DNA from: Owenia fusiformis
Taxonomy: Eukaryota > Annelida > Polychaeta > Sabellida > Oweniidae
Length of the DNA: 64,000 bases
Assembly (NCBI GenBank): GCA_903813345.2
Contig: CAIIXF020000001.1
Location: forward strand, 2,232,001-2,296,000
Direction of reading: 5' to 3'
The notes below the pieces were generated by a model that was not told where the DNA came from, ran no database searches, and worked only from the letters and a program-made list of their open reading frames with translations. The position numbers and the translations under genes were made by a program. Shown here piece after piece: positions 1-64,000 of the stretch (its first letter is position 1; the number at the start of each line of letters is the position of its first letter).

Positions 1-204
1 ACTGCAAATAGAATATAAAACATTGGCTTTTTTGAAAAAAGAAATGTTTCAAATATGTCATCAAGAGATCCATAGCTGCACAACTGTCGATGGCAATCAC
101 TTTTCACTTTTGGCAATTAACTTTGAAAAAAATTATTTATTGGGCAATGGTCTGTTAAATTGGGCAATCATGTTTTCAAACTGTAATGAACCTTGACATC
201 TTAC

Positions 205-3200
205 CTAGTAAAGAACCTCTGATGAACTTCCTCATTGCAGGCTTAGTTGGCATGAAGCGATACTTGCAGCCAAATATACTCAGCTTCGTGTAATGATCCC
301 CGAGGAACTTGAACGCTCGGAACCTGTCCCCGCAGAGGTAGCAAAAATCTGTCTTACATTTGGAACATGTCATATGGTCGCACCCCATTGATCGCTGGAT
401 AAAGATCTGTAATAAAAGAAGGTTAATGGTGGATTAAAATAATGTTTTTTAAAAATAAACATAAAGTGGGTCTATTTTTGAAAGAAAAACCCTATATGTA
501 GGTCCATTTTTAGAGAAAAAAATCCCCCCCTCCCCCCGGGAGTACAGCACCTTAAGCAGTGTGAAAAATGTCTGAAGACATGAAATCATTACCGACAGAG
601 AATCAGCATTCAGTATGCTGTTATTGGCTAAAAGTAATCAGATTTCTAGATCATTTACTTACATTACACCGTGGACATTGCTGCGCATTACGTTGACCAA
701 AATGTTGTTCCTTTGCCCAACTTTTCAGCAGTCTCTCTCCTTTCCTATAATACAAATGAAATGTTAATTTATAATAGCAGCAAAAGATCTGTCAATGACA
801 TATCTGATTAAATACAGACAAAAATGGTGTCCAAAAATGAAAAAGTCATTGTACTGAAGTAATAAAGGGCTAGATATTAATTTACAATTATTTGGGAGAA
901 GAGTGCCCATGTTTATTTAGCAAAAACATTATATTTTGACTTGGGCACTGATGAGGCTTAAAGTTACAATATCTTTTTAAGTAAAACAAAATATCAGAAC
1001 AATTAAACATGAGCCATAAGAAACTATTTGCCCCTACTTGTAATTAAACTAGATGTCCCAGTCAAAAAGCATGCCACAATAGTTCAAATGACAAAATAGC
1101 ATGACATGCATTCTTAATACTGCTCATAAAAGTGAAACATATGAATTGGGCATTATTGTCTTATAAACAGACTTTATATTATCATGTTTCCAATTTTTCA
1201 AAATAATAATGTTTACTATATCTTTCTCCATATGGTATTATGTTCTGGGTATCTTTTGTTCATGTTTCTTTATCATAGTTGAACTATTTTGCAGACTTTT
1301 GGTTCATATAATCATTCATTATATGTTTTTCTTCTGCTGTTGCTCATTTACCCCCCCCCCTCCCTTCCCCCTTGTTTGTTGCGGATCAGTATGCCTCTCT
1401 GGGTGTGCCTCTTATTTCCTTAGCATTTAAACGAGTTCTCAATTTAAAACTTATTTTGACAGTGCTATCTATTGTTTGAAAAATCATGAAAAATTGGCAT
1501 ATTTTACCAACTAATTGCAAACGTGAGAAAGTGAAAATGTGCCAGGGGAGAACATTGTATATATATATATACGTATACTCCAACATGTACAGAGATCAAG
1601 TAACCCTATCAAGAGTTTAAAAGATACTTCACATAGGTACTAATCAGACAGGTAATCAGAGTTCAAACATAAATGATATTTGATAACAAGGATGTACTGT
1701 ATAATCCAATTCTATCATTAACTTTGAACCACATATATTTTGATTGATCTACCTGTACATGACATGAAGATCCTGGTGCAAGAAGCCAACAGCAAACATA
1801 ATGTTTGTTTACCTTTCATCATTGATTTATTCGTACAATCCCCTCCTCCTTTATGGCTTTTACCCTTTGGAATACCTTGACTCAATCTAATATATGACTC
1901 TTTATTTTGGAGATAATTTTTTTTTATCTCCAGATCAAACATCCAACAATGATCAATTAATATTCAATCATCAAGAGCAGGTCATTGACCCTCCCTCCCA
2001 ACCCCTCCGCCTTGTACATGATACTTAGACAATCAGAGCACTCAGAGATTTTCCGTTTACGTAGCCAATTTTACTCCAACTTGTAAATTCCCCAGTGTAA
2101 GTATACAGGTAAAAGGAGGGGGGGGGGTCAGTGACTCACTCCCTGCATATCAGATTAAAAAACAAAACACTAAGATCACATGCCTGACTGCACATTCAAC
2201 TCCCATAAAAACTTCACCATTAAAATATCATTTGAGATCATCAAATTTTGAGAGGGCAGTGTACTTAGACAAAGAGGATTCAGGGTACTTACCTGTAACC
2301 CTTGCAAGATAAGTCTGTGTGCCAAGGCGCCTGGCAAAGAAAACACCAACAAAGAGCGCACTCCTTGCATGTAACTGGAATACCCTTATGGACTTTGATT
2401 TTGCTCTTATCTTCGAGTTTATGTTTCTCCAACTCCATTATTTCGCTACATCTTGGACATGTCTTTATATGCGCTTCCTTGTTCGCATTTACTAAAAACT
2501 TGTGAAATTTATCTTTCATCTCAGTTTCAAGATGAAATGTTATCTCATCTCTATGGATGTAAGTATCACATACAAAATTGGGGCATTCAATTTTCACTAT
2601 ACCCTCGGAGACTTGGGTGACAAAATATTGTTTGACACAGTCGGAACATACTGCTAATGAACAACAAGGTCTCAAGCTTAGTGTTTTAGACTCCAAACAA
2701 ACACTGCATTCTGTATACTTTTCATCACCCACGGGGTAAGTAGGAAGAGGCCGATCAGCAGGTTCATTGTCCAAGAAATCGTCAAACATCCTCACTGTAG
2801 GAAGTGAGTTGTTGTCGATCATCCGTTGGATTCTTTCATTGATGTGATGTCTTTGAACATTGTTAGGTTCCATTCCTTGGAGCATTTGCTCAAAGAAACG
2901 GAGATCATCTGTATTTGGATAAGCATCTTGACCATCAGGCAATTCTTCGATATCACTTGTACTGTTTGTCCGTCGTCTCATTTTAGGGGACGCTGTGGAA
3001 TCATCTGATAAGCATAATGACACCATTCCAATACTTGCTATTGAACTAAAGCTACTAGATGTCAAATCTCGGCTGGAAGATCGTGACAGAGGTGGAGTTG
3101 ACACTGTGACATCAGAAAAGGGCGAAGCCAGAACTGTTCGATCATATGGTGCTGTGTCTTTATTAGGAAATGCGTTCGATTCTTGTTCTTCATGTAAGTC

Positions 3201-3218
3201 AATGTCACTAGAAGCCAT
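205..3218 (-). CDS. RNF217: RNF217-like RBR E3 ubiquitin ligase (5' part, three exons)
   Basis: Coding exons on the minus strand are 3218-2293, 744-663 and 406-205, joined at GT-AG junctions with phases that fit (926, 82 and 202 nt); the gene continues off the left edge. The first exon has a low-complexity Ser/Thr-rich N-terminus (residues 1-90), then RING1 (about 171-217, starting CSVC) and the IBR zinc region (about 237-305, with CPRC and CWCFLC). Exons 2-3 complete RING2 with CPRC (332-335), then GCDHMTC, whose first Cys (345) aligns with the catalytic cysteine that takes ubiquitin from the E2 in RBR ligases. The stretch after it (FLGDH, SIFGCKYR) is typical of RNF217 rather than RNF144. 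The C-terminal membrane segment known in the family would lie outside. I chose the ATG at 3218; an in-frame ATG lies 8 codons upstream (3242). Confidence 0.88.
745..2292 (-). other. RNF217-like intron 1
   Basis: Contains a C-rich tract (1351-1372), a TATATA run (1556-1572) and a G-run (2116-2127). The word AAAATCATGAAAAATTGGCA (about 1480-1500) recurs at 47455-47475. No additional exon or bounded element is seen. Confidence 0.35.
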
Positions 3219-3818
3219 ATTGTAATCAGCAATACAATTCAAAAGCAGTTATCCCTTCTTTCTAAAGCAAACCAGGAATTTTTTTCTCCTTTGCAGCCTG
3301 ACAATTGTTTTGTTATTGTCTTGATTTGAGGTCATTTTGAGAGGTCATATATCTTACTCGAGTCTCTAGAATATAGAGAAGGCTTTGGACCGAAGTAACA
3401 TATATCCCACCTTCAAAAACATCCTTCCAATCTCCTGAAATGTTCAAAAACCTGTCTATTTGAAGTCCGAAGGTTTTACGCTTACTCCTACATATTTCTA
3501 TGTAACAGAATTGACGTCAACCTACAATATTCCGTAATTGTTTGCGATATTTTTATTGATTGTGTCATCAAGATGGTGGTTAAATACCCTGTTCTATTTT
3601 TAGCATGATTGGCATCTCAAGAAACAGCTGATTGGCTAATCATAATGTACCTAGTTTGTGATTGGTTATTTTGGGGGAATCCCAGAGGGGAATCTCTTTA
3701 ACCACGTGACCAAGCACTTGTCTGTTTGTACATCCGGTTTATTTAAAAATTAACAAAATTTGTAGTTTTTTCTTCTTTATAGTAGAATTAGACTCAACGA
3801 AGGAGACCAAAAAGTAAG
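3219..3818. promoter_or_regulatory. Head-to-head promoter region of RNF217-like and PREP genes
   Basis: The two start codons diverge and are only 600 bp apart. Between them lie a perfect CRE-type palindrome TGACGTCA (3512-3519), a CACGTG E-box (3703-3708) and three ATTGG sequences, i.e. inverted CCAAT boxes (3607, 3631, 3661). No TATA box is obvious next to either start. This arrangement is what a shared bidirectional promoter would look like; transcription starts are not visible from sequence. Confidence 0.5.
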
Positions 3819-6800
3819 ATGACCTTCCAATACCCTCAGGCACGGCGTGATGAAACGGTTGTTGAAGATTACCATGGAACAAAGGTATTTTTTAACAAAT
3901 TCAACATTAGGAATTTTGACAATGACAAGGCAACTTTCTTGTAAAATAGAGTCTAGCATTGGCTTTCTCTTGAAAAACCATGGTAGTTGGCCTCACATAG
4001 GAAATAAGCATTGGAGGAAGTCAGTTCCCTCCTCTTTTTATATACTTTGACATTACCTTTTTCCACAGGGAATCGCATGGAGTGTCGGGCTAGACTGTAT
4101 CCTTCGTCTGAATAAATATTATATTCGGTCTGTTGGATACATACTAAGTGTCGGGCAGAGCCCTTGTGAGTCTTCAAAGTGTCAATCTTTAGAAAGGGAT
4201 ATCGGAAAATGACCTGTGCAGAAAAATAAATTTAAAAATTTTAAGCTAAAAATAAGTTGAATCATTCCTATAAGCTACATACACATCTCTTGAAACCCCA
4301 TGGTTCAACATATAGAATTATCGAGGGAAAAAATAATGGAAGCAATCCATTGACTAGTTACTCAGAAATGTAGACGAGTTCTTCGAAATGATATAACGTG
4401 AAATTTCTGCAATTTTCGAAATTTTAAAATGAAGTACATTTCAGTCTATAGCTTTCTTAATATACACTCACCATTAAAATATGCATAGCCCATGAAATAT
4501 GTTCGTTCACGGGGTTCTTCTTTAATGACGCTTCCCTATGGTTACACGTTTATCACAAATAACATCTCAGAACAACTGCCACTTGTGGATATGTGATGAA
4601 ATAAAATTTTCTTGACTAATTTTAAGAAATGGCCAGCAACCGGATATGAATAATGATCTGCATTTTCAGGTGTCACTACAGTAAATATCACTAATGTTTG
4701 TACATATGTACTGTATATATGCAGGATGAAATCAATTGCATCCCAAGGCCCATATCCAGGGGGAGCAGAGGGAGCGGCCCCCTGGCCAGAAATTCAAAAT
4801 CATGCAGTTTTTCACCATTCTGAGCACTTTTTCGCATGCATTTTTCCAAAAACTGTCAACAATCTCCTTCCCTTGGTAAAAGCTCCCCCTTGGTAAAACC
4901 ACTCCCCCCAGGTAAATCCTGGCTAAGGCCCTGCATCCCCATTAAAAGTCAATGGCACCCTTAAACTAGACATTGGGATTGCTTGTTTGCATTAATTATC
5001 CCAACGAACGAAGTTCGGTAGGGATATAGTGAAGCCCTCCGTCTGTCCGTCCGTCAGTCAGTCAGTCCGTCCGGAAGATAACTCAAATACTAGTTGACGG
5101 ATTTTCTTCATATTTAGTGGAATGATGTATATTGGTGAATAGTTTTACGCAAAAAAATTTTTTTCCAAGATGGCCGCCACTTTAAAAATGACGGGACTTT
5201 TTCGCAAAAATCATAAATTTTTCATTCTAAACTAAAGTAATTAATATTATTGTTTGAAATTTTGGTAGTACATTCGCAACATCTATCTATTTCACATATA
5301 TTCCGTGTTTGTCATCCTGACCCCCAGGGGCCGTGTATGGGGGGTCAGGAAAACAGAAATTTTCGCTAATTTTTAGATCTTTCTGAAGTATAGCTTTATT
5401 ATACTCAAATGAAAGGCAATTAAGAGTAGATTGCAAATATTGTATCTTTTTTTCTGATTCGAGCCTCGTATAATTCAAAATGGCCGTCTAATGTACGATT
5501 TCGCAATAATTTTTCGATCCCTTCAAAGTATGGCTATATTATACTCAAATTAAATGATGTAATGAGTATAATTGATTGGAATTCGATAATTGATATTTTG
5601 TTTCTTGGGATTTGCTACTCCGTGGAGTTGCCATTATCTAGTTATATTATTCATATCGATTAGAAACTTCAACCAAGGTCTGATATTGTCTTTGTCAACC
5701 ATGTTTATTTAGATCCTGCAAGGATGTCTATCTCGATAGACAAGTCACATCCTTGGTTACTATAAGACTTCATTAATTAGAATATGTCCAATGATTTGGA
5801 CCATTGCTAAATCCTGAACCAAAGCAGCATTAAAACTGATATTACTTCCCAATGTTGCAGGTACAAGACCCATACCGCTGGCTGGAGGATCCTGATTCTG
5901 AAGAGACAAAGAAATTTGTTGATGATCAAAATGATGTTACCGTGCCATTTATTAAGCAATGTTCATTGAGTGGTAAATTAAATGAGAGGTAAGTTGCATG
6001 GAAAGTTAATATGAGATTGTCAATCATTTCAGATCATTTGGATATGCGATACATAGCTTAATATTACATGTAGTTGACTCTTTTGGAGCCCAGACATAAG
6101 TTTCTGATATCTGTATGTAAAATATTAAGCACTTACTTTGATTTTTTTGTGATTCAGCGTTTATCTTAACAAGTCTGAACATTCTTTTACTTTACCACTC
6201 AGACTGAGAGGATCTCGCGAAAAGTGTGTATACTCAGTTAGCCTTTAGACAATTTTTTATTTCCTTGCCATAGTTTTCTCAAATAAGTTCAGTAAAGCCA
6301 ACCATAGCAATGTGAATACTCTCTGTGCACAATGCTAGCTACTACTGCAGAACCTATTAACCAGTACATCACACTTTTCTCTGAGAGCCTCCTTCCTCAG
6401 ATTGCTTCATTTCCATGAGACACTTTATCCTTACTGGGGTTGTGGCAGGCAGGTTTTGGGTTGGGACTGGGGCATGGGTGACTAGACAAGGGGTCGGATA
6501 GACCTAATACAACAATGGAGGGTGACTATTGGCCTATTCAACCATCTACATATACTTAAACAACCTAAATGCCGACAAAATAGAATTCCAATAACTAGAG
6601 ACTTGCTCTTTTTTGAATTGATCAAACCCCCCCTCGTGATGTATATGCTCTTATATGCATACCTGAGATTCTTCGACATATCATATGTGATCTATGGGAT
6701 TTTACTATTGTTGTATCTGGTCAGTTGCATAACAACTTGTCTTTTCCTTCCACTGTTGATAATATACCATATAAATCAGCATCTCAAATACATTGTGAGT

Positions 6801-9800
6801 CCCTACTCCCTATGTTTGACCTTAAAAGTTCTAGCAACCAGTTGTGTTGTACCTGGAATTTGCATATTAACATTTGCTCCAAACCTGAAAATGTTATTAC
6901 TTCTTATAGCAGGAGATGTCCATCCTAATCCAGGTCCGAACAATCTTTCATTTTTGTTTTCCAATATAAATAGCCTCTCAGCAAATGGGGGTACTCGATT
7001 TGACTCTTTGAAACTAAGAATAAATGAACTAAGTCCAAGCATTATTGGCCTTTGTGAGGCTGGAATTTCCAAATCCAAAATGGATTCGGGTGATTTTGAC
7101 ATTAATAATTATAATGTTTTTTACAGTGAAAGAGGTAGAGGTCTGGTAATTTATACTCATAAAACCCTAGTGACAAAAATCTCTAATGACTTTATCATAG
7201 ATGGGCTTGACATCCTGTTAGTAACTGTTATTGTGAACCATAAACGAATTTTATTTGGCACTTGCTACAGGTCACCCAGTCAGAATGCAACAGAAACAAG
7301 AAATTATTTTTCATTATTGGAAACTCAACTTGATCAAATAGTAACATCTCAGCCGGCCTTTGACCATGTCATACTGATGGGTGACCTGAATGCAAAACAT
7401 TCAATCTGGTATGATAATGATGACATAAACTTAGCAGGAACTAAACTCTTAGAAACCATAGATAACCAAGACTTTGTACAACTTGTTAGTGAACCAACTA
7501 GAATAACTGATCACTCCAAATCCTGCATTGATCATATTTTGACCGATTCTCCAGATATTTTTGACAACTGGGATGTCACTGATCCCATTGAAAAAACCGA
7601 CCACAGCACAATTGTAGCTCAAATTAAAGTTGGTGTGACTAAGTCCAAGCCTATTAAAAAAACCATTTGGAAATACCATGAAGCTAATCTTGAAACTTTG
7701 AATGATGCAATTAGAAATACCGAATGGACAGATATTATCGATAGAAACATAGACTTGGACTTAGCTACCTCTAACTTTATTGAAAAACTCTCGGACATAT
7801 ACAAATCCAAAATTCCAAATAAAATCATCACAGTAAGGTCAAATGACCAGCCATGGTTCAATAATAATCTTAAACGTGAAATATCAAAAAAGAAAGTTTT
7901 ATATAAGAAATTTTCAAAAGCTCCTAATCAAGTTAACAAATTCAATTATAATCAACAAGCTTCTAAAGTTTCCCAACTAATTGAACAAGCCAAAGAGGCA
8001 CATGAACTCAAAACTATCTCATCAATTGACCAACTCAATAAATCTGATAAAAACTATTGGAGGTTAATTAAATCATTCCTTGGTAACAATTTACATAAAA
8101 ATGATATTTCTAGTATCTATGATGATGTCTCTGGACACGACTTATCTAACAACCTTGATATAGCTAACCGATTTATGAGTTTCTTTGCCTCAAAAAATCA
8201 TACTGATGCAACTTTTGATCAATTGCCCCATTTCCCAATTAGGACTAATTCTCTACTCATTTCCGCCCAGACCGATCAATTTGAGGTAATGAAAATAATT
8301 TTGTCCTTAGACACCTCAAAGGCATGTGGCCCAGATAACATCACAAACAAAATGTTGAATTTGACAGCCCATACCATTTCAAAACCTTTAGCCAACTTAT
8401 TCAACAAACTTTTATCAAAGTGTACCTACCCTGATATCTGGAAAATTGGAAATGTTTGCCCAATTTTTAAGAAGAATGACAAATCAAACATCAACAATTA
8501 TAGACCTATCACTCTTTTAAGCTGTATCTCTAAAGTATTTGAAAAAGTTTTAGCTGATCGAATCAGGAAGCATTTAATTGACAATAATCTTCTTTTCAAA
8601 CATCAGTCCGGATTCTTACCAGGTCATAGTACTATTCATCAACTTTTATCGATTGAACATCTTCTTCAGAGCACATTTGAACAAGGAAAAGCTTCCAAAA
8701 CAATTTTTCTAGATATAGCGGCTGCATTTGACAGAGTACCACATAAGCTACTACTTCATAAACTTTCAGCATATGGCTTCCAAGGGCAAATTCAAAAAAT
8801 TATCAAATCTTACCTTACTAACAGAAAAATTGCTGTACAGATATCTGGGAAACTTTCAAATTATTCTGAAAATGACTTTATCAATTGTGGTGTCCCCCAG
8901 GGCTCAATACTTGGGCCAATATTATTTCTCCTATACATTAATGACCTTCCAGACAATCTGGAGGGGCATTGCTATATTTATGCGGATGACACTTCTCTAC
9001 ATCATCCTTTTGACCCTAAGCATCCACAAGAAGTAGATGCAATAGCCAGATCTAACCTAATTAAAATTGAAAAATGGTCTGACACCTGGAAATTGGAGTT
9101 TAAACCTGAAAAGAGTTCTGAAATGATATTCCACTCATCCAGATCTAAAGTCGATAATGTTTCTGTTTCAAAGTTAAACAATGTTGAAATTACCAGAGAT
9201 CACGAGCACAAACATCTGGGATTTACTTTTGACCCAAGCTTATCATATGACAAGCATATTGGAGAAATCACATCAAAAATACGAAAAATGTTGAACCCTT
9301 TAAAGAAACTTAAATATAAGTTAGGTAGTAAGCATCTAGAAACCATATTTAAGTCCTTTATTTTACCCCATTTTGACTATGGTGCTATCATGTACAGCAC
9401 AGCCTCAAAGTTCCTATTACAACGACTCGACAGTCTTTATTATAAAGCTGCACTTTATTGTTCTGGGTGTATCCAAGGGAGCAGTTCAAAAAAGGTTTTA
9501 AACCTACTCAATTGGCCAACTCTTGAATCAAGACGCAGTATCCAGATTAACAACTTTATGTTCAAAATTGTAAATGGTACAAGTCCTCCCTATGTAACTG
9601 ATATTTTTGACAAATTTAGAAACCATGCAAACAGAGTATTGAGATATAATGAAGCATTTAAAATGCCCATTAGATGCTCAAATAGATTCTCCACCTCAGC
9701 AATACCAGCTGCAATTTCAAATTGGATCAATCTTCCACCTGCTATTAAATCTAAGAATACTCTTTCGAATTTTAAAAAACACCAAAGAGTACATTTCCAA

Positions 9801-12800
9801 AAAACGCCCTCGTTTTTGTCAACAAGCCAGCTTAATCTAACAAGGGTTCAAGAAATAGTTCTCAATAAAGTGAGAGCTGACCTATACTTCAAAGCCCAGT
9901 TCTACGCTCACAACTTTCAGTCTATTGACAGTCCTAATTGCACTTGTGGAAAACCACAAACTCTGAAACATTTTCTCTTTCAATGTGACTTACTTACTAT
10001 ACAAAGACAGCAATTCATGGACAAACTCACTGATCTCGAACCAAACATCTTCAGTCATAATCTCTCTCAAACTGATTTCATAGCTATTTTGAAAACAGGA
10101 ATTCCCAAATTAAACATAGATGCAAATTCCCAAATACTACTTCTCATTGTTAATTTTATCAAAGACAATAGCTAATTCCCTCCTTCTTATCCATCTCTAG
10201 TATCCTCAAGTCCCGTCACACCTGCCCTAGTCCAAGACCCTGCCTGCTCTGCCACTTCTACTTCCACCTGCCCCCTATTCTTATATAATGCCATTGTGGC
10301 GATTTAAGAATTTACATGTCTGTATTTACATTTTTTGTATTCTATTGAAATAAATTTAATAATAATAAAAATTTGGATATTGTCAAGGAAGGTTAATATG
10401 TGTTCATGTATTCCTCCCCATTTATGAAATTGAACATTTTTGATACTCTAAATTAAAGAGAGAATCAGATATAGCGAGCAGGCTAAACAAAAAATTGTTT
10501 CAATTTTAGAATATTTTTGGCTCATGTCATTCCTTGTCATGTCTATTTTCTAAAAATCATAAAAGTGCATACCTTATTCCAGGTAAACTAAAGATTTTTA
10601 CAATAATGTTTTATTTTTCTATAAGAATGGTAAATATTTGGGAGAATTTAAACATTTTTCACTCATTTTTGCACTTTGAATCGTTAATAACTTCACCAAT
10701 TTATAACATATTGTGAATCTTTTGGGAGATATTGTATTTGATATTATAAGGAATAGATTGGTAGGTCAATTATACATGTTCCTTGTAATTTTGTCACCCT
10801 CTATAGATCAGATTCTGCCTTTAAATCTTAACTTCCAGTTAAAAAATTACCCTGAGATTATGAGGATTTATCCCCTCCCCCATTGATGTATTGACTATGT
10901 CTGTAATCATGCCATTTATTTCACTTGTAGTATCAAGGCATTATGGGACTATCCGAAATACTCATGTACATCTAAACATGGCGATCGCTATTTCTACTAC
11001 CACAATTCAGGTCTACAGAACCAAAGGTATGTCAATTCAAGATATTTAAAGGCTCCATGTAAAGCTTTAAACACTTTACTCATACCCAACATAATCTAAT
11101 AGCCTCCAAATGTATCCTTGTTGTATCCTTAAAACCAAATGTTCTTGTTTTGTCAAAGTGTGAAAATAAACAATGCAATTGTTTTACAGCGTGCTCTATG
11201 TGCAAGACTCCCTTGATGGTGAGCCTCGGGAGTTCCTTGATCCCAACAAGCTCAGCGAGGATGGAACAATCTCACTCAGTGGTACAGCTTTCTCAGAGAA
11301 TGGCGATTACTTTGCATATGGTTTAAGTGAGAGTGGATCAGATTGGGTTACTATAAAGGTAAGCATATATCTTCTTCCTATGCCAAATAAATGCAACATT
11401 GGATTATTGCTGTAGTATTGATTTATAGTAGAATATGTTACCATTTAATATATTATAGCTAGCTTTTTTAGCTATACTCATGTACATTATATTTGTGGTA
11501 ATGCAATTAATAAATAACGTGTTAGTTAATATAAATCGTCTTATTATGCCATGATTATGATACAACATATACTCTATGCAAATAGTAACAACTTTGTTAT
11601 TACACTTTACTGTACATAAAATATATTTTACTTGATATCCCTCATGTTTTATGTTGGTATTCCTTGTTATTCTGACTTTAAGAATTCAGTCCAATATCGA
11701 AAAGTTTTAGTTTCATGTGTTAAAACAGATCGACTCAGTTCAGATTTCTATTTTTGTCTCTATGTACAATATATTTTATACTTTCATTATAATTACACTA
11801 TTCTATTTATACAATGAATTATAAAGTTACTGTATTCTAAGTACAATATTTATTTTCTAATTTGCAGTTCAAGGAAGTTGCCTCTGGCAAGGATCTCCCA
11901 GATGTACTCAAGAGAGTAAAGTTCTCCAGCATGGCCTGGACGCATGACCATAAGGGCATTTTCTACAATGTATGTACATCTTTCATGGCAGTGTCATTCT
12001 ACTTAAAATATCTCTTTTCTTTGTACACATGAATATTCATTTTTGATGTTATTCCATCAAGGGGTCTCTAATTTTTTGGTGGATGGAGCCTAGGTGGTGC
12101 TTGAGAATTTGGGCAAAGATTAAAAAGAAATACTTTTGCCAAGCTTTACCACATCTGAGAAATTAATTAAAAAGTTTATTTTGAGATAACATAGATAAGA
12201 ATCTTTCTATTTCTGTGGATTTGGGAGTTTTTGATTTTAGGGATTAAATCTGGCGATCGATTGGTTAAAATCTTTTTTGACTGGTTGTTCACATGCTTTT
12301 AAATTTAATTTTCTCCAGTGTTACCCAGAGACTGTACAGGAAGGCAAAAGTGATGGAACGGAGACAACCACAAATGTGAACCAGAAACTGTTCTATCATC
12401 GTCTTGGAGAGGACCAATCAAAAGATACTTTATGTGGGGAGTTTCTAGATCACCCTAAATGGATGATGTGAGTTAACATTGTTATTTTGTCACTAAAAGG
12501 TTTTTGAAATAATTTGTCTTTAAGAATTTTCTGACTGTTTTCTGAGCTTCTGTTTGACTTTGATATTTGTAGTTATTCCAAAGATATGAAATTCAAGTAG
12601 GAATGTAGAGAAGCAACTTGTCCATGTGTCTATGAGTTCCTTTATTCAAGCCATAACTCAAATGCCTGTTGACAGATTAGGTTCAAATGTACAGCCTGAT
12701 ACCTTATGAAAATAGGACCTTTGCCCAAGAAAGAATTTCCATTATGGCTGTTCATCATTTTTCGGATTTGGTTGAAATTGCCTTTTTAGGGGCATAGAAT

Positions 12801-15800
12801 CTTTGCTCCATAAGGAATTTTCAAGATGGCTTCTTAATTCAAAACTGCCACCAAAACATGTTATTTTGGATAAATCAAATACTATATGTGAATACTTAAG
12901 AAGAATTTTTGGAGATGATTGTTGAATTCAAAATGATTCCCATATTTCAGAAAAAGGCAATTTTTGATAACTCAAACACCAGATTTGGTACAGATTCTAT
13001 AGCCTGATATTCTATAGTCTTATGGGCATAAAAACCCTTACGTTTAGATTATTTCAAGAGTGTAGTCTCATCCACCTTTAATATGAATGCAATTTTTTTT
13101 TGTTGAAAGCGGTGTAGAAGTGAGTGACTGTGGCCAGTATCTGGTGTGCGGTGTAAGGGAGGGTTGCGATCCAGTCAACAGGCTCTTCTTCTGTGACCTA
13201 CATTCCCTAAAAGATGGCATCTCAGGGCTCTTACCATGGGTCAAGGTCGTAGATAATTTTGATGCTGAATATGAAGTAAGTAAAAAAGAATATATTTGGC
13301 ATCATACAATAATTAAAGACACTGGCAATAATAATAACATGCATTTTGTGTTAACAAAAAATTTTAAGACTTTTTAGACGACCCTAGTATATTTTTTATA
13401 ATTGTAAAGGAAAAATTATCAGAAAATTCTTTTCAATTGCTTTTAGTATGTACTTGAGATGATACTGACAACAGTAAAAACTAACAGTAACTTTAGAAAA
13501 GTTGGAACAACACAAATAATATACAATAAATGTAAATCTTAAATTTCAGTATATTACCAATGAGGGAACAGTGTTTACATTTAAGACCAATCTCAACTCA
13601 CCAAACTACAAGCTCATTAACATTGACTTCAGCAATTACAACATGGTAAGATTAAGTTTTCATGATGATGACAGAATTCGTCAATAAAATATGTTAAAGT
13701 TATAGAGTGCAAATGAAATTTACAAAGTGACTTTGAAACAAATCATTTCCGAAAGAATGGTGGCAAAATCTGAAACACCTTTCAAGCATTATTTGAAATT
13801 ACCTTTCAAGCATTCTTGTAAAATCCACCAACAAATACTTTTCAAGCATTCTGGGATATTCCCCCAATAAACAGCTTACATTTTAATATTTTTCAGCTTT
13901 GGTCATATTTAACCAGTCACATTTGAATAACATTGATTTCTGTGCGTTTGATTGCTGGCTATGTAATTATGTACAAAGAAGAAATATTACACTCAATTAT
14001 AAATTGTGTAAACTTTTTGCAGGAATTTTGGAAGGATCTTGTGGCAGAAGATAAAGATGACGTCCTTGAGTGGGCCGGTTGTGTTCACCAATCAAAATTG
14101 ATCCTCTGCTATCTGCATGATGTCAAGGTGGGGAGATATGACATTGATATGATGTCAGTATGAATCTGTTCTGTGTGAATTCAGATGTCTATATGAACAT
14201 AGGATTGATTGTGACCATGTCTAATAATGTGATCAGTAACTCAGAATGGCCTTTTTGTGCTCAGTAGTGGTGTCAGCTTTTTGTGGATCGATTTGGAACC
14301 AATGCTATCCAACGTCATTTGTACCATAATGCACCATTAGAGCCCTGGTTATTTTGTTTTTTCCAGAATGTCCTCTATATGCACAGCTTACAGTCAGGTG
14401 AGAGGCTCACTACATTCCCATTAGATGTTGGCAGCATCGTGGGCTTCTCAGGCAAGAAGAAAAACTCAATGGTATGCATTCTTCATTTCTTTATGCAGTA
14501 TTTCCTCACTATGATATCTGTTATGTTCTATTCTTTTTGATTCAAAAATTTCCAAAGTAACAGAAAAAGGACATTTTTAACGGGGTGAATGAAAATATCT
14601 TTAGAAATTTCAGATTGTCAACTTTATTTTGAAAATTTTTTGAAACTACATGTATAATCATAATATTTTGCCATTTTTATTTCATTTAGCACAGTCTTAG
14701 CTAACTGGTTTATTAAAATTCTATTAGGAACACTCACTGTGATAGTTCAAGAGTGCACTAATGAGACAACGCCAAGTTGCTTTTCATATCTCTATTCACT
14801 GATAAAGCAACTTGTTTCGTATACCTCTTTTGGAGAGGTTTCACATTGGCTTAGAATATAATCAAAACTATTATTTCATTTCCAGATGTTCTACCAGTTT
14901 ACCTCGTTCCTTACCCCTGGTGTAATCTATATGTGTGATCTTACTCAGGAAACATTACAACCCAAAGTAAGTACACTAATGGATGAAATTCATCAATGCT
15001 GTTTGACAAAGTATGACAATTTATTTGGAGGTGGAAGGGGTCATAGACTTGTGGCCATCTTCTATCTGATGATAGATTTCTGCTGAGAAGTTTTCTGATT
15101 TTATATGTTTATTTCAAAATGTTAAAATAAATGTATATGTATGATGTTATTTATAACTGATGTTTTGATGTGATCCCTTTAACAGCAAATTCAACATGGA
15201 GCCCTTGTTTCTAGACTGCAAATGAGAATCTTGGGCAATTAAGATTATGGAGTTCTGGGCTTAAATCTTTTAGTATAATCGTGCATTGTGAATTTAGAGC
15301 TATATATTTGTAAATCTAAGTAAAGTTAAAGATGACATTCTGCTTTTTGTATTTCATAATGTGTCCATGCTTGTTTACAGGAAAACCTGTATATCCAAAC
15401 ACCTCTCTAATCTGAACACCTCTCAATGTGAACTCATATGTGTTTGGATTAGACACTGTTTTCTGCGCTTTACATTATTTCTTGCTGAATCTCATTTTTC
15501 CACTCTATTTTGCATTTCAAAATTTCCCAACTTTTACATTTTTAGTTTGTATGTGTATTCTACAGGTGTTCAGAGAGACTCAACTGAAGGACTTTGACTC
15601 CAGTCAGTTCCAAACAGACCAGGTCTTCTACCCTAGCAAAGATGGGACAAAAATTCCTATGTTTATTGTCCATAAAAAGGTAAGTAATATGACCAACAAT
15701 ATAGTTTACATGGGCTATATAGAAATACATATTACCTTTATTTGATACTTGTCTGACTTACATAGAAAACCGAGGAGGAAAACCTTATATATGTTCATAT

Positions 15801-18800
15801 GTATAGTGTTAAGTTTGAAATTTTTACAGGGCATAGATCTCACTGGTGACCACCCAGTACTGCTGTATGGCTATGGAGGTTTCAACATATCTATCACCCC
15901 AAGTTTTAGTGTGAGTCGTATTGTTTTTATGCGCCACCTGGGTGGAATCCTGGCTGTCCCCAATATAAGGGGAGGAGGGTAAGCAGACATCAACTTGAAT
16001 AATTAAGTGAACTTTTAAATTGAAATGTGAACTCAATGTTAATTTTAGGCCAGAAAGAAAAATTAACCCCTTCTTAATTCATGAAACATTGGTTGCTCAT
16101 AAGCAGTGCTTAGTGCCTCACTATGAATTTCCTTAGTATAAATATAATGTAATACATTTAAACTTCATTTTAAAGTTGTTCTTTGGTGTACATGTTGTAA
16201 TGTGCTGCTTTGCAGAGAGTATGGACAGAAGTGGCATGATGGTGGACGTCTGGCTCGCAAACAGAATGTATTTGATGACTTTCAGACTGCTGCAGAGTAC
16301 CTGATCAAAAACAAATACACATGTCCAAAAAGGTAATATTAGTTATTTGTTGAGGTCGATATGTCGAATTGATTTAGTGTTTTTATTATTATTACATTAT
16401 GCTGGTATCATCACAAACCAAGGAGCCTGTGAGCTGTGAAGTAATGTTCAAGTGTATTATGAACCTTTGTACAATCCCCCCATAAATGGTATTGTTTAAA
16501 AGTAAACTAAGATACAAACACTGTTTATTTTAGGATAACCATCAATGGTGGGTCTAATGGAGGCCTATTGGTTGGAGCATGTGCTAAGTAAACTAAAGAT
16601 ACAAACACTGCTTATTTTAGAATAACCATCAATGGTGGGTCTAATGGAGGCCTATTGGTTGGAGCATGTGCTAAGTAAACTAAAGATACAAACACTGTTT
16701 ATTTTAGAATAACCATCAATGGTGGGTCTAATGGAGGCCTATTGGTTGGAGCATGTGCTAAGTAAACTAAAGATACAAACACTGTTTATTTTAGAATAAC
16801 CATCAATGGTGGGTCTAATGGAGGCCTATTGGTTGGAGCATGTGCTAAGTAAACTAAAGATACAAACACTGCTTATTTTAGAATAACCATCAATGGTGGG
16901 TCTAATGGAGGCCTATTGGTTGGAGCATGTGCTAAGTAAACTAAAGATACAAACACTGTTTATTTTAGGATAACCATCAATGGTGGGTCTAATGGAGGCC
17001 TATTGGTTGGAGCTTGTGCTAAGTAAACTAAAGATACAAACACTGTTTATTTTAGGATAACCATCAATGGTGGGTCTAATGGAGGTCTATTGGTTGGAGC
17101 ATGTGCTAAGTAAACTAAAGATGCAAACACTGTTTATTTTAGAATAACCATCAATGGTGGGTCTAATGGAGGCCTATTGGTTGGAGCGTGTGCTAAGTAA
17201 ACTAAAGATACAAACACTGTTTATTTTAGGATAACCATCAATGGTGGGTCTAATGGAGGCCTATTGGTTGGAGCATGTGCTAAGTAAACTAAAGATACAA
17301 ACACTGTTTATTTTAGGATAACCATCAATGGTGGGTCTAATGGAGGCCTATTGGTTGGAGCATGTGCTAAGTAAACTAAAGCTACAAACACTGTTTATTT
17401 TAGAATAACCATCAATGGTGGGTCTAATGGAGGTCTATTGGTTGGAGCATGTGCTAAGTAAACTAAAGATACAAACACTGTTTATTTTAGAATAACCATC
17501 AATGGTGGGTCTAATGGAGGCCTATTGGTTGGAGCATGTGCTAAGTAAACTAAAGATACAAACACTGTTTATTTTAGAATAACCATCAATGGTGGGTCTA
17601 ATGGAGGCCTATTGGTTGGAGCATGTGCTAAGTAAACTAAAGATACAAACACTGTTTATTTTAGGATAACCATCAATGGTGGGTCTAATGGAGGCCTATT
17701 GGTTGGAGCATGTGCTAAGTAAACTAAAGATACAAACACTGTTTATTTTAGAATAACCATCAATGGTGGGTCTAATGGAGGCCTATTGGTTGGAGCATGT
17801 GCTAAGTAAACTAAAGATACAAACACTGTTTATTTTAGAATAACCATCAATGGTGGGTCTAATGGAGGCCTATTGGTTGGAGCATGTGCTAAGTAAACTA
17901 AAGATACAAACACTGTTTATTTTAGGATAACCATCAATGGTGGGTCTAATGGAGGTCTATTGGTTGGAGCATGTGCTAAGTAAACTAAAGATGCAAACAC
18001 TGTTTATTTTAGAATAACAATCAATGGTGGGTCTAATGGAGGCCTATTGGTTGGAGCGTGTGCTAAGTAAACTAAAGATACAAACACTGTTTATTTTAGA
18101 ATAACCATCAATGGTGGGTCTAATGGAGGTCTATTGGTTGGAGCATGTGCTAAGTAAACTAAAGATGCAAACACTGTTTATTTTAGAATAACCATCAATG
18201 GTGGGTCTAATGGAGGCCTATTGGTTGGAGCATGTGCTAAGTAAACTAAAGATACAAACACTGTTTATTTTAGAATAACCATCAATGGTGGGTCTAATGG
18301 AGGTCTATTGGTTGGAGCATGTGCTAAGTAAACTAAAGATACAAACACTGTTTATTTTAGAATAACCATCAATGGTGGGTCTAATGGAGGCCTATTGGTT
18401 GGAGCATGTGCTAAGTAAACTAAAGATACAAACACTGTTTATTTTAGGATAACCATCAATGGTGGGTCTAATGGAGGCCTATTGGTTGGAGCATGTGCTA
18501 AGTAAACTAAAGATACAAACACTGTTTATTTTAGAATAACCATCAATGGTGGGTCTAATGGAGGCCTATTGGTTGGAGCATGTGCTAAGTAAACTAAAGA
18601 TACAAACACTGTTTATTTTAGAATAACCATCAATGGTGGGTCTAATGGAGGCCTATTGGTTGGAGCGTGTGCTAAGTAAACTAAAGATACAAACACTGTT
18701 TATTTTAGAATAACCATCAATGGTGGGTCTAATGGAGGCCTATTGGTTGGAGCATGTGCTAAGTAAACTAAAGATGCAAACACTGTTTATTTTAGAATAA

Positions 18801-21800
18801 CCATCAATGGTGGGTCTAATGGAGGCCTATTGGTTGGAGCATGTGCTAAGTAAACTAAAGATACAAACACTGTTTATTTTAGGATAACCATCAATGGTGG
18901 GTCTAATGGAGGCCTATTGGTTGGAGCATGTGCTAAGTAAACTAAAGATACAAACACTGTTTATTTTAGGATAACCATCAATGGTGGGTCTAATGGAGGC
19001 CTATTGGTTGGAGCATGAGCTAAGTAAACTAAAGATACAAACACTGTTTATTTTAGGATAACCATCAATGGTGGGTCTAATGGAGGCCTATTGGTTGGAG
19101 CATGTGCTAAGTAAACTAAAGATACAAACACTGTTTATTTTAGAATAACCATCAATGGTGGGTCTAATGGAGGCCTATTGGTTGGAGCATGTGCTAAGTA
19201 AACTAAAGATACAAACACTGTTTATTTTAGAATAACCATCAATGGTGGGTCTAATGGAGGCCTATTGGTTGGAGCATGTGCTAAGTAAACTAAAGATACA
19301 AACACTGTTTATTTTAGAATAACCATCAATGGTGGGTCTAATGGAGGCCTATTGGTTGGAGCATGTGCTAAGTAAACTAAAGATACAAACACTGTTTATT
19401 TTAGAATAACCATCAATGGTGGGTCTAATGGAGGCCTATTGGTTGGAGCATGTGCTAAGTAAACTAAAGATACAAACACTGTTTATTTTAGAATAACCAT
19501 CAATGGTGGGTCTAATGGAGGCCTATTGGTTGGAGCGTGTGCTAAGTAAACTAAAGATACAAACACTGTTTATTTTAGAATAACCATCAATGGTGGGTCT
19601 AATGGAGGCCTATTGGTTGGAGCATGTGCTAAGTAAACTAAAGATACAAACACTGTTTATTTTAGAATAACCATCAATGGTGGGTCTAATGGAGGCCTAT
19701 TGGTTGGAGCATGTGCTAAGTAAACTAAAGATACAAACACTGTTTATTTTAGAATAACCATCAATGGTGGGTCTAATGGAGGCCTATTGGTTGGAGCATG
19801 TGCTAAGTAAACTAAAGATACAAACACTGTTTATTTTAGAATAACCATCAATGGTGGGTCTAATGGAGGTCTATTGGTTGGAGCATGTGCTAAGTAAACT
19901 AAAGATACAAACACTGTTTATTTTAGAATAACCATCAATGGTGGGTCTAATGGAGGCCTATTGGTTGGAGCATGTGCTAAGTAAACTAAAGATACAAACA
20001 CTGCTTATTTTAGAATAACCATCAATGGTGGGTCTAATGGAGGCCTATTGGTTGGAGCATGTGCTAAGTAAACTAAAGATACAAACACTGTTTATTTTAG
20101 AATAACCATCAATGGTGGGTCTAATGGAGGTCTATTGGTTGGAGCATGTGATAAGTAAACTAAAGATACAAACACTGTTTATTTTAGGATAACCATCAAT
20201 GGTGGGTCTAATGGAGGTCTATTGGTTGGAGCATGTGATAAGTAAACTAAAGATACAAACACTGTTTATTTTAGGATAACCATCAATGGTGGGTCTAATG
20301 GAGGCCTATTGGTTGGAGCATGTGCTAAGTAAACTAAAGATACAAACACTGTTTATTTTAGGATAACCATAAATGGTGGGTCTAATGGAGGCCTATTGGT
20401 TGGAGCATGTGCTAAGTAAACTAAAGATACAAACACTGTTTATTTTAGAATAACCATCAATGGTGGGTCTAATGGAGGCCTATTGGTTGGAGCGTGTGCT
20501 AAGTAAACTAAAGATGCAAACACTGTTTATTTTAGAATAACCATCAATGGTGGGTCTAATGGAGGCCTATTGGTTGGAGCATGTGCTAAGTAAACTAAAG
20601 ATGCAAACACTGTTTATTTTAGAATAACCATCAATGGTGGGTCTAATGGAGGCCTATTGGTTGGAGCGTGTGCTAAGTAAACTAAAGATGCAAACACTGT
20701 TTATTTTAGAATAACCATCAATGGTGGGTCTAATGGAGGCCTATTGGTTGGAGCATGTGCTAAGTAAACTAAAGATACAAACACTGTTTATTTTAGAATA
20801 ACCATCAATGGTGGGTCTAATGGAGGCCTATTGGTTGGAGCATGTGCTAAGTAAACTAAAGATACAAACACTGTTTATTTTAGAATAACCATCAATGGTG
20901 GGTCTAATGGAGGCCTATTGGTTGGAGCATGTGCTAAGTAAACTAAAGATACAAACACTGTTTATTTTAGAATAACCATCAATGGTGGGTCTAATGGAGG
21001 CCTATTGGTTGGAGCGTGTGCTAAGTAAACTAAAGATGCAAACACTGTTTATTTTAGGATAACCATCAATGGTGGGTCTAATGGAGGCCTATTGGTTGGA
21101 GCGTGTGCTAACCAGAGACCAGACCTGTTTGGATGTGCCATAGCTCAAGTTGGGTAAGTTTACATTGTATTTACATTCTCAGCTATCACACACAGACTGA
21201 AGCATAACTGTCCACTCATACCAGAGGCCTTATGTGTAGTCAGCAACTTGACTCCAATTCCACTGTTTTCTTACCTTGATCATGCAGCTAAATTACTTGC
21301 AAAGAGGCCTTGAGCCAGTTAGGTCATTCTGTGCCAGTTTTGTCTAGTGGTATGTAAACCAACTTGACATAGGAGTACAATGTATGAGCACTTACATCTT
21401 CTTAATAATAATATACAGATGGAAGTAAAGTAAATCTACTTTAATAGATGAATCCTAAGTAATATAAGAGTTTTATGTACACATATAATTTCATAATTTG
21501 CAAAAATTACTCTAATGAAATGTTATTGTAGAGTAATGGATATGTTGAGATTCCACAAGTTCACAATAGGGCATGCTTGGACTACAGACTTTGGGTGCGC
21601 AAACAAAAACAAAGAGGAATTTGATTGGCTGTATAAGTAAGTTAGCTTACCTTATCTGAGCTGTTATGTATTATTTAATACTATCTATACATACAAATTG
21701 GAATAAAAGGCACAATGTACTCATATGTACATAGATAGGCCTATCTAAACTTCTAAGGAGTTTTTGTGAACATTCTTTTATCCCATCTTAATACCTTAAA

Positions 21801-22765
21801 AATGTGTGTGTAAAATGCATCCTTATGTGTAAAAATGCATCCTTATGCTGAAACATATGTTTCTATCCAGATACTCTCCACTCCACACAATATCAGTCCC
21901 AAGTGATGACACGCAGTACCCTGCCACCTTACTTCTCACTGGTGACCACGATGACAGAGTCGTACCTCTGCACTCTCTCAAGTTCATGGCAGAGCTACAG
22001 CACAAGTTCAAGGGATGTACCAAGCAAACTTCTCCATTGATGATACGTGTAGACACCAAGTCAGGACATGGTGCTGGAAAACCAACAGCTAAAAGAGTAA
22101 GTACATGTATACAGGAAAATCTGTAGAATCCATATGCCACTTGGACCAACAAAAGGTGTTCGGATAAGCAGGTGTTCACGTTTTTAGGCTTTTATTAACA
22201 TGGTTTTATAACCATAAAACATAAACATAATCTGTGGCCGACCAGTGTTTACTTTGTGGGGTGTTCAGATTAGGGAATTGTCCAGATATACAGGTTTTAC
22301 ATGTATTGTACAGTAAAATTTGAGATGAACAGGGGCAGAGATACGAAATCCTGTATTTATATAACATTGAAGTTCAGATTAATATAAAAGATTTCAAAAT
22401 ATGAGTCCCCATTTAATTCTAAGAACAAAAACTTTTATGCATTTACCTATTCTGGAATTAACATAAAGGGTATCAATTCAAATATAAAGTAGACATTGCC
22501 GTCATACTAGTTTCAGTGAAAAATAGCGAAAATGCAAGTTCTTTACTTTCCATTGTAATAGTTAACTAGAATAAAATAAAATTTACATTTCTTTGATCTA
22601 CGAGTACAATTCCCAAATTTTTCTTTATGTGTGTTTTCATTACAAAAGTCGCTTAATTAAGTAGAATAACAGTATTCATTATTTCCTTTCACCTTTTAGA
22701 TTGAGGAGATCTGTGATATCTACAGCTTTATGGTCCTTAATATGAATCTACAATGGAAGGATTAG
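3819..22765 (+). CDS. PREP: Prolyl endopeptidase (prolyl oligopeptidase, family S9A)
   Basis: Cytosolic serine peptidase that cuts short peptides after proline. Exons: 3819-3884, 5861-5988, 10931-11026, 11190-11358, 11868-11969, 12319-12467, 13110-13275, 13550-13645, 14023-14127, 14367-14471, 14886-14966, 15566-15679, 15830-15978, 16216-16332, 21058-21153, 21532-21636, 21871-22096, 22700-22765. All phases agree and total 2136 nt (711 aa; the human enzyme has 710). The N-terminus reads [20 protein letters not shown], followed by the beta-propeller and an alpha/beta hydrolase domain. Catalytic residues by alignment are Ser555 (GGSNGG), Asp642 (GDHDDRVVP) and His681 (SGHGAG), each one position after the human number. 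The protein looks intact. Oddities are a LINE in intron 2 and the 52-copy partial-exon array in intron 14, directly before the serine exon. Exon 6 ends at 12467 within ATGATG; that boundary was chosen by phase. Confidence 0.95.
3885..5860 (+). other. PREP intron 1, mostly unannotated, with a dispersed repeat near 4998-5640
   Basis: No exon is visible. From about 4998 the sequence reads like a dispersed repeat: a CGAACGAAGTTCG palindrome, then alternating TCCG and TCAG tetranucleotides (about 5040-5075), then AT-rich DNA in which a motif around TTATACTCAAAT recurs twice (near 5400 and 5535). The right part ends near 5640 with CTCCGTGGAGTTGCCATT. I cannot place exact ends or a target-site duplication, so the class is unknown. 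Confidence 0.4.
6522..10175 (+). CDS. Non-LTR retrotransposon polyprotein (endonuclease + reverse transcriptase), CR1/Jockey-type
   Basis: A single open frame of 1217 codons in PREP intron 2, in the same orientation as PREP. Residues about 35-130 are strongly hydrophobic with several membrane-like segments, followed by GDVHPNPGP (residues 131-139, nt 6912-6938), a 2A-like motif. Next is an APE-type endonuclease (about 140-370; [16 protein letters not shown] and TDHST motifs), then the reverse transcriptase with FLDIAAAFD (Asp731), VPQGSILGP and YADD (820-823). The C-terminus carries a CxCG...H...C zinc-finger-like pattern common in CR1/L2 relatives. No stop or frameshift interrupts the frame, so the copy looks young. 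The 3' tail after the stop ends in AATAAATTTAATAATAATAA (near 10350-10370). No separate ORF1 or clear target-site duplication was found, and the true 5' end is unknown. The real start codon may be downstream of 6522. Confidence 0.9.
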   Translation: MTIGLFNHLHILKQPKCRQNRIPITRDLLFFELIKPPLVMYMLLYAYLRFFDISYVIYGILLLLYLVSCITTCLFLPLLIIYHINQHLKYIVSPYSLCLTLKVLATSCVVPGICILTFAPNLKMLLLLIAGDVHPNPGPNNLSFLFSNINSLSANGGTRFDSLKLRINELSPSIIGLCEAGISKSKMDSGDFDINNYNVFYSERGRGLVIYTHKTLVTKISNDFIIDGLDILLVTVIVNHKRILFGTCYRSPSQNATETRNYFSLLETQLDQIVTSQPAFDHVILMGDLNAKHSIWYDNDDINLAGTKLLETIDNQDFVQLVSEPTRITDHSKSCIDHILTDSPDIFDNWDVTDPIEKTDHSTIVAQIKVGVTKSKPIKKTIWKYHEANLETLNDAIRNTEWTDIIDRNIDLDLATSNFIEKLSDIYKSKIPNKIITVRSNDQPWFNNNLKREISKKKVLYKKFSKAPNQVNKFNYNQQASKVSQLIEQAKEAHELKTISSIDQLNKSDKNYWRLIKSFLGNNLHKNDISSIYDDVSGHDLSNNLDIANRFMSFFASKNHTDATFDQLPHFPIRTNSLLISAQTDQFEVMKIILSLDTSKACGPDNITNKMLNLTAHTISKPLANLFNKLLSKCTYPDIWKIGNVCPIFKKNDKSNINNYRPITLLSCISKVFEKVLADRIRKHLIDNNLLFKHQSGFLPGHSTIHQLLSIEHLLQSTFEQGKASKTIFLDIAAAFDRVPHKLLLHKLSAYGFQGQIQKIIKSYLTNRKIAVQISGKLSNYSENDFINCGVPQGSILGPILFLLYINDLPDNLEGHCYIYADDTSLHHPFDPKHPQEVDAIARSNLIKIEKWSDTWKLEFKPEKSSEMIFHSSRSKVDNVSVSKLNNVEITRDHEHKHLGFTFDPSLSYDKHIGEITSKIRKMLNPLKKLKYKLGSKHLETIFKSFILPHFDYGAIMYSTASKFLLQRLDSLYYKAALYCSGCIQGSSSKKVLNLLNWPTLESRRSIQINNFMFKIVNGTSPPYVTDIFDKFRNHANRVLRYNEAFKMPIRCSNRFSTSAIPAAISNWINLPPAIKSKNTLSNFKKHQRVHFQKTPSFLSTSQLNLTRVQEIVLNKVRADLYFKAQFYAHNFQSIDSPNCTCGKPQTLKHFLFQCDLLTIQRQQFMDKLTDLEPNIFSHNLSQTDFIAILKTGIPKLNIDANSQILLLIVNFIKDNS
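15361..15470 (+). repeat. Fragment of a pogo/Tigger-like MITE in PREP intron 11
   Basis: AAAACCTGTATATCC followed by repeats of the ACACCTCTC / CAATGTGAAC type, ending near TTGGATTAGACACTG. The same vocabulary recurs at 22109-22304, 31122-31288 and 37524-37776, and the CAGTAAAACCT-like ends resemble known pogo/Tigger terminal repeats. Boundaries are approximate. Confidence 0.4.
16534..21057 (+). repeat. 52-copy, 87-bp tandem array of PREP intron-14 acceptor plus partial catalytic exon
   Basis: Units start at 16534 and repeat every 87 bp to 21057; 4524 bp divided by 87 is exactly 52, so no net indel has accumulated. Each unit has 54 nt equal to the start of PREP exon 15 (codons for [17 protein letters not shown]), then 33 nt equal to the end of intron 14 (GTAAACTAAAG ... 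TTTATTTTAG). The 53rd copy at 21058 continues into the complete exon. Each copy therefore has an AG acceptor, a CTAAA branchpoint-like sequence about 25 nt before it, and a possible donor AA|GTAAAC. All six frames of the unit contain a stop. Variants are few; most differ at AGG/AGA, GGC/GGT, GCA/GCG and one or two intronic positions. Confidence 0.97.
22109..22304 (+). mobile_element. Pogo/Tigger-like MITE just after the PREP exon 17 donor
   Basis: Left end TACAGGAAAATCTGTAGAAT and right end CCAGATATACAGGTTTTACA are imperfect inverted copies. It begins only about a dozen bases after the exon 17 donor (22097). The interior contains GGTGTTCGGATAAGCAGGTG, related to the repeats at 37.5 kb. The pogo/Tigger assignment is by terminal similarity only. 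Confidence 0.45.
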
Positions 22766-24190
22766 TAGAATAGGAATTGAATGCTTCTATACGCACATCA
22801 CACATGACCATAGAGGGAACCTATATCTAAAACAATACATACCAGACACTGAAGACACAGACACTTCCAGACAATGTATGAGATATTGTGATACAAGTAC
22901 CATAGAATGCCATGCAGCAGATAGAAGTAATTTTTGCATAAAAATGACAGGGCTATCAATCTACTTGTGACATCTTTTAAAAAGAGAATCATCTAGACTT
23001 CATATCTATGTGAAAACAAGACACACAGGGATAAATTAAAATGAATATTTAAAATGGCCGCCAAGTGATTTACCCAGCATTCCCAAAACCTAAAGTGTCA
23101 TTGGCACTCATCTGCTCTTGCATCTGGAAATTCATAATCAATCTCAAAGGGAAAAATAGGAAATAGAATATTTTAATGTGTTTCTATTTATATATCTATT
23201 TATTCAGATTTACAGTTATTCATGATTCAGATCACTTTGAGGGCAGTGAGCCATCGACATGCGATATTGTCATATCAGTGTATTCCTTCAGCCAAATGGT
23301 GTTATTTGATCAAAAATTTGTGCCATACAGTATAATATATTGTATGTGGAAAGGTCGGCATTATATGTGCTCACTAAACCTTTTGGAATTCGCCACTAGA
23401 TTAATGCCCAATTAGTTAGTTTATCCATTGGTGTTAAGAAATTAAGTTGTCATATTTATGAAGGTATGAAATACCTTAATATATCAAGATGGCCAGTTAG
23501 AGGTATTGGTTCATCTATAAACTTGCAAAAATGAGACACTGAATGAATATGATGACTCTTAAAACATTTCACAAATAACTGAGCAGGATTTCAGATATCA
23601 GCAGAAAAATGAATACAAATGTATTTGCATGAAATATAGTTCTCTTATTTTTGGTCATATTAAATTAACATTTGTATATTTTACTGTAGTTTGAATAACT
23701 ATTTTGTCTCTTGATGTAACAATGCCACACATGAAATGAATGTTGCCAAAATCTACAATGAATGAATGAACAATAAAACACTATTACATTAAAATCATAA
23801 TATTTTCTTGGTTTATTTTTAGTAATTGAACAATAAATATGTCTACAAATCATAATTTGATAGTTAGTTTATACAACAGTACATTGTAGCCTGATACTTC
23901 AGGTTTAGGAATTTGTGGGGGCGAATTCAATTTTCTTATCTCAGTTTTCTACTTTTTACTGCTCGCGCCCCAACACTGATGCGATATGTCAAAACTCTGA
24001 CAGTCATTCATCAGAATTGGGGAATCCTGTCTAATCACAGGAAGAAAAATCAAAAATGATTTTTCAAATGATTGTCAGAAACTGCCACTACATGTATGCT
24101 GTATTATGTCTCCCACCTATATTAGTACCCGTAATTTTGTTACATTTATTGTGAGCTACTGTTATGATGATTAATGTGCATAAAAATCAG
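22766..24190 (+). other. PREP 3' untranslated / intergenic stretch
   Basis: No further exon is visible. AATAAA polyadenylation signals occur near 23773 and 23831, each followed by AT-rich sequence, and are candidates for the end of the PREP transcript. Small open frames here have no recognisable product. Confidence 0.35.
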
Positions 24191-24194
24191 TAAT

Positions 24195-24682
24195 ATTCAC
24201 TGGTACGCACTTGATTATGCGGTTTCCGAAAAAAGGATCCAATTCGGTTACAAAATGGCTACCTCCCAATCTTTTTTACGCAAACATAAATAAGCATCAT
24301 ATGTTTCTGGAAATTCAAGAGAATTTCCACAATCCACAATATAGTCCGTGGGATGACAGTTTCTTCAATTTAATTCCTCACTTTTGTTACATAAATGGAA
24401 CATCAAAAAAGGTTAAAATCTGCACATTAACCCCATTCCATTTCCACTAATAGTGAGGTGTAAAAGCGATGGTTCTGTTGTCTTCTGAACAATTTAAGAA
24501 ATGTGTAGATCTTCTTAAACATATGATACTGACACATGTTTGTGATGAAAATGTTGCGGGAATTCTGCCTGCAACTCGTGAATTAAGATAAGAAAAAAAT
24601 TGTACCTTCAAGGTTCCAACATTTTTCTACCGAAACGAATCCATTTCGGTAACTAGTTTGAAGAGTGCAGTACCAGTGAATG
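24195..24682. mobile_element. Small inverted-repeat element (MITE-like)
   Basis: ATTCACTGGTAC at 24195-24206 is repeated in inverted orientation at 24671-24682 (GTACCAGTGAAT), about 490 bp outer distance. An internal hairpin TACCGAAACGAATCCATTTCGGTA-type lies at about 24635-24658. No target-site duplication was established. Confidence 0.4.
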
Positions 24683-24918
24683 TTTGTCATAATTCTCGTC
24701 CAAGATGGTCCAAATAAATAATTCTTACATATTTTTTGAACTACTCCAACTCTCATTAAAGTGTGCAGATTTTGGTCTGATTAATGGGATACATGTTTAC
24801 TACTATGAATCAAAAATATTCATGGAATGAGAATTACAGTCCTTTAAGCTGACTAAATAATCATTTTGTTGTGCTAATTAGACTGTCTAAAGCTAAACTG
24901 TTAGAATCAGATTAAATA

Positions 24919-25996
24919 CAAGGCATTAACATGACAAAATGTCACCACCTAAAACAATTTGGTCAATTTAAAGCAAGTTGGAAAATACCTTTTGACCTTG
25001 AGAAGGTCACTGAAGGTCAAAGGTCAAATCTAAAGTCAGATTTGAACTTCTGAGAACTTGTAAAGTCAAATTTGAACTTCTGAAAAGATGTAGATGATTT
25101 TGAAAAAAAAATTTAGTCAATTTGAAGCAAGTTGAAAAAAGACCTTTTTGACCTTTTTTGACTTTGAGAAGGTCATTGAAGGTCAAATGTCAAATCTAAA
25201 GTCAGATTTGAATTTCTGAGAACATGTAGATGATTTTGAAAAAAAAATTTAGTCAATTTGAAGCAAGTTGAAAAAAGACCTTTTTGACCTTTTTTGACTT
25301 TGAGAAGGTCATTGAAGGTCAAATGTCAAATCTAAAGTCAGATCTGAATTTCTGAGAACATGTAGATGATTTTGAAAAAAAAATTTAGTCAATTTGAAGC
25401 AAGTTGAAAAAAGACCTTTTTGACCTTTTTTGACTTTGAGAAGGTCATTGAAGGTCAAATGTCAAATCTAAAGTCAGATTTGAATTTCTGAGAACATGTA
25501 GATGATTTTGAAAAAAAAATTTAGTCAATTTGAAGCAAGTTGAAAAAAGACCTTTTTGACCTTTTTTGACTTTGAGAAGGTCATTGAAGGTCAAATGTCA
25601 AATCTTAAGTCAAATCTAAAGTCAGATTTGAATTTCTGAGAACACGTAGATGATTTTGAAAAAAAAATTTAGTCAATGTGAAGCAAGTTGAAAAAAGACC
25701 TTTTTGACCTTTTTTGACTTTGAGAAGGTCATTGAAGGTCAAATGTCAAATCTTAAGTCAAATCTAAAGTCAGATTTGAACTTCTGAGAACATGTAGATG
25801 ATTTAGAAAAAAATTGAAGTCAGTCTAAACAGTATTTGTTAAGTTATAGGAAGTTGTAAGAAATTGTTACAGACGCCGGACGCCGGACACCAACCTCCAA
25901 CCACCAACCGCCAACCACCAACCGCCAACCGCCAACCACCAACCGCCGTTGGACGGAGACCATAACAATATGTCACCACTTTTGGTGGTGACATAA
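24919..25996 (+). mobile_element. GTCACCACC-family repeat, long copy with internal 136-bp tandem repeats
   Basis: Starts with ACAAGGCATTAACATG followed by TGTCACCACCT and ends with a hairpin GTCACCAC-TTTT-GGTGGTGAC then ATAA. The interior has about five tandem units of roughly 136 bp (the last two about 148 bp) built from GAAGGTCAAATGTCAAATCT and GACCTTTTTTGACTTTGAGA words, then a CCAACCGCCAACCACCAACC-rich tract (about 25880-25945). Two more copies with the same ends lie at 30592-31080 (inverted) and 46559-46694. No coding capacity. Confidence 0.7.
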
Positions 25997-26009
25997 CAAC
26001 TATCACACA

Positions 26010-26222
26010 CTATGTAGATTCTAGTGATTTGATTGATCGCTTTCTATGACGTATTTTCCGTATCACATAAATTTCATATGATACAAGCACATGTACCACA
26101 CATTGTCAATGGTAACAAAAAGACATCATACAACTACATTAATGATGTCACATATATTAGAATCAACTGTAATTTCAACAATTAAAAGAAAGCTACCAAT
26201 CAAATCACTTAAATTCTACATA
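26010..26222. mobile_element. Hairpin MITE
   Basis: CTATGTAGATTCTAGTGATT and following bases (26010-26045) are repeated inverted at 26187-26222, where AAATCACTTAAATTCTACAT precedes AG. The arms are about 36 bp with a few mismatches. A separate palindrome around GTTTCAGCATGTGA (26254) and its inverse (26379-26392) follows directly. Confidence 0.5.
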
Positions 26223-26523
26223 GTAGGCTTACGTGATAAAATATTCATCAGACGTTTCAGCATGTGAGGACAGGAAATACACAAAGCACAGGAAATATTC
26301 CATTCAGTAAAAAAGTATCACCACTAAGCTGCACTTTCGTGGTGATACAATTTTTACTTTGTTGGAATATTTCCCGTATCACATGCTGAAACATGTGATA
26401 ACTGATATTGTTAATACCTCAGTTGAAATACTCGATTTTGATTGGTCAACGAGCGGTGAATAATTTTAACTGTACACCGCGCAATGCATTGCCGGTGAAT
26501 AATATTCCCAGCATTCCACTAAA

Positions 26524-26783
26524 ATGACGTCATTATCAGACGATAAAATGGCCGCCGCTAGCACTAGCCATTTCAAAAATGTTGAAGATGAGGATATTAT
26601 TAGTCTCTTAGAGAGTAAAGACAGTCAAAATACGAAGAAAAATCTAAAACTTTGTACAAAGCTTTTAGTGGACTTCGCCCAGGAGAGTAATTTGACTCCA
26701 TTGAGTGAACTTACTGCCGATATACTGAAATACAACATGAACGTCTCGAGGGTCTGGATCCAACTTCAAGTCAACTTCAAGGG
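26524..26783 (+). pseudogene. Fragment resembling the N-terminus of Crypton/DUF3504-type proteins
   Basis: An open frame begins at ATG 26524, with the core IISLLESKDSQNTKK (nt 26596-26640), then a helical basic stretch and ILKYNMNVSRVW. The motif 'ExKDSxNTKK' near the start is typical of the N-terminal helical domain in Crypton tyrosine-recombinase derived proteins, but the recombinase domain itself is absent and the similarity ends near 26783. It could instead be a first exon of an unknown gene. CCAAT-like and GC-richer sequence precedes the ATG. Confidence 0.35.
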
Positions 26784-26819
26784 TCAGAAAAATCTAAGAT
26801 ATTCTTCGGACTAACAAAA

Positions 26820-26949
26820 CAATTATAGACCTCTCCATTCGGTTACTGTCAAAATTATATCCCTCGACTGTAAACCTCCACCTACGGTCTCGGTTTACAG
26901 TCTCGGGATATAATTTTGACAGTAAACCTCTGGAGAGGTCAATAATTGT
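26820..26949. repeat. Long imperfect palindrome downstream of the Crypton-like fragment
   Basis: CAATTATAGACCTCTCC at 26820 pairs with GGAGAGGTCAATAATTG ending at 26949; the inner arms contain CTGTCAAAATTATATCCC and its inverse. Arms are about 55 bp around a short loop. Confidence 0.7.
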
Positions 26950-26999
26950 ATATAGTTTAAAGGAGTCACAATACTTGTACACTTGTATATATTTCAACA

Positions 27000-28061
27000 C
27001 TACATGTACGGTATGTGCATTTTGTATATGTGCAATTTAGATTTATAGTGTCACATTTGTTTCCGTGGTAAAAGAGTTACTGTTATCTTTATATGTATCT
27101 TTACATTACTGCCACATCTGTATCCATGGATAAACAGTGTTTTTGTCATTTTTTGAATTATAATATTACACAGCTATTTTCACTTATTTCCATTATCAAT
27201 ATTTATAAACAATAGATAAATGTATATAGTATTGTTCCATTATTGTCGCATTTGGGTCAAGGTGTTATTAGTAATTAGACAATACACTTGTTTTCCATTC
27301 TTGTCACAATTGTTTTCATGGTCAATGGTATTAACATTAGATACAATGTATATAGTATAGTTCCATTATTGTTACATTTTTTTAAAGCAGTCTGCATTGT
27401 TTCCTAATGCATGGTCAAAATTATACATAATGATTTTCATTTTAGAATGTTATTGCACCATCAAAATTCCTAAACCAAGTCAGTATATTAACCCACAGTT
27501 GGTCTGGTGTTCAGTAGCTATAATTAATCTGTTAATATATCCACTACAGCAGTGTCACAAACTCAAACCTCAATTAATTGTGCTAACTGCGATACCATCT
27601 CATTTAATTCATACATGTTCTTATATATGCCATTGGCTCAAATCTATAACCACTCTGTCCCTAATAGTTCAAAACCTTCACTCTCTGACTCTTAATCTCG
27701 ATCTTATATAAACAAGTGGTCAGCTAGTTATTCTTGCACAATATAAACAATTTACTACATGCATTCATGTTGCAACACTATACAAAGAACATCAAGGTTA
27801 TTTTTACTCACATTGTTCAAACCATAAAAATCATGACATCACAGTAAGAGAATTAGGAATTTTTAACATTACAACTTTTCTTGTTTGGACCCATTTAAAA
27901 AAAAATGTTTTCCGACATAAATTTGCCTAAGAAATTAATAATAATGAAGTCAAAATGAAACATTTTGTGGTTTGGCATACAGCAATGAGCTGATGTGACC
28001 CCTTTAAATGCAATTACACTGTTTTTCAAAATATAAAGCTGTAAATTCTTTGGTCAGATGG
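27000..28061. other. Intergenic stretch between convergent PREP and GCLC genes
   Basis: Contains loosely repeated words such as TATAGTATTGTTCCATTATT and TTTCCATTCTTGTCACA between 27050 and 27390, suggesting an old degenerate tandem repeat. I see no exon, RNA gene or bounded transposon. Confidence 0.3.
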
Positions 28062-31000
28062 CTATGTTGTGGTTCCATTTAATATGGGTACATCGACACC
28101 ATTTGACTTTGACATTTTTTTCTTTGATATCAATTGTTCTTCAGATTTTTCCATTGCACGAGGGATGTTATCAGTTGACCTTGTGTTATGACAGAATATA
28201 AGTTCTGGGCATTCCTTTTCTCCTCGAGTAATCTGATCTGCCAGCTTGATGAGGTCATAATTGATTTTCTCTGAGACTATGGAGTCCTGCTTGTAGTCTG
28301 GATGTGATGTAACAAAGTCTCTCATCCATTTAGCCGTGGTTTTTAATTCGCCTACAATGTTCAATGATTATGTTCAATGTTAAAGTTTATAATCACAAAC
28401 ACTTTTCAGAATTATCAAAGGCGTTCCACTTTAACAGGTTTTACATAGTAACACACATAGTTGTAGTAATATTTACCTGAGGCTCTAGCCTTGATTAATT
28501 TGACATACTGCAATATTGTACACCTGGTGTCTACGTCACATTCAATGTTGTTGTCGAGGTACATGTTGATTAACTCTACCAACCCTGGGAAGTCAGCCTA
28601 AAATCATTAACAGAACCATATACAATGTACTCGGTAATAATAAAAACAATATTGCCCCCAAGGGTGCCATGATAAGACATGCAGCGATAATATTTTGATA
28701 TCAAGATTATGCTCACATCAGCACAAGACAAAGACAATATAGTACTTTGAAAAAGTGTGACCTCATGTAATAGTTGGAAAACTTTTTAAATTTTCAATGG
28801 ATGGTTTTTGAATGGTTACTCTTCTGTAAATAACTCCGTCAGTCAAACAAGCTGGAAAATTTAATGAATTGAAAATGATTTTTCCTTTAAATCAGTTAAT
28901 TCAGGTTCTAGAAAATAGAAACTTACACTGCCATTGATTATCTCATCTGCCGTCATGAGTCGATATTCATCCTCCATGCATTCACTGACGGTTCTACAAC
29001 GATTCTTACATTTGGTGGCGCACTCTGGTGGTGTTTCTCTAGTGAAGGGATCTTTCTTAAACCAAAACTTGCCATTTACAGCAGCATCTTTCTTCTGTGA
29101 TGTTTCCATATTTTCATCGACCTAGAAAATGTTGGACACACAAACACATCTTAAAATGTGTTGCTATAAATCTCCGTGGAAAGACAACATGGATTTATTT
29201 GTTGTCCATAAGATGCCTAGATTTTGAAATGAGGATTTAGTAGCAATTCTCCAATTATTCCAATATTAAACTTAAAATGATGGAATACTTTGCACTTAAA
29301 CCTGGTACCCACATTGATCAAAACTAAAACATATTCAGATGTATACATTTAGAAATCACACTGTTTGCAAAATTGTGAAGTCAATTTTTGAGAATTAATA
29401 TTAACTGAAACACTATCCCATGAACTACATTTTTAAATATCCTACAGAAGTGTTAGGTTTACCAACCTTGGATATTGGAATGAGGAAATCCAGGTTGAAG
29501 GACAGAATGACTCTGGTCATCAAGACGATGAATACAACAAATGCAGCATTTTCAAAGTCAGTCAGCTGGACTTCCACGGGTCTGAACTCTACACGCCATC
29601 CTATACCAGAATTTGGGGGTGGCGGCTTAAATCTCATAGTCTGCCAGTTGGTTGATTGTAGATTCTAAATATCAAAGGTTAAACATATAGTGTTTTTAAC
29701 AGATGAAACTGAAATGTTGTCATCATTTATCTAGAACTTAGGTAGCGATCTGAGGCACTTCGATCAGGGTGTTGTCGGGACAATTTCTCTTGTGACTTAG
29801 GTTATGTATTTAGGTCTATCTCAACAGATTTTACTGGTCTTATGCGCCGCAAATGGTGCGAAAGATGTTAAAATTGCATTTTCGACCCTAAAATTCAGAT
29901 TTCTTGGGGGTACATTATTATTTAGCTATAAAACAAAAACTAAACAACCAATGCTTCTTTCTTTTGGTGTTTCTGTTAAGAGTAATCATACTTGAAATGC
30001 ATATGTAAAAAAATTGAAGAATTTTAACTTTATTTAAAAACAGCAACATTTTTTCACCCTAAAATCATAGAATTTAGGGGGGTTGAGAGACATTGATTGG
30101 AATTGATTTTTTAATTTCTCAATCAATCTCAGTTTAATATTAATGGAACTTTCCTAAAAGTAGCACCAACATGTCCCCAACACATTACCATAAAGAAAAA
30201 ACTCAAACTCTAACATGTTTTTTGCCTATATGGGTCAATTTACCTCTCCCCTCTATCCCTTTTTAGAAGGGCGTGGCCATATTGGCATGTTCATCTAAAA
30301 ATAAATACTTCATGTTCATATCCATCCTCCGATCACAGGGCTTCAAAATCCAGAACATATTCTTTCTTTTTACCCCCAGCAATAAGCAGTTACCATTTCC
30401 CAGATTAAGAACTCGCAATCTGATTGGCTGTCGCAACACTGCGACAGAAATCATGTATAAGTCATTGTGCATAATTAGATCACGTGATTCAGTTAAATCA
30501 GGCGCGTCCAAATTGGTTATCGCAGGGGGAAGAAGGAGGTACGGATTCTGGACACCTGCTTAGGAGGATGGTTCACATCATGTTATCATTTTTATGTCAC
30601 CAACAAAAAGTGGTGACATATTGTTATGGTCTCAGTGGTCGGCGGTTTGTGGTTGGAGCTTGGCAATTGGTGTCTGTAACAAATTCTTACAATTTCAAAT
30701 AATTAACAAATACTGTATAGACTGACTTCAATTGTTTTCAAAATCATCTACATGTTTTCAGATGTTCAAATCTGACTTTATATTTAAGATTTGACCTTCA
30801 ATGACCTTTTCAAGGTCAGAAAAAGTCTTTTTTCAATTTGCTTCAAATTAACCAATTTTTCAAAATCATCTATAAGTTATCAGAAGTTCAAATCTGACTT
30901 AAGATTTGAGATTTGACCTTCAATGACCTTCTTAAGATTTAAGAATATAGATTTGATCATTAAATGACATTCTAAAGGTCAAAATGGATCTGACCTTTAG

Positions 31001-34000
31001 TGACCTCCTCAAGGTCAAAAAGGTATTTTTTATCTTGTTTCAACTAGGTGGTGACATTTTGTCATGTTAATGCCTTGTTTTACTTGTAGCTAGTGAATGT
31101 CTTTGAAATGACATAAGCCTAATACAGTGGGACCTGGGTTAGTGAACACCTTTCTCTAGTGAACACCTGTGTAAAATGAACACCCTATTTTCAGCACATA
31201 CCTTGATTCCAATACAAATTGTCTTTCTGTATTGAAATCTTTTTTGTGGCTCTATAGATGTTCACTGTACACAGGTTTTACTTTATACAAAACACCTTTA
31301 TATTTAACTTTAATTAATAAACTGATTATCTAATTGCAATTATAAATTGCTATCTATTATTTGCAGGGAACATTGTAGCAAAACAATAAGGGAGAATAGT
31401 AAGCTATTCAAGGCTTATTACTGTCTGATGTTCTATTATTAACTAATTTGATTGATTCAATTGATGGCTTTCTCAATCCATTCCAAATTGAGGACAATGA
31501 TCATTTATACTGCATATCATCTGGAATGCCAACACCCTCTAATTTAGCAGGTGATCTCTTAAATGCAGCATCCAAGGGCACACAAGCCTTTAAGCAATTT
31601 TTTCAAGACCAATTTGTGCAGAAGGGAAAAAGTTTTCATGACTCCATAAAAGAATGAAACTGAAAACATCTGAATTCAATGCTGGAGTCAAAAAGGTGAA
31701 AAGCTCTGGAAACAGACTGATTGAGATTAGAGCTGAGCGCAATACATTTGGCCAGTTAGTCATGTTATCAGAGCAGCATAGTATCAGTCTAAAGCGAATA
31801 TTGGAATACCCCCTGAGTCTAATACCCTGGGCTCTTGGAACACCTGATGGACCCCTGGTTAAAACAGAAAAGTCAAAATTATTACATGAGCTGGAAACAT
31901 ATAATATTACATGGACCCAAACCAGAAAAAACAATTATAGTTTATGATGGCAATGCATTGTTCCATATACTTCCTGAGCGACCCAAAACATTTGGATTAC
32001 TGGCAGAGAGGATCCTTCAGATGCTTCCTATAAGAAAGATTCAATTAAAGAACCAGAAAGAATACGCAGGCGTGTCTCCAAAAAGCTAATAATAAAAGGA
32101 CCTAATACCAGAATTCCTAACAATTGGAAGGAATTCCTCTTAAATGATGAGAATGAAATGCAGCTGAGTCAGTTGATCCTTGAAGAATGGAAAAAGATAA
32201 AAATGCCCCTAAACTCAAAGAAAGACAGATTCATGTGGTGAGATCTGTACAGTGCACCAGTGATAGAACTACTGTTACACATAGAGTTGAATCAAGCCTG
32301 GAATCTTCCCACAAAGAGGCAGATACAAAAATTATACCCCATGCAATTAACATGAAATGAACCTGAAAATACAGAAAAAAACTATAGTTGTGAGATCCCC
32401 AGATAGCGATGTTTTTGTACTTCTTGTGCACTTTCCAATCTTATTCAAACTCCATTAATTTTTGACACTGGTAGTGCAGACCACATATGACTTATTAAAG
32501 GTGCAACAATTAGTGCAGGGGGGTAATTCAACGATCATCGACCAGTGTCAAAATATATTTAAGTTTGGATATTTCATCAAGAGTACCCTTTGCATTCGTT
32601 TGACTTCGCTTCTTAAAAGAGAGCTTTGTCTTCACTCTTTCAAACTAAAATAAACCTGTGAACTCACCGCGCCAATCAGTGTTCGTCGGCCAAATTTGAC
32701 CGACGTTCTATATATGGTCATTCCTTCTGACGTCATCGTTGATCCCGGAATTGACCAATGACATGCGCATATTTAATTAGAACGCATTTGACGTATGTTT
32801 CTTCAAGCTCGCTGATTGGTGGAAGAAAGGGCAGCGCGTAGGTCAAAAGTGATTTTTTACCCAAACTGTCACCGGTACCCGTCGTGGGGCGGGGCTACTA
32901 AACTGTAATATGGTCTCTACTAGGCAGAGTGTAGTTTAACTAGACTCTGCACACAGGGTACATCAAGAGTAACATATATTTTTATAATCTACAAAGAAAC
33001 CCCCTTGATGAACATTATTTCAGCTGATATTCCTCTTGAAACGTGGTGAATCTTAAAAATCTATAAGTGGGACTCCCTTTATAGAAGCTTTGAACTGAAT
33101 TTACACTTCTAAATTGAGAGTTTATCCATACATTTTAAGAAAATAGATATGTCAAAGAAGATGTTAAGCCAAATATTGACCTGATAGCTCAGAAAAAAGA
33201 AAAAAAATTGAATTTTCTCTCTACAGTCCCTTGTTGCCCCTTTAATGTAAAGGAAGTAGGAAATGCGCTCAGTTCAGACATTTGTAAATTTGTAATGCTA
33301 TACCAACCTTCCATTCATTTACTGAATGTGATTCCTTCAGTGCCTTTGTGAGAAGGGAGAAAGTGTCCCCCCCCCCCTAAAATTACTTATGAGAATTTCA
33401 AAAAGGTTTCGGCACCATTGGAGGGGTCATTAGTGATCAAACTGCTAAATATGCTGAGAAGTTTACTTGCCAGATGTATGGAAACAAAAAGTGTTCAAAT
33501 ATAAATGAGCTGAGATATACCTTATTCAAGAACAAATTTCAACCAAAATCTGCTCAAAGTGTGATAACAAGCTATGAAGGCACTAACAATAAGCCTCCTA
33601 CCCCCATGTAAAGATTCATTACAGCAGCATCTGGCAAGGGCCAGTTATCAAGCACACATATGGAAACTTGCCAACATCCCCTCCCCATCAATTCCCTCCC
33701 CTGTGTCACATGGATGGAGGATGAAAGATGGCCATTTGGATTTCAATGGGTGTCAAATCCAGATAAAATTCTACCCCAGGACCTGGTAGATGTTATCGTA
33801 TAAGATGATACTTTAGAAGATCAAAATGAAGAGGAAGTTTATGAAATACAAAGCTTTATGGATCAAATATATTCTGGTGAATAAAAACTACATTTGTGAT
33901 GACAGAAATTCATACAATGAGTAAAATTAATATTATGACTGAGTCGTGAACTGTGTATTAGATAATATTCAACTTCAGATTTTTAATATTCTTATATCTC

Positions 34001-37000
34001 AAGCCTACATAGAAAAAATATTGTATTATTTATAAATAATTCACAGGTATGTACTATATGTATACACCTAAGTGAAAATATTTTATGGTAATATATTTGA
34101 TAAAATACATGATATGTACATGTATTCATTTAATGTGACATCATGCTACTGTTTAAATCCACATGTATTAATGGCCACACCCCTTTTATAAGGGAAAGAG
34201 GGGAGAGGTAAATTGACCCATATAGGCAAAAAACATGTTAGAGTTTGAGTTTTTTCTTTATGGTAATGTGTTGGGGACATGTTGGTGCTACTTTTAGGAA
34301 AGTTCAATTAATATTAACCTGAGATTGATTGAGAAATTAAAAAATCAATTCCAATCAATGTCTCTCAACCCCCCTAAATTCTATGATTTTAAGGTGAAAA
34401 AATGTTGCTGTTTTTAAATAAAGTTAAAATTCTTCAATTTTTTTACATATGCATTTCAAGTATGATTACTCTTAACAGAAACACCAAAAGAAAGAAGCAT
34501 TGGTTGTTTAGTTTTTGTTTTATAGCTAAATAATAATGTACCCCCAAGAAATCTGAATTTTAGGGTCGAAAATGCAATTTTAACATCTTTCGCACCATTT
34601 GCGGCGCATAAGACCAGTAAAATCTGTTGAGATAGACCTAAATACATAACCTAAGTCACAAGAGAAATTGTCCCGACAACACCCTGATCGAAGTGCCTCA
34701 GATCGCTACCTAAACTATTTTATGTACATGAACGCATGAAGATGTTGATTCTAAAGGGAGGGGAGGACTTGAACCATTGGCTGCCAGTTCATGAATGGCA
34801 GATTCTACAGGAGAATAAAAAAATCAAGTATGAAATTAGAATTGAATGGATAAAATTGGGAAAGCGATTTATATGAAGAATGGATAATATGATTATGTCC
34901 ATACATGGATCTAAATTCAAAACAAAATTTAGATAATGGTAACCAATGTTTTAAGATTTTTCCCAACAAAAGTAATAACGAACCTCAAAGTGATCTGTCT
35001 CATCTGTATCACTCTGATGTATCTTCTCACTAAATAGAGCAACAGGGTCCCTTATAAACAAATGTGCAATGTGTTGAGCCAACAGGTGATCAATGCCTGT
35101 AAAAACAATAATTCAGAAAATACACAGAATGTCAACCTGATAAGATGATTTCAGGATTACACTAATACGGAGCTTTATTACACAGGGATCCCTTTTTGGA
35201 ACAGTCGCAACTTTCAATTTTGTCACAAGCCATCATCAACTTACAGAAGACAATGATCTTCTATGAATTGTAAGTTTCAATACCAAAGAATTGACTACAG
35301 TTTTTTTGTAGTAGCTTATTGAAAGAATGATACAGGATTCTTTATTCCTTAAATAGATGTCACCGCAAAAAATGATTCCATACAAGGTATATGAAAAAAG
35401 TTACGTCAACATAATTCTGTACAGCAAATGCTGCGAGTGAAGCAAATAGAATTGAATAACTTATACCAAATAATACTCAAATGTTGCTTTCACAGCAAAT
35501 CATGGGAATATACTAAATAAAGGTTCTTATATGAGTACCTGTGCAAGATCGTCCATTCTTGATGAGCTTTGATGATTCTTCTTTATCGAGTCGAAGACGA
35601 GATAAAGAAACATTATCAAAGCGAGTCAAGAATGGACGACATTGCACAGGTACAAGTACAAGAAAGTTTTTCTCATATGACTCTGTATTATGCCACATTT
35701 TCACCATTTTATCATAAAACTTAGTGAAAAATAGCTTCGAATTAATTGAACTTCATCTTTCAGTTGTTATGACGTCATAACAATATTGAAGAAAATACAT
35801 AGATACACGTGGCAACAAAGCTCCATTGCTATGACGTCACAGCTAAGTTTTGTAGAATGAACAACGCTGTACCCGTTGCCATGTTGTTGATGTTTATAGA
35901 CCAGTGATGTCACAAGTAAATCTCATCTTGCACGTGTGACTTTTTAGGATGAAAGATGGCAATATCTTGCATGGGGTAAAGATGGCTGTATCTTTGTTAG
36001 TCATATGAGAAAGGAGAATAAAGGAGAAAAATGTAATGACATAGTTTTCTAATTGCTTACTATGACAGGATATAGACTTAATCAAATATTTCCCCTTAAA
36101 TCTAGAGTGTGAAAGCTATTTCAAAGGGTATAGCCATACCTGCATTGATTAATGTTTTATATATATCCTTATCCATCACCAGTTCAATATCATTGTACTT
36201 TTCCCCACATGGAGACAGGTAACTGTCTGTAGATGCATAGCGTGATTTCTGAATCCTAAACTTGTTTTCTTTCAATGGCTGGAATAGATAAACATATATA
36301 TTTAAATAAAAAGACTGTGAAATAGACAAGGATAAGTTATTTATGATTCCCATTTAGTGGAATCACTAAATCTTTACTGTTCTCCAATTCTACAAATAAG
36401 GTAGCAGTTGAAGCCCTAGTCAAGAAAATATGGGTTAATTTAATGTGATAATAATCAATTCGTACTTACCTCCAGGCCTCTTTCCTCTCTGGTCCTGCAG
36501 TCAACAGATGATGATATTATGTTCCATCTACAATCTATATCAGACAGAAATCCGCGATGAATGGGAGAGGCAGCACTCAAAGCGAGCTGAAACACATAAA
36601 TTCATGATTGTAAGAACATACGATTGTGGTGATAATACTGATCTGAATGCATATTTTCTATGAATATCAAATAAATAATGAAAATATTGTGTTTATTCTT
36701 AATATACCATAAAAGTGATTATCAAATAAATAAATAAGTATGCATATTCATTTTGTCGTATAATATTATATGGAAAAGGGACAACATCCACAAATAAACA
36801 TATTATATCTCTACAAATTAAGCAAACCTTAGATCTCACATAATCAGAGCCTTATACTATGACTCTCGAAAATGAATTTACACAATTCACCTTATACTTG
36901 TTTAATATTGATTTTATTGCTTTATCATACTGACATGGGACTGTTAAATAATAGAGACTTACAAATATAGGAGTTAAGGGTGTCAGCTGGTCATATAAAC

Positions 37001-40000
37001 TCCTAGCTTCTGCAATGTTACACGCCTGGAATGTCATCTGTAGGCAGGAGCAGCCCATACCAAAACCCATACAGTCCATGTAGATGTGATCAGGCTTAGC
37101 TGCCCTGGCTGCCTCACCATCATCACCTAACACACTGAAGTCTTCTATAAATGGCTCTTTTGTCTTTGTATCCTTGAACACTGCAAAATATAATATGAGA
37201 TTTGATATACCATACTACAAAATATTTAATTCCTTTGAATTCACTAATTGTTCAATATTTGGATTCTAAAATTAAAATTTTAAGCATGCGTGATACCCTC
37301 TTTTAGGTCTGACAAAAATATTAATATATTATGTCAAACAAGTTTCACAACCGAATATTAACATATAACATGATCAACTACATTGTTTGCGTATTTGAAT
37401 TAATAATATTGCTGGTACTGGTATCAACATGAAAACACCTCTGCAGATGTTCTTATGATCCAAAGGATTAATTTCACTTCCCAATGCTATGTGTCTTAAC
37501 TTTATTTTATCTCATGCGTAGTAAAGTAAAACCTCTTTATTCAGAACACCTCTCAATGTGAACACCTCTCAATGTGAACACCTCTCAATGTGAACACCTC
37601 TCAATGTGAACACCTCTCAATGTGAACACCTCTCAATGTGAACACCTCTCAATGTGAACACCTTTTCAGTCACATTCTTTTTAATCTGCTCTAGACTTTC
37701 ATGTTAAGAACATTAAAATATGAACACTTGGAAATCTGAAAGCTTTTAGCGTTTGAATTAGACAGGTTTTGCTGTATATCTTTTTGATGTATTTAATTGT
37801 ATATTGTATTGTACATGTACATGTATATCTTCTTATTTTAACACTCACCTGGTATATTTATGATGACCTTTTCCTTTCTCCTATGACGAATATTCCTTGT
37901 AAGCGTTCTAAAATGTGAAATATACCATCATAAATACTCTTCTCTTGATACTGCCTCTCTATAGTAACAAAAAGAAATGAATTAGGTTGCAGCCACAACC
38001 TACGAGAGATTAGGTAAAATTCAATCCTGACAAATATCAAGATTAAGTATTTCAGGAAACAGAAGCTTTTCCAAGGTTTTAACATACGTAATAGAGAGAT
38101 AATGGCAGTAGTTGTGCAATGTACAATGTACTCATTCAATGATGCTGATCACTTAACATGACATTACAGTTTAGTTTGTAATTTCCACTCTATGTTTTAA
38201 TTTTACATCTAATGGGGGACAATACTGTCCTGACTGTCCATGATAGTAAATCTTATATTAAGATGTGGATTGAGTGTAGCCCATTCTGATACTCATTACA
38301 TACACCTTTACACCCCTCTCCATAAGTTTAGCAACTGGAAATTTAAATATTGTCAGGGTCTCATATGTCATCCAATGAATACTTCCTGTTGCCAAACTAA
38401 TGAAGGGGAGTGTATTTTATTTCAATTTTCAAACAAGCAATATGCATACAAGAATGTGATCTCTCACAAAGAGAGCCTGCTGCCTTAACTGGCAAGATTG
38501 GTTCTCTTTATAAATTAATTCACTGGCCAATTTTGTACTCAGACCAGGGGATTATGGGGAGGGCGTAATAACAATGAAAGCCTAACATTGAATATACCCA
38601 CCTCCCCCTTGCAATACTGTTGAATGAACTTACTTAAAGCGTGGGTGGCCCTGAAATATGACCTCATCAGGGTAGAAAAGTGATCTTGAGGCGCCCTCTT
38701 TAGGACCTGCCTCTGGTGTTGCTTTGTGCGGAGGCTCGGAAAAATTCAAACATCCAGTCCTGAAGAAATAAAATAGAAACTATTCATGAAACATGTAATT
38801 ACTGATTGCAGCTTTCATAAGTTTAAAATCTTTACTTTGGGACATAAAGAACAGCGTATAATTAATAAGTTAATTATATTTTTGGTTGATTATCATCCCT
38901 CATCCCAGCAATTGATTGAAAACAATGAGATATTTTTCTAAACTTTAACACAATCAGGTGTTTTACACCCTAAGGCCTAAAAATGAATTCATTGAATCCA
39001 ACCATATTATATCTTCACTTTAACCAACCATTTCAAAAGTATGATATGATGATTGATGAAACTTCCTAAATGACCTTGAACTCTTGCTGAATCATTGCTC
39101 CATTCAACAGCATGGAGTGATGTACTACCTTTATACAGCATTCAAACAAGACTTAAAACGGGTAATTGTAATATAGCCATGTTATATTGCCTTTTATTAT
39201 CTTACACAATCCATCTTACACTTCTGGATAAGGAAGTCAGGTAGCATGACTTGCAAAAAATTCCAATTCCCATCCAATAATTTTTGCAAGTCATGATCAC
39301 AACCTTCCTATTCTATCTAAAGTGGCTATACTTAATGATCCTTACTGTAGATCCTTGCTTTAAAATGTTTATTTGGTTTATGTTTTTCTAATTCAAAGAC
39401 TTTAAAATAATATAGACTATACTTTAAATAGCCATGTACATTCATATTTACAATGTCAAGGGAATATTGAAGTGCAAGTATAACTTAACTCTTTGATATA
39501 AAAAGGGAAAAAATCACCATTCCGATAATTTGATTCTTTAAAAGAGAGCTTCATCTATATTCCTTTGATAATTCTCTGATCAAGCCTTAACCAATCAGAA
39601 TACTGAGAATACAGTTGATAAAATTCCAGCCAGCCAATCAAAATAGCATTCGGTGAATTCCATAGTTTCACAAGTAACTGTACTTCATTTTAAACTGCAA
39701 CTCTCATTTAAACGCAATGTCAGCTACTTCATTTAAATCTTATCAGCATGAAAACTGTACGTAAATTTCTCCTATTGATAGGCAGTATTGAGAGGCTCCA
39801 GTATTAAGAGGCTCTAGTATTGAAAGGCTCCAATATAAAGAGGCTCAAATATCATGAGACTCCAATATCGAGAGGCTCCAGTATTGAGAGGCTCCAATAT
39901 TAAGAGGCTCCAATGATGAGAGGTTCCAATATTGAGAGGCTCCAATTACAGAGGCTCCAGTATTGAGAGGCTCCAATATTGAGAGGGTCTACTATTGAAA

Positions 40001-43000
40001 GGGTCTAGTATTGAGAGGTTCCAACATTGAGAGGCTCTAGTATTGAGAGGGTGGAGTATTGAGAGGCTCTAGTATTGAGAGGCTGCAGTATTGAGAGGGT
40101 CCAATATTGAGAGGCTCCAGTATTACAAGGCTGCAGTATTGCAATGATGAGGCTGCAAATGATGAGAGGTTCCAGTATTGAGAGGCTCCAATATTGAGAG
40201 GTTCCAGTATTGAGAGGTTCTAATATTGAGAGGCTCAAGTATTGAGGCTCCAATATTTAGACACTCCAGTATTAAGAGGCTCCAGTATTGCATCTTGGAA
40301 GCCAGGCAGTATAAAATCACACAGATACTGCCTGGCTTCCAAGATGCAAAAATAATTTGCATGCGTAGTGTATCTTGAACACCATTTTTTATGAATGCTG
40401 GGGACGCAGTATTAAAAGGATAGTCTCAAAATATATAAGTCTGGGAAAGGTTTAAGGCACACTGCGTCGCTATAGAATGAATTGCGCTACTATCTTCACA
40501 ATTTTATTGATATTTGGTGTCAAATACACATATCTTGGTATATTTGAAGCCCCAAAACGGCTTAGTTTCAGAAATATCCCAATTTTAAATTCAAAAATGA
40601 CCGTTAGCTCCGCACCCTCCGCTCATTTGCGCCGCACCCAATATTTCCCACAGGCTCTGTCTGCATAGGGTGAGATAGCAGATAATAATAACAGTGAAAG
40701 GTTTTAGAGTAGAAATAATGTGGCACTCCCTATCTTAATCAGAGTAATTTTACAATGAGGATTTATGTGTGTTAAATAGTAAGTTAAAACAGTAGTCTCC
40801 AAAGCAATGAAGAAATGATAGAATGCTTCAACCCAGTTCAAATTCCAAATGTTCATCTTTCACTGTTGAAAATCCATGGGCATCCAGGAAAATCCCAAAA
40901 TATTTGTTAGTTTGCATAGAGGAGGGATAATGAAGATATTTTAACATTTGAATCACATAAAGCAAATATGAGAGGACAAATATATTCACAAAACAGCCTG
41001 AACCAAATGATAAAACATACAACAAAACCAGCTATATATTGCATAGGGAAAAAATACATATTAAATTAAAAGACCACCTATATTAGCTCAGTGGTGAAAC
41101 ATGAAATTATACTGTGCCAATCTTTAGTTCAAGCAAGAATAATTTGCTTGTTATCTTAATATGTTATTCAAGCAATAATAAATGTTTATGTCTGACTTAT
41201 AATTGTTCAACTGTCAGAAACAATTGTTCTATCTCAGATCTAGTATTTATATATTTTCATTTCTGAAGATATGACACAATTAAAGACATCACTTCAGGGA
41301 TGTTTACAATGACTTCATTCCTCGTGTTCATAGTGGCATTTTCTGCTTCAATACATTCTAGCAAGGCAGGTATGTTAGCATTTTTTTAATTATCACATTA
41401 ATTTTTGTATTATTCTCAGTTTTAAATGTTATATATATAACAGTGTAATCTTTTTATTAAATGTTTATTTAATAAAGTAATGTTGAAAAAATGTTGAAGT
41501 AATGAGCATCACTACGTATTCTCATCAGACAATCAAACTGCGGCATTCTCATTTTCACAAAACAGTTTTCTGTGGTTGCTTTTTCTATTGTATGTAAACA
41601 TATGAAAAAATCAAAAAGGTGAAATGGCAGAATTTGACGATTATTCAAACAATTATTATTTCACATGAGCACTCTGTTTTTATCAATATTTAATATCATC
41701 ACAAATTAATATTTTTTCCACCACTCATTTTTTTAAATAAATAAAATGTGGAGAACCCTAAATAATATTCCTGGCTACGAATCATATGCCATTGTGACAC
41801 TTACTGGATCATTGTGGTAGATTGACCAATAATGTTGAAGCGTGAATGACGTGTTTTTATACTTGTCAAATGTAACCATGCAAGTGATAGGATTAGAAGA
41901 ATCTATAATTGAATGATAATATGAATAGAATTAAAATTAAAAACATTAAGTGACATGAAACAGATATTAATAAACAAGGCATCTTAATCATAAGAAAATG
42001 TCGCCATCCTGTAAGTTTTCAAATATGGTTACAAAGTGTAAAAGTGTAATAAAAATTTCATGATTTGTTTCAAATGTGGACCACCAAATACTGATGCTGA
42101 ATTAAAGTCACATGTTATGTCACCATTTCTTTGTGACATAACTAGACCATAGCAACCAATAAAGTGGTGTAACACTTGATTTTATTTTAGTGGATTCATG
42201 TCTAGAGCTGACCTGTACATTACAATGCACCAGTGGGTTTGTATATGATGCTAATGACTGTAAAATATGTCAGTGTATGGATCCGTGTGATGTGAGTACA
42301 TGTACATCTAATTGAATGTATTTCATGATTTCTTTACCTATGTATTACCTAACCTATGTTTTTCTTTACAAATGAATAGATAGAATTGGAAAGTAAAAAT
42401 GGATTTTAATTGCATACTAGAATAAATAAGTAGATGCAATTGCGTTGATTTCATTCTAGAATGTTATATGTCCAGCTGATTCATACTGTGAAGTGCCAAC
42501 ATGTATAACAGCCCCCTGTAACCCAGAATGTACAAGTAAGTGGCACTGAATTCAACATGACAGCAGAAAAAAATTAATTGATTTCGTTAAAATTTCTAAT
42601 ACTGAAATATGCAAACGATTGTTAACAACAAGCAAAATCATTGACAATTTTAACATAAAAGCAGATGCAATTTTTTTATAGTAAAACAAAATAAGAGGAA
42701 AATTGAACCAATTTTAACAACCATTGTTTCTGAAGGAACACCAGTTTCATGTATATGCGAGAAATTAAATTCCCTTGAACCCATTCAATTTTGTCTAAGT
42801 GATAATCATTATCTCAATCAGAATGTGCACCAGTGCTATGCGAGATGTTCTGTCCCAATGGATTTGACACTGATGTGAATGGATGTGAGATATGCAAATG
42901 CAGAGAATGTGAAGAGCTTCTCTGTGACAGCTACTGCCCACATGGCCATGTGAAAGACAAATATGGATGCGACACATGTAACTGCAACCCTGATCCATGC

Positions 43001-46000
43001 GACGGCGTTGAATGTCCAGTTGGAAAACAGTGTTACCCATGCACAAGTCCAACATGTTCCACAAAATATCAATGTGGTGAGTGAAAAGAAAACAGATAAA
43101 TGACTCACAAATAGCAAAAATATAAATCTGTTGCAACATATTTTTGTTTACATGCATAAGAATTGCGAATCCTCTTTTTACTTTTTGATTTCTCTTCTAG
43201 AATGTGGGCTGGCATGTTCAACGGTCTGCCGATATGGGAATGCTATGAACACTGCTGGATGTCCAACATGTAGTTGCTGTGATAGACCTGGGAAAGGGTG
43301 TCGGCGAAAATGTCCAACAGGCTATATCAAAAGTCCAGATGGGTGTACCACATGTGAATGTAAACCAAAAACATGTGAGGTGAGAGTTTAATGAAGTCAT
43401 AAAAGTCAATGAACATGATCCTAATGGTGTATTGTTCATGAACAATGATGGACTCCATGTTCAGGCCCTGGGTTCTACTTATCACATACTAAACCCCACT
43501 CCAAAGATATTTTACATCAATAAACATGAACTATATAAATATATAAAAATCTTGAAGTGCATGTCACAAGTGTTCAAGTATAATTGTAGGGAATGACGTG
43601 TCCTTCTGACCAGACTTGTAAGATGGTTGATGTTTGGTGTGTCAAACAACCATGCATTTCACCAATCCCAATGTGTGTTGGTAAGCATATTAATTTGCAT
43701 ATACAGGTTGTTCAATAAGTTTTAGTTAAGATTCTATTATCACCAAACTTGTTCATATTTTGTTAAATAGTTTCACATTTTAGTAGTGAAATTAGTGGTA
43801 GAGATCAATCAAAAACAATTTTTGAAATATGCATGATATCCTAATAAATTACACCAACTATTTAGCAGTCAATTTAAACTACATGAAATGTTAATATATG
43901 ACCCCCTCCCCCAGACAACCTGAAATGGTCATCACATAAATCACATGTCAGATATACTCTGAAAATATGCTTGAACATTGAATTGTTACTCCTACATTTT
44001 CAGAAAAGAAGCTGGTATGTCCCAGCGCAAAGGGAATGCTTGGTTTATGCGTTGAATTGTGTAGCAGCACTCAACCATGTACTGAAGATGGACAGCTGTG
44101 TTGTTCAAATGGCTGTGGACATAGCTGCCAAACTGGCATTTTGGTTTAAAGTGCATCTTAGAAGGTCAAAAGTGGACTTTAAAAATGCCAACCACTTGGA
44201 TTAAATATCTTACAAGACTTCAAAGGCAATATGAATAGATATGATTTTCTAGTTTAACTTCAGAAATAGCAGTTATTTGTGATAAAACTTTAACAGACAC
44301 TGTTACAGAAAATTGAATGGAAATCCATTTTGATCAATATTTATCAACTGTTAAGGTCTATAAAAACATGTTTCTTGTCTATATGTTGAAAATAAAGCTA
44401 TATTGTTAGGTAATGATTTATCTTAAAAATAATATATGATACATGGCATGGTTAAGATATCATATGAGTCATTCATTTTTAAACTTCAGTATTGTTTTTT
44501 GGCCCACCCTGTATATTAATTGATTGGACTAAATATGAGTGTTGTCATAATTATTACCTGTATGCACTATTATGCAGGTAATGATAAACGCAAACAATCT
44601 GCTCTTAATAAATGTAATTAATGGCAGATTACAGAGAGGAACACTTATCAAGCTTATTACAGGAAACAGATGTAGAAGGTCTATGTTATATATCTGACTG
44701 TTCTTATTTCAGCCAATTAAATCCATTTATATTGCAAAATCCAACTAAAATATTTTTGATATACAGGGTGACTGGAAAAAAGGAGACTCAAAAGATTTTG
44801 AATAATTTCGTTAATAATGATAAATTAGTTTTCATTTTCTAGTGAATATAGCGGATTCAATGGAAAAATTGTAGAAATGTCACCTTAACCATTATGCCAT
44901 GGGCATTGAAATAATTTTTAAAAAAACTTTGGCAACACAAAACCAGCTCTGCCTAGGAGAGAGGATGTGATTGTAAGAGCGTGCAAACTCCCCCACACAT
45001 CCAGTATGAAATCAACAGCCCCACACTTAACTTTATGAAAATTAAAAAAAGATTTCATCAAAACTTTTGGTAGAATTCAGACCTATGCATATTTAATTGT
45101 CTTCGGACTCTGAACATATGGAGTCTTTAAGAAACAAACATAAAAAATAGGGTTCAAATACAGGTGAACAGGTAATGTGACACATTTTTTCTATTCAAGA
45201 TAACCTTGAAAATTACTCATTAACCAAAGTTACCTAATAGTGTCTCTTCACTAAGTACACTTAACACCCTATGCAGACAGAGCCTGTGGGAAATATTGGG
45301 TGCGGCGCAAATGAGCGGAGGGTGCGGAGCTAACGGTCATTTTTGAATTTAAAATTAGGATATTTCTGAAACTAACCCGTTTTGGGACTTCAAATATACC
45401 AAGATATGTGTATTTGACACCAAATACCAATAAAATTGTGAAAATAGTAGTGCAATTCATTTAATAGCGACGCAGTATGCCTTAAACATTTCCCAGACCT
45501 ATATATTTTGAGACTATCCTTTTAATACTGCGTCCCCAGCATTCATAAAAAATGGTGTTCAAGATACACTACCCATGCAAATTATTTTTGCATCTTGGAA
45601 GCCAGGCAGTATCTGTGTGATTTTATAAAAATTCGGAAATGTTCTTCAGATATGAGCCCCCTCTAAATATTGGGTGCGGAGCTACGTTTATGGAGCTGCT
45701 CCGCACCCAATATTTAGAGGGGGCTCATATCTGAAAAACATTTCGAATTTTTATAAAATCACACAGATACTGCCTGGCTTCCAAGATGCAAAAATAATTT
45801 GTATAGATAGTGTACCTTGAACACCATTTTTTATGAATGCTGGGGACTCAGTATTAAAAGGATAATTTCAAAATATATAGGTCTGGGAAAGGTTTAAGGC
45901 ACACTGCGTCGCTATAGAATGAATTGCGCTACTATTTTCACAATTGTATTGATATTTGGTGTCAAATACACATATCTTGGTATATTTGAAGTCCCAAAAC

Positions 46001-49000
46001 GGCTTAGTTTCAGAAATATCCCAAATTTAAATTCAAAAATGACCGTTAGCTCCGCACCCTCCGCTCATTTGCTCCGCACCCAATATTTCCCACAGGCTCT
46101 GTCTGCATAGGGTGCTTAAGAGTATGTGAAGATGTTCATGTTCTCTACAAGACTCTTCAAATCTGGTCAAACATGATATCTTGTACAGTATACACAAACG
46201 ATATTTGATTTGTACATTCAATATAGATAGAGATGCAAATACTTTAACCCAGAATTTTTAAAACATGGATATTATTCAAATTGTTCACACTACTGGTAAT
46301 TCCTTTTATTATAAGCTATGTAAATTGGTTAAAGGTTTAGGTGTTTCTGATGCATTATTTTTCTCAGTCCATTCCCATTTTGAAAATAATCCAAATAATA
46401 TCAACCTACACACTCAATGCTCTTATTCAATATTCATCAAACAAACCACTTGCCCTTTTGAAAGCTCTATACATTGTGCCTATCTAAGTACCTTCTTGCA
46501 TGTTCCACACATAATCACTTTTGTTTAGTAGATGGGGTTAAAGTCATTTCAATCAACAACAAGGCATTAACATGCAAAATGTCACCACCTGCCATTTGTT
46601 ACAGATGCCAACCGCCAAACAGCAACTGCCAAACATCATCCATGAAAAAGTTACAACCTTTAAGAAGATGTCCCCACTTCTGGGGGTGACATAATTAATT
46701 CAGAAGCTTTTCTTTTGACACAAAATTAGGCTCTTTCATAAAGTGTGATGCTTAAACAAGAATAGGTTGATGGTCTAAGGATAAGATTTCTGCCTCTAAA
46801 AGATTTAAAGATAAAAGCAAGCAGATATCATGAATATATATCAGGTATCATGTATAAATATCAGATATCATGAAAATATATCAGGTATCATGTATAAATA
46901 TCAGATATCATGAAAATATATATATCAGATATCATGAACATACATCAGATATCATGAATACATATATATCTTACTTGTAAATAACACCTACCTTGGAAAG
47001 GCAGTTAAGCTCAGTGCAGTCTCATTCTTGTTCAGTAGCTTGATGACCTCCTCTCTCCTAAAAGTGAGACAATATTGCTTTAAAACAGAGCACATGCCAC
47101 TACATGTGTTAATTTACCAGGTAAAATTTGCTAAACATATTGTACAATTCATGGATTTCAAGTGTCGTAAGTTAATAATTTCACTGATGATATTTATAAA
47201 ACAAGGTAATCCATTGAAAATTAGAGATCATCTGTCCATAAAAAACACAGAGAAAGACAACTAATCAGAATATAAAGGGACCATTACTATTATTACTATT
47301 ACTATTATTAGATAGTTTGTTTGTTCAGTTATTGATGAGGGAAATGCAGTGATCTCCTCTTCATTAAAGCAAGTGGGCGCAGCACCCACCTGAGATTTTG
47401 AAAATAGGCTTGCACCCACCTGAAAATCCATTTGCACCCACTTGAAAATGAGAAAAATCATGAAAAATTGGCATATTTTGACTAATTTTGGTCTGATTGC
47501 GAAAATGAAAATTTTGCAACCCCTTGAGAAAATATCTTGTGGAGATCACTGAAATGTGTCTGATGTCATAGATGATGCAATGATGTCATTACTTTGGATC
47601 ACAATTGCAGTAGATTTGATAATTGCGAAGACAAGACTTGCCATATAGGTGAATTATAGACAGGGCTTAGTACTAGAAGTCACATGAATGGTTCAAACAT
47701 GGAAACATAGATATAAAAGCTCTTATTTTGTAAGAAACAGTGAAGCAATAACCATAATAATGGGTGAAATACTATGAATTTGTTTCATTATTGGCTGTAA
47801 TCTTGGCTGTTCCTCTTCTATTTGCCTTTATGATATTATTATTATTATTAAGATATTGTGCAAATGAGGTTATTGCTAGTGTCCTAATTAAAAAGTCAAT
47901 GAAGGTATATTTTGAAACAGTAAACATTTTGTTAATTTCCTCTTGTTTTAAATGTTCTAACAGGTTTTTGAAAAATTTTGTTTTCCTGTAAATGTCATTC
48001 AATATAGCATGTTATTTATTAAATAAATGTACTTAACAACCTTTTTGCCAAAATATAAGTCCTCTATAATTATAGGACTAAGGAATAAATTATAAATATA
48101 AGCCATATTATGAAAAAACGTATTTTCAAGGTTCCAAACAAATAACAAATAATTGAAATATGCTGCGAAAAAAGACAAGTAGCCAAGATTTTCAATTAAG
48201 GCTAAGATAAATAAAAATCATGTTTACCATTTCAATTTTAAAATTACTTGAAGTTCAGTGCAGCATTCTCGTCAAACAAATGGACTTATGCAATAACGTA
48301 GATGCGAGTAGGTAGTTACCAGTTTCACCACCAGGTGGCTCGTTCAGGTCAGATAGCGTTGTGGGTATGGTAGATTGTTCCCTTTAACTTAAATTACATC
48401 TGTTTTATTGGTTCAATTTTCACACCACCCTTATGTATCTAATAGTTAATTAAATTAAAATATGTCCAGTAAAAGAAAATGTTATCTGTCAAATACAAGA
48501 AAAGATATTTCACTTTTTGTGATTTTGTAGCCCGGACTAGAAGTCTAATTTTCAAAACAAATTAAATTTTCAAAGTTGATAAACAATTTTCGAACCCATA
48601 TTTCTGGGTGTACTTTTACATGTAAATTTCAAATATGACATCGCTTTGACTGAATTTTGAATATTTAATGAGGTAAATCAAGATTATTTCTACTCTCATC
48701 TAGTCTATTTCAGCCTGTTGGTAAATTCTGTCCTAAGTTTTACTAATTAACACCCCTTTTCTCATCTAGTCTTGGCCCCATCTATTTCTCCATTCTAATA
48801 CTCCTAACATCTTTCCATTTTTAAGCTATCAACTTGAATATAGAAAAGAAACTTATATAAGGCTGTGGTCTCTTTAAATGCGATTTTCGGTATTATTGGC
48901 TTCCAATTAAATCTCAAAAATTTAATTTCGAAGAGTTGTCCTATTTTGACCGATCATATATACAGGTACACAGGGATGAGTGACATTAGCCACTTTTATA

Positions 49001-52000
49001 ATGTCAATGTTTGAAAAATGGGAATAGAATTGTCTAATCCCATTTTCAATATGCTATAGACTTGAGAATATGTTAAAATACAAGGATTGGATTTTCTCTT
49101 TACTTTCAGACTGTAAATAATAATTAGTAATTATATGCCAAATTCCTGTCTACTTCATTACTTCTCAAGTTTGAGAAAAAGCTTCTTCCCTTAATCTTTA
49201 ACACAAAATTCAATAAATGCGGCCTTATGATTAAAAGTTAAATTGGATATCTGTAATGTGCAATATGTTAAGTTGATTCATGGGTATAATTATATGCAAA
49301 GCATCTAATTGACCAAAATGTTTGAATCAATATTCCTTTAACCCAATAATAAATATATATTATTATAATATCCCTAGCAGGGTGGTAGTCAGGATTTCGA
49401 AACTTAGCAGATCAAAATGTGACAAATTGGTAGTTGTGTTAAAATGACAGTATGTCAAATCTAATAATTTGGGGAGTCCTGGGGCATATCAGAACAACAA
49501 GCTATTGCAAAAGTACAAAGTTTTTTGATAAGCTTCAACCATAATAATTGCTGATTGATAATTTGTGTCAAGAACAAAGTGACCCAAAAAACAGAACCCA
49601 CCAAAACTGTAATAGTTTCTTCAATAGTTCTGCAATCTTTTTTTGCAAGTGTATAAACTACAGTTAATGGCATCATAATAAACCATGGCATCTTATTTCT
49701 TCTCAGCCTTGAGATGGCTCTCAAAATATTAACATTTTTTACTTTCAAAATCACCATCACCCTAATGTTTTTCTACAAATGTAGACATTTAGACAATGGT
49801 ATGCTTTTACATATTGCCCCTTCTTCTTCATTAAAAGTGTAATATGTTAGAGACAAACCTCAGTCTCATATTTGCTTCTACATTATTGAAGTGAGCCAAG
49901 AGACCACCGTATGGTTTCCCTGGAGTTCCCTCTACCATATACGCTGCATACTCAGGTCTCCATGTGGTTGGGTGGTCACTAAAATAAAACATCACACGTG
50001 AATTACAAAAATCACCTGAGGTGAACATACTGAACCATTCAACACACTGTTGTTTTTTGCAAAAGTGAACTTAACAACCTATACAGTCCCTTATGTTTTA
50101 TATTTTTCTGCATGAAATTTTATGAGTGGATGCATATAAAAAGGATTATTCTAGAAATATATTTATAATGCCCATAAAAAAGCCTAAATGATAAGAGATT
50201 GATAATTGCAATCACCCTGTCATGAATTATCTCTAATTATAAAAGTTGTAGCTAATGTTGAGTTGTTATGATATTTAAACCTACTCTGGCTTAGTCTTTT
50301 CCATTTCTTGTAACGCATCTAGCACAGGCCCAGCCTTTAACAGAAGTTTCGCTTCTTCTTCCTCATGTTTGAATGCAACTAACATGTATTCTACCTGGAA
50401 AATGTAATTAAGATGTTTTAGAAAATATGGTTTTCTATATATATATATATATATTTGTGAAACATTTTCTCAAATGTTTAAAGAATGTATATAACTACCA
50501 AGGGCTTAGAAAACAATAAAAATGAGTTTTTTGAAGAATATCATCAATTAGATTCATTTTCATCAATTAAATGCAAAAAATACGCTTTCGCTATCTAATC
50601 AAATGTGAAAGTGCTCTAATAATGAAAGTGAAAGTATTTTGCTGTTGTTAGAACTCCCAAAACAAATGTCACAATGAATGTCTCCGTACCATTCAACGCA
50701 TATTGATGACGGAATACGATTAGCCCGAGTCTTATGAAAAACCAATGTAATGTGACGTCATTTCCTTAACAATGATAGATTTGCCGACCCACCTGTCAGT
50801 TGTGCCTTATCTCTCTTCAGAAACTCAAGTTCACTTTATTACCAACTGTCTTACCAAAAGGGTTTGTTTTAAAAACCGGGTGACCGGGTAGCTGGGTGAC
50901 TGGGTACCTAACGTTCCAAGCAGGGTTACCAACTTTCAAAGTTGCATATTTTCCCCTAATATATAGGAATGGGCCAAAAAACGTCCATATTTATTATTTC
51001 GATACAACTGCAATATCATGGCCATAATTCGAACAAAATAAAAGGCGGGGGAGGAGGCGATTTCTAAGTTAGAAATTAAACAAATGTGGACGAATATGCA
51101 CATGCGTATATATTGACACATATATTGCTGTTTATCTGTCACTTAACATAAGATGGTATTATTGCTTGGTTTATTGCCTACAAGTGAGTGATCACGACGG
51201 CAGATTTCGCAGCCCCAGCTGGCCATTTCAATTTATGCTTTTGACGCATGGAGTAATTGATAGATGGCGCTGTTTTTATACAATCGATAATCACGTGATA
51301 GTAAAACTGTACCAATTCGAGGAAAACTATGTCACAAATACGTAGGCGAAATGTACATGCAAATCTTTAAATCTGTCTGTACAGCCGAAAATACATTTTA
51401 ATCCAGTCCAGCTGTTTGTTAGAGCATGAACTAGGCCTATACTGCAGTACTGTAAGTGTTAATTCATTTGTACTGATGAGGAAATCAAATTTCTGTGATT
51501 TTAATTTTTTAAATAAAACCATAAATTTCTCAAAAGAACATCATAAAAGCGACGTATTACCCGTGTAATTCTACCTTATCTTTCACAGAATCTAACTTGA
51601 GAACGAAATGACGCCCGGAAAAAGGTAAAAAGCACAACAAACCTTAAAAAAAAGTTGAATTCTGTACAGAAATGTTGCAAACGGAAGTCATTATATGACA
51701 GAGTAATCACCGTTCCTACGGGGGCTAAATACTTGAAAATATGTTACAGCGACATCTATAAAATAGTATGAAAACCTTTTCATGTGGCCAGATCAGAGCA
51801 CCAAATCGGACATCGTGGATTGACAGGATGTTGATCATTGTTTCCTATGATGGCGATTCTACTAGATATCAAACAAATCTGAAAGATTTACGCACGTAAA
51901 GTTGAACGTTTTTTATTTGTCAATTAACGTACGATGTACGACTCATGACGTTGGTTGCTTGTTTTATTGCCTGAGTGATTGACAGGGTATCGATGATTGT

Positions 52001-55000
52001 ATGTTTTGCTGGTTTTATTGGTAGATTGGTTGCTTGGTTATTTGGTTGTTTGCTTGATTGGTAGGATGGCTTGTCTGTTGAGTTGGAGGCCAGTTGGGTG
52101 TTTGGTTGTTTGGATTTTTCAGTGGCACATTTTAGGGCATAAATGAAAATAATCAAATTCCTAACCCTGCTAGGAATGTAAGGTACCCGGTCACCCGGCT
52201 ACCCGGTCACCCGGCTACCCGGTCACCCGGTTTTTTGCACAAACCCTTACCAAAAACTAGAGCAAAACGCCTTCTAACCCTAGAACACATAATTCAATCC
52301 CCCATTCTCACAGCCATAACCCAAGATGATGATACCTTCACTCACATTACCATTGACCCCACCTATATATACCATCTTTACCCCAAGATATCCATCACAA
52401 TAAAGGATCTGGAGCTCTGGGCAAGACGATACACTATACAGTACATGTATATGCACTACAGTGGGGGACAATAATAAAACTCAACGTTCACAAGTTGTCA
52501 CAATGAGCTAAATTCCAAGTTTCGTGTCTCAAACTCTCCCAAGCGGTAGAAAAATAATTCCCGTTCACTAAAGTAGCACAATAAATGAATCCAAAGCTTC
52601 ATACCTGCAAATAACGGATAAATCCCTACCAAATCGAATGAATGTTTTCATGAACGTAAAGGCTAGAGTACCGACAATTGTCGGTACTCTAGACTCTGAT
52701 GTGGTGGCACGCTAGAGTACCGACAAATAAATTGTCGGTACGGGAGATATGCTGTGTTTACACGCTAGAGGACCGACAAATATTGATTTTCGAATTTTCT
52801 GGCACATGCGCAATGCGCGGGGGGATATTTCAGATATCATACGGATATTTTGGGAACAAGTGCAAAACCAGGGGAGGGCATTAGCCCCGGTTACCCGGAG
52901 ATTACCAAACCCAGTCAAAAAATGGTAGCCCGGGAACAGGGAATGGTAATCTAGTAAATGTTGAAAACCCAATAAAAAACATGAACAAGTAAGACGTTAG
53001 AGAGCTATTAATGCAGAGTAAACGGCTATATATATTCTAAACAGACAGGCTATTTCTCCTGAGCCGATCAGGCGTAGGAAGGGGCGTTTGCGTACCCATT
53101 AGATAGATGAAAATAGCTAGAATGTTTTTTATTTGAAGCTTATCGTATGGTATGAGGTTCCATATCCATCCGCCAAAAGGTATGACCCCTATATAGTCCA
53201 TTTAAAAACCTGTGGTATCGTTCTAAATAACCCATAGTTGGCTTCTAGGGTACCTAGTATGCCACTATTTGGTATCAAAATAAAGAGGAGTTCAACTTTC
53301 ATTTGAATTACGAAAATAGCGATGTAGGTCAAAATAGTTCCGAACGTGAGCATGTTTACTACGCGTTTGCCCGTCATATCAGAATTGAGGAAGTGGTAGC
53401 AAACACGAGTTACAATAAACGGACGCTGATTTCTCAAAAAGTAACCTGACTCCCTATAATTTGATGTAGGTCAATCGAACCCCTATATGGACAGGTGCAT
53501 TTTGATATATAACACTATGGGGGGTAAGCGTTTCATAGTTGGTCATGAACGCCATATGTGCAAAGTATTGTTATGAATTTTCGAATTTGGTGTTGGATTA
53601 CGGTACTCATACCTTATAGCACAATTTTTGATGGAAGTTGCATTTGGCTCCCTTAGTTAATGGCCACGATTCCATCTCGCATGAGAGAGCTACCAAACGC
53701 AAAGTGAACAGTGATATATTCCAAATGAGATATTTCTCCTGTGCCATGGCGTAGTAAGGGTAGAGGTCGACGGGGGCGAAAGCATCCCCTCCCCTAACTG
53801 TGTATATCGACCCATTAGATAGAACAAGAAAAGAGCTTTAAAATGTTTTTTAATTGAAGCTTGTAGGACAATTTTGATGGAAGTTGAATCAATTTTTGTC
53901 GAAATAAATTATGGCTCACTACAAGTTAATGTCTGTACGATTCAATACTGCAAAAGAAGCACTATGCCCCCCCCCCCTCAAAAGAAAAAAGTAAGACCGG
54001 GATTCGAACTCGGGACCAAGTGTGTTCGAGTCGTACTCGCTAACCACTAGACTAGCAGTGATGAGGTTATCTCTAAAAGTAAAAGTAGTGCATTTATTTA
54101 TGAAATTGTCGGCTCTCTAGCAAAAACACGTAGCAGCCACTTGCGTACCGACAATTGTCGGTTCTCTATCTGGCACTACTAGGTGACGATAGAGTGCCGA
54201 CAATTGTCGGTACCCAAGCAAATACCCCTGGACATTCTCCAGTACCGACAATTGTCGGTCCTGGAGCCACTCCGTTTCATGAATCGCCATGTTTGTTATC
54301 CAAGGACGGTTGACTCCCACGGAACAGCATTTTGAAAGCTGGCACGTGTCATGTTGCATTCTGGGAGCCAATCCTCCGTTCCGGCGCAATCGGGCGACAA
54401 AATCACCTCAACATTTGAAGAGTCGGCATAACATGTGAATATCCACTTCAACTTTTTAAGTTCTTATTTGTCATTATGGACACAAATTCCACTATATTTG
54501 GACTTACTAAGACGGAGAAAATAGAGCACTGAATACACTGAGGTAAGAATTTATTACATGTGCGACAGCATGTAATTTTCATAGCTTTTGCAATTCTTTA
54601 TGATCCCCAATGTACACACGAAGTGTTTGTTTACACTTGGACTTACCACAGTAACAAAAAGCCTAACAGGCCAAAAATTAAGAAACACTTAAACTAGACT
54701 GCACAACAAGTGCTGCCGCAAACAAATAAGGACAAGAACAAGAGCCCCCCTGACTGAAAACCGAAATTTTTGGGGATCGCACCCCCCCCCGGACTGAAAG
54801 CTGGCTACGCCCCTGTATGTGCACTATAATTGGTAATGGAATAATCAAACGACTTACTTCATCTCCCCATTTCAGCTCTGGCTTACATGTGTCCTTTAAT
54901 TTATTCCATTGGTGAATAAATTGTTGAACACCATGTTTTCTAACATGATCACACCATTTCTTCGTTTCTTCCCATGATAAAGGCGATCCTTCGGATAGCA

Positions 55001-55007
55001 AGCCCAT
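28062..55007 (-). CDS. GCLC: Glutamate-cysteine ligase catalytic subunit
   Basis: First and rate-limiting enzyme of glutathione synthesis (ATP-dependent joining of glutamate and cysteine), cytosolic. Exons on the minus strand: 55007-54858, 50394-50285, 49978-49859, 47057-46992, 38759-38634, 37907-37849, 37180-36963, 36586-36470, 36278-36140, 35096-34984, 29664-29467, 29121-28927, 28597-28477, 28351-28062. All phases match; total 2022 nt, 673 aa (human 637). Starts [18 protein letters not shown]; contains [20 protein letters not shown], the family signature [30 protein letters not shown] and [19 protein letters not shown]. Cys563 (DVDTRC) aligns with human Cys553, which forms the disulfide to the modifier subunit. 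The C-terminus is longer and divergent. Exon 12 has a cysteine-bearing insert ([10 protein letters not shown]) compared with vertebrates. Introns total about 25 kb and are largely transposons; a separate gene lies within intron 4. Confidence 0.96.
30592..31080 (-). mobile_element. GTCACCACC-family repeat, medium copy (inverted)
   Basis: Reverse-orientation relative of the element at 24919-25996: the right end reads GGTGGTGACATTTTGTCATG then TTAATGCCTTGT, and the left end is a GTCACCAACAAAAAGTGGTGAC hairpin. It has about two diverged copies of the AAGGTCA-rich internal unit instead of five. It is inserted inside the 4.97-kb element. Confidence 0.65.
31122..31288 (+). mobile_element. Pogo/Tigger-like MITE
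   Basis: Begins TACAGTGGGACCTGGGTTAG and ends TGTACACAGGTTTTACTTTA, with GTGAACACC repeats inside. Related by vocabulary to the copies at 22109, 37524 and 15361. Confidence 0.5.
31448..33790 (+). pseudogene. Decayed gene of an uncharacterised mobile-element protein family
   Basis: Consecutive fragments in changing frames read as one protein: [19 protein letters not shown] (about 31514-31570), MKLKTSEF (31654), a proline/leucine-rich block to about 31850, VYDGNALFH...[10 protein letters not shown] (about 31938-32015), [16 protein letters not shown] (32040-32088), NNWKEFLL (32129), ADTKIIPHA (about 32321), [13 protein letters not shown] (32397-32435), then after a 377-bp insertion [16 protein letters not shown] (about 33317), and a C-terminal part with [20 protein letters not shown] (33592 on) ending 33790. 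The block order and motifs match a family I know from many animal genomes as hypothetical proteins. The ADT and DSD acidic motifs recall FEN/PIN-like nucleases, which is inference. Several frameshifts and stops make it non-functional. Confidence 0.6.
32584..32960. mobile_element. 377-bp TACCCT-ended MITE with 9-bp target duplication
   Basis: The termini are TACCCTTTGC and GCACACAGGGTA, flanked on both sides by the identical 9-mer CATCAAGAG (32575-32583 and 32961-32969). It interrupts the decayed gene of the 4.97-kb element. The left end continues ATTCGTTTGACTTCGCTTCT, matching the 81-bp relative at 55895-55975. A 9-bp duplication suggests a Mutator-like mobiliser, by inference. Confidence 0.85.
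35535..35653. repeat. Hairpin element in GCLC intron 9
   Basis: GTACCTGTGCAAGATCGTCC at 35535 is repeated inverted ending at 35652 (GACGACATTGCACAGGTAC); arms are about 45 bp with few mismatches. Small MITE or remnant. No target duplication was determined. Confidence 0.6.
37524..37776. mobile_element. Pogo/Tigger-like MITE carrying a 16-bp minisatellite
   Basis: Ends GTAAAACCTCTTTATTCAGA and TTAGACAGGTTTTGCTGTA are imperfect inverted repeats. Inside, the 16-mer TCTCAATGTGAACACC is repeated seven times with almost no change (about 37551-37663). It lies in GCLC intron 6, between exons 6 and 7. Confidence 0.65.
39780..40285. repeat. Degenerate ~20-bp minisatellite
   Basis: About 25 imperfect repeats of GAGAGGCTCCAGTATT/AATATT type. 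Spurious open frames on the minus strand are its translation. It sits in GCLC intron 4 and abuts the foldback fragment at 40286. Confidence 0.9.
40286..40671 (+). mobile_element. Truncated copy of the GCACCCTATGC foldback element
   Basis: Nearly identical to the right arm of the 45265-46115 element, ending in TCTGTCTGCATAGGGTG. At its left a short palindrome (GCATCTTGGAAGCCAGGCAG and its inverse about 35 bp on) replaces the full left arm. Confidence 0.8.
41300..44149 (+). CDS. Secreted antistasin-repeat / WAP-domain protein, nested in GCLC intron 4
   Basis: Exons 41300-41369, 42191-42291, 42460-42535, 42822-43076, 43201-43379, 43590-43680 and 44004-44149 join in phase (918 nt, 305 aa). Exon 1 encodes a hydrophobic signal peptide ([16 protein letters not shown]). 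Five antistasin-like modules follow (pattern CxxxxCxxGxxxDxxGCxxCxC, e.g. [20 protein letters not shown]), interleaved with three modules of the type DPCxxxxCPxxxxC ([42 protein letters not shown]). The last exon encodes a WAP four-disulfide core ([11 protein letters not shown]...[10 protein letters not shown]). Both domain families commonly act as extracellular serine-protease inhibitors, so that is the likely role; the targets are unknown. AATAAA occurs near 44391. A second ATG, at 41309, is an alternative start. Confidence 0.88.
44500..45260. other. Probable transposon debris between the nested gene and the foldback element
   Basis: GGCCCACCCTGTATATT near 44500-44516 and ATACAGGGTGACTGGAAAAA near 44760 look like ends of elements with ACAGGGTG termini. 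No complete element or reading frame with a recognisable product could be defined. Confidence 0.3.
45265..46115. mobile_element. 851-bp foldback element with TTAA target duplication
   Basis: The whole element is one large palindrome: arms of about 415 bp meet at a centre near 45690-45705 (GGGTGCGGAGC ... GCTCCGCACCC). Termini are CACCCTATGCAGACAGAGCC and its inverse, flanked by TTAA on both sides (45261-45264, 46116-46119). TTAA plus a C-rich tip is the piggyBac hallmark, so a piggyBac-mobilised foldback MITE is the best guess. It has no coding capacity; small frames around GCTCCGCACCCTCCGCTCAT are shadows. Confidence 0.85.
46559..46694 (+). mobile_element. GTCACCACC-family repeat, short copy
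   Basis: Starts ACAAGGCATTAACATG and GTCACCACCT, ends with CCCCACTTCTGGGGGTGACA then TAATT. It lacks the internal AAGGTCA repeats of the copies at 24.9 and 30.6 kb but retains the CCAACCGCCAAACAGC tract. Confidence 0.65.
46826..46970. repeat. AT-rich minisatellite (TATCAGATATCATGAA-type)
   Basis: About seven imperfect repeats of 19-20 bp built from ATATCATGAA and ATATATCAG, ending about 20 bp before the GCLC exon 4 boundary (46992). Confidence 0.8.
47058..49858 (-). other. GCLC intron 3, mostly unannotated
   Basis: A short repeat around GCACCCACCTGAAAATCC occurs three times at 47375-47450, followed by AAAATCATGAAAAATTGGCA, a word also found at 1480-1500 in the RNF217 intron, so a dispersed repeat is likely. 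The rest (47600-49850) shows no exon, RNA gene or bounded element. Confidence 0.35.
50860..52246. mobile_element. 1.39-kb element with CCGGGTGACC-type inverted ends and 9-bp target duplication
   Basis: Ends GGGTTTGTTTTAAAAACCGG and its inverse (CCGGTTTTTTGCACAAACCC) are flanked by identical 9-mers TTACCAAAA (50851-50859, 52247-52255). Just inside each end are iterated octamers of the GGTGACCGGGTAGC type: three or four on the left, seven on the right, in inverted orientation. The interior (about 51930-52130) has TTGGTTGTTTGG-type low-complexity DNA. No open frame of note; non-autonomous. It lies in GCLC intron 1. Confidence 0.88.
52660..54265. mobile_element. Probable transposon with clustered ACCGACAATTGTCGGT palindromes at both ends
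   Basis: Perfect or near-perfect copies of the 16-bp palindrome ACCGACAATTGTCGGT occur at about 52670-52685, 52719-52740 (with a 4-bp centre insert), 54147-54162, 54195-54211 and 54244-54259, plus half-sites at 52763-52778 and 54106-54121 that are inverted relative to each other. The first copy is extended by CTAGAGT arms to a 30-bp perfect palindrome. The symmetric layout suggests an element of about 1.6 kb whose ends carry iterated protein-binding sites. No target duplication was established and no coding capacity seen. Confidence 0.55.
53993..54064 (-). other. tRNA-derived sequence (SINE head or tRNA pseudogene)
   Basis: On the minus strand the A-box-like TAGTCTAGTGGTTAGCGA is followed about 40 nt later by the B-box-like GAGTTCGAATCCCGGTC. 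A four-pair D stem (GCTA/TAGC) can form, but the anticodon stem does not and the acceptor ends do not pair, so this is not a working tRNA gene. Confidence 0.6.
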
Positions 55008-55290
55008 TGTACACTTCCTTACTTACTAATGTGATACATGCACTCGATTCTAACTAACATTCAAGTCCTATATGCTGCTAAATTGATTACACAATCGTGA
55101 ATAGCAAATTCAGACTTTTAATCCAGAAACTTGTTTGGTCACGTGATCACCATGATGCAGCATTCTGTGTCACACTGGCCATACCATGTTCATGTAATTT
55201 GTCACGGGACATGTACAGGTAGGCCGATGTGAAAGAAATTATGGTCCCCGGGGATTATGGTCCACCATCTTAACGGCCCTGATGACCCTG
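55008..55290. other. Region upstream of the GCLC start
   Basis: Probable GCLC 5' UTR and promoter. I see a CACGTGA near 55140, TCACGTGATCACC-type sequence at 55139-55151 and no TATA box. The transcription start is not visible. Confidence 0.3.
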
Positions 55291-55296
55291 ATTGTG

Positions 55297-55800
55297 GGCT
55301 TTGTATAAAAAACCTCCTACCTCATACCCACCTACCCACCTACGTGGGACATGATACAGCCTTTGGAGGGTTCAATTTTAAAGATCTTAGTTTATTAAAT
55401 CTTAGTTTATGATGAATTATAGATGCATTTGTAAGGACGACCCTTGATAGCAAGTTGCTACTACATCCCAGCTGGGTTCAATTCCCACTCGGGGCATCGA
55501 ATTTAGCACACTTTCTTTCAATTTCTTTATCTGGCTTGTTAGACCTAGATGCTCATGGTCGTTAGTAATTTGTTCCCCTGGGGCGCCCTTGGGTCATTAC
55601 ACATTGAAATGCATCAATATGCCTTTATTTATGGATCTGTCATCTCTCTAGTCATAAAATAAAGCCAGAATTGTAGAAATGTTAATAATTTGAGCTATGT
55701 TGAGATTTAATAATCTTTAAAATTGAACCCTTCAATGACTTTATCATGTTCCACGTAGGTGGGTAGGTGGGTATGAGGTAGGAGGTTTTTATACAAAGCC
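55297..55800. mobile_element. 504-bp inverted-repeat element with 9-bp target duplication
   Basis: Ends GGCTTTGTATAAAAAACCTC and its inverse, with arms of about 100 bp including ACCTCATACCCACCTACCCA. Both sides are flanked by the 9-mer CTGATTGTG (55288-55296, 55801-55809). The interior carries no open frame of interest. Confidence 0.88.
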
Positions 55801-55894
55801 CTGATTGTGTATAAGATAATAAGGGAAAGAGGTCACCATATAAATCAATGGAGAGTGGGGCCATAAATTGATAGGACCTCCTACCATTTACATC

Positions 55895-55975
55895 TACCCT
55901 GCATGCAGAGTCTAGTTAAACTACTTAAGACGAAGCACTCTTTTAAGAAGCGAAGTCAAACGAATGCAAAGGGTA
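55895..55975. mobile_element. 81-bp miniature relative of the 32584-32960 MITE
   Basis: Ends TACCCTGCATGCAGAGTCTA and GAATGCAAAGGGTA equal the two ends of the 377-bp element in inverted order, with nearly the whole interior missing. It is flanked by ATTTACATC (55886-55894) and TTTTACATC (55976-55984), a 9-bp duplication with one mismatch. Confidence 0.8.
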
Positions 55976-57018
55976 TTTTACATCGAGCATGAAGGCTACA
56001 AGGAATAGTTAATATGGCTTGTGATATTCACGGGAGTAAGTCCCCTTTCTTTCATATTCTCTACATTTGATAAGACTCCCGACTTCCCATATTTCTAGAA
56101 ATTTCTGCGCCTGCATAAAAAAACTATGGTTGTTTTTATCCCTATTTCTCACCCATTAATCCAATAGAGACTAGAATGTTAAATAAAGCGAATATAAAGC
56201 GTTTATTAACCTTTATTTAAAATGCTTCTGAGATGAGAATGGTATTCCCCGTGTTATACTTAAAAGTGATTGCATCATGAACATGGCGTTTGATGGATTG
56301 TTTATTTACTTGAACAATGATGCCGAGAGCCAATAGATAAAATTGACATCTGTTGAGCACTGACTAGGGTGTTTTACTGGGTCTAGAAAGAAGATCTTCA
56401 GGGAAAATAATTATTTCGTTTCATTTCAGTAATTGAGTTTAGATACAGCACAATAGAAGTGCGAACGTTAATTTAATTATCTCCACGTTCGCATTTTGTA
56501 ACTAGCCAGTTTTCCCCAAACTACCATGCACGGGAGTTCGAGTTTTCCCTTTTCTATAGACGTCCATTAAACTAATCTACATTTGTTAGTGTGTAGTTCG
56601 TTGTTCCGTGAATATTATTCAAACCTCCCATGCATTTAAGCATAGAGTAAAGAGTATATAAAGCAAAAAACTGTGAAAAAATAAAATCAAAGCTTTCCTA
56701 ATAAATACTTAGTCTTTACATTACACTCCCTTCCTGTTTGGTTTGGCAACCAAACGTCTTCATTTGATATGTTAAACCCATTGTGGGATCCACAGCCTTT
56801 ACTATCCTTTTGGAATAGTTCTCAAAAGCGTTAGGTAAAGAGGGACTCTGATAAATTAGAATGTGTTAAACCCTGTTAAATAATGCCTAACATGATAATC
56901 GATCCAGAAGGAGACTTCCCGTTGTCCACTTATGAAGAGGGGTGTACTACAAGTAAGTGTTCGGATTGAAAATTATAACTAAAGTACACTGACTTATGAA
57001 GAGGAAATGGTTAGGATG

Positions 57019-58023
57019 CAGTGGCGAATCCAGAAACAAAGTAACAAGGAGGGGGCAAATTTTGAGTCTAGAAAAAAACTTAGGCCCCTAAAACCAAAAA
57101 TTGGGCCTAAATTTTTAAACTCAAAGGCCCATATTGTAATAAAATTGGCTCTTAAAAGGCTCTTATTTTTAGGCCCTACAAAATTTTTGGGCCCAAATTT
57201 TTTTAAAGCCCTTAATGTTTTTCTTGGCTCACAAAAGGGGGGGGGGCATGGCGTCAGTGGGATGTGCATGTGTTATGCTATGGATAAACTATAAGTGCTG
57301 GGTTTTAGGTGAATGAACAGCCGAGGGGATTGGTTCAAGGCTATTAGTTCTCCTAAGACCCAGTTACTAATGGTTTATGGTTTATAAAAGGTAAATGGCC
57401 CTTCCAATTTTAGTGAAATTTGATTTCTTTTGTATTGACTATTCAACTATTGAATGAGTGACAATTCTTTATACAGTTTTAACAAACTGGAACTAGTGTG
57501 TTCTTTTTTTAAAGAATTGATACTTGGCAAGCTAACCAAAACAAGTTTGGCACAAAAGAGGATTGACTGTCTCATGGAGTGCACTAAAGCTGAACTGATT
57601 ACATCCTATTCAGCCAGGGGGCTGTGATCGCTGTGAGACTATAGTAAATGCTGAAATGCTGTTTACAAACTAGAAATATGTTGTTCTTTTAATCTCTGCT
57701 TTCAATGCCATTCGATAGTCAATACCCACTTGGCACTGGCCGATCTGGGTGGGGGCTGGGGGCTCTTGGGTGGGCCCAGAAAAAAAATTGGTCTCATAAG
57801 AATTTGGGCCAAAAAAGACCTTAAGGTCCCAAAAAGTGGCCTTTTTGGTTATCACTGGGCCTTTTAAGACCTTATATTTTAATTTCAGGCCTGATTTTGA
57901 AGAAAATGGGCCTCAATATTTGGGCCCACTTTTAGGTTTTAGGGGCCAAAAAAATTTCGTCCCAAGCGCGAGTTTTTTTTGAAATTTGCCCCCCCCCCTT
58001 GTTGGTTCCCAGATCCGCCCCTG
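57019..58023. mobile_element. 1.0-kb inverted-repeat element with hAT-like ends
   Basis: CAGTGGCGAATCCAGAAACA at the left and, inverted at the right, CAGGGGCGGATCTGGGAACC; both are followed by G-rich then GGCAAATTT and a block of GGCCC/TTTAGGCCC words. The CAGNGGCGGATCCAG tip is common among hAT-type elements. The flanking octamers (TTAGGATG, TTTGGGGA) match at only five of eight positions, so a target duplication is not secure. Confidence 0.6.
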
Positions 58024-58450
58024 TTTGGGGATCAACAATTACTGAGTTCGATAAGATATACCTGTTTAAAGATTAAGTTTACATTTTATAATATATACTC
58101 ATAGAAATATCTAATTTCTAAATTTGGTTCTGCATTATTCCCGTATTCAAGCGTTATATTTTCCTGATAAAATTCCGAACGTCCTCGTGTCGCAAAGTTT
58201 GATACGTTCAAGATTCTGGTGCAAGATATAGGAAAAATAATTTTTAGAGGTTAGGAATCATTTCCCATTCTTTTTGTCGATTTCATGCACTAATCATCGA
58301 TAAGGGATACGAATATAGGAGGCTTGACAACTGCGTGTAAGGTAGGTGTTTCCATACGGTTTGTTAGATTTAGGTCGGTAGAAGTTTCTTTTGAATTTTG
58401 AAATTATTTTCTTTGAAAAATATTTTCATTTTTTTGAATTTGTCAAACAC

Positions 58451-59066
58451 TAGCCTAGCGTTACTTCCTGCGAAAGCTATTTGGATTTTGATATAATAGC
58501 TTTCCCACGGAGCATTTGGACAGCTCAATGATCGTGACCTTTGAAATCGAATTAAGTCGATCCGCGGCTTACTTTTGGTCTCTAACTGTGTCTTACATCA
58601 GTATCATCAATCCATGTAAGTATTGGAGCGCTGGAGTACTTCTTTTTCGATCAAGACTTGTAATTGTTAGTCGATGGAATCGTTTTACTGCCAAATTCCA
58701 ATATGGCGGTTTCTGCTCGGACATTTTCGTAAATCTCCGGAGGTTGTCCGAACCTAACTAATTCTCAAAATTCATTTCGTTCGTTGCGTATCTCGCACCT
58801 AGCAAACCGCCATATTGGAAATAGGTCTGTAAAACTTTAACTCGATGAAAAATTTACAAGTCTTGATCGAAAAAGAAGTACTCCAGCGCTCCAATACTTA
58901 CACGGATTGATGATACTGATGTAAGACACAATTAGAGACCAAAAGTAAGCCGCGGATCGACTTAATTCAATTTCAAAGGTCACTATTGATCAGCTGTTCA
59001 CTTCTCCGTTTGAGAGCCATAAGTTTCAAAATCTAACATGGCTCTCGAAGTGAGTAAGCCTAGCGG
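58451..59066. mobile_element. Foldback element, arms about 265 bp
   Basis: Left arm about 58451-58716 and right arm about 58800-59066 are inverted copies around an 80-bp loop. Matching blocks include AAGTCGATCCGCGGCTTACT, GGAGCGCTGGAGTACTTCTT and CCAATATGGCGGTTT. Similarity falls toward the outer ends. The 81-codon open frame in the left arm has no recognisable product. Confidence 0.85.
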
Positions 59067-59167
59067 CATTATAGCGCATTAAAGGATACAAACAAACAAA
59101 CACTGGAGTAAGTCAAACCCCTCTCTATTGTACCCTAATATAGGGAGAGGGGATGGGGTGACTTACC

Positions 59168-59690
59168 TAAGTTCTTCGCCATCTAAAATGTCACTCGACT
59201 TTTTTGTGATTATGAGTCAAAGAAAGCATTCTTGAGTTTCAAATTGACTTCTGTGGTAGCTTGAAACCATCTTCTAATTTATTCCACTTACCTTTTATTG
59301 TTTCTCCAAATATATTCTTTGAAAATCGGATTTTAAGGGTGTTAATCAGGGTAATTCTGTTCCATTTTATCAAAAATCTTGTTGGTATCTAGAATCGAGC
59401 AATTGTGATCTTGTTGTTACCTAGGAACGAGCAACCGTGATGTCACGTCACACTCATGTTAATTCTGGAATCACATGGCAGCCATTTTGGAAATTTCAAA
59501 AAAGTTCCCAATTAAAAAGGCTAAATGCTGTTTACAAATTGGAAACTATGGCAGAATCAACAAAGGGTTTGTGAAATAATTAGGATATGGTTTCAAAATT
59601 ATGCACATGACAATATATGACTACTTAATGCAGGTAGGGACTTTTAATTGCCAAAAAGTCGAGTGACATTTTAGCTGGCGAAGAACTTAG
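59168..59690. mobile_element. Tc1/mariner-like MITE with 36-bp inverted ends
   Basis: TAAGTTCTTCGCCATCTAAA at the left is matched inverted at the right (TTTTAGCTGGCGAAGAACTTA), continuing through GTCACTCGACTTTTT. The TA at each tip would be the target dinucleotide. About 520 bp, non-coding. It abuts a LINE reverse-transcriptase fragment on its right. Confidence 0.7.
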
Positions 59691-59705
59691 TCTTTATCCA
59701 ACAGA

Positions 59706-59814
59706 CAGACTGATAAACTGGTCAGGTGGGCATCAACATGGCAAATGAAATTCCATCCATCAAAATGCTATGTGCTAAATAATCACAATATAAATGTTGT
59801 TTCCGGTAGTCTGT
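59706..59814 (+). pseudogene. Non-LTR retrotransposon reverse-transcriptase fragment
   Basis: Translates to DKLVRWASTWQMKFHPSKCY, the well-known stretch just after the YADD palm motif in Jockey/CR1-type reverse transcriptases. It ends in a stop at 59812-59814. It is unrelated in detail to the intact LINE at 6.5 kb, which has [20 protein letters not shown] here. Confidence 0.75.
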
Positions 59815-60314
59815 AAAACATGTATCGAAACGGAATCATAATTATTTATTACACAAAGATCGATTCCAAAGCCGTTCCCTCATACTAATCACTTTTCTCA
59901 TTTTAAAACAATAACTTTTCCAAATAACTTCCCTTCTTAACGACACTGCTTCCCTTTCAACTGAATCTTCGTGTAACAAATACTTATGATTTCGTTTTGA
60001 TATAGTTTTGCATCTAGACTCAGATTAACCCGGAAGTGACCTTGGTATGGAAAAATGAAAAAAATTTAAAATTCAAGCGGCATGCTTATATTTCTTCAAT
60101 TACCAAGCATTTTACGTGCCTAAGGTAAGATTAGATACTTTATAGTTGAAGCAAAGAAATTTATTTATCATTTATGTGAATTTGGTTGGGTAGACAGGCC
60201 AGGAAAGCATTTCCCGCAATATAGATGCACCTAGTGTGTATGACCCTTGTATGCAAGAAAAAATAATGATCCAAATCAGAAAAAATAACAACAAATAACA
60301 TCATACGAGGGTCA

Positions 60315-60431
60315 GATTTATATGACTATTTACGCTGGACTACACATATTAAAACTATTGTATCCAAAGCCAATAAGGTGCTTGGATTTCTCACTCGCAA
60401 CCTCCATCAATTAGCAATGGACAACAAATAG
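60315..60431 (+). pseudogene. Second fragment of the same reverse transcriptase
   Basis: Reads LRWTTHIKTIVSKANKVLGF followed by LTRNLHQ and a stop. This block normally lies about 40 residues after the WASTWQMKF block, so about 500 bp (59815-60314) is probably an insertion or rearranged DNA between the two. Confidence 0.75.
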
Positions 60432-60799
60432 ATGGCGCGTTTTCGCGGGAAATTTTATTCACTAAAAAATTGACCCGCTTTTATATGCAATTTTGATCTC
60501 TCATGTTAAAAGTTAATTTGCTGTTACTTTCAAATTAATGTATATTTATGAAACCAAATATGCTATTGAGAACTTCTTCATACGATGTCTGTTGCATTTG
60601 CACTTATTAGACACATTTTAAAAGATTGTTATTGTCACATGATTAGTTTGTTGTTGTTCTCCCGATGGAGGATGGAGATCAATGTGGATAGGTTGGTATG
60701 ATTATTTGACAATTGCCACTGCTATAATTCATTAATAATTACAGGTGCCCCAATCTATTATCATCAGATAATCACTTTGACTTCTTGCAGTCTCATCTC

Positions 60800-61435
60800 T
60801 CTTGATGCCCCATACTGTACTGTAAGTTTATCATTGATGACCCATACTATTGATCACTTGATGCCCCATACTATTGATCATTTGATATACCATACTATTG
60901 ACCACTTGATTTCTCACATTATTGATCACTTGATGACAGATGTCCCACACTGTTGATACCTTGATATCCCATACTATTGATCACTTGATGTCCCATGCTG
61001 TTGATCACTTGATGTCCCATATTATTGATCACACTGTTAATTACTTCCTATACTGTTGATCACTTGATGTTCCATATTTTGATCAGTTACTGCCCCATAT
61101 TGTTTATTACTTACTGCCCATCACTTACTGCCCAATATTTATGATCAATTGATGTCCCATACTATTTAACACTTACTACCCCATGCCATTGATCACTTAA
61201 TTTGCCACACTGTTAATTACTTGATTCCCAAACTTATTATTTATTATTGATCATCCTGGACTGTTAATTACTTGATATCCAGTACTGTTGATCACTTAAT
61301 GTCCCATACTGTTCAGATCACTTGATGTCCCATACCATTGATCACTTGTTGCCCCATACTATTGGTTAGTTGATGTCCCATACCACTGATCACTTGATGT
61401 CTCATACCATTGATTTCTTGATGTAGCATGCTTGT
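60800..61435. repeat. ~24-bp minisatellite (GATCACTTGATGTCCCATACT)
   Basis: About 25 imperfect tandem repeats of TTGATCACTTGATGTCCCAT with frequent substitutions and small indels. The minus-strand open frame with repeated GMGHQ words is its translation, not a gene. Confidence 0.9.
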
Positions 61436-63084
61436 TTTACTTCCGCCAACAGTAACACTAGGTTGTATCATCCTTCTAAGTTCATACAACTTACTCGAGT
61501 CTCTAGCCAAGTAATTCCATCTGGAACACCATGAACTATTGTAAAATTTCTAGCCGGGATTAAATAAATTTAAGTAATATTCTTAAAACTGTCATGTTAA
61601 TTAATATTTCATGAATTGAAATGGTAATGGATTGTCTTGATTGATGAGATATTGAAGTTTTCATTTAAAATAGAATTTGTCCTATTTTAAGCTTACATAT
61701 AGATGGCAGCTTAGTCAACAGGCAAATGGTGGAAATCAGATCTGTAAAAAACAAGGTCAATTTGACATACTAGTACTCTTGAAAATTTGACTAGACTATT
61801 TTTAAAAACTACCAAAATGATGATTATGATGAAAATGAAGGGAAGTTTTCAGAATGTTTCCTTTCATGAATATATATAATATATTACAGGGACCTCAAAA
61901 ATAGAACCACCAAAACTTTAATAATTTCTTTGATATCTGTGTAATCAACATATTATTTTAAAGTACAAAAACATAGCTCTATGTATGATAAATGTAACAT
62001 ACGAGCGTATAGTCGTTTCACAAATTTTTAGCCTACTTTCACAAGGCAATATTCTCAACATTAAGTAACTTCCCAAAATGCAACTTTTCACCTTGTAGAA
62101 TTATCCGGGAAATTTCAAATAATCGATTCTGAAAATTCCATATCCAATAATTGGAAAGGTCTTAATCTGTAATTTCAAATGTAGCATTTTTTGTAGCAAA
62201 TTCTCCTATTTATACAAAATATAAAAATAAACCTAAATTGAATTTTTTATTCATTAAAATCATAGAAACATATTTACATAATAATGATAAAGACAGAAGC
62301 AATAATATCCTTCTTTTTTCTCAATGTTACATTAAACACTAACATACAAGATACCAGTGCATTAAATCACCCCACAATTCTTTTCACACATAGCAACAGA
62401 ATTGAAAATCCTGTATTGGAAATGATTTCCTCCCTCTTAATCATCCTGATATTACCTAACTAATGACAAAATGAATAGCAAACAAAGCTAATGAGTACCA
62501 TATTGTTCACTCTGTGTCTTGTTTTGTGTTTCCAACAATACGTGTATAGTATTAACTAGCTAGAGTGTTTTCATTCAAAGTATATAGTACATGACTGTCA
62601 ATGAGACATCAATAATTCTGAATTGTTAATTCAAAGAGGTGTTACATTACATGGAATTATAGTGGGGGATTCTTCTCATTGTTCACCTGTACAGGTTATC
62701 AATGTGGCTATTAAAAGAGTAACTAACTGTAACATTGAATATAAATGTTGGCTCATATTACCACTATAATGAAATTTTGGTATGTTGCAGTTTATTAGAT
62801 GCCTACATAGTCAAGCCTTTGGCTAAAATACAACACAACAATTTGAATGTGGACAAGGTTAAACATCAACATCCGCCTGTGAGACATTTGGCAGTTAAAC
62901 AAGTAATTTCAACAAATATCAGTACCTCAGACAGACATTCATATATATACAAAGTGGATACAGCTGGTTATTTCTAGTCTGTGACATCAGACGGAATCTC
63001 AATGACATCACGACACAATCCGAGCAGGAATAAATTATAAGGATGATTCTTATATAAAACTGTCAGTACATATGAGCAGTTAAC
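61436..63084. other. Sequence upstream of RAB23
   Basis: AT-rich with no recognised gene, RNA or bounded element. The RAB23 promoter or a non-coding first exon may be here, but nothing in the sequence decides this. Confidence 0.25.
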
Positions 63085-63239
63085 ATGAGAGAGGAAGATA
63101 TTGAAACTGCCATCAAGGTGGTTGTTGTCGGAAATGGAGCAGTGGGGAAGTCAAGTATGATACAGAGATACTGTAAGGGAATATTTACAAAGGACTACAA
63201 AAAAACCATTGGAGTAGACTTCCTTGAAAGACAAATCGA
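63085..63239 (+). CDS. RAB23: Ras-related protein Rab-23, first coding exon
   Basis: Small GTPase; in vertebrates it acts in membrane traffic to cilia and restrains Hedgehog signalling. The exon encodes 51 residues and two bases of the next codon before GTAAGT. The P-loop GNGAVGKS (residues 16-23) is followed by MIQRYCKGIFTKDYKKTIGV and DFLERQ, which includes the switch I threonine and is nearly identical to vertebrate Rab23 and unlike other Rabs. The start fits the family's usual N-terminus (MxEEDxExAIK). The rest of the gene lies beyond the right edge. Confidence 0.95.
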
Positions 63240-64000
63240 GTAAGTATATGCATATTTCATTATTTTTTTATGTGTCACAATTTGCAAACAGTTGTTTTTA
63301 TCTCAATGAGCATGTGAAAATACAATATGGGGTTATGAATCGTGATATATCTTGATTAGAAATTCTTAGGAATGTCTGCCTGAATACTCCTGGGCAATAT
63401 ATAATTAATACTTAGGCTGGGTCACTTTGACCCTCAACATGCGATTGCAGAGAAATTAGTTAAATGATTTTCTAGATATTTTCATAATATGATATGATTT
63501 AAGATATGATTTCAAAGTATACTTTCAAGAGAATATGTTATCCCAGTAGGCCACAGTCCCTTAGGAAAGTATTCAAAGTACCCCCCACCCAACCCCAATA
63601 GAGCTACCCCCCCCCCCCATTCATACTCCTATTTGTACTAAAAATGTATAACCACCCCATATGTATAACCACCCCATACCATTATTCAATTATGCCTATT
63701 AGGATAGATAAAAAGCATATTATACAAGTGTGCTTTCAATGCATCCAACAGAATGGTACAGACATAGGTTCCCATTGTTGAGCCTGAAGGACCATCAATG
63801 CATCCAACAGAATGGTACAGACATAGGTTCCCATTGTTGAGCCTGAAGAACCATTTATCATTTATTTCATGACCCACACATCTTGTAATGGTTATAGATA
63901 AAACATCTATTAATCCTGCTATAATTGATAGAATCACTATCAGCACTAGTAATTTTAGATACCTATTGCAGGTATTTCTGATGAGTTTTTTCTATATACA
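63240..64000 (+). other. RAB23 intron 1 (partial) with a 59-bp tandem duplication
   Basis: A 59-bp unit starting TCAATGCATCCAACAGAATG is present twice head to tail at 63736-63794 and 63795-63853, nearly identical. A poly-C tract lies near 63607-63619 and a short duplicated CCACCCCATATGTATAA just after it. No exon is seen. Confidence 0.7.

Follow-up and report, generated by a model that had tools for sequence, protein, structure and literature searches.

The window, a 64,000-nucleotide stretch of genomic DNA, contains a prolyl oligopeptidase (PREP) gene in which 52 truncated copies of the intron 14/exon 15 boundary stand in tandem ahead of a single complete exon 15. We think it probable that this array is a recombining minisatellite of the kind called a 'mirage' in amphioxus, that it is removed from the transcript as intron, and that the last acceptor is chosen for its proximity to the strongest donor – that is, by exon definition.

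A tandem array ahead of the catalytic-serine exon

The exons assigned to PREP join into a single open frame with GT..AG introns (Table 1). Consistent with the gene identity given in a preliminary description of this DNA, phmmer aligned residues 3-711 with the PDB prolyl endopeptidase 6jci (1163.8 bits), and Pfam returned S9_N (4.7e-141) and S9 (7.2e-63). A full-length S9_N propeller and an S9 hydrolase with GGSNGG, DHDD and GHG stretches place the product among the prolyl oligopeptidases (S9A). A genome search for the S9_N family identified one locus, with five exon matches that all fall within the window; the second intact PREP locus that the preliminary description had named as grounds for refuting its reading was not found by this search.

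Table 1. Features of the PREP locus (positions within the window)
Feature	Position	Strand	Description
PREP gene, coding part	3819-22765	+	18 exons, 711 aa
Exon 14	16216-16332	+	donor AAG/GTAATA; 5' splice site facing 53 acceptors
Tandem array	16500-21111	+	87-bp period; 53 copies as assembled, including part within the real exon
Intron stretch preceding unit 1	16501-16533	+	33 nt; CTAAG against CTAAAG of the spacers, one A fewer
Truncated units (52)	16534-21057	+	each 54 nt of exon 15 plus a 33-nt GTAAAC...TTTTAG spacer (intron 14)
Mid-strength GT at exon base 15	16548-16553 (unit 1)	+	ATG/GTGGGT; one per unit, the master's at 21072
Weak in-frame GT at unit junction	16588-16593 (unit 1)	+	TAA/GTAAAC; one per unit, every 87 bp
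Real exon 15 (master copy)	21058-21153	+	96 nt; catalytic-serine GGSNGG; donor TGG/GTAAGT

TRF delimited the array with a period of 87, 53.0 copies, 98% matches, 0% indels and a score of 8874. When the sequence was cut every 87 bp from 16534, register was kept over 52 units and the 53rd entered unique exon sequence after 54 nt, bearing out the earlier account of an 87-bp unit (54 + 33 nt) repeated 52 times in exact register before the only complete exon. That account also placed the end of exon 14 correctly, at 16332. Each unit straddles the boundary, with 54 nt of exon and 33 nt of intron, as in a mirage, and the complete authentic exon is retained at the array edge in frame with exons 14 and 16; a junction to its acceptor at 21058 would be told apart by the sequence that follows, ...GCTAACCAGAGACC. 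On either strand, the longest open stretch through the array is 28 codons. A genome search with the array DNA, which was assessed in one haplotype, matched only the PREP locus and returned no second array.

Acceptor choice among near-identical sites

The acceptors had been described as equivalent, and our comparison supports this: 49 of the 52 units match the master at every position from -19 to -1, and between -33 and +54 the master has no private base. Choosing the last site must therefore depend on sequence further downstream. Paired with the donor at 21153/21154, the master acceptor gives an exon of 96 nt, that of unit 52 one of 183 nt and that of unit 1 one of 4620 nt, while the intron from exon 14 measures 201 nt to unit 1 and 4.7 kb to the master. 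Intron definition thus predicts use of unit 1, whereas exon definition predicts the master – opposite predictions, 4.5 kb apart, among near-identical sites in a natural gene rather than a minigene. The proposal that the array is a natural test of acceptor choice is sharpened by this opposition. According to PMC9225289, the proximity rule acts across the exon under exon definition, and with 3' sites of equal strength the upstream preference is reduced rather than cleanly switched.

We found that the donor of real exon 15 is the highest-scoring GT across 16333-21500 under the matrix for this gene (9.91 when it contributes to the matrix, 8.67 when it is left out), the runner-up under that matrix being an intronic GT at 21350 (8.46). 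Each unit contains two further GT sites. The one at the unit junction scores 2.49 bits, below 16 of the 17 leave-one-out scores of real donors; it lacks G at -1 and +5, and its U1 duplex (-4.2 kcal/mol) is weaker than those of 15 of the 17 real donors, equal to one and stronger than one. Its use preserves the frame in 51/52 units. The GT at exon base 15 reaches 6.7 bits (U1 -8.4 kcal/mol) and beats three of the 17 real donors in leave-one-out scoring; its use would leave an exon of 14 nt and, this length not being divisible by three, break the frame, and with the acceptor of the preceding unit it would give a 101-nt exon. Given this site, the real donor is the strongest and yet not the sole candidate near an acceptor, which slightly lowers our confidence in the explanation set out below. 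Because 10 of the 17 PREP introns measure 150-414 nt, intron definition could also still operate in this gene. The GT sites inside the units, the synonymous excess and the similar arrays in other genes (both below) did not feature in the preliminary description.

Under the explanation we favor, a short stretch astride the intron 14/exon 15 boundary would have been tandemly duplicated, with an intact exon copy staying downstream. Slippage or unequal exchange that included the real exon would then have lengthened the array and partly homogenized it. Normal splicing would remove the whole set of 52 copies with the long intron, the donor at 21153/21154 pairing across the exon with the nearest upstream acceptor, the master; another acceptor joined to this donor would bring a premature stop and probably decay.

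Minigenes with duplicated 3' splice sites were reportedly studied by Reed and Maniatis in 1986. Such minigenes resemble the PREP array in having identical sites with a short exon piece between them (54 nt here); the PREP array differs in being natural, in offering 53 sites rather than two and in belonging to a complete gene. PMC5389562 describes a beta-globin 3' site present twice, the copies lying 14, 55 or 205 nt of exon apart; splicing there was distal-only and very inefficient, which suggests that the array might depress PREP output.

Use of a unit as a plain acceptor leads to a stop after 19 residues in 51/52 units, as had been claimed for every copy, but after 16 in unit 29, and read-through from the unit acceptors meets a premature stop in 52/52 cases. 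These outcomes bear on two related proposals. It is unlikely, in our view, that the array acts as a splicing device sensitive to copy number, in which decoy acceptors that look locally like the real one, some perhaps included in frame as 18 residues through their weak donors, lower and tune the output of a seemingly single-copy PREP gene. Were it so, and as boundary-spanning arrays recur in this genome, splicing decoys of variable length would widely give rise to differences in expression and to new introns in a lophotrochozoan. The preliminary description had raised a switch for enzyme level, which we treat as a conjecture. The narrower idea of a splicing rheostat, in which copy number sets the loss of pre-mRNA to premature-stop forms and array length thereby tunes PREP level, we consider rather improbable. 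It fits the universal premature stop, the inhibition of spliceosome progression on pre-mRNA with duplicated 3' sites (reported in PMC5389562) and the length of the amphioxus BflGb6 mirage, which differs by haplotype at 6 versus 3 copies, but the data given in the same amphioxus papers suggest no interference with regular splicing (PMC3087553, PMC3902484).

Variation among the units

We distinguished 17 unit types, with a mean pairwise difference of 2.0% and variation at 10 of the 87 columns. No column of the unit acceptor AG varies, and the GGSNGG codons hold a single variable column (column 31, GGC/GGT, synonymous). The earlier statement that each unit carries an AG, a GGSNGG motif and a CTAAA word therefore stands for the first two; CTAAA precedes units 2 to 53, while unit 1 is preceded by CTAAG.

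Units 8 and 48 are one base away from the master, and variants common to several units are scattered along the array, a pattern that fits exchange within it. Six of the eight exonic variant types are synonymous (p about 0.006, keeping transitions and transversions fixed), and variable columns fall at 6/18 third codon positions versus 1/36 other positions (Fisher p 0.004). All three exonic variants that recur in at least three units are synonymous, as are 3/5 of the rare ones; a stop occurs in unit 29 and a missense change in units 42-43. This synonymous excess is not demanded by the mirage model, though copying from a constrained master could produce it.

The same excess could be expected if the units were 54-nt cassette exons, spliced as exon 14 – unit(s) – exon 15, each unit lengthening the protein in frame by 18 residues. 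Each unit has an acceptor equal to the master's and a GT at its junction, and single inclusion without a stop is possible for 51/52 units, giving 729 aa. We nevertheless judge this very unlikely: the junction donor is weak and shares its unit with a stronger, frame-breaking GT, adjacent units lie 33 nt apart whereas no PREP intron is shorter than 150 nt, units 29 and 42-43 carry the stop and missense changes noted above, the split between common and rare variants also fits copying from the master, and 18 extra residues at the nucleophile would probably inactivate the enzyme. We likewise consider it very unlikely that the copy number is an assembly artefact that conceals a much shorter array, for although such uniform repeats are error-prone and the amphioxus BflGb6 mirage is described as aberrantly assembled in a draft, the PREP array comprises 17 unit types with no higher-order or multi-unit blocks repeated beyond shuffles, the window contains no N, and elsewhere in this assembly two other genes carry arrays of the same build with 3-4 copies. 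Some units may have been expanded or collapsed in assembly.

Related arrays in this genome and in other systems

Two homeodomains in this genome carry tails, which we take to be of the Lox4 and Lox2 types; this is not the pattern of a cephalochordate, in which the central Hox genes would lack the UbdA-type tails of protostomes. Lox2 and Lox4 are described as lophotrochozoan genes (PMC5831810), so these Hox genes point to a lophotrochozoan host and not to amphioxus. They weigh most against amphioxus; a search for the GFP family also gave no match, which is weak evidence since its control matched nowhere. A search for COX1, meant to let the mitochondrial code indicate the phylum, returned nothing.

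Mirages have been described in amphioxus as tandem minisatellites across exon-intron boundaries, in Adh3, the globins BflGb6 and BflGb9, and TnC, with PGBD5 similar (PMC3087553, PMC3902484). The PREP array is thus not novel in kind but a case of a known, little-studied type of repeat, found outside amphioxus and unusually long. As presented in those papers, amphioxus mirages are likewise intron-exon boundaries duplicated in tandem in the manner of a minisatellite, with the authentic exon left intact, and likewise retain AG or GT signals in many copies, being of acceptor or donor type. The PREP array differs in scale (87 bp x 53 copies versus 150-160 bp x 3 or 6 copies for BflGb6), in its position on a catalytic-serine exon and in its non-cephalochordate host. 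Our literature search, which covered titles and the openings of abstracts, mostly of papers free of subscription, recognized no mirage outside lancelets.

The array also recalls the AGGT model of intron gain by tandem genomic duplication (PMC4974935; also set out in PMC3087553), in which a duplicated segment with splice signals yields GT..AG-bounded spacers between exon copies. Unlike in the model as presented there, PREP keeps its old intron, and at 33 nt its GT..AG spacers are probably too short for removal as introns.

We observed at least four further boundary-spanning arrays, in two genes and one of them degenerate, within 25 other stretches of the genome (241 kb) picked around S9, ADH and ALDH matches, some neighbouring, and hence not a random sample. 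A DPP8/9-like gene contains an acceptor array (3 copies, 88 bp) and a donor array (3 donors, 55 bp), the match of the donor-array exon being weak when taken alone (11 bits, E 5). An ALDH16-like gene contains two donor arrays, of which the degenerate one (the second array of L028, 78-88% matches) is counted as probable. Candidate ORFs crossing array ends numbered 140, with those of the window included, plus 69; parts of six were searched against databases and the others judged by eye, so that four is a lower bound. Among these, L017 3502-3762 resembles an ADH_N exon at E 0.025, below the curated cut-off, and a database search with another array-crossing ORF peptide, whose first query residue was wrong, gave no match.

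Across the 25 sampled loci, 40 merged arrays occupy 5.0% of the sequence (11,963/241,120 bases), and 4/40 span a boundary. We considered a hot-spot at boundaries and claim no targeting, as arrays are so common that random placement may suffice. With PREP, boundary-spanning minisatellites occur in at least three genes of a lophotrochozoan and at both acceptor and donor boundaries, which makes it likely that they arise as by-products where local tandem duplication is high, and possible that they are a cradle of new introns.

Structure and variation of the PREP array

The preliminary description reported 52 exact-period copies of an 87-bp unit running into the complete exon 15 of PREP; TRF and a cut of the array every 87 bp from 16534, which leaves all 52 units in register, agree on this structure, with no indels. 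Each unit comprises 54 nt starting G/A-ATAACCATCAATGGTGGG, followed by 33 nt GTAAACTAAAGATACAAACACTGTTTATTTTAG, and copy 53 runs on into CCAGAGACCAGACC rather than into a further unit. When the array DNA was searched in the 498-Mb genome, all 43 matches listed fell within the array itself. Structurally, this fits the description of amphioxus mirages – minisatellite-like tandem arrays that span an exon-intron boundary. The BflGb6 mirage has 150-160 bp repeats, with 6 and 3 copies in two haplotypes, and the same source describes data suggesting regular splicing, notes unstable length and proposes a model of intron gain (PMC3087553); PGBD5 and TnC are given as further cases (PMC3902484). The PREP array is a real and instructive case of this known, little-studied kind.

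The units vary at 10 of 87 columns and fall into 17 types, with a mean pairwise difference of 2.0%. Six of the eight exonic variant types are synonymous, one is missense (units 42-43) and one is a stop (unit 29), a synonymous excess (p about 0.006) over random changes in which transition and transversion numbers were held the same. Variable columns occupy 6 of 18 third codon positions and 1 of 36 others (Fisher p 0.004), and the exon part of the unit is not poorer in them than the intron part (7/54 vs 3/33, p 0.74). All three common exonic variants are synonymous, as are three of the five rare ones; two of the common variants are present in the complete exon. Units 8 and 48 are a single base away from the complete exon, and multi-unit blocks showed no repetition above that of shuffled arrays. 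Weak use of the units as exons is an alternative explanation of the variant pattern, but we prefer to read it as new units copied from a selected exon, with little later selection on the units.

Choice among the 53 acceptors

Consistent with the earlier proposal that the units carry equivalent acceptors, positions -19 to -1 are the same as in the complete exon in 49 of 52 units (14 of 52 when extended to +9). The complete exon has no private base between -33 and +54, although no unit shares the whole combination that it carries from -33 to +1. The lasting difference begins at exon base 55. Because nothing near the acceptor sets the complete exon apart, the deciding information, if this exon is used, most likely comes from base 55 or beyond – that is, from the rest of the exon and its donor.

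Scored with a matrix built on PREP's own donors, this donor (TGG/GTAAGT, with the slash at the boundary) is the top-scoring GT in 16333-21500, at 9.91, or 8.67 when left out of the matrix; the runner-up, an intronic GT at 21350, scores 8.46. Spliced to it, exons would measure 96 nt from the real acceptor, then 183, 270, 357, 444 and so on up to 4620 nt. Joining exon 14 to unit 1 would give a 201-nt intron, well within PREP's range (150-4942, median 378). Unit 1 is thus favored from the exon 14 side and the complete exon from the donor side, so that two proximity rules disagree. Carranza and colleagues describe short introns as paired across the intron and long ones across the exon, with the upstream preference of 3' sites merely reduced under across-exon pairing (PMC9225289). 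Close in design to the PREP array are beta-globin substrates with a duplicated 3' site and 14, 55 or 205 nt of exonic sequence between the copies, for which use of the distal site only and very inefficient splicing are described (PMC5389562). We infer that acceptor choice in PREP occurs by exon definition.

GT sites also occur inside the units. The one at the unit junction (TAA/GTAAAC) scores 2.49 bits, under 16 of 17 real donors scored leave-one-out and over that of intron 9, and its U1 duplex (-4.2) is weaker than those of 15 of 17, equal to that of intron 10 and stronger than that of intron 5; by these scores it is weak, yet present. Another GT, at base 15 of the exon (ATG/GTGGGT; 6.7 bits, U1 -8.4), is stronger than the junction GT and beats 3 of 17 real donors. 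It occurs in the units as well as in the complete exon, and its use would break the frame. Its presence counts against a simple view that the complete exon alone has a usable donor nearby. The expectation of a stop 19 codons into any copy used as acceptor holds for predicted read-through in 51 of 52 units, and fails for unit 29, which would stop after 16 residues. Including a single unit through the junction GT is predicted to leave the reading frame intact for 51 of the 52 units, giving 729 aa, and the frame would also hold with the one unit tried as a replacement for exon 15.

Boundary arrays in other genes

We sampled 25 stretches (241,120 bases) around S9, ADH and ALDH matches with TRF, merging arrays with a period of 30 or more and matches of 78% or more. 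Forty merged arrays cover 5.0% of bases, and four of them, the fourth counted as probable, span an exon boundary. One DPP8/9-like gene holds both an acceptor-type and a donor-type array. In the former the true exon is the final copy, and the joined query matches DPP8 at 2.4e-10 (phmmer); the exon of the latter matches DPP8 weakly (11 bits). In the ALDH16-like gene (top match 1.2e-17 for the joined query; the '16' is our presumption), acceptor-like ctccag precedes the first copy of the 113-bp array alone, and this copy is the only one whose donor belongs to a complete exon. With PREP included, the complete exon is last in acceptor arrays and first in donor arrays in five of five cases, a position that fits a choice by exon definition without proving the mechanism, because duplication itself produces this geometry. 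Within the literature searched, three points are new: the presence of a mirage in a lophotrochozoan, the number of genes with mirages in a single genome, which is several here, and the length of the PREP array.

Tandem arrays and other features in the window and elsewhere in the genome
Feature	Sequence	Position	Strand	Description
PREP array	window	16500-21111		period 87, 53.0 copies, 98% matches
Acceptor array	L011, G000:C7	3520-3800	minus	3 copies of 88 bp, tattgcag/GTGTACCC, last exon of DPP8/9-like gene
Donor array	L011, G000:C7	6884-7065	minus	GATCAG/GTAACT x3, first copy true
Donor array	L028, G000:C11	1615-2064	minus	ALDH16-like, 113-bp unit in 4 copies, ACAGGG/GTRAGTACC at the end of every copy
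Second donor array	L028, G000:C11	5673-5977	minus	same gene; degenerate, after ...TTTATAG/GTAAGT; probable
Candidate boundary array	L017, G000:C8	3502-3762		58-bp array at end of ADH_N-like exon
Array of like unit	L017, G000:C8	9005-9680		about 5 kb beyond the candidate
Related 16-17-bp minisatellites	window	15398-15433, 37544-37663, 39783-40290		ACACCTCTCAAT and, opposite strand, ATTGAGAGG; dispersed short repeat, one occurrence in PREP intron 11
Degenerate arrays outside PREP	window	46822-46965, 60830-61424		20-bp and 24/48-bp
Non-LTR retrotransposon	window	6486-10175	plus	uninterrupted 1229-aa ORF, endonuclease and reverse transcriptase domains, within PREP intron 2
IBR (RING-associated) ORF	window	2289-3245	minus	immediately upstream of PREP, opposite strand
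Hox cluster	C1	17.97-18.47 Mb	one strand	11 homeobox matches; same chromosome as PREP

The PREP locus and its chromosome

PREP was placed as 18 exons with GT..AG introns and a single joined frame of 711 aa, whose product matches PDB prolyl endopeptidases over its full length (1163.8 bits to 6jci) and Pfam S9_N and S9. A second intact PREP locus, which could have supplied expression instead, did not emerge from a genome search with S9_N and S9, which works exon by exon and may let weak matches escape. All five S9_N matches are PREP exons. Three of 11 S9 matches lie in PREP, and the remaining eight probably represent other S9 genes, given the absence of S9_N matches in their vicinity; by this test, PREP appears to be a single locus.

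In the Hox cluster on the same chromosome, the homeodomains at 18.08 and 18.02 Mb have tails LKKEKQQIKDLNE and EKKENQAIKEINEQ, which we take to be Lox4- and Lox2-type UbdA peptides; on this evidence the genome very probably belongs to a lophotrochozoan rather than to amphioxus. Lox2 and Lox4 are given as lophotrochozoan genes (PMC5831810), and UbdA-type genes are assigned to protostomes (PMC2842273).
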